The notes beneath the pieces were generated by a model. The model ran no database searches, was not told the origin of the DNA, and saw only the letters and a program-made list of their open reading frames with translations. Made by a program: the position numbers and the translations under genes. From Owenia fusiformis (taxonomy: Eukaryota; Annelida; Polychaeta; Sabellida; Oweniidae), in the NCBI GenBank assembly GCA_903813345.2, contig CAIIXF020000005.1, forward strand, positions 23,377,375 to 23,441,374: a DNA stretch of 64,000 bases, written 5' to 3'. Numbering within the stretch: the stretch's first letter is position 1; every line of letters begins with the position of its first letter. Shown one piece after another: positions 1 to 64,000 of this stretch.

Positions 1-860
1 ATATCCCAACAATTATTATGAATGGAAACATGTCCATTTGTCATAAAGATGACCAATCTCTTAAAAAATAAAAATATGAAGGACTTGAACTAATTAGGCA
101 GAGGATTCAGATAACTTTATTCATTATGCTATCAATGGCATGATTTGCAATACAATTCAAATAGGTCCACCTGAAAATAAATTAATTAGTTATCAGGATA
201 TCACAAGGAGTAAAATAGATGAAAAAACCTTCAGTAACATTCGTATCTTTTATTCATCTTATGTGTGATGTTCAGATAGTTGCAAATTGCTTCTTTTGTG
301 TATATTAGATACCTGTTGTGGTTTGGATGATTGGTATTATCTGTATAACAAACGCACTTACAGTTACTGCTTCTGACAATACCATAACTAAAATCTAAAG
401 ACAATTACTGATGTTTTTGAATAACATATAAGTGTGCAAAATGAAGGAATTTAAAGTATGGTATAGGATTGAACAAATTAGGCAAATTAGGACTAGGGAA
501 TGATATTGATATAAAACTTGAGACAAAATATTCTCTCTTTTGGTAATTATTATTCCATTTGAAAATTATTCCATTCCAAAATTGCTTCTTAGTGTAACAG
601 TTTAGCATACAGTACATGTAATAGCCTCCTGGGAACACACTTTGAAAATGTTAAGAATTGTGAATATGATGAAATAATCAGGAAAGGTCAAATCCAGACA
701 TCTGATGAATGGACTTTAATGGCCCTGTGATTATAAACTACCCATTGTGATTAAATCACAAATTGCACACTATCTGTTACACCTTAAGTTTGTCAGTAAC
801 ATTTGTATCTCCATGTGCTTTTTTTAAATGGGTATAACTCTTTTGCTTTTCTTACCCCCC

Positions 861-1656
861 TATCACACCAAACTCGTTCTTACCCGTTCTTGCCAATCCT
901 ACGAAAACGTCGTAAAACGGGCTCAAACTGGCTGTGGTCGGGAAATATGTCTGAAATAATTAGCTTCTTCGTTCTTAAACAGTCTTCAATACGTCCATCT
1001 CGTTCGCAGTTCGTTCAGGTCGCACCACGTCGGTGTGCAACGCCGTAGAACGCGTCCCTTAGTCTAGAAGGTCATCATGACCTGATAACAGAACGGTATG
1101 GTCGCAATCGAATTTTGAATCGATTCAAAATTCTAAAATCACATTCCCGTCTGAGAACGTTCATAAAGTTCGTAAATAGACCTTAGAAAGTTGCAGCTAC
1201 GTTCATTCCGTTCGCACACAGTTTAGAACCAGTTTTGAAGAACGCAGTGGCAACTTGTTTGGTGTGATAGCTATATTTCTGCTAACTCGTTCATAAGCAG
1301 TGTTAAATACGTTCTTAATCAGTTTAAACCCGTTTGCAATGAGTTCTACATCGTTCTCAACACGTCCTCAGACAGTTCCACTCGTTGTTAAAACGTCCCT
1401 AGTAGGATTGAAGTACGACGGTTCCGTTCGTAGTACGTCCAGCTCGTCGTTAGTGCGTTGTCACTCGTTCTAATTGTAGAACGTGACGACCACGAAAACA
1501 TTTTGAGCATTGTCTAAGTTCTAGAGGACCTACCCGTTCGAGTACGTTCGATGACGTTTGTAAATAGATCCCAAACGGTTCTTAGTACGTCCAGTCCGTT
1601 CGTACACAGTTGAAGCCCGTTTTCGAGAACGTAGTGAGAACTAGTTTGGTGTGATA
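861..1656. mobile_element. Nonautonomous element with TATCACACCAAAC ends and a CGTTC/CGTCC-rich interior
   Basis: Left terminus TATCACACCAAACTCGTTCT; right terminus AGAACTAGTTTGGTGTGATA, a nearly perfect 20 bp inverted repeat. A third, internal copy in the right-end orientation lies at ~1248-1271 (acttgtttggtgtgatag). The interior is unlike the surrounding AT-rich DNA: 'cgttc', 'cgtcc', 'acgtt' and 'gaacg' recur about every 10-15 bases. No coding frame of note. Confidence 0.7.
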
Positions 1657-2207
1657 GTAGGGTTAGTGATGAATAAATGTATTTTGTTTTTCTTTATGTT
1701 CTTGAGTTGTATACATATTTCATCTGCTTATTTTATTTGGAGGTTCCAACCAAACTACATATTAAGTCATGATATTTTCTTTTGAGGGTCTGAGGCCATT
1801 GTTCTATGATTCTTTTAATTAGAAAAGATCTCCTATCTTCTCTTTATTAAGGTCTGAAAGTGACACATTTGGAAATAACAGGATATAGCTTCATCATTCA
1901 ATTTAGTGTAAACCCTGTGCCGTAACATATTTCTGGTTGTACCAGTGCACTCTTAAAGGGCTCCGATAAGCTTCCTGTATAAAAACAATATGACAATATT
2001 CAGGGATCGGGCCTTTTATACTAAACAGTGAGCAACACAAGAAACTTGCTAATCAATATGCTTTTAAAACTAATCTGAATTAAATTGTAATTTATAACTT
2101 TAAAATTTTTTGCAATGTACTATAGAGTTTGTACTGCAAGTATTTTCCACTCTTGTCTACATTTGTATTTTCAGCTTCTAAACATTGTGACCCTCAAATC
2201 ATTTTCC
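1657..2207. other. Upstream intron/flank, no feature seen
   Basis: AT-rich sequence without an exon or clear repeat. The same holds for 1-860. Confidence 0.5.
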
Positions 2208-3037
2208 TTAAAGTCCCCGTCCAAAGTTTGAACTTTTTTTTTTTCATTCATTTACTATTTGGCAGGACTTAAAAAGTGATTTGTGAGATTTTTGAACAAA
2301 AAAAAAATTTCAAAAAAAAGTTGTGAGCATTTCATTTCTCAAATATTCAAATTTCCCGCCATTTTTCAAAAAATTTCTTATTCATCAAATATTTCTTAAT
2401 GCATATCAAAAAAGATTATATTTTTAACACCAATGCAAAGATTGAACAAAAGACACGCTATTTCAATAATAAAATGTCATATTTAATGGGCTACACCAAT
2501 GTTTTAGCTTATCAAAAATATTTTGAAACATTAGTGATGTCACTAAGGTAACAAAAACCTTTTGAAAAAAATTGAATTTTTTTTTTCGATGTTAAACTTT
2601 TCTAAATATGCTAGACTTTCATAAAAACCAATGTTGATTGTCTAACCAGGTTAAAAGGAAGAATAAATTATGTTTTAGATATCATTCTACCATTGGTTTC
2701 TATGAGAACTAAAATTTTGAAATGCATTTTTCTCAGAACCATTTTGATGCACTGATAAGTTCATTTCTCGCTTGTTTATCAACCGATTTTCTTAATTTTT
2801 TCGGCATAAAACATGGGAGGATGGATGCTATGCATTGATATGAATTGTGGCTAATTAGAAGATATGAGTGACCTCTAAGAGTTGGTTTTAAATAAATTCA
2901 CAAATTTTGGAACAAAAAGTCTATCAAAAACCACTTTTTGAAATTAAAAAAAAAAATTTCATATATCACACTTTGATAACATTGGGTAAGACTACAATAT
3001 TAGCCAAAGTGGTTTAAACTTTACATGGGGCCTTTAA
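2208..3037 (+). mobile_element. TTAA-flanked nonautonomous element, ~830 bp (copy 1)
   Basis: Starts TTAAAGTCCCCGTC and ends ATGGGGCCTTTAA. It is matched along its full length by the reverse complement of 23696-24524. The terminal repeats TTAAAG(T/G)CCCC(G/A)T and the TTAA at both ends suggest a TTAA-specific DNA transposon family. There is no open frame; long poly-A/T stretches fill the interior. Confidence 0.8.
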
Positions 3038-3229
3038 GGGTCGGCATGTGGTTGAATAGTATCTCTTCATATTATCTAGACTCATTGCTGTGTAATAAGA
3101 CAACTAGTATTCTGAATTATGGTATAAAAGGCACCTTTGGCAATGCTACTGATATTGGGCATTGATTACTGTTCCATATAACATGTGAATGATGTGAATT
3201 TAATTCTGCTCATGAAGAAAGTATCAATA

Positions 3230-3900
3230 TGGCCACCCAATTGAAAATGGCCACAAAAAAATGTAATCTTTGATAACTCAAATAGTAGTTGATAGATTTG
3301 GTCCAAATTTTATATGCTGATGCCTAGTATAAGGAGCTTACCTCAAGAAGAAACTTTCCAAATGGCCTCTGAATTTTACCATTTTTCGTATAAAAACTAA
3401 TCGTTGATCATTTAAATACCAGTGGATGGATTTGATTCAAATTTTATATGATAATGCTTAGGGACAAAGTTGAGCTCTGCTTTTAATACTTTTTTTAAGA
3501 TGATAGCTGAATTTTAAAATAGCTGCCATTTTTTATATGCTGATGTCTAGAGATTAAGGAATTCTGTTAAAGAAGTTTTTAAGATGGTTGCTATTTATAA
3601 AAATGGCCACCATTTGTCATTGAAAATATAATACCAATTGACAAAATTGGTTCAAATTTGATATACTGATGTCTCTGGGCAAAGGAGCTCTGCTCAAGAA
3701 AAATTGTCAAGATGGCCTCTGTTTTTTATATCTAGGATACAAGCTCTGTTCAAGAAGAAATTCTCAACTTGAAGATGGCTGCTATTTATTAAAATCCATT
3801 GTTTTGTTTGGTGGGATTACCTTCTCTGTGGAGTTGCTGTTTTCTTGGACAAAGTTGAAAATGATAAACACTAGGGAACCCCTAATTTTTTTTCCATGAA
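3230..3900. repeat. Degenerate tandem-like dispersed repeat ('gatttggttcaaattttat' family)
   Basis: Four or so diverged units of ~130 bp, each with 'gataactcaaatA', 'ttcaaattttatat', 'ctgatg(c/t)c', 'gagctctgctcaagaa' and 'aagatggc(t/c)'. The same words recur at 5460-5696, 6338-6500, 9700-10240 and 17480-17770. Confidence 0.6.
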
Positions 3901-3989
3901 TACAAAAATAATTGTGAAACATATGAATTAAAATGTAACTAGACATAAGCATTCCCTACAAATTGCTCACTATATGTTCACGTTAAATT

Positions 3990-4620
3990 TTTACCGTTTT
4001 TGAGATAATTGATGTCAAAAAACGGTAATAATTGGTCATTTTTCAACTTGCTTCAAATTGACCAATTATTTTTTAAACATGATCTACAAGTTCTCTTCTT
4101 ACTTTTGACCTTTGACCTTTAGTTGACCTTCAGTGACCTTCGAAAGGTCAAAAAAGTTGATATTTTAATTTTAAATTGATTTTCAGGATTCAAGGTTCTG
4201 GTATATTTTATCACAAAAGACCTACTGAGGTATAAAAAAGTAAAATTTGCAAGGTCAAAGGTCAAGGTCATCAAACTAAATCACAAACTGTGTTTTCTAA
4301 GTTTCTCAGAATTGATGACTACAAATCAATATATTTTCATGAAAGTCAGGATATATATTCCTCTATAGGTTCTACACATATTAACAATTGACTATTTATT
4401 AAAATTGTGTACCAGTTTTGAGATATTAGAACTCAAAAACTGAAAAAAGGCCAAATTTCGAAACTTTTCAAGACTAAATTTCAACTTGCTTCAAATTGAC
4501 CAATTTCTTTTTAAAACATCATTTACAAGTTCCCTGGAGTTCATATATGCCTTTGTTTTTGAGAATTGACCTTTGGCTGACCTAAAAAAGGTAAAAAGCC
4601 TACGGGGTCTCCGTAAGATT
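3990..4620. repeat. Diverged relative of the ATCGCACTTTGAA family units, with clustered TGACCT half-sites
   Basis: Shares 'acttgcttcaaattgaccaa', 'ctacaagttct', 'gaccttcagtgaccttcgaa' and 'cctactgaggt' with the units at 15441-16872 and 35037-37044. It includes TGACCTTTGACCTTT near 4115 and AAGGTCAAAGGTCAAGGTCA near 4249. Confidence 0.6.
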
Positions 4621-5696
4621 GCTTGCAATCTTTGACATCAAGTTATAATCAAATTGTAAAGAAAAAACACTGGATCCCACATCAAAGAATGATTTGTTCA
4701 TTATGAATTGTAACTTAATGACATTTTGCGATTGCTTTTCCTAATTCATTCCAAAAGACAACCTGCGCACATTTTGTCGTGTTGCTCCAATGTTCTGTAA
4801 TAAAGCAATACCTTAATCATTAAGCTAGATCTGTTTAATGTTTAAAATAAAATGTTTAATATAATATTTTTTTGCCTATGCCTGGTGCACTCTTAGATGT
4901 TTTCCTTTTCTTGCTGTATTCTGTAACCAGTTTTGATATTTTCTTGCTGGCATTAATGGGTTACATATTGCTTTGGAGGGGTGAGACTTTATTTTATGGT
5001 CAAATAGCTCCTGTAAGTTTGCACAGTAAAACATATTTCTGTCAGATTAGATAACATGCTAGATACTTAACTTATTTTCAATAGATGCTGCATTGATTTC
5101 ATCTATTTTGATTCATAAAATAATTGTGTATGGGAAATGCTTAACAGTTTGTTATTCACCATGGCCTTCAAAGTCTGTACCTTTTTAATGGATGATGGTA
5201 TTTATGGCTTCATCATTCTCAAATTTCAGTAACAGAATCTACTAGTTGGTAAAACGCTCATTAAGATACAATTAATCTTTTTGAAACAATTGGAAAGCTA
5301 ATACAAATATGAGGAGTTAAACATTGTAGGCTTTGTATAATGTTCCTCATTTGTATTATTGCCTACTTGCTTTTACTTTCTTTACTAACCTGTAATGCTG
5401 TTGTTTTGCAGAAAGTTTTGTTTTTAGCTCACATGGGACAAACGAGCTACGCTAAAGAAGAGATTTTCAAAATGGCTGCTAAATATCAAAATGGTGGCCA
5501 TTTATCGTAAAAAACACAATCTTTGATAGCTCAAATACCAGTGAACAGATTTGGTTCAAATTTTATAGGCTGATGCCTAGAGACACATCTGTTTGACAAA
5601 GAATTTTCAAGATGGAGGATGAATTTTAAAGTTGCCGCCATTTTCGTAAAACGTGTAATTTTTGATAACTCAAATAGCAGTGAACAGATTTGGTTC

Positions 5697-6337
5697 AAAG
5701 GATAGGTATCGATATGGTGAACTGAATTCAACAATGTTTTTCTCTTAAACCAATATATTGAAAACATTCTGTAAAAAAACATGGTCCTTTATGTTATGTT
5801 GACTGATTGGCAACAATTTAATGCAAAAATTATTTCTATATATTCTATATAACAGTTTTTGTTAACATTTTTTGTTTTTTAGTTCAATTGTTTTTTGTTC
5901 CTTTCTACCAATTCTTGAGAATGAAATAAAATGTCTTTCCGAACCTTGTTGGAACAAAATAGCATATACAACATTTTCTTAGACCTCTCAATATTACAGT
6001 TATACAAAGGAAATTTTGGTTGATTTTACAAAATGTATGCAAAAACTTTCCAAACTTTCCTCATTGTGTTTATGTCTTTTTGTTCCAATGAGGTTCGGAT
6101 AGATGTTTCATTTCATTCCGAACATATATTACCAAGAACAAAAGAAGTGTCTGATGTGTTTTCTAAATCAATAGAGAGAAAAGGATAAATACACTGATGT
6201 ATATGTTTCAAATTATAATGTTACCATCCAAAAGATGACCATTAAATTGACGAGGTGTAAAATTTTCAGAATGTTTTGATGACTGGTTTAAGAGAAGCGC
6301 GTGTTCAAAAAGTTCACCATATCGATACCACTCCTTT
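5697..6337. mobile_element. MITE with AAAGGATAGGTATCGATATGG-type ends (copy 1)
   Basis: The left end aaaggataggtatcgatatg is mirrored by ccatatcgataccactcctt at the right. It is inserted into the 'gatttggttcaaa' dispersed repeat, whose sequence resumes on the far side. Inverted relative of 41426-41904. No coding region. Confidence 0.75.
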
Positions 6338-6604
6338 TAGATGCTAATCGACTCCTGGTTCAAAACCTGGCCTTTTTTCAAAATGGTCGCCATTTTTCTC
6401 TAGCAAAATTCACTTTTGGCCCATTTCCTTGCTTTACAAATAATTTCAAGTGTCCTGCATTGTAAAAAACCATGTCATTGTAAAGAGTAGTTCTATGAAA
6501 TAATTTTGCTTCAAAAAATCGGCAAAAACTATATCCATTTTAGCCATCATTCACTTTTGAGCAACACCATGTGAGCCCAGTACCCACAGTACTATTTATT
6601 TCAG

Positions 6605-6809
6605 CCTGCACCTGCTTACATGGAGTGTGCTCTAATGGGCCTAAGGGGGATGGGCTGTGCAAGCCTAATAGCTGTAAGAATGGGTATAGTGGCTTGAATT
6701 GTGACCTCCAGTTGACACTATGTGAAGATGGGACCCGAGCAAAGTTGCATTGTCATGTGAATGCAGAGTGTATTGTAAATTTTAAGAATGAATCACTCAT
6801 AGATACTAG
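6605..6809 (+). CDS. Exon 1 in window: EGF-like modules
   Basis: Acceptor tttatttcag at 6595-6604 and donor gtaagt at 6810. The exon enters with the last two bases of a codon and leaves with AG, so the Arg codon is completed by exon 2. It encodes [11 protein letters not shown], then a NGYSGLNC ending typical of EGF modules, then the first half of a second module ([14 protein letters not shown]). The 3' 70 bp and the donor are tandemly copied downstream. This entry phase means at least one coding exon lies further upstream. Confidence 0.9.
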
Positions 6810-9800
6810 GTAAGTATTGCTTCTTTAGTATTAATGTCATTGCAAAGTTGCATTGTCATGTGAATGCAGAGTGTATTGTAAATTTTAAGAATGAATCACT
6901 CATAGATACTAGGTAAGTATTGCTTCCTCAGTATTAATGTCTTTGCAAAGTTGCATTGCCATGTGAATGCAGAGTGTATTGTAAATTTTAAGAATGAATC
7001 ACTCATAGATACTAGGTAAGTATTGCTTCTTTAGTATTAATGTCATTGCAAAGTTGCATTGTCATGTGAATGCAGAGTGTATTGTAAATTTTAAGAATGA
7101 ATCACTCATAGATACTAGGTAAGTATTGCTTCCTCAGTATTAATGTCATTGCAAAGTTGCATTATCATGTGAATGCAGAGTGTATTGTAAGTTTCAAGAA
7201 TGAATCACTCATAGATACTAGGTAAGTATTGCTTACTCAGTATCAATGTCATTGCAAAGTTGGATTGTCATGTGAATGCAGAGTGTATTGTAAATTTCAA
7301 GAATGAATCACTCATTGATATTAGGTAAGTATTGCTTCCTCAGTATTAATGTCTTTGCAAAGTTGCATTGCCATGTGAATGCAGAGTGTATTGTAAATTT
7401 CAAGAATGAATCACTCATAGATACTAGTTAAGTATTGCTTCCTCAGTATTAATGTCATTGCAAAGTTGCATTGCCATGTGAATGCAGAGTGTATTGTAAA
7501 TTTCAAGAATGAATCACTCATAGATACTAGGTATGTATTGCTGCCACAGTATTATTGTATGTGTATATGAATATGTTGGTACTATTTAGAGATTATCCTA
7601 TTTGAGGTTCAGGATATGGGGTTATCCCAAGGCCAATATAATATATCTGCCCGAGGGCCATTGGTCCTGAAGAAAGATGTATTTTATTGGCAAAGGGATA
7701 ATTAAATAAATTGGATAAACCCCATATCCAAAACCTCTCAGTACATAACCCTTATATATCCAGATAGAGATTATAGGAATATCCTATATCCTATAATATC
7801 CTAAAATATCAATTATATCCAATCATGGATATAAATATCTTCACTCATTCGCTGCGCTCACTCGTAAAGATATCAATATCCACTCATGGATATAAATGAT
7901 ATTTTTCAAAACCATAGGATTGTCCGTTTATCCCATGGGAAATCTTAAAAAAAAAAGATTTCGAAAAACATTTTTGAAAAAAAAATTGAAGGAAAATTTT
8001 TTTGAAAATTTTATGATTTTAAGGAAAAAGTCTAAAAAATTTTTTTAAGAAAATCTTGAAAAAAAAATTATTGAAAAAATCGAAACTTCGAATATCACTT
8101 TTGAAACCATCGAATATCACTTTTTGAGAAGTGATATTCGATGGTTTGAGAAGTGATATTAGATGGTTTGGGGATTTTTTGCTAAAATATGATATCTTGA
8201 TCCACATATCAAATATATCTTCACCTGATATTCAATATATATCCTTGTAACCATTGGATAAATGCATTAATCCTACACTTAGTGTACTAAATGTATAATA
8301 ACATCAAAAAACAAATTTGATATTTATTGCCAAAATAAATAACCGGAGGATATCGCGGTGATATACTCCGGGCCCGGAAAACCCAATATGCGGAGGATAT
8401 TGTGACGATATACTCCGCTTGTTGATTTCCTGCCAAATTGACTCTTTTGCAATGATATTATACATTTAGTACACTCCTTGTAAGTGTAGGATAATAAGAA
8501 CATCCTATGATTTTTTTCAGAATATCATTTCAATCTACTCGGTGATATTGTTATATGCACTCGTTCACTTTGCTCTCTCGTGCAGATATCAATATCACCT
8601 CGTAGATAAAAATGATATTCCTCAAAATCATAGGATATCCTATAAATATCTTCCGAGGGATAAACCCATGGCATGGTACAGAGGTAATGGATACAGCTGT
8701 GTAGCTATCAACCCCTGTATTGAAATATAATATGATATATTTGAACTTCAGGTGTCAGTGTATGGCGGGGTACAGAGGTAATGGTTACAGCTGTGTAGCT
8801 ATCAACCCCTGTATTGAAATATAATATGCTATATTTGAACTTCAGGTGTCAGTGTATGGCAGGGTACAGAGGTAATGGATACAGCTGTGTAGCTATCAAC
8901 CCCTGTATTGAAATATAATATGCTATATTTGAACTTCAGGTGTCAGTGTATGGCAGGGTACAGAGGTAATGGTTACAGCTGTGTAGCTATCAACCCCTGT
9001 ATTGAAATATAATATGCTATATTTGAACTTCAGGTGTCAGTGTATGGCAGGGTACAGAGGTAATGGATACAGCTGTGTAGCTATCAACCCCTGTATTGAA
9101 ATATGATATACTATATTTGAACTTCAGGTGTCAGTGTATGGCGGGGTACAGAGGTAATGGATACAGCTGTGTAGCTATCAACCCCTGTATTGAAATATAA
9201 TATGCTATATTTGAACTTCAGGTGTCAGTGTATGGCAGGGTACAGAGGTAATGGATACAGCTGTGTAGCTATCAACCCCTGTATTGAAATATGATGTGCT
9301 ATATTTGAACTTCAGGTGTCAGTGTATGGCAGGGTACAGAGGTAATGAATACAGCTGTGTAGCTATCAACCCCTGTATTGAAATATAATATGCTATATTT
9401 GAACTTCAGGTGTCAGTGTATGGCAGGGTACAGAGGTAATGAATACAGCTGTGTAGCTATCAACCCCTGTTTTGAAATATGATGTGCTATATTTGAACTT
9501 CAGGTGTCAGTGTATGGCGGGGTACAGAGGTAATGGATACAGCTGTGTAGCTATCAACCCCTGTATTGAAATATAATATGATATATTTGAACTTCAGGTG
9601 TCAGTGTATGGCGGGGTACAGAGGTAATGGATACAGCTGTGTAGCTATCAACCCATGCTTAGATATATCATATGGGGGCTGCCATAAACAGGTAATTGAT
9701 TATCCCACCGAACGAAGTTTGAGGGAGATATAGTAAAGTCATCCGTCTGTTTGTCTGGGCCATAACTCAAATACCAGTCGACAGATTTGATTCAAATTGT

Positions 9801-12800
9801 ATGGGGGTATGGCTTATGGGGGTAGAACCTCTGCTCGAGAAGGAATTTTCGATATGGCCGCTTAATTCAAAATGTTGCCATAAAAAATCTAATCTTTGAT
9901 AACTCAAATAGCACTAGTGGATTTATTTTTCAAATTTGCTACATGTTCTATGCTGATGCCAAGGGACACAGTAGCTCTGTTCAATAAAGATTTCCAAAAT
10001 AGCAGCTGAATTTCAAAATTGCTGCCATTTTTCGTAAAAAGGAATGTAATATTTGATAACTCACATGCTAATTGACGGATATGGTTTACATTTTCTATGT
10101 TGATGCCTAGGGACAAACAAGCTCTGCTCAAGAAGGAATTTTCAAGATGGCCACTAATAATCAAAATATGTTTTGATCGGTGTGATTTGCTACTCCGTGG
10201 AATTGCTGTTTTTCTAGGTGATTTTATTTATGCTCAATCTTATGTACCCACATACCTTATATAACACGTACCTTTATCACGTTGAATCCAAATTAATTAA
10301 TTTTTTCAGGTATAACAAATAATCAAATGATGTGCAAGACATTAGTATGCAGTAAATCCAGAGGAGTTTTATGAAAAAAATGAGTTGAAATGTATGAGTG
10401 AAAATGTACAATGTATGTGGCATACCATAGCTGCGCCAGGAAATTCACTTCCATTAGTATACACATAAATATGTCCTTGCTCAGTTTGAGAACCTGTGAT
10501 AACCTGTGACATGCTAACATATTAACTGCAATTTTTGTTTTAATGTTAAGAACAAAATTAACGTTTTTAAAATGAAGCTTTTACATTCCATCACATGTTA
10601 TTTACTAGGGACCATTAATTGGATCTTGAGGGGAGCTCACATTTTTCCAAAATTCGGTACTGTACCTGTAGTTCTTCTATAGATAAAATCCTAATGGTCC
10701 AACTTTTAGCAGAAGTTGTAGACTAGTCCAGAGAATTGGCACAGTGTTTATCAACAAGTCAGTAGCTCTAATAATTACTTGCCATATTGTGTCGCTCATT
10801 AATAACTAATTAGCGCATCAGCCGATATGTTATCTAATCAATGTGCAGGATATGATCAAGAACAATCACAAGCACATGTTGGCTTAAAGTTGAGCGTGTG
10901 TAAAGCAAAATTTGAAATCATGGAAATGGCAGTTCTTAGTTAAACATCGTCAGTTCAAAACTAGGCCATCCAAACTTAACGATAATATTCAGAAACCAAC
11001 AGTGAACATTTTGAGATCAATTTTAATGGCAAATGATTTCAGTTGGTCATCGAATATGACAGTGGCATCTCTCCTCCTCTGGTGATCTTATGACTCAATG
11101 TTTCATCCGAACATGATAGTAAATTATTATTACAAAATTGTAAGTTCATCTCCTTAATAATAGTATGTTTACCTTTGGTAGTATTGTCCTAGTAATTGTA
11201 ACAATGAACTGCATAATGAACCAAACCAGAAATTGATTGAGCTTACACACCCAAATAAAAAGTAGACTCTTCTAATCCACCAGTGGAAATTCGGTGTTAT
11301 CCATCACCAGAATTTTCGGACACTTGAAGCTAATTATAAAGTTATGTAAATGTTGGAATGTGGATGATTAAGCTATAGCCAAGATTAAAGGTATCAATTT
11401 ATCTCCCTCTTGAAGGAGGTTGTACCTTAAAGACTTCCCTTTAATTTAATTTTCTTTTCAGGCAAAATGTTTGTACACATCACCTGGGCAGAATAAGTGT
11501 ACCTGTAGGAAAGGTTGGGTGGGAGATGGCACTGCTTGCTTCCGTGCGAGGAAGTGCTTCAACTCTAAGATTCACTGCCATAAGAATGCAACATGTAAAG
11601 GCAGAATCAAATCCATAGTTGTAAGTGCTAAAGTTAGGTCTTATTGCATCATCCTTAATCAAATGCTGTTCTGTTTAACTATATTTGGAACTTTGAGATT
11701 ACTTGGGAATGTTGAGGAATTGTCTGTGTATGGTTGAAATTCCCAATTTTTTTCTCATGTAACTAATTTCTTGATGCACATTCTGTTAATGCTGAGAATT
11801 TAACCTCTTGACTACCTGGAGTGACGAGATTTCTTGTCACCTCAGAAATGACCTTGAAACCCAGAGTGACGAGAAAATCTGTCACCAAGTTTTTCACTAA
11901 AATTGTGTTTGAACAATTTTCATCCAATTTACACAAGAATTGTTTTAAAACGTGTAGAAATGATCTCGTCTAATTTTTACTAAGTTGAGCATCTAAAGTT
12001 GTATAGGTATGTAGTTAAATGTCAAAAGGGGGCAAAAATGAAAAATTCTCTGGTTTCACCCGATTTTAGAGCCTGGGATTCAAGCAGACAAAAAACAAGT
12101 GCATTTAATCACTTAATCGAGTCCTATGCTATTCTTTTCCCAAAGGGCTATGCATTTTAAACCAAACTAAATCATAAATCAACCAGAAGTCTTTTTCAAG
12201 GGGAGTATTCAGGCATGAAACTTTTAATCATAATTACACCTAACCATGCATACCTAATCATCATCTACTCATTTCATCATCATTGATGATATTAATACTG
12301 ATTCGAGTCCAAAATGTGTCCGGTTTTAGAGAAGTTAAGAAAGTGACGGTAAATCAAGTAAGAATAATCATGGTTCACCTACTTGGGTGTGTTTTGGGAT
12401 CATACTGCCATGTTCCTGTTAGAGATCATTCAATCATGCCCTTCATCTTACTTTTACTATTTTGCGCAATTACTATACTATTTTTCCTTTTTTAATTCCC
12501 CCCAATGATTCCGAAAGATCATGAAATATCAATGTTTTATTTTTCATAGTGCTTGATGATCACATTTTCTCTGTAGCTATTTCTCTCTATCAATGAATTA
12601 AGAGACATATAACAACTTCTTAGTACTCCGTTAATAAGCTATAAACCATAAGTTTTTTTCATTGAGAATATTAGCTCATTTCTAGTTATTTTTTGATGTG
12701 TGCTTCTGATTTTTTCTCTCATAGAAAAATAGACTTTATGATCATTTACATTTATATTAGTAAAATGGTTGAATCCATTGTAGTGTGGTTCAAATATGTG

Positions 12801-15800
12801 TTTCATACACTGTAGGTTTGATAGATTAACATGGGTATGTGATATTTTTCAGATGTTGCCCTTCTTGCTTTGATTATACATGAATATAACACAAGACATA
12901 TTAAATGCATGTATTTCAAATATATTTGAATTCATTATTTGAAGCATAGGACTTGTTGTTTATTTTACAGGGACGGTGTGTATGTAATGATGGTTACCAT
13001 GGGAATGGTGTTTGGTGTGTACCTACAAACACTTGTGCAATAAATAATGGAAATTGTCATAAAAAGGTAATAAAAATTTATTATGTTTTGTTGTTTGTTA
13101 TCCTGATGGTATAATAATATTGAGGAAATGCATTGGAGCTGCAAGTAATTTAATAATCAGACTTTTATGGCTTTAAGGTGTTTCTCATTTGTTAGCTAGT
13201 ATGTTTTATGGAGAAAAAGGTGTTCATAAAACAGAGTTGTTCATGTTCAAAGTGTTCTTTTGATTTGAAATCCTTTCCTGTAAGTATGCTAATGAATTGG
13301 GGTATTTATTCATTGGCTTTTAACAAAAATGCACAGTGGCATTTTATGCCAAATATACAAGTATTACTTCAATGAAAATGACACAACAGCCATTTGCCTG
13401 CCATATTGAAATAACAGTACATGTATCAACCAATTTAGAAATAGAAAACAAAAGGGTTTGGATCGTTTTTTTTTAAATTTTTTTCTAGACGAAAGTGGAA
13501 CACAGGCATTATTTCTCAGTCAGGACTCATATGGGCGCTAAGAAGGACAACTTTTCGAACTGTTTTGAATTACCTTGAGCGCCTGGGCACCAATCACGGC
13601 TAATACAGTATATATACCAAATATATGGTATTATTGTTTGATGTCAGTATACAGGATGGGCCAAAAATGTCAATATTTTTATGTCACCACCAAAAAGGGG
13701 TGACATATTGTTACAGAGACATTGTGTCCATTTTTTTTGACAGCGGTTGGTGATTGGTGGATGGCGGTTGGCTATCAGCAATCAGTGTGTGGTGGTTGGT
13801 GTCTGTAACAAATTCTTAAATCTTCCAATAACTCTGTAACTTAACAGATACTGTTTAGACTGACTTCAGTTTTTTTGTTTTTTTCAAAATCATCTAAAGG
13901 TTATCAGAAGTTCAAATCTGGCTAAGATTTGAGATTTTACCTTCATTATCCCATCGAACGAAGTTCGGAGGGATATAGGGAACGCCTCCGTCCGTCCATC
14001 TGTCCGTCCGGGCAATAACTCAAATACCGTTGGCCCGATTTTGTTCATATTTTGTACACATATACCCTATGGGGGTAGAAGTTCTGCTCAAAATCCAATT
14101 TTCAAAATGGCCACTCATTTAGAAATGGCGGCCATTTTAGTGCCGATTTTACAGTAATTTAGGTGCAATATGTAAAACAGTAATAGCAATATGTTTTAAA
14201 TGTAAAAAAATTATATAGGACATTAATAAAGCTAGAAATGTAGATATTAAAGAAGCACATGGCAGCCATCTTGATAAATGGGGGCCTTTACTCATTATTT
14301 TATGATTTTTGCTGTAACTCGAAAAGTAGTGGAGCGATTTTGTTCATATTTGGTATGTGAATACAATAAGCATGGCACACCGTCTATTAATGACACTTCT
14401 GGTAGAAGGTTGCCATTTGGAAAAATGGCTGCCATTTTTGCTATATACTTTGTAAAAATGCCAGCCATGGCTGTTCGATGGGATTTGCTACGCTTTGGCG
14501 TTGTTGTTGTCTAGTTATTGCAATTGAAGTGTTTTTTGTTAGATCCTGAAGTTTCAGCATCATAGGTTAATGTAAAGTCTTAAAATGGTTGCTAAAGCAA
14601 CCCGGGGGTAGGGATAGGCGGGGCAGGTACCAATATTTCTAATCATGAAGAGCTCTAAAGTGTTTTTCTATTTATATTTCTTTTAAATGATCAAAATGTT
14701 TGGGAAGTTGTTCCCTTTATTCAGCACGATGTTCACCAAACACAAATAATGACATTTAGCATTGTGATGTCATCATGCCACAGTTCAATTAATCACAAAT
14801 TTAAATTCAGTCACAGTCTAGAAATTGCAAAAATGCCTGCAATTCTCAAACCTGATAAGAAGGCCTTGTTCACGGTGGCCCAATTTTATAATTCATTTGG
14901 ACTCACAGTCACACAAACTCATGCTACCATGAAGAAAGTTAAAAGGAATATACACCAGATAGAGCTATAATTATGAGGTGGCAGAAGAGATTTCAAAATG
15001 ATGACTCGACCCTGGATGAACTCCAAACCAAAACCTCTTTAAATTTCATGAAAAAGATTTCAATGCTATATACACTGTAGCAGTCTCTATTGCAAAAGAA
15101 ACTATCTGAGGTGATGATATGTGCACATTCACTTATTTTATTACACTAATAGCTTTTAGAGCAATTTGTTAAGGAGTAAAAATGGATTATGACGAGTATG
15201 AATCACTTCTTGATGGGCCTGAGCCTATAAAACTAGACACCATACAGGATTGATAGCCCATGCTGATGTTAGTTTTGTTGACCATGCTTATAACATTAAC
15301 TGCCTTTCTCTATGATCTAGGCCATACCACACATTTCTCTCTAAGATTGAATGAACTTTCTGATTTTGCATTGCTATACATGTTTATTGCTTTAATGCTA
15401 GCTAATTCCACTCATTTTCTATCAATTTTGCATTTTTATTATCGCACTTTGAAAAAGTGCTATATTGCCGTCGTCTTGTGCTGTTGGGCGGGCGGGCGGG
15501 CGGGCGGGACATAAACCAAATCAATTGTCATCAAATTTCCAGGATAACTGCTTACCTGTTCAACTTGAAATTTTTACAGATGCAAGAGCAGACTAGTACC
15601 AAGATCTGATTAGGTTAAGGGCATGCTGGGTAAACTACGTGGTGGCCATTTTGAATTTTTCAACAAATCTTGTCATCAAAATTCTAGGAAAACCACTTAT
15701 CCGTTCAACTTGAAATGTTTACAGATGCAAGAGCAGACTATTGCCAAGATCTGATTAGGTTTTGGGTATGCTGGCTGAATAACATGGTGGCCATTTTGAA

Positions 15801-18800
15801 TTTTTCAATTTGGCGGCCATTTTGAATTTTTCAACTTGCTCCAAATTGACCAAATTTTTTTTTTAAAAACATCTACAAGTTCTCAGAAGTTCAAATCTGA
15901 CCTTAGATTTCAGATTTGACCTTTCATTCACCTTCAGTGACCTTGAAAAGGTCAAAAAAGTTGATTTTCTAAATTGATATTTTGGATTTAAATTTAGGTC
16001 AGCTTAATTACAAAACACCTACTGAGGTCTGAAAAAGTTAAATTTCAAGGTCGAAGGTCAAGGTCATTAAACTAGGTCACAAATGATGTTATCCAAGTTT
16101 CTCAAAGTTTGAGACTACAAATCAATTCTTGTCATCAAAATTCCAAGAAAATCGCTAACCTGTTCAACTTGAAATTTTTACACATGCAATAGCAGACAAG
16201 TGCCAAGATCTGATTAGGTTTAGGGCATGCTGGGTAATGTATGTGGCGGCCATTTTGAATTTTTCAACAAATCTTGTCATCAAAATTCCAGGAAAACCAC
16301 TCATCCGTTCAACTTGAAATTTTTACAGATGCAAGAGCAGACTATTGCCAAGATCTGATTAGGTTTTGGGTATGCTGGCTGAATTACATGGTGGCCTTTT
16401 TGAATTTTTCAATTTGGCGGCCATTTTGAATTTTTCAACTTGCTCCAAATTGACCAAATTTTTTTGTAAAAACATCTACAAGTTCTCAGAAGTTCAAATC
16501 TGACCTTAGATTTCAGATTTGACCTTTCATTCACCTTCATTGACCTTGAAAAGGTCAAAAAAGTTGATTTTCTAAATTGATATTTTGGATTTAAATTTAG
16601 GTCAGCTTAATTACAAAACACCTACTGAGGTCTGAAAAAGTTAAATTTTCAAGGTCGAAGGTCATCAAATTAGGTCACAAACGATGTTATCTAAATTTTC
16701 CCAAAGTTCCAGACTACAAATAAATTCTTGTCATCAAAATTGCAGGAAAACCGCTAACCTTGTCAACTTGAAATGTTTACAGATGCAAGAGCAGACTAGT
16801 GCCAAGGTCTGATTAGGTTTTGGCCATGCTGGGTAAATTGCATGGTGGCCAGTTTGCTCTTCAAAGTGCGATATTTATCACTGTGTGTCTTGTTGAATAT
16901 GACTGATGTGATATTTAAAATCTGGTTATTGCTGGGCTCTCACAGGAAATAAACGTCACAGTGAAGCTAACAGAGTCGGTCAACCAGCTAATTTGCTGCA
17001 ACGAAACAAGTGAACAATAGCTACATGCTAGTAGAAATGAATTTGATTTTAACAATTAAATTCCAAAATTAAACCCTCTGTTCTGACATCAGAGGTAGCC
17101 ACCTCTAAGAAGGCTGATGTAGGCTAATTGACTAGCAGATTTGGTTTAGTTGAAGCAGTCTGTTATGCATTCATGTTTCTTACCTTAAGTTTGTTCCCCA
17201 ATAGGTGATCGTTTCTATAGTCTATGAATGGTTTGAGAAATGTTGAAGAATAGTCTTATGTTTTTTGTGAAAAATTTAATTCTGAAATTCCGAGGAATGA
17301 GTCAAAGGGACTTTATTTGTTACTACGTATTCCCTGTTGAGAAATTTGAATGACGATATTTTCTTAAGTGTTGATTCATACATTTACCTGTGTATTCTGC
17401 AATTTTAAAAAGACATTTACATCTGTGATTCCTTAAATGATTTCAGAAGAGATTGAATAAGGAGATGAAATTACACACAAGACATAGAAACATTATGTAT
17501 CACTATAAATCCACAGAACACATTAAAAAAGCTGTCTGTCTGGGCAAACAGATTAGGTTCAAATTTTGTAGGCTAATGTTTTATGGGGATGCATGTATAA
17601 TAAGACCTCTGCTCAAGAATGAATTTTCAATTTAGCTACTCGGTTCAAATTTTGTTATTAAAATTACATATGCTGGTATAACCTGAAGGATATATGACTC
17701 TGCTAAAGAAAGAAATTTCAAGATGGCTGCTGAATTCAAAATGGTGTTTTTTGGTTCAGATTAAGTATGCCAATGCCTTAGTAAATAGGAATAAAGTAAT
17801 ACTCAAAATTCTAAAGAAATGTCCAAAAAGCAAACATCTCGATTACATTTTTTACCACTTAACAATAAGACAGATAGCAGACTGACAGGGATGAAACAAA
17901 TCAAGTGTAAAGAGCTTATTTAAATGCAGCAATAAATCTTAGAGAAGCAATTTCTTACACTAATGAATTACCTTTGTCAAGTTTTGATTAAAAATTATGA
18001 ATAATGTTGTCTACCATTTAGACATGCGGGAAGGGATTTGATGTTGAAAAATATAAAATCATGAATAAAAGCATTGTAAAATAAAAATACTGGAACTAAT
18101 CCTTCATTTATCTGTTAATATTGTATTCTTAATTAATGGTTTTATGAACTAGAGTGTTATAATTCAAATATTTTGACTGCTTATTTGGCTGGTGTCATCT
18201 TTTATGAACTTAGCAAACAATTTATGATTTTTAAGCTTGAATATTTTCAACAAAATTATAAGATTAATCTACTTCTCTAACATTGATTCAAAGTTTATGT
18301 ACAATCGATATGCTCTGGAATGCAGTTTATAGGGGTACTTTAAATACATAATTATGAGTTAAAAAACTTAAATGGTCCTGGTGCCAAAATCAGCATGCCT
18401 TACCTTAATTAATGTGATTGTGTTGTTTCATAAAACCATGAAAATGCAAAGGATCCAATCCTCTGAATGTACTATTGCATCTTTTTCTATTTCCAGGCCA
18501 TTTGCACAGTAACTGGCCCAGGAGATAACAACTGTACCTGCCCCTTGAACTACATTGGAGATGGCTTCACCTGTGAGGGGCTTCTGGGTCTGGAAATATC
18601 AGATATACCTGATCTTGCAGTAATGAATGATGTAATCAAGGTAATTTTACATTTACACCCTATGCTGAAGGTGCTCTACAAAAAACACTCGGTGCAGATA
18701 TCATACACACATATGAATATGAATGAGTACCCAAAATGGGTTAGTTTATTTACCAATAAATCTGCACTGCACATTCATGATATCCACACCGAGTGTTTTC

Positions 18801-19254
18801 AATATAGCACCAGCTGCATATAATAGGGTGATTTACATGAAATCAAAATTAACAACATTTGAAAACACAAACTCTAATGATTAATTTGGAAGTGAGAGTA
18901 CATCAAGCTCAAAAAGTATGCAAAAGTACCAAAAAGAGAATACAAAACAATATGACAAAAAGAAAGAAAAATATAAACATCATCATGAAAACAAACAAAC
19001 CTCAATTTAAAATGATTCACATTGAAACAATGTCTATTACGCTCCACTCTATACAACTGCCATGGAGCCTTTCATCTTTTATTTAACTTTTGTTAAAAAG
19101 CGTTTGTGATCACTTTCGAACCTAATTAGCCATTACTGCAGTAAAATGACCAATGGAGAGCAATAATATCACAATAAAATCATACTAAAGTGTGTATTTA
19201 TATTATTTATCAATGACACTTTTAACAATAATAAAAAAGCATTAAAAAGATAAA

Positions 19255-19297
<43 letters not shown>

Positions 19298-22200
19298 ATT
19301 TATTCAAGTTTTAGATTTACATTATAATATAAGGTTACATGATAATACATATTATAAGAAAGTATATAAGGGGGGTTTACAGGGGAGGGGAGAGACTATA
19401 ATTACTTGATCTAAGTATAGTGGGTCAAATGTGAGAGTTTGGTTTTTCTATTTAGGTCTTCTTTTTACCCCCTTTCTGACTCTGTATGTATGTTTTGTAG
19501 TATTTGGTTTCCAGCTCAGAAAGGGGGGTTATACATAATTTTCTATCATTGAATTTATAAGATTCCATTTTCTGTCATGCAATTCTTCTTGTCCATGTGT
19601 TTTTGCAATATATTTGTCAGCCTTCTTTTCTCTTATTAAGTATCTTTGAAAAGCATTTATGGTAGGTGTTTTTTCTTCCAATTTATTAATATACATGAAT
19701 CTCTTTATGAGTAAGGTTGCTAGGTTTTGGCTGAGAGACAATCTTGGAGATCCTAACATAAAAGCTTGGTCATCAGGTATCTCTTCATTCAGGATTCTGT
19801 AGCATTGTTGTTTGAAATCTTCCATCACTTGGCATTTCAGGAAACCATGTTCTATATCGTCTATTTGGTTGCTATTGCACAGTACGCATGTTTGGGTTTT
19901 TACTTTTTTCATTTTGAAAAGTATTTTTCTGAAGTATATTGCCCTATTTAGTATCCTATATTGAAAATATATTTATATATTTATAAAAAGATAAACATGC
20001 TAAATGAATGTCACTTATTCTTACATTGTATATTACATTGTATATTCTGTGCTCATGGGAAAAATACATTGATACATCTTGAAATTCAAAATAGAGCGGA
20101 AAAGAGTGCAATTAGCAAAAATCAAAATAAATTGGCTCGAAGGAGAAACTCTAAATTGTTTAGAAGTGTTAAAAAATCAGACACTTTATTCAAATGTTGA
20201 GGAGTTATATCATGAAATAAACATAAGCATAGAACACTGATTTCCATGAATGGCCATTACCTCATTTGATAGATGACTTTAACCATTGAGAAAAATGTTT
20301 TGATTGGTGTGATACAAAATCTCAAACAGAGTGAAACTTAGTGGAATAAGCAAAGAATAAACTGAACAGGCATGTAGGAAATACTCCACTTTGGCAATTT
20401 ATTCAAAATATAGAGAGAAGTGTAAAAACCTTGACAAGAGGAATTATATGCACAGGATGACTTGATATCTCCAGCCTGAGTCTAATTCAGTGTATAACTA
20501 GATAACAGCAAGATGCTAAGACAGCAAATCCCATTGAACATCTTGTAAATGTGAAACAAAATAACCAGCCACTCCATTGCCAAAATTGCATGGAATTACA
20601 GGGTGGTACAAAAATACTAGATCACTTGTTAATTAAAATGAAGCAGAACTTCTATTCCCATCAGGTATTTGTTCATAAAATATGATTCAAACATGACCGT
20701 GCTCTATTCGAATTTCTCAACCAATCAGAATGCAGCATAGCCAATATAGAACGTTCTCTAATTCTCCATAGATGCACGACCATGCACTATTCAATCTGCA
20801 ATTTGCATTGTTTTGAGTGACGTCACATCTCAGCTGCACATCTTGGGCTCTGTCCGGGGATAGCTGTTCTTTTTTACTCCCTCCGTAACTACTGTAACTA
20901 TTTAAATTACTACTGTAACATGTTTGCATACACTGTATAAAATCTAAAACGGGGAGTAAAATAGAACAGCCCAAACAAATTCTAAAATTTTTCCGGCCGA
21001 CTTCAGAATCTTGACAGCATGCGTATTCTTCCTTCATGCCCGTTCCACAGACACGGCTTTTACTAATTTTTATGTTTGAATCGGAATAAATAATGATAGG
21101 CCATTCAATATGGTGAAATTCAGCACTCGTTGGACAGAATGTTAGTACAAATGCACTCACCTTCGGTTCGTGCTTTGTACAACATTCTGTCCAACTCGTG
21201 CTGAATTTCACCATATTGAATGGCCTATCATTATTTATTCCTTAAATGAATATTGGCCAAACAGCATTTGACTTATGCTTAATTGATGGACAAACAAACA
21301 GACAGAGACATTCTCTATATCCCCCTATGCAATGGAATAATTAAATCACAGGACTTGATAAATCCAAGAACAATACAGAGAATGAATGGCATGTTTATAT
21401 TTACATAAATCTTTGTCTTTTATTATTTCCCACAAGCATCTACTTGACTTTTTGAGTGTGATGATAGCCTACTAGTATTTTATTTTATCTTTAACTTAAT
21501 AAAGGTGGCTCATGTGGAAAAGCAATATTGGATATTTGACCATAAGATATATTATTATTTGAGAATGTCATCAAACATGTTAAGTTAAGAGTACAGGTTT
21601 AGCGTATTTTAAGAGTTATTTTCAAACGTGATATAATGAAGTGTGAAATGTTAACTCAGAATTATATCTATATTAAATGGAAAATATATAATATTTTATA
21701 TCAGGTTCTACTTGTCTTATATATAAATAAGTAACACATTGTTTACACAATGCTGTATTATCATTATAGTATTGTAACACTAAACTTAACCGTTTAACAA
21801 CCTTATGTGTTTAATCTTGTTGTGATATCTTTTCGAAATTTGAATAAAATGTTTAATTTTTCTTGCATTTTACAAACGGTTCTGTGAGTTGATAATATAG
21901 CATGTCTTTTATTTTCTTATTTACTGATATCTTCAATTCTCTTTTTATTGAGTATGAGTTTTTTCCTCATGGTATCTACCTCTAAATACTGTGAACTTAC
22001 CTTATAGTTATCAATGACATATGATGCATTCTACAGTTATACTAATTGCCAGTGTCCCTTTTCCAAACGAATAAATTCCTAATTGCTGGAACTATTAGCA
22101 GCCATATGCACGCTAAAATGCTATTCTCGAATATCAACTGGTACTGCTCCACAGATTTATTTTATTGTTTAGAAAACAAGACACTTATCCTAAAGTCGTA

Positions 22201-25200
22201 TAAAACTCACTCACTTACTTTGGAATTCCAATTCAGGATAACTCTTTCATATAATATTTAATTTAAAGTGTTGTTTAAACACTAATTCATTCAGCTGCTG
22301 GTTTATATTTATTTTATATTTATATTTTATTGTTTACTACTTCTACTTCTGGAAGCAAGCAAACAAATCATTTGTAGAGAGCTGATAAGAGGTCACTCTA
22401 CTCTACTTGAGGAGTATACTTTCTTTTATCTGTTCTTGAATACATTCTCTTACTATGTTCTCTGAATAGAATAATACTCGAATGACGTAGTCTTGCATTG
22501 TGACCCTATTATATACATCCCCCCTGTATTTCCTCTTCCTCATAGAGAAGGAAGGGTCTTGATATAAGACTAGAATGGCCCTACAATAACACCTGATTAC
22601 GAGTGTCCACTTCATACCTGTTTGTTTTATTCCTTAAAAGATCCATTGGAAGGTTTATACTACATTTGAAATCATTATCAGGATATCATTGTGTAAAATT
22701 GCCGATTCCATTCAATTCAGCTTTTCTGCATTTCAAAATAACTTACACAACTTATACCTAGCTAGATGAAATATGATGTATGTTTGACATGTTATTAAGA
22801 TTTATTAAAGGTCCCATTTAAAGTTAAAACCACTTTGGCTAATATTTTCAAACTTTGCATATACAATCTTTACTATATACACTGTATAAACTATAATTTT
22901 TACTTGTTTTTAGACTCTTCCATTTACTGATGATTATCTTAATGATATAGACTCAAACTACACAGTTTTTGCACCATACAACCAGGCTACACAACAGTTC
23001 CTTAAGTCCATGAGCCTAAGATACTGGACGCAGCACCTTAATGTGCTAACACTCTTAAGGTAGGTGTTATGCAATTACCCTTTCCAATAATTTGATATTG
23101 TATATTTAAAATGAGAACTTTATTTCGTAGTTATACAACTTAACTAGCCTCTCAGGGTATTATTCTATGTTGTTGTAATGTTGTATCTTGAATTTAGTAC
23201 AAGGCTATTGAGGAGGCCATCTATCAAGATAAGGTATAAGCTATAGGCCCCAAAACACAACCCAGGCATAAGTGCGCTTAAAAACAGTGATTTATGATGC
23301 CTTTTCACTTTTGTAAAGTGTAAGAATTTACATTTTCCTTTCATAGTTGAGTCAATAAGGCATAAAGGAGTTCAGGGAACCCTTTCAATATCCATCCTTC
23401 CAGTATGAGCTTTATGTAGTAAAGATGATATACACTGTATAATTACTTATTAAGCCTTCTGAGAAAAGGACATTGGTTCTTAACATTAAAGTATAAATCA
23501 TATAATATAGAGTGTGCAAGTGTCAGGAGATGGGGACCAAAGATAGGGCAAAGCAAAGTTTGATCCATTTTGGTATGAGAGGCAGCCAGGACAGTACTAT
23601 ATAGCTATACTTTCCTTTTAATTGAGATGTCCCCTGATATGTGACATTCTTAAAATAAACAGTATTTGTGTCACAGAATTCAAACTAAGAGTATATTTAA
23701 AGGCCCCATATAAAGTTTAAACCACTTTGGCTTATATTGTAGTCTTACCCAATGTTATCAAAGTGTGGTATGTGAAACTTTTTTTTTTAATTTCAAAAAG
23801 TGGTTTTTGATAGACCTTTTGTTCCAAAATTTGTGAATTTAGTTAAAACCAACTTTTACAGGTCACTCATATCTTTTAATTAGCCACAATTCATACCAAT
23901 GCATAGCATTCATCCTCCCATGTTTTTTGCCGAAAAAATTAAGAAAATCGGTTCATAAATAAGCGAGAAATAAACTTATCAGTGCATGAAAATGGTTCTG
24001 AGAAAAATGCATTTCAAATTTTAGTTCTCATTGAAACCAATGGTACAATGATATCTAAAACATAATTTATTCTTCCTTTTAACCTGGTTAGACAATCAAC
24101 ATTGGTTTTTATGAAAGTCTAGCATATTTAGAAAAGATTGACATCGAAAAAAAAATTTCAAAGTTTTTGTTACCTTAGTGACATCACTAATGTTTCAAAA
24201 TATTTTTGATATGCTAAAACATTGAAGTGGCCCATTAAAAATGGCATTTTATTATTGAAATAGTGTGTCCTTTGTTCAATCTTTGCATAGGTGTTAAAAA
24301 GATAATCTTTTTTGAAATGCATTAAGAAAATATTTGATGATTAAGAAATTTAAACTTTTTTTGAAAAATGGCGTGAAATTTGAATATTTGAGAAATGAAA
24401 TGCTCACAACTTTTTTTTCAAAAATAATTTTTTGTTCAAAAATCTCTAAAATCACTTTTTAAGTACTGACAAATAGTAAATGAATGATAAAAAAATATTT
24501 TCAAACTTTAGACGGGGACTTTAAGAAATCTAGTTTCTTTAATAGAAACCTGGAAGCACCTAGATAGATAACATACATGTAGCCCCTTTTGAAATGGACT
24601 TGTGAAACAATGTGGATTCTTGACATTACAACCAAGAAGCATTATTATATGGCTAATATAAGGCAGGTGCTCTTTTCAGGTCAAATGGTTAGTATTGACC
24701 TAGTTTTAAACATTTGACTTTCTTAACACTTGCAAAAAATTAGTTTTCATTAAGTTTGGAAAGAATTTAAGCAGATGACTTCATGTTTTGTTTCCTAGAC
24801 TTTGATTGTCTCCGTCATCCTCTGATCAATCTTGTTGTTTTACTTGGTCTATTAAGCCCTATTAAAATTGAAAGAAAAGTTGGATAACACAAGAATTCCT
24901 GTGCCAGTCTTTAGTATCATTGTATAGTTTGACTAATTCAGGTTAAATAGTTAATTTGCAAAAAATTTCAGCTATCACACAATTGATGGAACATACACCG
25001 TGTCTGATCTTGTGGGCGCTGTCAATGACACAAAAGCAACATCTGGTAGTGAGAACACAGTGACATCTATAGAGACACTAGCTGATGGATTCAACATTAA
25101 TGTAACATATGTTCCTAAGGTAAGTATGGAACCGTCTTTTTCCTTGAATCAATGATGCCATTCTTATAAGAAAAATTACAAAGCCATACTGGGTAACAGC

Positions 25201-28200
25201 TTGCTTATCTTGTTGAATGATTATGACCTGTAAACAAAAAAATGTAGAAAATCAGAATTTGAACAGTGATAAATAGATGTTTTCTTTTATGTTATGGTTT
25301 TGATTGCACATGCACATTGTTTGTTGGAACAGAGATATATAAATTGTCTCTGGTTGGAATATTCATTTCACTTCACACTTTAATTTCTTCACTGAAATGT
25401 TGTCCTCTGAACACTTGATGCAGTTTATCACTTAATGGTATCACTTAATAATTGCACTCACTTGATGCAACTAAAAATGAACATTATTGTTAATATTTAA
25501 CAGTTCCTTCAGTAATAATATCCAACCTGTCTTTCCATGCATTTTATATACATAGATTCTACTTTGTTTAGAATATTTATTTCATTTTGTTATATTTTAT
25601 TTTGCTTTCAAAACTTGACTCTCTTGATTTTTACTTCGGGACACCCTTTAATTTCAACAACTATTATGTTAAACCATACATTCAATCAAAACACATGTTT
25701 GACCTATAAAGTAGATGGTTTGTCAGTGATTTCCACAAATCTGCACCATTAATATTGTGATAGGAGTGATGAAAAAGGTCAATAAATTACTTTAGAATCC
25801 AATTTCATTTAGTAAATGGATCTTTAAATATTCAGTTATAGGGCATAGCTAGGTTATACAGTTCAGTTTATATGTCCATCCGTTATAGATTATTTTCTGC
25901 TTGATTGATAACTTATGGCATGCTCCATATTCTGAATCAAAAATTGTAGATATTAAAGAGATATTGTGAGAACTATTTTAGAAGGTTAAATATGTTCTCC
26001 TTCTTCCTTTGAAATTATGGTCTTGGAAACTCGAAGAAAGAATTGTGGCTATAAAATGTCATAGAAGTGGTGTTTTACATTGCACACAAGGAAACAATGA
26101 CTTCAGTAGTAATGAATAAGGAAAATGTGCATGATGCGGACACTCAAATTATATAGAAGATGCAAAATAGACATTTTATTCAAACAGAGAAAAATGGAGT
26201 GAAATAGAATGGAGATTTTTATATTGGAACTGTTGCAATATAGTGCTTTGATAATTCCTACTCATACACATCAATTGAGATTGGACAATTAAAATGTCAC
26301 AAACAGGCTTTTATTTCTGGTTAAGTTAATAATACTTCACACATTTCTTGGCATATTTGTCTGTAGCAGTAGATTTATATGTATGGCTATGATATTGCCT
26401 TCTCACCTTATCTAAGTGCTTTTAGTTCACCACCATACAATGTAGCCTAATGTATTAAATCATTGAGTAATGACATGGTCCAGAATGAATAACTCATATT
26501 TTAACACAAAGTTCAGAACACACGACTGGACTGGGAACTAGGGAGTTTATACATATTTATAATCATTAACTTTATAGATTCTGAGTGATTAAAAGGAGAC
26601 TTTATCTCATATTTTTCTTCATAGAGTATGTTTGTATGAGATAATGCATTTAAACTGTAAGATGAATGTTTAATTTAGTAAATCAACCAATTAATGAAGC
26701 AGTTGGCACCTGGCAATTGATAAATTCATTTACATGTAGGTGACAAAAAAAAGGTTTTGCATTAGTGTTGAATACCAAAGTGTATTTACATGTCAAAAGT
26801 GCAAGAAATGTAAATGTGTAGGAGAGTCTCTAAATTACAAATTATCTCTTAAATCAAAGATGTATCATTTTTCAGCCAAGTTGACAGAAACATTGTCAGT
26901 GGGGTTATCTTCATTATGCAAAACTAAGCTGAAATGGTAGGAATGAGTGTTGATTGAAGAAAATAGACATGCAGTCTACACTCTAGATTGCATTGTAATG
27001 CCAAAAAATGAAACACTTTATTCAGATTTTAGTTATAATTGTGAGAAATAAGCGCAGCCATAGAGAGCATTAAACGCGGGTCTAAGCTTCAGATAAAAGA
27101 AATTACTTAGCATTAATTGTCCTAGTTTCTTCTAGTGTTGAAAAACGGCTGAATAAGTATAAAAATGAATTCAATGCTTTTATCTGAAATAAACAACTTT
27201 ATGTATATTATGATACAAAGCTTTTTGTTTATTTATATTATTCACTGCTGGCATTTGTTTCATGTATTCTTTGAGTTACTTGTTGAATAAATCATGGAGA
27301 TTTCAAGAAATGATTTATAAGCAGGTACCTTGCTGGTTCATTGACTATTGATTTGTTTTATGTTGGGGCAATTGTATTTAGAATTAATTGCCTAAGATCA
27401 CCATAGATACTGTAGTCTAATTCAGCGTTGATTAATACATCCAAATACATGTAAACTTGGGCTTAGCCATGGGGGTGCTCCCTCCACCCCTACAGAAAAA
27501 GAAAATAGTTCTAGTATATTGCTGATTAGAACCAAAACCCAAATACATAGAACTGCTGCAAATAATTTTCATGTGATGCTGATTTGATCTTAATGATCTT
27601 ACATGAATCTTCTCAGGCCTTCCTGGTTGTTTGAATGTAGATTGAATGTCATCCTCTTTTCGGGGAAAAATATGTAGTGACAGGATGTTCTAATGACATT
27701 TTCAAGCTGAATTAAGGCCAGACCAAAGATTAAAGTGTGGACAGGATCAGGCAATTGCAAAGGGAAGATACAAATCCCAGTGGAAAAGTATAATCATTGA
27801 TTTGTTACCAGGCATTGATTAGTTAAACTAATTCAACAAATACGTTTTACATTGTACTTATAAATCATCTGCATGCCACTGAAGGTTAAATAAAGCTTGA
27901 ATTTTGTCAGTTGTGTAATTGTATTTTGTACTTCATGCCTTTTATGTGTGACATTTGATTTTGTGATTCATAAAATTAAGATTTCTCTCTTCACCTTCAA
28001 AATTCATTGGTGATTTTTGCACATTTGTGCCATATAATATGATTGTAAATGAATACATGACAGGTTAGTCCATCCTTGTTGTAATTTTTGGTCTAATAGA
28101 ATGCAAAGCTTCCTGCGCCAAAGACATTTTCTCTGATACATGCTCCAGTCTATTTTTCTCTTGGAGACTAAGCAAATGAGATGTGTATAGTTCTTGTGTT

Positions 28201-31200
28201 TCCATAGAATTTGGAGTATCAACTACAGCATGTTGTTATTTTATTTCTTATAAATTCCACTCATTCCCCATTTTAATTTACATTTTAAAGCATGGCTATT
28301 GTAGTTTAAGTTGGTCCATCCCTTGTAGCTTTGGACTTTTGGACCCATAACTTAGGAATTATTGTTTTGATTTGCATTAAAATCTTCTATGTTCTTTTAT
28401 ATAGCACCAAAGAAAAGTCTTTGACACAACTTTTTGGAAAAATTCAAAATGCCTGCCATTTTTATTATTGTAGAAAATTCACTTTTTGAGCTATAACTCT
28501 ACTTGCATTAAATTGTACAGGTATCTAATTCTAATCTAAAAATGCGGTTTTAAAGTGTTGACATAAATTCTTGCAAAAATTCAAAATGGCCAGCACTTTT
28601 ATCGGAGAAAAGTCACATTTAGAGAGAGAGCTTTGAAGTCAATATGGCTATCAAATTGACAGTAACTAAGATCACAACACTTTGTGAGCTCAGTACCCAT
28701 GGTACTATTTATCTAGTTTCTAATGTTGGCTTTCTTGATTTAGATAATGCAGAGATAATTGGCATATTGCCATATATATATCATTATACTAAATTGGATT
28801 TTAACCCTAGAAGTCCTAACGTAAAAAGAAGTCACACGAATACCTTAGGGGGCTCAAAAGGGCACCCCCCCTTGTAAAATTTGTATAAGTAGAGCTAGGA
28901 TGTTCAAACTTTCCCCAAATACTTCATTCAATTATCTACAACTTGGTGTAATAACTTTAACAACTATGATGATGTAAGACTGGGTAATTTTATTCTAAAG
29001 ACAACAAGTATGGTAGAATTAGTGCTAGCCTTTTCCCCGATTTTGTCTATTGGAGCTGATGATTACATCATAATAGATTAATAACAAAACAGTAAAGCTA
29101 GGATGTTCAAACTTCCCCAAAGTATACTTCATTCAATCATTTCCAACTTGGTGTAATAACTTTAACAACTATGATGATGTAAGACTGGGTAATTTTATTC
29201 TAAAGACAACAAGTATGGTAGAATTAGTGCTAGCCTTTTTCCCGATTTTGTCTATTGGAGCTGATGATTACATCATAATAGATTAATAACAAAACAGTAA
29301 AGCTAGGATGTTCAAACTTTCCCAAAGTATACTTCATTCAATCATTTCCAACTTGGTGTAATAACTTTAACAACTATGATGATGTAAGACTGGGTAATTT
29401 TATTCTAAAGACAACAAGTATGGTAGAATTAGTGCTAGCCTTTTTCCCGATTTTGTCTATTGGAGCTGATGATTACATCATAATAGATTAATAACAAAAC
29501 AGTAAAGCTAGGATGTTCAAACTTTCCCAAAGTATACTTCATTCAATCATTTCCAACTTGGTGTAATAATTTTAACAACTATGATGATGTAAGACTGGGT
29601 AATTTTATTCTAAAGACAACAAGTATGGTAGAATTAGTGCTAGCCTTTTTCCCGATTTTGTCTATTGGAGCTGATGATTACATCATAATAGATTAATAAC
29701 AAAACAGTAAAGCTAGGATGTTCAAACTTTCCCAAAGTATACTTCATTCAATCATTTCCAACTTGGTGTAATAACTTTAACAACTATGATGATGTAAGAC
29801 TGGGTAATTTTATTCTAAAGACAACAAGTATGGTAGAATTAGTGCTAGCCTTTTTCCCGATTTTGTCTATTGGAGCTGATGATTACATCATAATAGATTA
29901 ATAACAAAACAGTAAAGCTAGGATGTTCAAACTTTCCCAAAGTATACTTCATTCAATCATTTCCAACTTGGTGTAATAATTTTAACAACTATGATGATGT
30001 AAGACTGCGAAATTTTATTCTAAAGATAACACATATGGCAGAAATAGTGCTAGCTTTTTCCGATTTTGTCTATTGGAGCTGTTGATTACATCATAATTAA
30101 TCAATTACCCTTTGTACGATTTTGCTGATTTTTTTTTGACGATCCTAACAGATGTCAATAAAAAGTTAAGGGGAAAAAACTTAACAGAAAAAAACTTTGA
30201 CCCCCCCCTAGGGCATCTAGGGTTAAGGAAATGCACTTTTTAAAGCACATTGAAATTTATTAGAAACAATGCACATTGGTTAATATAACTTGTGTTGTTT
30301 CCTGATCCCAACCTGACACTGGACGCTACGGGCCACATAAGAGCACATTATTCCTAATTTTTTCAATGATAGTTCCCAACTATTTATGTTATTTTTTTTT
30401 ATTTTAGTTTGTGCGTGTAAACGATGCGGTTATTCTACATGGTGACATTCATGGTCTTAATGGAATTATACACATCATTGACAAGGTAAGACTTTACAAA
30501 TGTATATCCTTTTTAGTGAGATGTGTCACAAGAAACAAACGTGCACACTACATTACAGATGAATATGCTAACCATAACATTTGGGAGTACACCCCTCAGA
30601 TATATTTCTTGAATGGATACATTTTTAGAAACACCTCTCATCTTATGACGTATGAAATATTCTAAAATTAACACTTTCAATGAGAGCACCTCAAAGTGTG
30701 TTAATGAAAAAACTAATTACTTTTTTGACATGCAATTTATTTTAAGGCCATTTCTGTTTTTTTACAAATCAGTAATCTATGTCAAATACTGTATAAGTGG
30801 TAATTTTGCCTAATCATTTAATTTGCCTTTTTCCTAATTTTTGCCAAGTTCGGAAAATTAAATGTCGGAAATATTGTTTTTATAATGTTATCCAATGGGA
30901 GGTTTATTGTCATTAGGAAAATTAAAATTAGGAAAATGATGAAATTTGACCATTCGGAAAATTAACCACTCGGATTAAATACCACTTATACAGTATTGAG
31001 CTCAACTCAGGTAGGATGGTATACATATCTATATTTTTCTCAAGTGTGCAATATTATTTTTCATGTGTCTTGCTTTTCCATTTACTGTAGTGAAATTAAA
31101 GGAAACATTGACGACTTTGATGAACTTAAATGATCATGCTATTCCCAAGTTAATTAACAAAAGGGAAAGGGTGGGTTACAAATAATGAAGTACTGTTTTC

Positions 31201-34200
31201 TGACCAATCATTTATCTATGAACTGCCACAATTACCAGCTTGTCATCTATCTTTCGTTTGTCAAAACTAGAGCCCCAAGACCTTTTCTGAAAGAGGTAAA
31301 ATTCGTCCAATATCCAATATCTGTTAGGCTACAGAAGATTGTGGATAAAGTGACATGGAATTAGAATAAATATAGCAATATAGTTAAACATTTAAGTTGT
31401 GTGAAGTGACCCTGGTAGTGATCTCAAAATATGGTAAATATAGCTGATAACCTTGAAATAAGTCACTGATAAATGACATACAGCTTAATAAAATGTCAAG
31501 GAGAAACTCCATAATAATGAAAGTGAATCTTTCTTTGCATATCAGATGATCCATGGATTAACCAGATGATGCCAGGATCAAGTGGGATCAAGAAAACTGA
31601 TGAATATATGTCTTCATTTTGGAATCTTTACTGAAGCATGCCCATCACATAGTAAATATGAAATATTTGTTAGATCAAATAAGCCTTTCTGATTACTTGA
31701 CATGGAAATTGAAATTGAAATTTTTCTTGAATGATTGAGATGGAATGAAATAATTTTCTGGAATGATTGATATGGGCAAATTGACAAAAACTGGAATGAT
31801 TGACATTGAACATCTGGAATAATACTTTAGCACCTCTCAATCCAAAACTTGTTTGATATTTCTTGGATTCTTAGACTGATTCTTAGCCTGGGTATAAAAC
31901 AAATTGTAGTACCTCAAATGATTTACAGAATTTTGAAGTGATCCAGTCCTTCCAATTGATTCAAAATCTTTTGGAATGTTCAAAGTCTTTTTGAATGATT
32001 GTCAACTAAAGTTGATCATTCAATATATTTCATTTTTGAGGTCACCTTTTTTATATGGGTTGTGCCACCGACACAATGGCATTACCATTGCAGACCATCT
32101 CAAGCTAGTGGCCTGAGCTCAGGGGCCTGCCCCACTCCAGAGAAAATGTGAAAGTTAGACCCTCTATGGTGCATCTGAGAGCCATATTTGCATCATTAAA
32201 TACAAATCTCTAAAATAATGTTTTTTCTGTATAAAGGGCTTGTGAGCATATCTCTAATTTGAACACTTCAGTTGTTCCCTAATGTCAACACATTTTTCAT
32301 ATTTCAGGTTTTAGAGCCATATCCCATTGCAAATGGAGAAGCACCAAGCTTAGTTGAACTATTACAGAATAACCAACATTACACAATATTTCTGGGGTAT
32401 CTCAGTCGCAAGGGGCTAATAGACAAACTTGCTAATCTAACCACACAATACACTTTATTTGCACCTGTTAATTCTGCCTTTAATCAATGGAATGAGACAG
32501 ATTCACTTTTGGAGGTAAGTGACCCTTTCCATTTGATATTATCTTCTTGCTTAGAGCTTATTTCTTACAGCTTCCCAATAAAACTAATACAAAGTAGAGT
32601 TTACATATATTTTTTCACAGTTCAGAGTGTTAATATCATACACATTTAAGTACATTCAGGGGCGTAGCCAGCTTTCAGTCAGGGGAGTTTGATCACCAAA
32701 AAAATTGGTTTTCAGTCAGATTGTGACATAAACAAGCCAAAAGTTTATTTTGAATTTTACAAAAATTGACAGATTTGGTTAACAGATTTGGTTAATATGC
32801 TGATAGGGACATAGAACTCTGCTCAAGAAGATTATAGGTCCTCAAATTAATTCTTTAAAAAACTCTCATTGAAATCACATAAAGTTGTCATTTATGATCA
32901 ACATTTTGCAGTTGGTGTAATGTAAGCATTCAGTATGTGTGACAAGTGTTACACTTTTGTAATTTTGTTTATATTTTATCAGGCTAATTCATGCTGTTTT
33001 GTCAGTAGAAATTAAAATAATCAAAATCTGTGTGTGGCTGTTTCTGAAACTGCCTCTCATGAATTTTAAAATTGGCAAGAATCAGAATACATAAAAAATA
33101 AACTTTATTTTGCCTTGCTTAATAAAGGCAAAATCTTTGTCATGTGTATAATCAGGATCAGCATAACCGTATGAGACTGATGATTATTAAACTTTCCAAC
33201 TGATTGGATTTCCACCTTTGAATGATTTATTACTGAAATAATTATCTTCATTTATTTTGTAACTCAACCTAGCTGTTAGCACATGGCAAATAATTCAATA
33301 AATGAGGAATAGAAACATTCATTTTAATTCCTCATTTATTCATTACAGTTTGATAAAACAAAAAGGAGCTTTTGGGAGATGACACCCTCTCAAAGAGACA
33401 ATTTTTTAAAGGTCTCTTAATTTCTTTATTAATCAAGTACATTATTGTATTTCCATTTGGATTAATGCTTAAACCATAAGAAACTATATGATTTTGTTGA
33501 CATGTATGTGAATTGTGATGTAACATTAAAATCAGGATCCTTGAAAGAGTAAATATGAATGTTATTTAGAAACTTACACACAGAATTCAACTATGCCATG
33601 AAAATGGAAGAAATTGTCAAAAATTCAGATCTGCTAAAATCTCAAAAAGGAGACTTCAACAAGATTTCAAAGCTATTTAGCGAGCTCTCTATAGATGAAC
33701 TTTTGAAAGTTGCCATTTCCATGTTATCCAATGTGTAATGGTATGCTTGCTGAAATGTTATAGCTTTCAAAAAATATTTCTATGTAGCAAACTGACTTTA
33801 ACTATCTTAATTTGAAAGAAGTTCATTCATTTTATCAAGGGAAAGAGGTCCTCAAAATCAAATTTATTCTTAAAAAACTCTCATTGAAATCACATGGGAG
33901 GCAAAAAAAACGATTTTCAAAATTGACTTTGATACCCGTGAATTGTTATTTCATGGAGTATACTAAAAGGAACATGACTCCTGTAGGTAGGCAATTCAAT
34001 TTCCTTCATTAGTTCCATAAACAGATACCATATAATTATATTTGTAGCAAACTCACCGCCTGCATTGGAATAACATGTAGATGGTGACTTTCAAAAGTTA
34101 ATCAAATACACGGTGTAATGCATCAAAGTACGACATTTTGTAAGTGAGGGCCAAATTCAGGAAAATTCTGGGGAACTAGAAATGAAGTCAATTCATATGA

Positions 34201-37200
34201 TCATTAATACAATAAGGCAAATTTTACTGCTTTTTTAATAATAGAAATTGAAACATGGGCACCATTCAACTGAGAAAAGAAGGTTTCTAAACTTTTGGAT
34301 GGGAGTGTATGTTGACCTTGTATATTACTGAAGGTTAAATATTGTTCTGTTTTATAGCACCTGGACATGTTATATTACATTGTCCCAGAGGTTCTTTATA
34401 CACGCAACTTGATTAACCTCACAACTATGGAATTAGATAGCCTTAACACAGATGGTGATTCATTGGAACTAGCTGCAGAGAATAATAAGGTAGGTATTTT
34501 TGATTAAGGCCTGGATTGTTTAATTGTCTGTTAAGTGGAACTGTTTCCCCTATCAAATGAATTGTGCCTCTTTGTCTCACATAGGTGAGCTATTGAAATC
34601 ACCCACTTTTCTGTCTCTTTCTCTGTCCATCAAATCATATGTCCATCCCTCCATCCATCCATCCACCAATCCTTCCCTCCATCCATCCATCCATCCCTCC
34701 ATCCATCCATCCATCCATCCATCTATCCATCCATCCTTCCCTCCATCCATCCATCCATCCACCAATCCTTCCCTCCATCCACCCATCCTTCCCTCCATCC
34801 ATCCCTTCCTCCTTCCATCCATCCCTCCATCCATCCATTCCATCCATCCCTCCATCCATCCATCCATCCATCCATCCATCCATCCATCCATCCCTCCATC
34901 CATCCATCCATTCCATCCATCCCTCTCCACCATCCATCCATCCATCACATATTTTGTAATCCTCAATGACAGTTAAAATTATTTCCCTTTTAAAATGTAT
35001 CTGAATGACTATGTATAGAAACTGTGTGTTTTTATTATCGCACTTTGAAAAAGTGCTATATTGTCGTCGTCTTGTGCTGTTGGGCGGGCGTACGGGCGTG
35101 CGGGCGGGCGGGACATAAACCAAATCTTGTCATCAAATTTCCAGGATAACTGCTTACCTGTTCAACTTGAAATTTTTACAGATGCAAGAGCAGACTAGTA
35201 CCAAGATCTGATTAGGTTTTGGGTATGCTGGCTGAATTACATGGTGGCCATTTTGAATTTTTCAATTTGGCGGCCATTTTGAATTTTTCAACTTGCTCCA
35301 AATTGACCAATTTCTTTTTTTAAAAACATCTACAAGTTCTCAGAAGTTCAAATCTGACCTTAGATTTCAGATTTGACCTTTAATTCACCTTCAGTGACCT
35401 TGAAAAGGTAAAAAAAATTGATTTTCTAAATTGATATTTTGGATTTAAATTTAGGTCAGCTTAATTACAAAACACCTACTGAGGTCTGAAAAAGTGAAAT
35501 TTTCAAGGTCGAAGGTCAATGTCATTAAACTAGGTCACAAATGATGTTATCAAAGTTTCTCAAAGTTTGAGACTACAAATCAATTCTTGTCATCAAAGTT
35601 CCAAGAAACCTACTGAGGTCTGAAAAAGTGAAATTTTCAAGGTCGAAGGTCAATGTCATTAAACTAGGTCACAAATGATGTTATCAAAGTTTCTCAAAGT
35701 TTGAGACTACAAATCAATTCTTGTCACCAAAATTCCAAGAAAACCGCTAACCTGTTCAACTTGAAATTTTTACACATGCAATAGCAGACTAGTGCCAAGA
35801 TCTGATTAGGTTTAGGGCATGCTGGGTAAATTACGTGGCGGCCATCTTGAATTTTTCAACAAATCTTGTCATCAAAATTCCAGGAAAACCACTTATCTGT
35901 TCAACTTGAAATTTTTACAGATGCAAGAGCAGACTATTGCCAAGATCTGATTAGGTTTTGGGTATGCTGGCTGAATTACATGGTGGCCATTTTGAATTTT
36001 TCAATTTGGCGGCCATTTTGAATTTTTCAACTTGCTCCAAATTGACCAACTTTTTTTTTAAAAAACATCTACAAGTTCTCAAAAGATTTGACCTTTCGTT
36101 CACCTTCAGTGACCTTGAAAAGGTCAAAAAAGTTGATTTTCTAAATAGATATTTTGGATTTAAATTTAGGTCAGCTTAATTACAAAACACCTACTGAGGT
36201 CTAAAAAAGTGAAATTTTCAAGGTCGAAGGTCAAGGTCATTAAACTAGGTCACAAATGATGTTATCCAAGTTTCTCAAAGTTTGAGACTACAAATCAATT
36301 CTTGTCATCAAAGTTCCAAGAAAACCGCTAACCTGTTCAACTTGAAATTTTTACACATGCAATAGCAGACTAGTACCAAGATCTGATTAGGTTTAGGGCA
36401 TGCTGGGTAAACTATGTGGTGGCCATCTTGAATTTTTCAACAAATCTTGTCATCAAAATTCCAGGAAAACCACTTATCCGTTCAACTTGAAATTTTTACA
36501 GATGCAAGAGCAGACTATTGCCAAGATCTGATTAGGTTTTGGGTATGCTGGCTGAATTACATGGTGGCCATTTTGAATTTTTCAATTTGGCGGCCATTTT
36601 GAATTTTTCAACTTGCTCCAAATTGACCAATTTTTTTTTTAAAAACATCTACAAGTTCTCAGAAGTTCAAATCTGACCTTAGATTTCAGATTTGACCTTT
36701 CGTTGACCTTCAGTGGCCTTGAAAAGGTCAAAAAGTTGATTTTCTAAATTGATATTTTGGATTTAAATTTAGGTCAGCTTAATTACAAAACACCTACTGA
36801 GGTCTGAAAAAGTAACATTTTCAAGGTCGAAGGTCATCAAATTAGGTCACAAACAATGTTATCTAAATTTTCCCAAAGTTCAAGACTACAAATAAATTCT
36901 TGTCATCAAAATTGCAGGAAAACCGCTAACCTTGTCAACTTGAAATGTTTACAGATGCAAGAGCAGACTAGTGCCAAGGTCTGATTAGGTTTTGGCCATG
37001 CTGGGTGAATTGCATGGTGGCCAGTTTGCTCTTCAAAGTGCGATATTTATCACTGTGTGTCTTGTTTATTTTACCTTAAGGGTACATGCACAATATTTTG
37101 TTATCTACTTGTTACTTGGATGGGCAGGCTGGACAGTAGGCAGGGGTGTCTCTTTTATCCCATCTGAACATTTTATATAAGCCCTGCTATTGATGAAATA

Positions 37201-40200
37201 ATTTTCAGCAAATCTTCAACTGAATGGTATTTGCAGCTTCCATTTTTATTATTACATGTAGGTGTGGTATTGTTCACTGAGAGCCTTTTCCATTATTAAT
37301 GCTCAGTGTGTAGGCTAAAAAGAGGGAAACCTGTGGCACAGTGGCACATGTCATGTTGTTTTAAGCTGCCAATGTTTCAGCTACATGCATTTGTTTTCTT
37401 TATGGGCCTCTTGGTTAGGGTGGCGCATATTTTATAATCTTTGTTATCATAACTAATCCAAGGATTATCTTTGTCATAGTATGTAATCTATATTTATTTG
37501 GAGGATTTGGAAAATAATTTAAAAATAAATCCTGTTTGCTTTTAGTGACAAAATATAATTGATTTCAATTCTACCAATAATTTGCTTCCCATTAGATAGA
37601 ATCTCTCATTTCTCATCATTTGCCTTCACAGGGCCATTAAAGGATATTAAGATTAACAAGATCCATACAATGACCTTTTGAATGTATTTGACCTCTAAAT
37701 AAAACATTTTACTTAACGTAAAGGCTAGAGTACCGACAATTGTCGGTACTCTAGACTCTGATGTGGTGGCACGCTAGAGGACCGACAAATAAATTGTCGG
37801 TACGGGAGATATGCTGTGTTTACACGCTAGAGGACCGACAAATATTGATTTTCGAATTTTCTGGCGCATGCGCAATGCGCGGGGGGATATTTCAGATATC
37901 ATACGGATATTTTGGGAACAAGTGCAAAACCCGGGGAGGGCATTAGCCCCGGTTACCCGGGGATTACCAAACCCAGGTCAAAAAATGGTAGCCCGGGAAC
38001 AGGGAATGGTAGTAAACGTTGAAAGGCCCAATAAAAAACATGAACAAGTAAGACGTTAGAGAGCTATTAATGCAGAGTAAACGGCTATATATATTCTAAA
38101 CAGATAGGATATTTCTCCTGAGCCGATCAGGCGTAGAAAGGGGCGTTTGCGGGGGCGTTTGCTACCCATTAGATAGAAGAAAATAGCTAGAATGTTTTTT
38201 ATTTGAAGCTTATGGTATGAGGTTCCATATCCATCTGCCAAAAGGTATATAGTCCATTTAAAAACCTGTGGTATCGTTCTAAATAATTACCCATAGTTGG
38301 CTTCTAGGGTACCTAGTATGCCACTATTTGGTGTCAAAATAAAGAGGAGTTCAACTTTCATTTGAATTACGAAAATAGCGATGTAGGTCAAAATAGTTCC
38401 GAACGTGAGCATGTTTACTACTCGTTTGCCCGTCATATCAGAATTGAGGAAGTGGTAGCAAACGCGAGTTACAATAAACGGACGCTGATATCTCAAAAAG
38501 TAACCTGACTCCCTATAATTTGATGTAGGTCAATCGAACCCCTATATGGACAGGTGCATTTTGATATATAACACTATGGGGGGTAAGCGTTTCATACTTG
38601 GTCACGAACGCCATATGTGCAAATGGTGCAAAGTATTGTTATGAATTTTCGAATTTGGTGTTGGATTACGGTACTCATACCTTATAGCACAATTTTTGAT
38701 GGAAGTTGCATTTGGCTCCCTTAGTTAATGGCCACGATTCCATCTCGCATGAGAGAGCTACCAAACGCAAAGTAAACAGTGATATATTCCAAATGGGATA
38801 TTTCTCTTGTGCCATGGCGTAGTAAGGGTAGAGAGCGACGGGGGCGAAAGCATCCCCTCCCCTAACTGTATATAGCGACCCATTAGATAGAACAAGAAAA
38901 GAGCTTTAAAATGTTTTTTAATTGAAGTTTGTAGGACAATTTTGATGGAAGTTGAATCAATTTTTGTCGAAATAAATTATGGCTCACTACAAGTTAATGC
39001 CTGTACGATTCCATACTGGAAAAGAAGCACTATGTCCCCCCTCAAAAGAAAAAAAGTAGGTCTTGCCGGGATTCGAACTCGGGACCGAATGTGTCCGAGT
39101 CGTGCTCGCTAACCACTAGACTACCAGTGATGTGGTTATTTCTAAAAGTAAAAGTAGTGGATTTATTTATGAAATTGTCGGCTCTCTAGCAAAAACACGT
39201 AGCAGCCACTTGCGTACCGACAATTGTCGGTTCTCTATCTGGCACTACTAGTTGACGATAGAGTGCCGACAATTGTCGGTACCCCAGCAAATACCCCTGG
39301 ACAGTCTCCAGTACCGACAATTGTCGGTCCTGGAGCCACTCCGTTTACTTAAATATGGCTCATTGTGACATGTGTTGGCCTTAATATGTATACCATAGAC
39401 ATGTACATGTATTAACAGTCCACCTTTCGGATAACCTTGACGACCTCCACAAATACAAACACTGAAACACCGGGTATTTCTTTCATTGCATTGACCTATA
39501 AAGGGGAATTGACTTGTCATGACCCATCGAGTGGCCTTAACCTAAACTTGGCTCCATTATACATGTACCTTCTAGCCCTATTCAGAGCTTATCACCTTGA
39601 GTGACTCTTGCAAGTTGACCATAGGCATAAGATTCAAAGAGAACTACACTTTTATGATATGTTCCAGTTCTACATCAATGAAGTGGTGCTAGTTGAGACA
39701 GATATGGTGACTGATGCGGGGGTCATACATGGTATTGATGGACTGCTCTGGCCCCCAGAACCAAGATGGTGTATGGATGTCAATACCTCAATCCATAATG
39801 TAAGTTATACTTTCCTCCTTTTGATCCTAACTGCAGTTCCTTTAATCAGGTGTTATTGCTGTATTCTATGAAGAGTTAAGTTGAAGAAAAAGTAAGCTTG
39901 TTTAAAGCCACTCTTGCCATTGTGGGATCCACAGCCTTTACTATCCTTTTGGAATAGTTCAGACTGTGGGATACTGACTGTAATAAATGTTTCCTTAAAC
40001 CCTAAAATGTACGGACCAATTAAATTATTTACAGAGTTCTATTGACCATGAGTATCATGGGAAGGCATTACCTGCAGTTGCATGATTACATAAGCAGACA
40101 AAGCCTAATGAGTGTGACCAAACACAATTCCCTCCCAAATAATCCAAGTGTTGACATTTGCATGATAATTATTGTTTAAAATTCTAAATTGGAAAACGAT

Positions 40201-43200
40201 AAGAAAAAAGAAGCATGTCAACATTATCATAGTTATTAATTTTCAATATAAAAACAAGAACCATCAAGATAAATAAAAGTTTTCCACATAATGAATTCAT
40301 TGAATTAAAGTTTACAAAGGGGAAAACAGACCGGTGCATTCTTAGGCACTAATTTATTCCTCCATATACACTGATTTACTTGGAGAATGCACTGGCTAGG
40401 AAACGTGTTCTGCCTCATGATATATTACCCTGCGTGCAGAGTCTAGTTAAACTACACTCTGCCTAGTAGAGACCATATTACAGTTTAGTAGCCCCGCCCC
40501 CACGACGGGTACCGGTGACAGTTTGAGTAATAAATCACTTCTGACCTACGCGCTGACCTTTCTTCCACCATTCAGCGAGCTTGAAGAAACACACGCCAAA
40601 TGCGTTCTAATTAAATATGCTCATGTCATTGGTCAATTCCGGGCTCAACGATGACATCAGAAGGAATGACCATATATAGAACGTCGGTCAAATTTGGCCG
40701 ACGAACACTGATTGGCGCGGTGAGTTCACAGGTTTATTTTAGTTTGAAAGAGTGAAGACGAAGCTCTCTTTTAAGAAGTGAAGTCAAACGAATGCAAAGG
40801 GTAATGATATATCAGAGTCTCTCAAAAGCGTTAGGTAAAGAGGGACTCTGATAAATCAGAATGACTCTTGCAATTCAAGGTTCATTTTCTGCATATAGAT
40901 TTGTTCAAGCAGAGACATATAAAACTTCACATGTCTCTATTTTATATGTCTCTGTTTTATATGTCTCTGGTTCAAGTCACTCCACACCCATAAATGTTCC
41001 ACTTAAGGGGAAATAAAAAACCAAATGAAAAATGATTTCCATTAATTGTTTTAGTCTTAGTCTTGCCTTTATTTTATTTTTATAATAATGTTTATAATTA
41101 CTGTTCAAAAAAATGATTATAGCATTGTTTCATGTCGTACTTAGTCACTATTAATCTGCTAATGCTATTCAATTGGATGTTTATTTTATTTTATTACAGT
41201 ACATTGTTTTCTGTTAGAATTGCATGTGTAAAATTAAGGTTGGAATTGGTACACACTGCATATAAAGCTAAATGAATAGGGTCATCTCATATGCTTCACA
41301 TTTAATTCAAAAGTTTAAAACAATTGTAAAGGTATAAATGTACATAAATTACCCCTTTCCCTGCAGTGGCGTAACCAGGATTTGACAGAAATTCAGGGTT
41401 CGAATAGTTTCGGCAATTTTTTTCCAAAGGATTGGTATCGATATGGAGGACTTTTTGAACACACGTTTCTCTTTAACCAGTCATAAAAAAATCTAAAAAT
41501 TTAACACATCATCAATTTAATGGTAATCTTTTGAATGGTAACAATATAATTTGAAAATATGTATATACTTCCATCTACGTATATTGTTTTAGAAAACACA
41601 TCAAACACTTGTTTTGTTCTTGGTATCATGTTTCCAGAGTGAAATGAAACATCTTTCCGAACCTCATTGGAACAAAACGACATAAACACAAGAATTGGTA
41701 GAAAGGAGCAAAAACAATTGCACTAAAAAAAAAAATGTTTACAAAAACAGTTATATAAAATATTTCTAAATAATTTTCGCATGAAATTGTTGTCAATCAG
41801 TCAACATTACATAAAATACTGTGTTTTTTACAGAATGTTTTCAATGATTGGTTTAAGAGAAAAACATTGTTGAATTCAGATCTCCATATCGATACCACTC
41901 CTTTGCTGAAGTCTTGCCAAAGCTTAAATTTTGCCAAATTTGCTTAATTTTGGTCCATTTTATTAATTTTTGCCAGTTTGCTAGAATCTAAAAGTTTTAC
42001 AATTGCCAGAGAAAATATCCCAATTTGTGACCAATTTCGTTCATTTGGGACATTTAAGGGCAAAAATCTAGAACTTTTTTCAACAAAAGCCTATTAAAAT
42101 CTCTTTAGATTTTAATGTTTTTATCATTTTCTGGATAGCTCAGAAAAATAAATCCAAAATAGATAGCTCAGACATAGACCCCCCCCCCCCAATTTAATTC
42201 AAGCATAGGTTGTGTAATTGTCTTCTATTTTCCATTGAACAATGTGCTCTTCAGGAAAGTAGGAGGCAAAAATTATCAAAGATGTGAGTCCCAATGAAAG
42301 AAAACAATTTTGAAAGTGACCCCTGGCCAAAAATATAATTTTCTAGTGTTCATCACGTTCATTGCATCACTGATCTTTCACATGTTCAATATTTATTATC
42401 AAGATTTCTATCATAAATTAGGGACTATTTAGACGCTTATATCTAATCAGACAATTTCTACTTGGTAAGTATGCTTTATTTGTACAATTGAATTCTTTTT
42501 GATGGTGTTAGATCGGTATTTCAGGCCTAAAATGCGAAGTGCAAACCTATTACCGTCAATCTCAAAATAGATTGTTTTTCTGTATTCTCAGTCTTTTTAC
42601 TCAAGATACAGTTATACTGTACATGTAGGCTAACATATTTCCATCTCTGCATACACCTCAAATATTTAAAGTAATCAAAAAACGATAAATTACTGAAATA
42701 CTGCAAAATATTAACTCAAAATTTGGGGGTTCGCATAATTGCCGGAAAAACCCTCCGAACCCCCTCTCCCTACGACCCTGCCCTGAGTATGTGTTATCTA
42801 TCATGTTTTCATGACAAGACTTGAGGAACAACAAAGATGAATAATTAAACATGATTATTGAAAATGTAGTGATTGAATAATTCAACACCTTATTCAACAT
42901 TTTCATGCTACACAAATTCTTGTGTGACAAAACTTGTTATGTAGGAATCAAGCCTACTCTGGTTCCTTTGTAATTTTGTTCACAACTCTAAAAACAAATG
43001 TGAACATTTCTTGTAATTTATCACTGAAACAAAAGTCAATTCCTTTTAGATATTTAGCAAATCTTATCACACAATGTCAGAATAAAATTCTATATCAAAT
43101 TGTGCGTTGATTATATTCCAAAAATAACACAGAATTGGTTCTGTTATTTCATTAGGACTGGAAATTAAGTGAATTCAGTATTTACTCAAAAAACAAAGAG

Positions 43201-46200
43201 GAAGATAAGAAAGGAATAATGGGAATATTAAATCTTCTGTGCACCTCATTGATTTCCAAATTGACTTTATAATGTACAGTTATTTTGTTTATTACTCATT
43301 TATCTTCATTAAAGGCCAGGAGAACCTTCTATATTATAAAGGAACAGTTGACATGTTAGGAGGAGTAAACCTTAATCTACAGGTCTATTTTGAAGAAAAA
43401 ACTTAATCTACCAGCCACAGGTTTTTTGGGTGTAACCTACAATCTCAAAACATTTCACTCAAACATACAGATATACAGACCCTAGGTCTTAGAACTTAAG
43501 AGAAATAAACTTCAAAACAATTTAGAGTAAATCATCATCACATAATTTGATATAGTTCGGATTCAATTTGAATTTCAGTCATCTTGTGGCCCAACTGTAG
43601 CACCATGCCCAGAAGGCTATTTTCCAATGGCAACAGCCATGTGCAATATGACAAGTCCCCAGGGTGTGACCACCATGTCCCTGAATGAAGTGACCAGTTC
43701 CCAAAGCATAATGACAAGTCCCAAAAGTAAAATGGCTAGTCTCCAAAGTGAATCGACAAGTTCCCAGCTGATGGGTATGATGAGCATCTGTGTAAAAACC
43801 ATTGAAACAAGAAAATGTTGCCATGGATTTAGTGGTGAAAACTGTACAGGTATGTCTTCTTTGTTTTCCTCATATAATGTGTAATGTTAATCATCTTAAA
43901 TGATAATACATATAGTGGCACATTTAGTTTCCCCTCAAGCCAAGAGTGGCATCAAATGGAATCTGATAGAGCCCATTGTTTGTAAAGGGACTTTCTATGT
44001 TACCCTTTGGTGGAAAAACTGGAATTTGCTATTTTTGAACTGTTCCATCATCAAATTAATAAAATTCTCTTCAAGCTATATGTCAGATTATCAAGGGAAA
44101 ATATTTTTTTAAATGTCTTAAATGGCAGAATAGTTGTATAGTATAGAATGTAAATATTGTAGATTTTTTGTTTTCTCTTTGTTATGTATTTGCATATTTA
44201 TCCAACCAGCAATTTGGTAGAAAGATAACATATTTACAATTATACAAAATTTATCAATTCATATTTATCTCTGTCACTGCATTCCCTCCCGAAATATTGA
44301 TATCTTCCTTGTAATATTCCCCACATCAAATCCCTCCTGGTGAATAACTACATGTAGTCATTTTTCCCAAAGGGGGTTCACTTTATAAAAATATATGTTC
44401 AAATTGAAATTGTTCAAAATTTGTTACGGGTCTGGATAAACTGCATGTATGAAGCAAGTAGAGGATTAACAAACTACGAGTATAAGATTATGTTTCAATA
44501 TGAAAATTCTATCAACAAGCTCACTGAGATAATAAAAATTGAAAAGTTAACTTGTACTTAGTTTGACAGAGAGTAACCACATATTTGAATTGGCTTGAAA
44601 CCTATAATCACATATTATCTCCCCATGAAGAAAGCAAATTGTAGTATATTAGGTTCCCCTGTTGATATTTACAACACTGTGTGTGTATTAGTTTCAATCA
44701 AACTCTAGCGTTTCCTGTGTATGGGTGTGAACACCTCTGATTTGAACATCTCTCTACTGAAGCACCTTTTTAAAGGTTATAGTCCCTGATCTGGACCCTC
44801 TGAAAAAAAGTTTTGTTGTCCGGTACTTTCCCACATAAAATGATTGTACCGTTTGAAAGAACAGACTTCCCTCTTAAATAAAACACCTTTTCTATTGATG
44901 TAAACAGGGGCAAAAGGCACCAAAACGGGGTTAGACAAGGTGGCATTCTGAAGTCTCACTTTCTTGTCATCACGATTCCAGGTAAACCATCAGACGGATT
45001 TACTTCAAGTTTTCACACATGTTACATGGTAAGAAGTTCTAGAGCTGATTAACTTCGCGGCGGCCATCTTGCATTCTGGCGGCCATCTTGGAATTTTTTT
45101 CAGATAAATATTGTCATCGCGATTCCACAAAAACCACACAACAGATGTACTTCAAATGTTCACACATGTTACATGGTAAAAAGTCCTAGACCTCATTATT
45201 TTTTCGGTGGCCATCTTGCATTCTGGCAGCCATCTTGGAAGTTTCAAGATAAATCTTGTCATCACGATTTCAGGAAATCCAAACGGATTTACTTCAAATT
45301 TCCACACATGTTACATGGTAAGAAAATATAGAGGTGAATAACTTTTCGGCAGCCATCTTGCATTCTGGCGGCCATCTTGGAAATTTTGGGATAAATCTTG
45401 TCATCGTGATTCCAGGAAAACAACCTAACAGATTAACTTCAAATTTTCACACATGTTACATGGTATGAAGTTCTAGAGCTGATTAACTTTTCAGTGGCCA
45501 TCTTGCATTCTGGCGGCCATTTTGGAAGGTTTATAGATAAATCTTGTAATCACGATTCCAGAAAAACCACTTCACAGTTTTACTTCGAATTTTCACACAT
45601 GTTACATGGTATGAAGTTCTAGAGCTGACTAACTTTTCGGTGGCCATGTTGCATTCCGTCGGCCATCTTGGAAGTTTTTAGATAAATCTTGTCATCACGA
45701 CTCCATGAAAACCACGTAACAGTTTTACTTCAAATTTTCACACATGTTACATGGTAAGAAGTTATAGAGCTGATTAACTTTCCAATAGCCATCTTGCATT
45801 CTGACGGCCATCTTGGAAGTTTGTAGATAAATATAAAATACAGTCAAAGCACTTACCACCAACAAAGGATGCTCTCATTCTCCATATAAATAGAGCCAAC
45901 TATCAGGCCTATATTTGGCGAAACGCAGGCAAATCAATGATTGATTATCAATCCCCCACATTACATGGTTGGACATTCAAAGGGAGTAAACTACAAATTA
46001 AGTGGATGGAAAACGGTCCTGCCCCACAAGAAATAATGGAGCTTGTTGCTTGCAGTTGTAAAGGAGCGTGTGACTCAATGAGATGTAGTTTTAAGAAACA
46101 GGATCTCATTTGTGGAAGTTCATGTAAGTGCCGCAAAGGTGTGTGTGAGAACTGTCCAACCCATCAGCACGATGATGTTGATGAGAGCGACAATGAATTT

Positions 46201-49200
46201 GAACCAGTTGATGACACCATTACACCAAACGTTGAAGATCAGGAAGAAAATGAATTACCTGAAAATCTCTTACCTGACAACTGGATGAACCAACTTGTCA
46301 AAGTTGATGCCATAATATGAATTATATCACCCTGTATATACACTGGTGATCCGCTCGATTACAGGTACGATTTGTCCTTATTCCTTATTTCATGCGGTGT
46401 AGGCAGAATCCTCTCGACGTTTTTTGTCACAAACGTGAATCAGTATCATATGTCTTAGAAAATGTACATGTTTGCGAAAAATAGCTCAGAAAATCGTCGA
46501 TTTAATTCCTAACTTAAGTTACATAAAGGTTTGGGTTAAAAGTGCAGATCTGTACCGTTTTTTCGAAATACCATTTATGTAACTTAAGTGAGGAATTAAA
46601 TGTACGATTATGTTGTCTTCTGAACTATTTGTTTGCAAATATGCACATATGATACTGATACACGTTTGTGAGAAAAAATGTCGTGGGAATTCTGCCTACA
46701 AAGTGTGAAAGGAAAAAGGAAAAATCATACCTTCGATGTTCCCACATTTTGTTACCGAAACAAACCGTTTAGGTAACCAGCATAATCGAGTGGATCACTA
46801 TAATATACTTTAGTAGTCTTTAATAATGTTAGGGAGGATGAGTTGTAAGGCATACTATGTCATGTTAGATCATGATCTATACTATTTTTTATTACAATTT
46901 ACCAGTTACACTTTCTCCATGCTATGTTCTATTATAACTTTTGTTCCGTTTCCTATGGCATCCGTGCTTTATACATTTACATTCACAATGGTCCCTTCCT
47001 GGTATATTTTTTTAGGTTTTATGACTGTTAAATTCTATAGTCTTGTTAAGACCACTTTATAAACAGGTTTATTATTACTTTTATGACTGTTAAATTATAT
47101 AGTCTTGTTAACACCACTTTATAAACAGGTTTATTATTACTGGTGTAACTAACACAGCGAAAAAAAATATAATTAATTTATTTGATTTTCGATTAGAAAT
47201 ATATTTAGTTGAAAACTTAGAGTAAACAATCACAAAGTTTATTTTGGTTCAGTAGATTTTTCTATACATTATTTTGATGTCACCACCACTAGTGATTGGG
47301 TGACATATTTTAATAGCTTCGAACGTTTATCTTGACACTGTTCAGTAGTTAATGTGTACTGTATACTTAACAAGGTGTGGTGACATTTTGCATGTTTCTG
47401 CATCGTCCCTACTATTGAAAGCTTATGTTGATATTGTAGCAGTGTTTTTTAAGTTCTTTTTGTTGGTACAATTAATTTCCAAACCCTATACTTATATCGA
47501 TCTGACACACAGTTTTAGTGCAGGTTTAAGTGATTTTTGTTGATTATTAAACGCAAAGAGCACATGTGTCTCGAACTCACAACATTGTGGATACAGAGCC
47601 CATTCACATAGTTTGACATGCTGGTGCTCTGAACCAGCTCGTTAGTTAATATCTGACTAAGAGACAGCTTGCTTTCCCGATGAAGAAACGTTATCTGCAG
47701 CTTTTATGAGTACTATAGTATCTACAACTAGTTTTGATCTTATGAGTATTGGATATCATTATTTTCAATTTTTCTTCAACATGTATTTTAATGACTTCAG
47801 TATGAATGGAATGTCCCTCGGAGTTGTTGTCGTTGATGAGGAATTGGTCATCGAACGGTGTTGATGCTGTTTATTCCCATATTAGATTATTGTCTTGGGA
47901 TATTCAGGTTTGATTTTTGTTTGCCAGTTTTACACTTTACAGTTTGCTTTTCCCACTAGGTTGCTTTACACTTTTTTCCTTTCTCATTTGTCATTTTTGT
48001 TTATATTTAGTAAGGATATGATACGCAGGTCTCTCCTTCTGTATGATCACCTGTCCAGAAAATAATTCAACTGCATGAAGAACATTTCGTTGACATGATG
48101 CACAGTGAAAGGTTTTCCACACATTTACATTTCGTTTAAAAGAGCTTTAATTCCGTTATATACTCAGATCAAGGCCAATTTAGCATACATTTCGCTCTCA
48201 AAAATCACTGTGCAATAATGCATGGATTTCAAAGAAATGTTTGACATTTTCAATAATCTTTTTTCTTTTTGATGAAATGTAGTTATTTATTCTAAAAATC
48301 AATCGATGTCATACACAAAATGCATTTAAATGGTATAAAGTACAGAAGCAGAGTAAAAATATGTATTTTAGAATATTACCATGTGTTACCCCATTGTAGC
48401 GCCTCTTGCCCATGTTTCTATCAATATAAAACATGATATCATACACCAAATATGCATCTATGTCAAATTATGTGGTTTAAAATACAGAAAAATAGATAAC
48501 ATTCTCCTTAGAATACCACCTTGTGTAACCCCACTTTACTGCCTTTTGCCCCTGTTTATATCAATATAAAAGGTAGCACGTAACCTTCCTTGTAACATGT
48601 GTAAAAGTTTCAAGAAAATCAGTAAAGTGGTTTTCCTGGAATCACAATGACAAGATTTATTCAAAAAACTTCCAAGATGGCCGCCAGAAAGCAAGATGGC
48701 CACCGAAAGATTAATTAGCTCTAGAACTTCTTACCATGTAATATGTGTGAAAATTTGAAGTAAATCCGTTTGGTTTTCCTGAAATCGTGATGACAAGATT
48801 TATCTTTAAACTTCCAAGATGGCTGCCAGAATGCAAGATGGCCACCGAAAAAATAATGAGGTCTAGGACTTTTTACCTTGTTACATGTGTGAACATTTGA
48901 AGTACATCTGTTATGTGGTTTTTGTGGAATCGCGATGACAATATTTATCGGAAAAAAATTCCAAGATGGCTGCCAGAATGCAAGATGGCCGTCGCAAAGT
49001 TAATCAGCTCTAGAACTTCTTACCATGTAACATGTGTGAAAATTTGAAGTAAATCAGTCTAATGGTTTACCTGGAATCGTGATGACAAGAAAGTGAGACT
49101 TCAGAATGCCACCTTGTCTAACCCCGTTTTGGTGCCTTTTGCCCCTGTTTACATTAATAGAAGAGGTGTTTTCTTAAAGAGGGAAGTCTGTTCTTTCAAA

Positions 49201-52200
49201 TGGTACAATCATTTTATGTGGGAAAGTACCGGACAACAAAACCCCTTTTCTAGAGCCCTTTTGGAAATCAGATCGGGGACTATTAACCTTTTTCTAGTAT
49301 TATAACAATTTTACAATATTGTTTTGGCTCAAAACATTCACCAACATTAAGTACCCTATTCTTTGCTGCTAATTTATATGAATACCTCTTGTATCTTTTA
49401 TGAGAATATCTCTTAAATGCAAAATCATGTTTAATGGAAATGTCTTTCCAATTTGACCATCTTTATTTTCTTAATAGGTCAGTTATAAAACTCCTTATAT
49501 TAAAATCACAATTTATTAAACACTCACATGGTATATTAATGTAAAAACCTTTTGTAGACACCTTTTTTAGATGAACCCATTTTTCACGATTTGAACATCC
49601 CCAGTCACTATCTAAGTCAAATATATACATTTACAGCATAGTCACCTTAATCTAGCATATTAGTAACTTAATTGAAGTTGCATTAAAGTAAATAAACTCA
49701 CCCTGTTTCTATGCTCTGTTGACTATGATCTATAGAACTTGTTTGTCGCAATAATTGGTGACAACCACCTGTGGTGCTAATCAACTTTCATCCCAACTGT
49801 AAAAATATTTGTTCAAAGTTGTAATATTTTCCTGGATGTTATTTCTTGGGCCCTTGATCATCTGAAGTAATTTTCTATCTATCGATCCGGATGAAACATT
49901 GATTAGATCTTTTAAAACCAAAAATGATTAGATTTAATTCTTTATCTTTTCTCATCATGAGCGTGTTGATGAAATATGCCAGGTACATTACTACTTTCAA
50001 TTACATCTTGTCCAACTAAGTAGAAAATCCAGTAATTTAGGAGTCGAGATCTTTTGATCAGTGATTATCTATATTGGTGATGGGATTCTATACTGGATGA
50101 GCATAATGTAAAAGTGGTTTTGAAAAGTAGCAAATTTCTCTTTATGTAGGTTTTTTGTGGTTTATTATTCTACATTGATTCTGAAACTATTGGTGTCTAG
50201 TTTTTCAGCGTTTTGGAAATATGCAGATTTATACCCCCCTGGTGTTATTTTAAGAGGGGTCCTAGGAAAGCCATGTATAATTCCTAGAGTATCCAACCAA
50301 TCATCTTGAAATTTACAGGTAACCATCTTCTTATCATGTCCTATCATTGTGAGCAGTTTCATCAATATTGGTTAACTGGTTGCTATGGTAACAGAAATCA
50401 CTTGTTAAAAAAGTACACATTTTCGTAAAAATTTAAGACCTACCCTGAGACAAAGCACATAATATTTTCCTGGAATTGGGAGGAATTAGCATGAAAACAT
50501 ATTAGAAAACTTATTTAGAGTATGGTTGATAATACTAAATCAATTGATGTTTTATTTTAGCCATACAATTAATTATATTTGCCGATGATAATATGGCTAT
50601 GCAAAAAATGTGGAAAAGGGGGCGTGGCACTTTTCCCAAGAAAACTTTATTTGTACCCAAGTTTGTGAATAAATATATGACTATTCATTCTGATATTAAC
50701 AGATATTAGTATAGTTATGATGTTTAACCATCATGGGAAGTTTCACTATTGTTGGTCTGCTGGTTGTTATGGTAACAGAAATCATTTGTTAAAAAAGATT
50801 GTATTTTCTTAAAAATCTAAGACATACCTTGACACAAAACACATAATATTTTTATGACAGTCAGGATGAGAACATTTTAGAAAATTTATTTAGAGTATGT
50901 TTCATAAAATTAAATCATTTGATGCTTTATCTTAGCCATACAAAGAATTCTACTTGCTGATGGTAAACTGGCTTTGCAAAAAAATTAGAAAGGGGCCATG
51001 GCACAATTTCCTAAGAATTCTTTATTTGTGTTCAAAGTGAAAAAATAATGTCAGTTTTCCTTGATATCTACATTATTATCCCAACGAACGAAGTTCGGTA
51101 GGGATATAGTTAAGCCCTCCGTCCGTCCGTCCGTCCGTCCATCCGTCAGTCCGTCTGTCAGTCAGTCAGTCAGTCCGTCCGTCCGGAAGATAACTCAAAT
51201 ATTAGTTGACGGATTTTCTTCATATTTGGTGGAAAGATGTATGTTGATGAATAGTTTTACGCAAGATGGCCGCCGCTTTAAAAATGACGGGACTTTTTCG
51301 CAAAAATCATAAATTTTTCATTCTAAACCAAAGTAATTAATATTATTGTTTGAAATTTATATTATTATATATAATTTATATATTTATATTCGCAACATCT
51401 ATCTATTTCACATATATTCTGTGTTTTTCAGGAAAACAGAAATTTTCGCTAATTTTTAGATCTTTATGAAGTATAGCTTTATTATACTCAAATGAAAGGC
51501 AATTAAGAGTAGATTGCAACAAAGGTCATCTTTATAGCGAACAGAAAGTTTGTTCTTCAGGAAGAGCTGTTTATATTTGGGGTTATAGTCACTCAGATTG
51601 TTTTCCTTCATATGTGCCTGATACAACTCATGGACATGATCAAGTGTTTCAACTCCATCGGTTTGAAGGTCATGTTCATCTATATGCTTACATATGAAGT
51701 CAAATGATGTTATTTAAACCTTTTCCTCTTCATTTATCGTTCGTACTTTCTTGCACAAGTAATTTCTTCTACAGGTATTATGGTACCAAGCTTCTGCTGA
51801 TATCAAACAGCGTCCTCCTATTTTTGCATGTAAAGTCCAGTCTTCTTGGGCTTTCACTGCATTTATTATTGATGTTGAAGCGTTGTCTGTTTGGCATTTT
51901 GTTAATGATTCTTTTGTGTTTCTTTTGAGATATTTCAGATCTTTTTCACAAAAGAGGCACTTGTTTTGTTCAAAAAGGTTGCTTTGGCGTAATTTCTTAC
52001 TATGACATTCTTCACCAATTGCTAGAGCAGAGGATCTTTTCCTCAAACTTCTCTCGGACATGATATATACGTAACAACACTAATACATTGATTTACAGGG
52101 TTCTACTCAGTTGCATGATATATGGAAACAAGTATATATATTGGAAGGGCAACACTCCACGATGCAATAATGGAAACTAAACGATGGTGTATTAAATCAT

Positions 52201-55200
52201 CTACCTTAACTGAAACGTAAAAGTAAAAAATAAGGAATAACTGTGTATATAGCACAACTGCAACCGCAGCACACTATCTGGAACCACTGTCCAAAATCAC
52301 TCAATCTATTAACACAGAGTCACTAAACTTTATCTGTATGCAGCACACATAAACAATGTGTATTAGATCACCTACCTTGACTTCACCCTAAAATTATAAA
52401 ATAAAGAAAATAAAGAATGCCTCTGCATCTACACAGTTACGCAACCGCACCGCACTGTCTGGAACCACTGTCCAAAATCACTCGCAACTGCCCCGTAATC
52501 AGTTAGGCAACCGCACCTCACTGTTTGGAACCACTGTCCAAAATCACTCACCTGACTTAAATCACTCACCTGTCCACAATCACTCACCTCTATCTAGATG
52601 TAGCACAGCTTAACCGCACAACGTATATCTATTTCATCAGGTCTGCACAGCTAATCAAGAAGGCATCAATTGTTGTAATTGAAGCATAACATTGACAACA
52701 AAAGCTCATATCAACAACTGATTTATCGTTGCATATACAACTTATTCCTAGGAATGCAGATTTAATTTGCCATCACATTAATGAAGTCTAAATTCTAATT
52801 GCAACATTTAATTAATGCTCTAAATTTGGTATTATTGTTATATCAAATAGGAATTATTAACTATTTTTATGAATAACATTATTTTCTATCTGGATATTAA
52901 GCATGACGGGAATCACTCAAACATGTATATTTTATAAAGATGTCAGGTTGATTTAAAAAGAAACAAATATATAGGTAAGCATGTGAGTGAGTGATAAATT
53001 AGTATCATCCAGAATGAGATTAATGAATTTATTTAATATAAACAATAATTTATTTGATTTTGTTAAAATGCGTTTTCCTCAAAACTTCATTCCAAGATGC
53101 AAATTAAGCACACATAAATAAAATCACATTGATGACCTCACAAAGCCATGAATGTATATTTGAAGACAAAGTTTATATCCTTAATTAGATAATATACCCC
53201 ATACCCCTTTAATGGTCAACTGTTTTAACAAATGATTTCTGTTACCATAACAACCAGCAGACCAACAATAGTGAAACTTCCCATGATGGTTAAACATCAT
53301 AACTATACTAATATCTGTTAATATCAGAATGAATAGTCATATATTTATTCACAAACTTGGGTACAAATAAAGTTTTCTTGGGAAAAGTGCCACGCCCCCT
53401 TTTACACATTTTTTGCATAGCCATATTATTATCGGCAAATATAATTAATTGTATGGCTAAAATAAAACATCAATTGATTTAGTATTATCAACCATACTCT
53501 AAATAAGTTTTCTAATATGTTTTCATGCTAATTCCTCCCAATTCCAGGAAAATATTATGTGCTTTGTCTCAGGGTAGGTCTTAAATTTTTACGAAAATGT
53601 GTACTTTTTTAACAAGTGATTTCTGTTACCATAGCAACCAGCTAACCAATATTGATGAAACTGCTCACAATGATAGGACATGATAAGAAGATGATTACCT
53701 GTAAATTTCAAGATGATTGGTTGGATACTCTAGGAATTATACATGGCTTTCCTAGGACCCCCCTTAAAATAACACCAGGGGGGTATAAATCTGCATATTT
53801 CCAAAACGCTGAAAAACTAGACACCAATAGTTTCAGAATCAATGTAGAATAATAAACCACAAAAAACCTACATAAAGAGAAATTTGCTACTTTTCAAAAC
53901 CACTTTTACATTATGCTCATCCAGTACTATATGTAACTTCAGTTTTGCAATGATATGGTCTTCTTTCATGAGTACACAACTAATATGGTCATATAATGAA
54001 TCTTATGTTTTGATTGGTTATGACAGCTTTGTATTTTATCCTACAAATTTGACAGGCTTTTCTGAATGTTGTTGTTTTCTGCCAAATGTTACTTTTATGA
54101 TATCTTTGTCTTGTCTTGTTAAATATCATGGGCGTAGGGCTATATTTTGAGTTGGTACGCCCATATGGGGATGTCTGAATGCTCCCCCAGAATTGTTTTT
54201 TCAAAGACCTCACAATTTGAGTGCATCTATCAACTTTAAGTAGTTCTATTCTTATAAAACTTAATGGTTTAATATGCAAATACAGAATCATCAATAAATG
54301 TGCAAACAAATTATGATGGACTTCAATGCGTTTTTGATAATTTCAAATTCATGCATTATTATCACAAGATAATCTGCAAACAAAAATTTTGAGTGGCAAA
54401 TGAGAAGATCATAATTTGGACAATAGAAGTTGGTTCTGATCCCACTTTCATCTTCCAAAACAAAACAAAAAAGAAGCTTCCCTCTGTGTTTGGATTGCCA
54501 TCAATATATAAATGTACTAAATAACATATATGATAAATTCTTTATGACATTAAATATTGCTGGATTACACAGCAAGTGTTTATATTGTGTATAAGTAGCT
54601 TATCTGGACACATGGGGGATTACATGCTTATATATCCCAGAAATAAAATGTCATATAAGTGTAAAGTTCAAATATAGTGGAAGGGAGTGGAATTTCATGG
54701 AACAAGTGGTAGACATTCAAGAAATACTAGCTATGTCAGTTGGGTGAAGTGAGGCAATACATGGGAGTCAGAAATCCTATTGGAAAGACATGAACATAGA
54801 AGTAATTTAAACTAAACCCAGGTGTGTCTTTTTATTGATCCCATCAAATTTAATTATCTTTGTCCTTTTCCATAACAAATTTAGCAAAATGATGTGATCC
54901 CCAGAGTATTATGTATCAAAATGTAATGTAAAGCAGATTGAGCCAGTGATCCCCTAATAATGAAGCAAGTGGGTGTTATACCCACCCAATAGCGGGCTAA
55001 TAGTCAATTTGCATCCACCTGAAAAGTACCCTTTGCATTCGTTTGACTTCACTTCTTAAAAGAGAGCTTCGTCTTCACTCTTTCAAACTTAAATAAACCT
55101 GTGAACTCACCGCGCCAATCAGTGTTCGTCGGCCAAATTTGACCGATGTTCTTTATATGGTCATTCCTTCTGACGTCATCGTTGAGCCCGGAATTGACCA

Positions 55201-58200
55201 ATGACATGCGCATATTTAATTAGAACGCATTTGGTCCATGTTTCTTCAAGCTCGCTGATTGGTGGAAGGTCAGCGCGTAGGTCAAAAGTGATTAACTCAA
55301 ACTGTCACCGGTACCCGTCGTGGGGGCGGGGCTACTAAACTGTAATATGGTCTCTACTAGGCAGAGTGTAGTTTAACTAGACTCTGCATGCAGGGTACCT
55401 GAAAAGAGAAATATCGTCTAATTCATTGCACTTGTGAAATTGGCATATATTGTCCAACTTTGATCAGCCTTTTTGTGAAGTGGGAATTTCCATCTACTAG
55501 AAGAAATATCCTGAGAACACTGAAATGTTTTCACACAAATAAGAACATAAAGTTCCTTTACCTGTTTCTGGAATTTTAAATGTGGTTGTGAACTTACTAT
55601 TTTGGTTTGACCTTGAATGACCTCTACCTTATGGATCTTGACCATGAAATTTTCATGTATAAGTACGTGAAATTAGCAATAATTTAAAATAACTCCAGTT
55701 TTTGCAAAGACAAGAAATCAATAATGGTTTCCTCAAATTGATAACATATATCAAGGGAACAGAAGAGGGTTATCAAGGTAAGCTCCAAAGACCCCCAGAA
55801 CATTAGGAATATACATTTTGGAACAGCAGATTTTTGTAAGGAAAAGGATTCATAACTTCCATATAAAAAATCAGATTTAATGAGACTATTAGCTCCTAAA
55901 GCGTTAAGTTTAAAAGACTTAAGAACAATACTTGACCCCTCAACTGGAAAAGTGAGAGTATCGCCTTGATATAAATTGCTTGAAATCTCAGACATATAAG
56001 TCATTCTTTGAAACATTAACTCCTTGAAGACTGCTCACTTTTTGGAAAAATGAAAAAAATGAAAATGTATATGAATCTACAAGCAAGAAAATGAAGTGAG
56101 ACATAATAAGCTATATATCATTTTGAAGGCTTAGACTAGACGTTTTTTGAAAAAAAATGTGAATATGCAAACGAAATAGTGTCATTCTGATGTCATAATT
56201 CAAGATGGCGCGTTTGGATTTTTTACAAAATGGAATTATTTTAGCAATTAATTTTTTATTGAGACAATTGAACTTGCCATATTGCGAAAAAAATTGAAAA
56301 CAATAAAATCCCATGTTAAATCGCAACAGGGATTTTCTGGGAATTTAGCATAAAAAGATCTATAATTCTGTGTTTTCAGATTTTTAAATTGAAGTCTCAA
56401 TAAAAAATTAAATGCTAAAATAATTCCATTTTGAGAAAAATCCAAGTGCACCGTCTTTAATTATGACATCACTATGTCGCTATCTCATTTGCATAATCTC
56501 ATATTTTCAAAAAACATTTTAAGTACATGTATGTGTCTACTGTCTTGCCCTTCAAAAAGATATATAACTTATCGGGCCTTGCTTCATTTTCTTGTTTCTA
56601 GATTCATTTTATTTATTTTTCATTTTTCCAAAAAGTGACCAGTCTTCAAGGAGTTAATATTAAAATTGATCTTTATATACCTCTATTTTTATGATGCCCA
56701 TTCCAGTCTTTATAGGATTTCTGCTACAGTTATAGGTGTAGAAAGATATACTGTATAATGTTTGATATAGAAAATCTTAATTTGTTAGGCAGAGGTCTGT
56801 GTCACTGTCACCAGGTATTAGAAGATCATAAAACCAATTAGTTCATGTTGTTTACATTCCAATCTTTTGATCTTGTAAATCATGATTTAGTATCCATTGA
56901 TAATATCTTCATTTACTTGGTTGATATGTGAGGGTAAAATGACATGTTTTATTTTAATTTTCAAATCTAAAGTACCATGGAAGTGAGTGGTGTGATTGAG
57001 GAATAAAGAACAACCTTGTAGACAATAGAGAGCTTTTGCAAAGAGTTTTTAGCTTAATATATTTTAAGTCCCTATCAATCATATTCACCAGATTTATGAG
57101 TAGCAATTCAATTAAAATGAGATGCAGTTGGAGATATGTTTTAGCTATAACCCATTGTGCAAAGAAATTTTAAGGATTTTTATCTTTATTCCCTCCAAGT
57201 TCTCAATGCACTTTAGGGCAGGGTAATAAGTTCAACTTGTTAGACTTCTGATGCTTCATAATCAGGTAATCTTCATAACTCAGCCCATTTTACATACAAA
57301 CCAAGATTATTTTTATGATTTCTTCAAACAAGTTATGCAAAATACCAGATAAATGTAAGTTTTTATGTTCAAAAATCAAAACTTGTGAAAACATCATTCT
57401 TTAACTTGAAGATCTAATGTCTACATTAATATCAGTGATTTATTTTCTTCAAGAAAATACATGCAATTGCTCATTTTTTCCATCCCTGTTGTGGCATTGC
57501 TCAACAAATTCATTGGGCAACAATTGTCATTATAAATTATAGTAACCTACATACAGAGACATTGAATTGAAACAACTCAAATTGAATTAGCTTTTCTATT
57601 GCCATAGGTTTTAATTGCTTTTAGTTTACTTTCCTGAACTTTTGACAAATTAGAGAATCACTTTTGACTTTTATTATGTTACACCATTGGAAAAGAGTAT
57701 TTTCATAGATTCAATTAAGATATTCATGTTTGAATAGTAAAACCAGAACACCTTTATTCTGAAGACATCTCAGTCTTAACACTCGCTTGGTCAATAACCC
57801 AGATGCGAGTAGAAATAATCTTGATTTACGTCATTAAAAATTCTAAATTCAGTCAAAGTAATATCATATTTGAAATCTACATGTAAAATTACATCTAGAA
57901 ATGTGGTTTTAAAAAGTGTTTATCAACTTTGAAAAATTTATTTTCTTTGAAAATGTGACTTCTAGCTCGGGGAGATTCGACATAGACCCCATGCTATAAA
58001 ATCACAAAAAATGAAATATCTTTTCTTTTAATGGACAGATAATATTTTGCTTTACTGGACATATTTTCATTAGTATAAGTATCAGACACATAAGGGTTAT
58101 ATGAAAATTGAGCCACTTAAATTGATAATATTCAAGTTTAAGGGAACTTTCTTATATACCTGCCATGTTAATTGACCCGAATCAGCCACCTGGTGGTGAA

Positions 58201-61200
58201 ACTGGTAACTACCTACTCGCATTTGGGTAATTTTGCTTTATTCTTCCATTGTTAAAGAAAACCTTTAAATGAAAATACTTATATCCAATTTATTAGAAAC
58301 AATTCATCATTCTAGGGTGACACAAAAAATGACACCCACCTTACGTTGCATAACTTGTTTGTATATTAACATATAGACTTGTCCTTTGGCACGCAGACAT
58401 AATGCGAAAGCACCTCCAAAGATTTCAGATGTGTAGCTCAAGTTCTAAATGTCATCCATTCCTTTGCAGATACCTATGGATTCTACACAAAAAAATGCCA
58501 ATCAGCTTTTGTAACATAACTTTGTAAATACTAATAATTTTGGCTAATAATTTTTATGTAGTTGTCATTGATAAAATCATTATAACTTATTTCTAAAATT
58601 ATGTTACAAAAGGTGGGTGTCATTTTTTCTGTAAGATCCAGTTGTGCCAGCAAAGGAATAGATGACACATTATGTAACTCTCATAAATGTGCATCTAGGT
58701 GAGCTAGTCATCTGAAACTTCTTGTGGATTTGCAAAATGGAATGAAGTTTTAATGTGCGAAAAAACAAGTTAGAATTTTTGCAGACAGTGTTTTTTTATT
58801 GTGTCATGCAGTACCTTAATCATGTTAAATCAATATAAACACCCTCCACTTATTGAAAGTATATTTTTATTCCACAATGAAACAACATTTCTGTTGTTCC
58901 AGACCCATGTGTTGGAGAATTACTTGTAACTGGGCCAAGGAGTGTTGTTCTCGATGATCAGATCACATCATCATCAGACTGGGACCGGAACCATAGGGCT
59001 GCCAATGCCAGGTTACACAGTATAGGAAAGAATGGCCGCACAAGTGCCTGGTCTGCAGCGGTCAATGACCTGCTACAGTGGATACAAGTAAGTAGGCAAG
59101 GCATTAGTAAGTTTCTAAATGTAGGGCTTGTTACTTAACTATATCAAAACTTTGCACATGCGTGGCAGAGGATAAAACATGTGCTCATGATTGTTCACAT
59201 GATCATATCCTGTAATTTGATTAACATCATACACTAATGGGCGTGAGTTAAATAAACATAACTATGAATACCAAACCAATACCAAAGAATTATGGGAGCT
59301 TCTCACCTCCTCTGGGCTGCAGAGATTTAGAGGGCCAAAAATCTTCTATCATTCTCTTGACCCTTGAACGAAAAATACTGTAAAAAATAATTTCAATTTA
59401 AATCTGAAACAGAATTAGGTTTCCTTGGGCAGTGTCTCTGGCATTTAAGATAAGTAAATTTTTTTTAGGTAGATTTCCATTACCAAAGGAAAATTCTGGC
59501 CATAGTGATACAGGGCAGAAGAGAGTTTGACCAGTGGGTGACACATTACAAGATGGCATACAAGTATAACACTACCAATAAAACACCTGTGTTTCAAGAC
59601 TACCAAGAGCCAGTTGGAATCATTAAGGTATGTACTACATGTATATACCCTTACAATGTGAAACATAGATTTCCTGATTTTTAACTTTATTATGTCACCA
59701 CCAGAAGTGAAGACATTGTCTCCAAGTATTGTCTCCAACTTTTTTTTGTTGACAGCAGTTGATCCTCAGCATTCGTCAGTTGCATCTGTAACAAATGGAC
59801 AGTGTTTGTATCAAATGACAAGTGGTGACATTTTGCATGTTAATGCCTTGCCTGGCTACTTATGAAGTGACTGCAATTCTTATTGAGAAAAGCACAAGTT
59901 TGATTAAGCTATAGCTAATCTCTTGTGCAGAGTGCAGATGAAATTCTTTTTAATGAAGCAACAATTGAAAAGGGTGTTTACTTGTAGGAATTTTCTGCTA
60001 ACTCTGATAGGAATACCCCAGTCACCAACAGGTTGCTGCGACCATTTATCAGTGATGTCGTGCGCATTATTCCAACAGCCTGGCATGGTCACATCTCAAT
60101 GCGTTTTGATATTGAGGGATGCTTTCCAGGTAAGTTAAAATTTAGAATATGCTTTGAAGGACATGTTTTGCAGCCACGAGAGGAGATGGGTAAATCTGGG
60201 ATGAATCACCCTAGGGTAGATGCATTATTAAGGCTCTTACTGATTCTTAATATGTATGTTGTAGTGTTTAGTATCACATAAATTATTCTAATTTGTTTCT
60301 AAAAATTTCTAAAATAAATGTGATTAAACTGGAAATGTTTTTTTTATTTATGTTTCAGATTGTCCAGGTGATCCTAACAACCCGTGTAGTGGACATGGCA
60401 CGTGTCTGGGTGATGTAGGTCAGGCGACCAGTTGTCAGTGTAATCCTGGTTACTATGGAGACAATTGTGAATGGTGCTCTGATACTAGTCATTGCTTCAC
60501 CAAAGGTATATGCACCCCCCCCCCCTCCAAAGATCTACCAACAGGACGTCCCTTTTTGGCCCATGTGTTAAAGCATGTTATGTTAAAAGCATTTTTGTCA
60601 CACGATTAATTCTTCAACATACATAGGGTCCTGTATAGGTTTATCCTTCATTCGGTCTTTTTCACTTCAAAATAAGAACTGTATAGATATGTCATAGGCC
60701 TAGAAGACCACTTGATAAAATCCCAGGCTTAAACACCATATCCATGGGACATCATTGATTGCCATACTGTTGAAAGAGAGTGTGTTTATTTTTCAGAGAA
60801 CCTTTGTGTTGGAAATATGAATGGAGGATGCCATGAAGATGCGATTTGCTCATATAATGAACAGGTAACAAACATGCTCATATTATAATCTCCTGAAAGC
60901 AATGATTTGCCACAAATGTGTAGTTAAAGGTGCAACAATTAGTGCATTCATGCATTCAAAGATCATGGACCAGAGTCGAAATATATCTAAGTTTGGATAT
61001 TTCATCAAGACTATCATGTATTTTTGTTATTCCAAAAGAAACCCCCTGGATGAGCATTATTTCAGCTGATATTCCTCTTGAAATGTGGTGGATCTTAAAA
61101 ATTTATAAGTGGGACTCCCTTTATAGAAGCTTTGAACTAAACTTCTTAATGCTGAAATTTATAGTTTATCCATACGTTTTAAGAAAATAGGTATGTCAAA

Positions 61201-63453
61201 TAAGATGCCAAATATTGCCCTGATTGCTTAGAAAAAGTAAAACTTTTCAAATTTTCTCTACAGGCCTTTTTGCCCCTTTAAGTTCCTAAATAATAAATGA
61301 GATGAACACATGATAGTAAAAATATTTTAGTAATATGAGAAAAAGACATAACAAGGATTCACATGAGGCCAAAAAAGTTTAAAATGTAGACAATGTTTTG
61401 TTAAAATTGCTGGCTGGATCTAAAACTACCTCCTTATTATGCAGTGTTTGATGTTCACTTGATTATATAACAGAACATTGAAAATGAAACACATTTTAAT
61501 GCACGTTTTGTGTAAATTGTCAAAGGTAGAGTATGTGAGAAATTCTGTCACTGATATACCTGTCACCTTGGTTAAATATTGTTAAATATTGTATTCACCT
61601 CTAAGCTCAACCTTCCAGAAGAATCTCAAAAGGTGCGACTGTAAAGATGGTTATCATGGCATTGGTGACAGATACTGTTTCCCAGATGGTGGCGTTTGTG
61701 TAATAAACAATGGAGGCTGTTCCCAGAATGCAACATGTTCATATACAGAGCTCCCTGAAGAGGAGAATATAGATGTCGCCTGCTACTGCAATAATGGCTT
61801 TGTTGGAAATGGCACACTTTGTAATGCTGATATGTTAGACACACTTGGGAAACTTAATGACACCCAGGGGTTCTACAATCAACTCTTTAAGTCTAAAGAT
61901 TCAGACAAACAAATGAGAGACCTTAGAGAACAACTGGGAGATATCAAGACTCAAATGACTGTATTTGCACCAGTCTCATCAAACTTAAACAAAACAACAG
62001 TGAGTAGAGTATTTCATTTCTCTGAGTGGGTTCAGAAAGGGGCAACATTAGAAAACATTTTAATTGCCAAGAAAAAAAAACCTTGAGAAGCATCGATTAA
62101 AGTATTACATATTTGGACTTATTGTACAAAATATCATATGAAATAGATACTATACTAGTAATATTAATAATGATGAGTAATGGTCAATGATTTAATGTCC
62201 ATTGACATGTATGTTTCAGCCATTGACATATGCAGACTTAGAAAACTATGTGATAGAAGATACAATAAGGCTGGAGACATGTGAGAATAATACACAGATC
62301 ACTTCCTTGTCTGGTAGGACCATGTTCATAATACAGAAGGTAAGATTCTAAAGGGATTGTGTTTTTTACCTCCCCCTACCAAGGTGGATTTCCACCTGCT
62401 GATCCACCACACCATGTAGGGTCAGTTTTTCCGCCAGAATTAGACTATTCAACCAAGTAAATACTAATGGCAGTTGATCATTTGTCCAATGGTTGACTGC
62501 AAAATTTATTATTTACAAAATCACAAATTAGCAATCTTTTGACAAAATGATTAACCTCTTGACTACCTGGAGTGATGAGATCTCTCGTCACTTCAGAAAT
62601 GACCTTGAAATCAGTGTGACGAGAAAATCACTAAAATTGCTCTTATTTGAACAATTTTTATCCAATTTACACAAAAATTGTGTGCCCTTAATGCTTCATT
62701 CTTTGCACTGACAAGAATATGTTTCCTTAAATTCTTTAACCTAGAATCAAATATTTTGTTATAGAATGGTGGATTTTTTCTTGATGATATTGAGATTCTG
62801 GAGAGAAACATCCCATGCACCAATGGAATGCTACATCTCCTGGCCTCTCCCTTCAAGCTGCCCATCCATCATCCATCCTCTCCATTCAGCCGGCCTATAA
62901 AGACATCCAATGGGCATGAATATGGGAATGCTGCTCTTACAATTGGCATGTCTGTTTTTGGAGTGGCCATCATACTGGTCTGTGTTGTGGTCCTAGTAGT
63001 GCTGTTGTACAAAAGGTGGAAGCTGCAGCACCAGGATGAGGATTTACAAACCCTCATTAATACATTCTTTGTAAGTAAAATATGTTTATTTTATAGTGTT
63101 ATACTTCATTTTGTCCAATAGATTAGGTTTTTGAGTAATAGTTCATATGAGAATAATATATGGTTGTTTTATGTTTTAATTAAGGTCAAAACATGGCATG
63201 ATTGATTCAAAAACATGTGAATATTATTAAAGTTATTGCTAGACAAATGTACATGTCTTATATACACATATACATGTAATTATGATCACTAATATTGTAA
63301 TAAGATAGGTATCTGAAATAAAATGTATTTCAGGGGAAAAGAAACAAAGATGAAGTTTCTGCATCATACACTAAACATCAAGATCCAACAAGCACTACAG
63401 ACTTTGAAAATCCACTCTATGCTGACAGTGGTCCCTCTGTGACACTCAAGTGA
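6605..63453 (+). CDS. Stabilin-like scavenger receptor with discoidin domain, 3' 21 exons (5' end outside window)
   Basis: Joined exons: 6605-6809, 9598-9691, 11462-11620, 12971-13066, 18497-18640, 22914-23059, 24972-25119, 30408-30485, 32308-32514, 34358-34489, 39632-39799, 43579-43849, 58903-59087, 59469-59627, 59988-60129, 60359-60505, 60797-60864, 61619-61999, 62220-62339, 62765-63070, 63334-63453. Phases match at every junction and give about 1,157 residues plus TGA. Domains by residue of this partial protein: EGF-like modules ~1-210, FAS1-1 ~210-356, FAS1-2 357-512, Cys-rich linker 526-616, F5/8 type C 617-777, EGF-like 779-905, FAS1-3 ~905-1050, transmembrane helix ~1073-1098, cytoplasmic tail with FENPLY near the C-terminus. 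The alternation of EGF clusters with paired FAS1 domains, ending in FAS1, one helix and a short tail, is the stabilin plan. Known stabilins are endocytic and phagocytic surface receptors; that role is inferred here. The first exon opens mid-codon (xCC), so coding exons lie upstream. Confidence 0.9.
6738..7556 (+). repeat. 8-copy, 103 bp tandem array of the exon 1 3' end plus donor
   Basis: The last ~70 bp of exon 1 plus ~30 bp of intron are repeated head to tail. Donor GT positions are 6810, 6913, 7016, 7119, 7222, 7325, 7428 and 7531, exactly 103 bp apart. Copy 7 has lost the donor (AGttaagt), copy 8 has gtatgt, and the others keep gtaagt. Copies differ by only a few bases. The first copy is the coding one: a TAA follows directly inside the intron, so use of any later donor would end translation. 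Confidence 0.95.
7557..8667. other. Intron 1 middle: AT-rich, hairpin-rich sequence between the two exon arrays
   Basis: No exon is seen. The stretch is rich in GATATC/ATATCC palindromic words and contains a stem-loop near 8090-8165 built from repeats of gaatatcac and gtgatattcg. Phrases such as aaccatggata and ataggata recur in both orientations, which suggests an old degenerate inverted-repeat element. No target duplication could be defined. Confidence 0.5.
8668..9691 (+). repeat. 94 bp tandem array of exon 2 (10 acceptor-bearing copies plus one partial)
   Basis: Units begin at 8752, 8846, 8940, 9034, 9128, 9222, 9316, 9410, 9504 and 9598, a constant 94 bp. A partial copy in the same register starts at 8668 without an acceptor. 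Each full unit starts with cttcag|GTGTCAG and encodes [20 protein letters not shown]. The first nine then run into TAA or TGA in place of the TCA codon of the tenth. Only the tenth continues to ISYGGCHKQ and a gtaatt donor. The unit length equals the length of the real exon. Confidence 0.95.
9598..9691 (+). CDS. Exon 2: second half of an EGF-like module
   Basis: This is the last of ten tandem exon copies and the only one with an open frame and a donor (gtaatt at 9692). It supplies [14 protein letters not shown], closing the module begun in exon 1, and opens the next with [14 protein letters not shown]. It exits in phase 0 into exon 3. Confidence 0.9.
9700..10240. repeat. Dispersed repeat of the 'GAACGAAGTT / gccgccatt' family, in intron 2
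   Basis: Begins with tatcccaccgaacgaagttt and continues with phrases shared with 3240-3900, 5460-5696, 13940-14515, 17480-17760 and 51073-51310: 'aactcaaata', 'gatttggttcaaatttt', 'ctgatgcc', 'ctctgctcaagaa' and 'caagatggc'. Copies are degenerate and partial. No protein remnant or target duplication was seen. The rest of intron 2 (10240-11461) shows no exon or clear repeat. Confidence 0.6.
11462..11620 (+). CDS. Exon 3: EGF-like modules
   Basis: Acceptor ttttcttttcag and donor gtaagt at 11621; phase 0 on both sides, 53 codons. It encodes [19 protein letters not shown] and DGTAC, completing the module opened in exon 2. It then starts another with [16 protein letters not shown]. The cysteine spacing and the G-W-x-G-D-G-T-x-C ending are typical of EGF repeats in stabilins. 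Confidence 0.9.
11800..11950. repeat. Dispersed repeat starting TTAACCTCTTGACTACCTGG (copy 1)
   Basis: A ~150 bp segment starting TTAACCTCTTGACTACCTGG with repeated 'gtgacgaga' words. It matches 62551-62690 in intron 19 closely, in the same orientation. The TTAA start suggests one end of a TTAA-targeting DNA transposon, but the opposite end was not identified. Confidence 0.6.
12971..13066 (+). CDS. Exon 4: EGF-like modules
   Basis: Acceptor tttattttacag and donor gtaata at 13067; 32 codons in phase 0. It encodes [14 protein letters not shown], ending the module begun in exon 3, and [13 protein letters not shown], starting the next. The boundary falls between the HKK and AIC residues, the same position within the module as the exon 2/3 boundary. 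Confidence 0.9.
13680..13830. repeat. 'ATGTCACCACC' dispersed repeat (copy 1)
   Basis: Starts atgtcaccaccaaaaagggg and contains gacagcggttgg. Related segments are at 47277-47430 and 59691-59865, sharing the start and, in the latter two, 'gtggtgacattttgcatgtt'. Likely a short interspersed or MITE-type family; termini not defined. Confidence 0.55.
13940..14515. repeat. Dispersed 'GAACGAAGTTCG' repeat (intron 4)
   Basis: Begins ttatcccatcgaacgaagtt, followed by 'gatatagggaacgcctccgtccgtcc', then 'aactcaaata' and several 'aatggc(g/t)gccatttt' words. It is the same family as 51073-51310 and 9700-10240. Confidence 0.6.
14830..15060 (+). pseudogene. Possible helix-turn-helix transposase-like remnant
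   Basis: A short frame from ~14833 reads [18 protein letters not shown] and continues [17 protein letters not shown]. After a frame change near 14970 it reads [19 protein letters not shown]. This spacing (acidic/F start, Y-x6-G, then I-x2-W-x3-F) resembles the N-terminal DNA-binding region of mariner-like transposases and the DUF4817 family. It is broken by stops, no catalytic region follows, and the match is by eye only. Confidence 0.3.
15441..16872. mobile_element. Nonautonomous element, ATCGCACTTTGAA termini, two ~580 bp units (copy 1)
   Basis: Begins ATCGCACTTTGAAAAAGTGC and ends in the inverted form CTTCAAAGTGCGAT. The interior is a (GGCG)n tract followed by two long direct units, each with 'cttgtcatcaaaattccagg', 'agatctgattaggtt', 'ggcggccattttgaattttt' and 'gaccttgaaaaggtcaaaaaag'. 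A second, longer copy lies at 35037-37044. No coding capacity was seen. Confidence 0.75.
17480..17770. repeat. Degenerate dispersed repeat of the 'gttcaaatttt / ctctgctcaagaa' family
   Basis: Carries 'attaggttcaaattttg', 'aagacctctgctcaagaa' and 'tcaagatggctgctgaattc', as in 3240-3900 and 9700-10240. Old and partial. The surrounding parts of intron 4 (16873-17479 and 17771-18496) show no exon or recognisable repeat. Confidence 0.5.
18497..18640 (+). CDS. Exon 5: end of EGF cluster and start of FAS1-1
   Basis: Acceptor ctatttccag and donor gtaatt at 18641; 48 codons, phase 0. [14 protein letters not shown] closes the fifth EGF-like module. [15 protein letters not shown] then begins the first fasciclin domain. 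The direct passage from the EGF cysteine into FAS1 is as in stabilins. Confidence 0.9.
18667..18813. repeat. Short inverted repeat (MITE-like hairpin)
   Basis: The arms carry ggtgctctacaaaaaacact and its near-complement agtgttttcaatatagcacc. The palindromic 'ctcggtg..gatatcat' and 'atgatatc..caccgag' lie inside. The total is about 147 bp with a ~70 bp loop. It sits 26 bp after the exon 5 donor. Confidence 0.6.
19258..19983 (-). mobile_element. 5'-truncated LINE (non-LTR retrotransposon) 3' end with poly(A) and 15 bp TSD
   Basis: On the minus strand an open frame runs from the 5' break (~19972) to the stop at 19529. It reads [18 protein letters not shown] and then a zinc-knuckle-like C-x2-C-x9-H-x4-C (CVLCNSNQ...EHGFLKC), typical of the C-terminus of LINE reverse transcriptase proteins. 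A ~235 bp 3' UTR and a poly(A) tail follow (35 T on the + strand at about 19259-19293). Perfect duplications taaaaagataaacat flank it at 19243-19257 and 19984-19998. The reverse transcriptase core and endonuclease are absent. The clade is not assignable by eye. It lies antisense in intron 5. Confidence 0.9.
19529..19972 (-). pseudogene. LINE ORF C-terminal fragment
   Basis: About 147 residues remain, including the Cys/His knuckle CVLCNSNQ...EHGFLKC and a basic C-terminal region. No start is native: the element was truncated on insertion, so this is the surviving tail of a reverse-transcriptase polyprotein. The frame has no internal stop, which, with the intact TSD, points to a fairly recent insertion. 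Confidence 0.8.
21084..21240. repeat. 157 bp near-perfect palindrome
   Basis: The left arm runs gaataaataatgataggcca... to gtacaaa and the right arm is its reverse complement, ending at 21240. The unpaired loop is only about 13-20 bases. The left and right halves are almost identical, with a bulge or two. It lies next to a segment with TGACGTCA (near 20818) and CCAAT. Probably a foldback element end or a snapback duplication. Confidence 0.8.
22804..22850. repeat. Fragment of the TTAAAGGCCCCAT element end
   Basis: attaaaggtcccatttaaag followed by 'accactttggctaatat' matches the end of the elements at 2208-3037 and 23696-24524. It may be a solo terminus. It lies 64 bp before exon 6. Confidence 0.6.
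22914..23059 (+). CDS. Exon 6: FAS1-1, first half
   Basis: Acceptor tacttgtttttag and donor gtaggt at 23060. It enters in phase 0 and leaves with AG of a split Ser codon. It encodes [20 protein letters not shown], the conserved 'TVFAPxNxA' H1 motif of fasciclin domains, then [12 protein letters not shown]. In the family this region forms the core helices before H2. Confidence 0.9.
23696..24524 (-). mobile_element. TTAA-flanked nonautonomous element, ~830 bp (copy 2, inverted)
   Basis: Reverse-complement relative of 2208-3037 over the full length. It starts TTTAAAGGCCCCATATAAAG and ends ACGGGGACTTTAA. Terminal inverted repeats TTAAAG(T/G)CCCC(G/A)T abut TTAA at both ends, as in piggyBac or Kolobok-type elements. 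The interior is AT-rich with no coding potential. It sits in intron 6; the other part of that intron shows nothing recognisable. Confidence 0.8.
24972..25119 (+). CDS. Exon 7: FAS1-1, middle
   Basis: Acceptor aaaaaatttcag and donor gtaagt at 25120. Its first base completes Ser, and it exits in phase 0. [14 protein letters not shown] is the H2-type region ('YH' motif) of FAS1. [18 protein letters not shown] follows, corresponding to the 'TL-G-x-V/I' strand segment. Possible N-glycosylation at NDT and NVT. Confidence 0.9.
25120..28800. other. Intron 7, first 3.7 kb: no gene seen
   Basis: AT-rich sequence with no exon-like stretch and no clear terminal repeats. Only short degenerate pieces of the 'ctgccatttt' repeat family appear around 28440-28600. 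Confidence 0.6.
28801..30226. mobile_element. piggyBac-like nonautonomous element with six 205 bp internal repeats
   Basis: Left end TTAACCCTAGAAGTCC; right end CATCTAGGGTTAA. These inverted termini start CCCTAGA next to TTAA on both sides, the arrangement known for piggyBac elements. The body is mostly a direct array with 'agctaggatg' starts at 28893, 29096, 29301, 29506, 29711 and 29916 (203 then 205 bp). The middle copies are almost identical and the last is more diverged. No transposase is encoded, so mobility would need a partner element. It ends 181 bp before exon 8. Confidence 0.85.
30408..30485 (+). CDS. Exon 8: FAS1-1, end
   Basis: Acceptor ttttattttag and donor gtaaga at 30486; 26 codons in phase 0. 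It encodes [19 protein letters not shown] and IIHIIDK, the classic C-terminal strand of FAS1 ('xNG-xIHxIDxVL'). It joins exon 9, which starts with VLEP. Confidence 0.95.
30784..30998. repeat. ~215 bp MITE-like element
   Basis: Terminal inverted repeats: atactgtataagtggtaatt on the left and accacttatacagtat on the right. The interior is AT-rich with 'ggaaaatta' words. No target duplication is certain. The rest of intron 8 to 32307 shows no other feature. Confidence 0.65.
32308..32514 (+). CDS. Exon 9: FAS1-2, first half
   Basis: Acceptor tcatatttcag and donor gtaagt at 32515; 69 codons, phase 0. VLEPYP closes FAS1-1 and leads into [20 protein letters not shown], then [15 protein letters not shown]. 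The last is the fasciclin H1 motif 'TLFAPxNxAF' of the second domain. Possible N-glycosylation at NLT and NET. Confidence 0.95.
32515..34357. other. Intron 9: no gene seen
   Basis: Contains a degenerate 'gctgatagggacatagaactctgctcaagaa' fragment near 32790-32840, from the dispersed family listed elsewhere. It also has two similar segments around 32840-32890 and 33850-33900 sharing 'ctcattgaaatcacat'. Nothing else is identifiable. Confidence 0.5.
34358..34489 (+). CDS. Exon 10: FAS1-2, middle
   Basis: Acceptor gttttatag and donor gtaggt at 34490; 44 codons in phase 0. [18 protein letters not shown] is the H2 region of FAS1 ('LxYHVVPG'-like, here YYIVPE). [19 protein letters not shown] is the following strand. 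It fits between exons 9 and 11. Confidence 0.9.
34637..34950. repeat. (CATC)n / (CCAT)n microsatellite
   Basis: About 310 bp of impure CCATCCATCCCTCC tetranucleotide repeat in intron 10. It gives long but meaningless open frames (PSIHPSIH and its antisense MDGWMDGW) on both strands. Confidence 0.95.
35037..37044. mobile_element. Nonautonomous element, ATCGCACTTTGAA termini, three ~580 bp units (copy 2)
   Basis: Same termini, orientation and interior as 15441-16872, but 576 bp longer. The extra length is about one more internal direct unit. It also contains a short partial duplication at 35600-35700. Both copies continue into similar flank (atttatcactgtgtgtcttg) on the right, so the true boundary may be slightly further out. 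Confidence 0.75.
37732..39328. mobile_element. Element with repeated ACCGACAATTGTCGGT palindrome
   Basis: The 16 bp palindrome ACCGACAATTGTCGGT lies at 37732-37747, 39216-39231 and 39313-39328, with a one-base variant at 39265-39280. Imperfect forms at 37781-37801 and from 37834 follow 'cgctagagg'. Flanking words ctagag/ctctag make the outer ends inverted. The interior is locally GC-rich, for example around 37860-38010, and includes a tRNA-like segment at 39062-39125. No transposase frame was recognised. Confidence 0.6.
39062..39125 (-). tRNA. tRNA-like segment (pseudo-tRNA or SINE head)
   Basis: On the minus strand the sequence contains TAGTCTAGTGGTTAGC, an A-box/D-arm like that of tRNA-His, Asp and Glu. 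After about 35 bases it has GAGTTCGAATCCCGG, a B-box/T-arm. The two acceptor strands do not pair and the anticodon stem is poor, so it is unlikely to be a functional tRNA. Confidence 0.6.
39632..39799 (+). CDS. Exon 11: FAS1-2, end
   Basis: Donor gtaagt at 39800 is clear. The acceptor is less so. The in-frame choice is cataag|ATTCAAAG. The more typical-looking ccatag at 39618-39623 would place a TAA in frame after one codon. The exon encodes [20 protein letters not shown] and then [10 protein letters not shown], the FAS1 C-terminal strand ('N-x-V-I-x-x-D...IHGIDxLL'). [11 protein letters not shown] follows. It joins exon 12 in phase 0. Confidence 0.8.
40426..40803. mobile_element. Mutator-like MITE, 378 bp, 9 bp TSD (copy 1)
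   Basis: Starts TACCCTGCGTGCAGAG and ends TGCAAAGGGTA. The perfect 9 bp duplication atgatatat flanks it at 40417-40425 and 40804-40812. The interior is GC-richer than its surroundings and holds CCAAT/ATTGG boxes, a GGGCGGGG-type GC box (as CCCCGCCCCC) and a TATATA motif. The same element is inverted at 55027-55397. A TSD of 9 bp is characteristic of the Mutator superfamily. Confidence 0.88.
41426..41904. mobile_element. MITE with AAAGGATTGGTATCGATATGG-type ends (copy 2)
   Basis: The left end aaaggattggtatcgatatg is mirrored at the right end by ccatatcgataccactcctt. The interior matches 5697-6337 in inverted orientation (shared 'aagtgtttgatgtg', 'ttccgaacctcattggaaca') but is 160 bp shorter through internal deletion. 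It lies in intron 11; beyond it, 41905-43578 shows no other clear feature. Confidence 0.75.
43579..43849 (+). CDS. Exon 12: Cys-rich EGF-like linker with heptad-repeat insert
   Basis: Acceptor ttgaatttcag and donor gtatgt at 43850. It enters in phase 0 and leaves with one base of an Asp codon. [16 protein letters not shown] starts a module like the one after paired FAS1 domains in stabilins, and [11 protein letters not shown] ends it. Between them is a run of about five heptads near MTSPQSx. They are encoded by a degenerate in-frame 21 bp repeat (gacaagtcccaaagtgaaat-like, ~43649-43770). The Ser/Thr-rich insert could be O-glycosylated. Family members known to me have a shorter Cys-spaced loop here. 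Confidence 0.88.
43850..44769. other. Intron 12, first part: no feature seen
   Basis: AT-rich intron sequence without an exon-like frame, terminal repeat or tandem array that I can identify. Confidence 0.55.
45841..46320 (+). pseudogene. 3' remnant of a transposon-associated ORF (Cys-rich CXC-like C-terminus)
   Basis: The frame runs open from the inner edge of the left arm: [20 protein letters not shown], then IWRN, then [20 protein letters not shown], then a Cys-rich stretch [15 protein letters not shown]...[15 protein letters not shown] and an acidic tail to TGA at 46318. This 'PPTxDAL..H..RANYQ..IW ... GW....WM...PAP ... CxCxxxC' layout recurs at the C-terminus of uncharacterised ORFs that are repetitive in invertebrate genomes (from memory, not searched). 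The rest of the ORF is missing. The N-terminus of a related ORF may be at 51456-52061. Confidence 0.65.
46346..46798. repeat. ~450 bp imperfect palindrome nested in element A
   Basis: The left end gtgatccgctcgattaca pairs with the right end ataatcgagtggatcac. Inside, 'gtaggcagaat', 'cacaaacgtg..tcagtatcatatg' and 'ttaattcctaacttaagtta' are mirrored across the centre near 46550. It looks like a foldback MITE. Confidence 0.75.
47277..47430. repeat. 'ATGTCACCACC' dispersed repeat (copy 2)
   Basis: gatgtcaccaccactagtga at the start, 'gtggtgacattttgcatgtt' near the end. It is most like 59691-59865. Confidence 0.55.
47556..47645 (-). tRNA. tRNA-like segment (possible SINE head)
   Basis: The minus strand has AGCTGGTTCAGAGCACCAGC, which is A-box-like, and about 50 bases on GAGTTCGAGAC, a B-box. 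A folded cloverleaf is not convincing, so a tRNA-derived repeat or chance match is more likely than a gene. Confidence 0.3.
51073..51310. repeat. 'GAACGAAGTTCG' repeat with (GTCC)n tract, inside element B
   Basis: attatcccaacgaacgaagt start, then an impure CCGT/CAGT tetranucleotide run (about 51118-51186), then 'aactcaaatattagttgacgg' and 'caagatggccgccg'. Same family as 13940-14515. Confidence 0.7.
51456..52061 (-). pseudogene. 5' remnant of a transposon-associated ORF (Cys/His N-terminal domain), one in-frame stop
   Basis: Starts [16 protein letters not shown] and continues with C-x2-C (CLFCEKDL), KCQTDNAS, an [13 protein letters not shown] segment and [10 protein letters not shown]. These are the spaced Cys/His residues of a zinc-binding domain that I recall at the N-terminus of uncharacterised, multicopy invertebrate ORFs. 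A TAA at 51714-51716 interrupts it. The same frame then continues with related sequence ([38 protein letters not shown]) to ~51456, so this is a decayed copy. It may belong to the same protein class as 45841-46320. Confidence 0.6.
52255..52600. repeat. Short direct repeats upstream of the element B ORF
   Basis: Three copies of 'tggaaccactgtccaaaatc' at roughly 52270, 52450 and 52530, with 'caaccgca(g/c)c' nearby and several 'aatcactcacctg' words. They lie just upstream (minus-strand sense) of the 52061 start and may be promoter or terminal subrepeats. Confidence 0.6.
55027..55397. mobile_element. Mutator-like MITE, 371 bp, 9 bp TSD (copy 2, inverted)
   Basis: Starts TACCCTTTGCATTCG and ends GCATGCAGGGTA. 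The perfect 9 bp duplication cctgaaaag flanks it at 55018-55026 and 55398-55406. It is the reverse complement of 40426-40803 with only scattered differences, so both insertions look fairly young. Confidence 0.9.
56016..56657. mobile_element. TTAA foldback element, ~640 bp
   Basis: Begins TTAACTCCTTGAAGACTGCT and ends in the inverted form agtcttcaaggagttaa. The two halves are complementary through most of their length (for example 'aaaatggaattattttagca' against 'tgctaaaataattccatttt'), leaving a ~130 bp centre. The TTAA at both ends fits a TTAA-targeting family. No coding region. Confidence 0.8.
56658..58902. other. Intron 12, last 2.2 kb: nothing recognised
   Basis: No exon-like frame or clear repeat. 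A modest inverted similarity exists between 58320-58345 ('gacacaaaaaatgacacccacctt') and 58610-58635 ('aggtgggtgtcattttttctg'), possibly the ends of a ~310 bp MITE. Confidence 0.5.
58903..59087 (+). CDS. Exon 13: F5/8 type C (discoidin) domain, first third
   Basis: Acceptor ctgttgttccag and donor gtaagt at 59088. It completes the Asp codon begun in exon 12 and ends in phase 0. It encodes [20 protein letters not shown], then [23 protein letters not shown] and NDLLQWIQ. These match the family pattern C-x-L-G...I.D.QI.ASS...ARL...AW....ND..QWLQ. Confidence 0.93.
59469..59627 (+). CDS. Exon 14: F5/8 type C domain, middle
   Basis: Acceptor ttttttttag and donor gtatgt at 59628; 53 codons, phase 0. 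[20 protein letters not shown] is the 'VDLG....V..I.TQGR' block, and [12 protein letters not shown] is the 'WVT.Y.L.YS' block. FQDYQEP follows. The central strands of the discoidin beta-barrel are therefore present. Confidence 0.93.
59691..59865. repeat. 'ATGTCACCACC' dispersed repeat (copy 3)
   Basis: tatgtcaccaccagaagtga start and 'gtggtgacattttgcatgtt' toward the end, as in 47277-47430. It sits in the short intron 14, inside the discoidin-coding region. Confidence 0.55.
59988..60129 (+). CDS. Exon 15: F5/8 type C domain, last third
   Basis: Acceptor gtttacttgtag and donor gtaagt at 60130; starts in phase 0 and ends with one base. [20 protein letters not shown], then [20 protein letters not shown] and GC. 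These are the closing 'F.GN.D..T.V.N.L..P....YIRI.P..WHG.ISLR.EL.GC' motifs with the terminal disulphide Cys. All three blocks of the domain are intact, so a folded domain is expected. Confidence 0.95.
60359..60505 (+). CDS. Exon 16: EGF-like module
   Basis: Acceptor ttatgtttcag and donor gtatat at 60506; phase 1 on both sides. It encodes [18 protein letters not shown] and [15 protein letters not shown], a laminin-type EGF repeat, then [10 protein letters not shown] phase 1-1 exon holding one EGF module is typical of shufflable extracellular domains. Confidence 0.92.
60797..60864 (+). CDS. Exon 17: EGF-like module, first half
   Basis: Acceptor tttatttttcag and donor gtaaca at 60865. It completes Glu and ends in phase 0; 22 further codons. 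[20 protein letters not shown] is the first half of an EGF repeat whose second half is in exon 18. The 68 bp size makes it easy to miss. Confidence 0.9.
61619..61999 (+). CDS. Exon 18: EGF-like modules and start of FAS1-3
   Basis: Acceptor aaccttccag and donor gtgagt at 62000; 127 codons, phase 0. [15 protein letters not shown] closes the module from exon 17. [15 protein letters not shown] with [14 protein letters not shown] is a complete module. [19 protein letters not shown], then [15 protein letters not shown], begin the third fasciclin domain ('TVFAPxSxNL' H1 motif). FAS1-3 follows the last EGF directly, with no Link domain between them. Confidence 0.93.
62220..62339 (+). CDS. Exon 19: FAS1-3, middle
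   Basis: Acceptor tgtatgtttcag and donor gtaaga at 62340; 40 codons in phase 0. [20 protein letters not shown] precedes [14 protein letters not shown], the H2 and 'TLxG' region of a more divergent FAS1 domain. Confidence 0.88.
62551..62690. repeat. Dispersed repeat starting TTAACCTCTTGACTACCTGG (copy 2)
   Basis: Near-identical start to 11800-11950 and the same orientation. It lies in intron 19, about 75 bp before exon 20. Confidence 0.6.
62765..63070 (+). CDS. Exon 20: FAS1-3 end, stalk and transmembrane helix
   Basis: Acceptor tttgttatag and donor gtaagt at 63071; 102 codons, phase 0. [20 protein letters not shown] and [13 protein letters not shown] are the closing FAS1 strand ('x-NG-x...I-P-x-x-NG-x-IH-x-L'). 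A Pro/Ser stalk follows, then the helix [20 protein letters not shown] continuing [12 protein letters not shown] are the first cytosolic residues, with stop-transfer basic residues. Confidence 0.95.
63334..63453 (+). CDS. Exon 21: cytoplasmic tail with FENPLY motif and stop
   Basis: Acceptor aatgtatttcag. It encodes [20 protein letters not shown], then [19 protein letters not shown] and TGA at 63451-63453. FENPLY fits FxNPxY, the signal bound by PTB-domain endocytic and engulfment adaptors (GULP and Dab type) in LDL-receptor-like and stabilin-type receptors. The DENPLY-type position close to the C-terminus suggests internalisation or phagocytic signalling. Confidence 0.93.
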   Translation, partial: GKRNKDEVSASYTKHQDPTSTTDFENPLYADSGPSVTLK

Positions 63454-64000
63454 AATGACATACCTATACCAACTGATTATGATTAATCAAGTCCTTGTTT
63501 GGATGTGCCATAAGGATTAATGACCAACCAATCAAACTCGAAGTACAAGCTGTAATTACCAATTGATTCAAATACATGTATTGTCCATTTCTGATTTTAA
63601 TTACATTTAAATTCTGAAATGAAAATATTTGAATTAATAACAATCTTAGTGATGGACATTCATAATATACTCGTCATAGTAATATGTTGAAACTAGATAA
63701 AAGCAACACCAAATGACACGTATGAACACATTTTTCGCAATGGCCACTTTATTAGCTAGACAGATTTGCTCCATTTAAAGGGAGATACTGAGTAGGTCTC
63801 ATTCATATCAAAAAGATTAATTGTAGTATTTTCAGCAAAATCCTGTTTTGGACTTAATCACTAATTGAATTATTTACTCATTCACCTTGAAATCAGGAAG
63901 TGCAAGATCTCAAAACATGCTTTGGGGTCAGAGATATCATACAATAGATGTATCATTGTGTCAAGACGTACCATCATGTTCAAAAGTATCATTGTGTCAA
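63454..64000 (+). other. 3' UTR and flank
   Basis: No AATAAA or ATTAAA was found in the 547 bp after the stop, so the cleavage site is probably beyond the window or uses a variant signal. Nothing else was identified. Confidence 0.5.

Follow-up and report, generated by a model that had tools for sequence, protein, structure and literature searches.

A stabilin-like gene of Owenia fusiformis with tandem arrays of predicted splice sites at both ends of one intron

How is an intron spliced when its first donor is followed by a series of near identical donors, and its last acceptor is preceded by a series of near identical acceptors? This question is raised by a locus of Owenia fusiformis, which was examined within a window of 64 kb (the whole stretch of DNA that was analysed; contig CAIIXF020000005.1, 23,377,375-23,441,374, of an assembly of 498 Mb in 525 contigs). 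Exon and intron boundaries were assigned from the reading frame and the splice consensus, and all exons discussed here are predicted ones. The features, in window coordinates, are as follows.

6605-6809, + strand: exon 1 (205 nt), stabilin-type EGF with a Pfam EGF_STAB1-2 match (E 6.7e-12), placed by its junction and frame
6739-7558, + strand: array 1, 8 x 103 bp, from Tandem Repeats Finder (TRF) and the unit layout
6829-7530, + strand: latent 84-nt in-frame cassettes, from a scan of acceptors, donors and frame
7583-8655, no strand: repeated DNA in the middle of the intron, MITE-like and partly fold-back, from sequence matches elsewhere in the genome
8668-9654, + strand: array 2, period 94, 10.5 copies, 96% matches, 0 indels (TRF)
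8668-8751, + strand: copy 0 of array 2, partial, beginning mid-exon beside the repeated DNA, without an acceptor
8752-9597, + strand: nine intronic units of array 2, 94 bp each
9598-9691, + strand: exon 2 (94 nt), the tenth acceptor copy, with a cEGF match just above the cut-off
11462-11620, + strand: exon 3 (159 nt), EGF_3 match just above the cut-off, boundaries by eye
12971-13066, + strand: exon 4 (96 nt), EGF-type, EGF_3 at 24.4 bits against a cut-off of 28.5, boundaries by eye

Judged by its domains, the gene on the + strand is a putative stabilin-like, receptor-like gene. The EGF_STAB1-2 match of exon 1 covers 6604-6711, and a Fasciclin match above the cut-off is located on the same strand at 32377-32505, in frame 32263-32646. 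We infer that both exons are parts of one gene. A hydrophobic stretch near 63 kb, late in the gene, resembles a transmembrane helix by eye, and EGF-type exons with a likely signal peptide were recognised, also by eye, upstream of the window. The EGF_STAB1-2, EGF_3 and Fasciclin exons and the late putative transmembrane helix are shared with the scavenger receptors stabilin-1/2. Unlike those, the Owenia gene bears the arrays, and the likeness concerns single exon domains. The stabilin-type EGF and Fasciclin domains, together with the putative transmembrane stretch, uphold the receptor-like nature assigned to the gene in the original prediction.

The Pfam scan covered ten frames picked by eye. 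Upstream, an EGF_STAB1-2 match (25 bits) falls below the cut-off, and a Fasciclin match lies above it but crosses one TAG. For the frame 61586-62083, a search of solved structures gave one weak relative, NELL1. As controls, 14 genomes were scanned with the two families: EGF_STAB1-2 matched in one of them, below the cut-off, and Fasciclin above the cut-off in four. Exon 4 looks equivalent to exon 2, and the intron preceding it is without an array (TRF, window). In the long region upstream of exon 1, about 45 copies of a 50-bp tandem unit were observed (positions 4624-6877 of one stretch).

Array 1 is built by 8.0 copies with a period of 103, 95% matches and no indels. In each unit, 71 nt of exon end are followed by 32 nt of intron start, including the donor. 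Copy 1 is formed by the last 71 nt of exon 1 itself, followed by the predicted productive donor GT at 6810. An eightfold repetition of the donor end at 103 bp had been predicted; the copy number and the exact period stand, but the donor GT is intact in seven of the eight copies only, copy 7 reading AGTTAAGT. The donor of copy 8 is GTATGT. In simple counts against a consensus motif, which were used for all splice consensus and pyrimidine scores given here, six of the seven donors reach 8/9, so that the first donor is not marked by anything in the donor itself. Pairwise identity between the copies ranges from 88 to 99%. The variants form a mosaic, with T and C alternating at unit positions 86 and 88 across copies 1-4, and in copy 5 a tyrosine replaces an EGF-type cysteine.

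Array 2 provides ten acceptors, with exon starts from 8752 to 9598, the tenth being that of the coding exon 2. The prediction that exon 2 and its acceptor occur ten times at 94 bp is correct for the acceptors, but only the first 57 nt of the exon are repeated. This 57-nt exon head, with 37 nt that carry the acceptor at their end, makes up each intronic unit. None of the nine units holds a complete exon, and an in-frame TAA or TGA is present in every one. They are 94-99% identical to each other and also contain a mosaic variant: copies 1 and 3 share a T at unit position 34.

A trace of how array 2 started may survive in the 37-nt tail of the unit. Over this tail, the nine intronic copies have a consensus that agrees with the coding exon at 19 of 37 positions (shuffle P 0.001; 50 of the 62,920 37-mers of the window match equally well), and its translation, NPCIEI*Y, resembles the NPCLDISY of exon 2. 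The length of exon 2, 94 nt, equals the array period, and CAG|GT is found at either of its ends; a duplication between two CAG|GT motifs would give such an equality of exon length and period. An older whole-exon duplication might thus have set the 94-bp register, with the intron tail and exon head expanding later, an account that we hold as a tentative one and find somewhat harder to accept than to doubt. The breakpoint of the tail match was chosen after seeing the data, and the older whole-exon duplication is a lead only.

Between the two arrays, nearly all of the sequence from about 7583 to 8655 occurs elsewhere in the genome (rough first-look candidate counts of 4625, 2439 and 1077, with 40 scored each time). 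The right end of this repeated DNA lies near 8650-8656, with one match reaching 8663. Between the arrays, the sequence that does not belong to this DNA is limited to some 24 nt on the left (7559-7582) and some 12 nt on the right (8656-8667). Copy 0 begins mid-exon, which suggests that array 2 once extended further left and lost this end where the repeated DNA now stops; array 2 therefore probably predates its junction with the repeated DNA. An acceptor-like stretch at 7598-7612 was considered as the left remnant of copy 0 and rejected, as it lies within a repeated element that occurs at no fewer than 39 other places.

The original prediction also held that two independent expansions had taken place at the same intron and that the locus could be a slippage hotspot. 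The first point is supported, and the second as far as growth by slippage or exchange is concerned. A comparison of one unit of each array showed no similarity, with P 0.24 and 0.94 for the two strands, by which a common origin of the units was rejected. Variants shared in a mosaic are as expected from repeated exchange, and they support growth by slippage or exchange. Hairpin-driven slippage was rejected, the folding of one unit per array being ordinary on each strand (z -0.7 to -1.2).

Tandem arrays are prone to mis-assembly, by which the copy number could have been inflated, and a single copy of the locus was seen. A search of the 498-Mb genome with one array-1 unit gave 8 matches and a search with the last two array-2 units gave 10, all of them at this locus, although such searches can miss copies; no second haplotype was seen in the assembly with units of either array. 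However, the copies differ from each other (identities of 88-99% for array 1 and of 94-99% for the nine intronic units of array 2), contain no indels and share variants in a mosaic, which makes an artefact highly improbable. No paralogue with an unduplicated intron was found at the level of domain matches: a search gave at least 163 EGF-type matches, and in the EGF_STAB1-2 scan a site on contig C7 reaches the cut-off only together with its neighbours, the upstream match on C5 staying below it.

The consequences for translation were determined for all 70 single-junction pairs (seven donors by ten acceptors). One pair is open, 6809 to 9598, which is the outermost; 66 pairs end at TAA and three at TGA. 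The presence of many competing splice sites around one intron, as originally proposed, is confirmed by these seven donors and ten acceptors, which are near identical locally. The further proposal that translation stays open only between the first donor and the last acceptor holds for single junctions, where 69 of 70 pairs meet a stop, but not for paths through the array-1 cassettes described below, which avoid the stop.

In our view, the arrangement is probably the product of two junction-crossing tandem duplications that have grown into the intron, tolerated since exon definition favours the outermost sites. One tandem duplication would have spanned the end of exon 1 with its donor, another, independently, the start of exon 2 with its acceptor, and both would have expanded by slippage or unequal exchange. 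Exon definition is expected because the introns beside the two exons are long: 2788 nt for the array intron (6810-9597), 1770 nt for the downstream one (9692-11461) and about 34 kb for the one upstream of exon 1, where exons were recognised by eye and small ones were possibly missed. The spliceosome would then recognise each of the two short exons across its own length and favour the outermost sites, and the remaining copies would stay as inert intron. Leaky use of the inner sites would give stop-containing transcripts destined for degradation; where many exons follow downstream, as in this gene, an early stop would more likely lead to nonsense-mediated decay than to the truncated soluble receptors of the original prediction. 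These soluble forms, like the tuning of splicing efficiency proposed with them, are hypothetical. That the extra copies lie towards the intron would follow from the need for a simple open message, which is kept only by joining the outermost donor and acceptor. If only outer-pair splicing gives a working protein, further copies could persist on that side alone, and the mirror layout would arise by itself. The most likely outcome is splicing that is for the most part correct, with a degree of unproductive leakage. The splice choice, the decay and the neutrality of the copies are all points that we infer from the sequence.

A transcriptome-wide study of splice-site choice (PMC9225289) bears on this explanation in both directions. 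According to its available sections, the upstream 5' site is preferred among near-equal sites in long introns (>250 nt), while the upstream bias at 3' sites shrinks in long introns and smaller exons are preferred; a reversal of the 3' bias in long introns is not claimed in these sections. Carried over by analogy to Owenia, with its nearly equal donors, this would mean that the outermost donor is favoured and that the pull to the inner acceptors is reduced rather than surely gone. In the same sections, however, most events in all four intron classes prefer the downstream 5' site before the equal-strength filter, and classical tests are cited in which the sites nearest across the intron win. Both observations speak against the exon-definition reading, as they would favour the inner, wrong sites here.

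If the inner sites competed with the productive pair, the arrays could act as a splicing brake, in which nonsense-mediated decay would follow and the copy number would set the receptor dose. The seven donors and ten acceptors with near identical local sequence would suit such a brake, as would the stops in 69 of 70 pairs and the in-frame TAA or TGA in all nine intronic units of array 2. We regard it as unlikely, since no sign of selection keeping the inner sites was found, one of the eight donors being lost, and since exon definition would lead to use of the outer pair (PMC9225289). Somewhat more doubtful still is a titration of splice sites, in which copy-variable arrays would compete with the productive pair, the repeated DNA, which holds the inner sites more than 1 kb apart, would keep exon definition, and the amount of receptor would be set by array length and insertion state. 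If that were true, loss of the repeated DNA would switch splicing to the unproductive inner pair.

Selection on the copies was assessed by counting variable columns. In copies 1-7 of array 1 (copy 8 was excluded as the array edge), 7 of 71 exon columns and 6 of 32 intron columns are variable (P 0.22); in the nine intronic copies of array 2, the counts are 3 of 57 and 5 of 37 (P 0.26). Pooling gives 10 of 128 for the exon against 11 of 69 for the intron, a non-significant trend (Fisher P 0.09), and purifying selection on the exon part did not reach significance. There is no significant coding constraint in these small numbers, with a trend to a less variable exon part that might point to constraint or else to an exchange with the coding copies. 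With one donor out of eight lost, the cysteine lost in copy 5 and a non-significant constraint, the array copies look neutral.

Array 1 holds a further potential. A pyrimidine-rich acceptor is located 19 nt past each array-1 donor position, and the next donor follows 84 nt further. Six of the resulting cassettes end in an intact donor, and all six are in frame and stop-free. The acceptors of array 1 have 9 pyrimidines out of 12 in six of the eight copies and 8 and 7 in the other two, compared with 7 out of 12 in all ten acceptors of array 2. The units could therefore be spliced internally as nested mini-introns, so that some copies would enter the message in frame; an intron gain in a potato RdRp gene is a precedent (PMC4974935, available sections). 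With the array-1 acceptors, 16 splice paths are open (canonical one included), whether the minimum intron is set at 40, 60 or 80 nt, and adding the weak GTAATG donors of array 2 raises this to 2720 at 40 and 60 nt and to 336 at 80 nt. These counts drew on chosen site classes and leave out further consensus-like sites, such as a 7/9 donor, CATGTGAAT, in each array-1 unit. The open routes are possibilities on paper. Neighbouring cassettes are separated by 19 nt, which is too short for splicing, although alternate ones (122 nt) could be spliced. Five variable positions of the cassettes are non-synonymous and four synonymous (hand count), so that constraint is not apparent, and an open frame with a length divisible by three is not rare by chance. 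The divergence under coding constraint of exclusive or cassette exons is not seen, the copies being near identical and the cysteine of copy 5 lost. Inclusion of such cassettes is thus very unlikely, and the growth of two junction-crossing duplications into the intron is preferred.

De Grassi and Ciccarelli (2009, PMC2812944) described tandem repeats across exon-intron boundaries in duplicated genes of humans, and the head-to-tail units of Owenia likewise span predicted exon and intron. As far as the available text of that study goes, variable internal tandem repeats can alter splicing and intron formation, and the human units average 30 bp in 4 copies, whereas those of Owenia measure 103 and 94 bp, in 8 and 10 copies, and carry splice sites at both ends of one intron. 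In the potato RdRp gene (PMC4974935), a junction-crossing duplication copied an acceptor with its surroundings, as in array 2, and the Owenia duplications also span a splice or AGGT motif. The potato case is a single duplication with a new intron proven by RNA; that of Owenia has many copies and is read from the genome sequence. The CAG|GT-bounded exon 2, with its length equal to the period, also resembles the Rogers model (as presented in the accessible part of PMC4974935) and the exon duplications at AG/GY proto-splice sites in Drosophila (PMC2891723). In the available portion of the latter, duplications are inferred without surviving similarity, whereas the Owenia copies survive, their whole-exon origin being only suggested. 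Arrays on both sides of an intron, with nearly every unit carrying a splice site, were found nowhere in the literature searched, which is not proof of their absence in print. This suggests that, boundary tandem repeats being already known, the two-sided form with splice sites is apparently new.

Seven near identical donors and ten acceptors are present in cis, and only the outermost pair gives a simple open message. The locus offers a natural test of whether cells choose the splice site that is nearer across the exon or the one that is nearer across the intron. Junction-crossing tandem duplications are a proposed source of new introns, and the arrays show one stage to which they can proceed. 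Should the arrays be inert, they would still illustrate clearly how splicing can hide the growth of repeats.

The arrays as such are beyond doubt, with 8 and 10 copies at 95-96%. Their pairing had been called unlikely by chance, which is overstated. Arrays with a period of at least 40 and at least 2.9 copies were counted in 16 samples of 10 kb at fixed rather than random positions (at 5 and 15 Mb of contigs C1-C4 and C6-C9), in 40 kb upstream and in the window, where 7, 1 and 5 were found, respectively. Omitting array 1, array 2 and one ankyrin-like 99-bp array, the background is 10 arrays per 264 kb, or about one per 26 kb in the stretches examined, and closeness alone therefore says little. 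With an even spread, roughly 9% of arrays would have a second one within about 1.2 kb to their left or right. Arrays seem to be clustered: two samples hold two arrays each, the pair abutting and looking alike in one of them, and the sample with the ankyrin-like array also holds two if that array is counted. What remains unusual is that both arrays straddle splice junctions of one intron.

The omitted 99-bp array has about 32 copies (positions 4014-7205 of one sample), has one open reverse frame and, judged by eye, resembles ankyrin coding repeats. Elsewhere in the window, a 205-bp tandem array of 5.9 copies with 97% matches is found at 28888-30097, and a long TCCA microsatellite of about 76 copies with 83% matches at 34642-34946. 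An open frame of 171 codons with a cysteine-rich end, at 45805-46317, is possibly part of a mobile element, as judged by eye.
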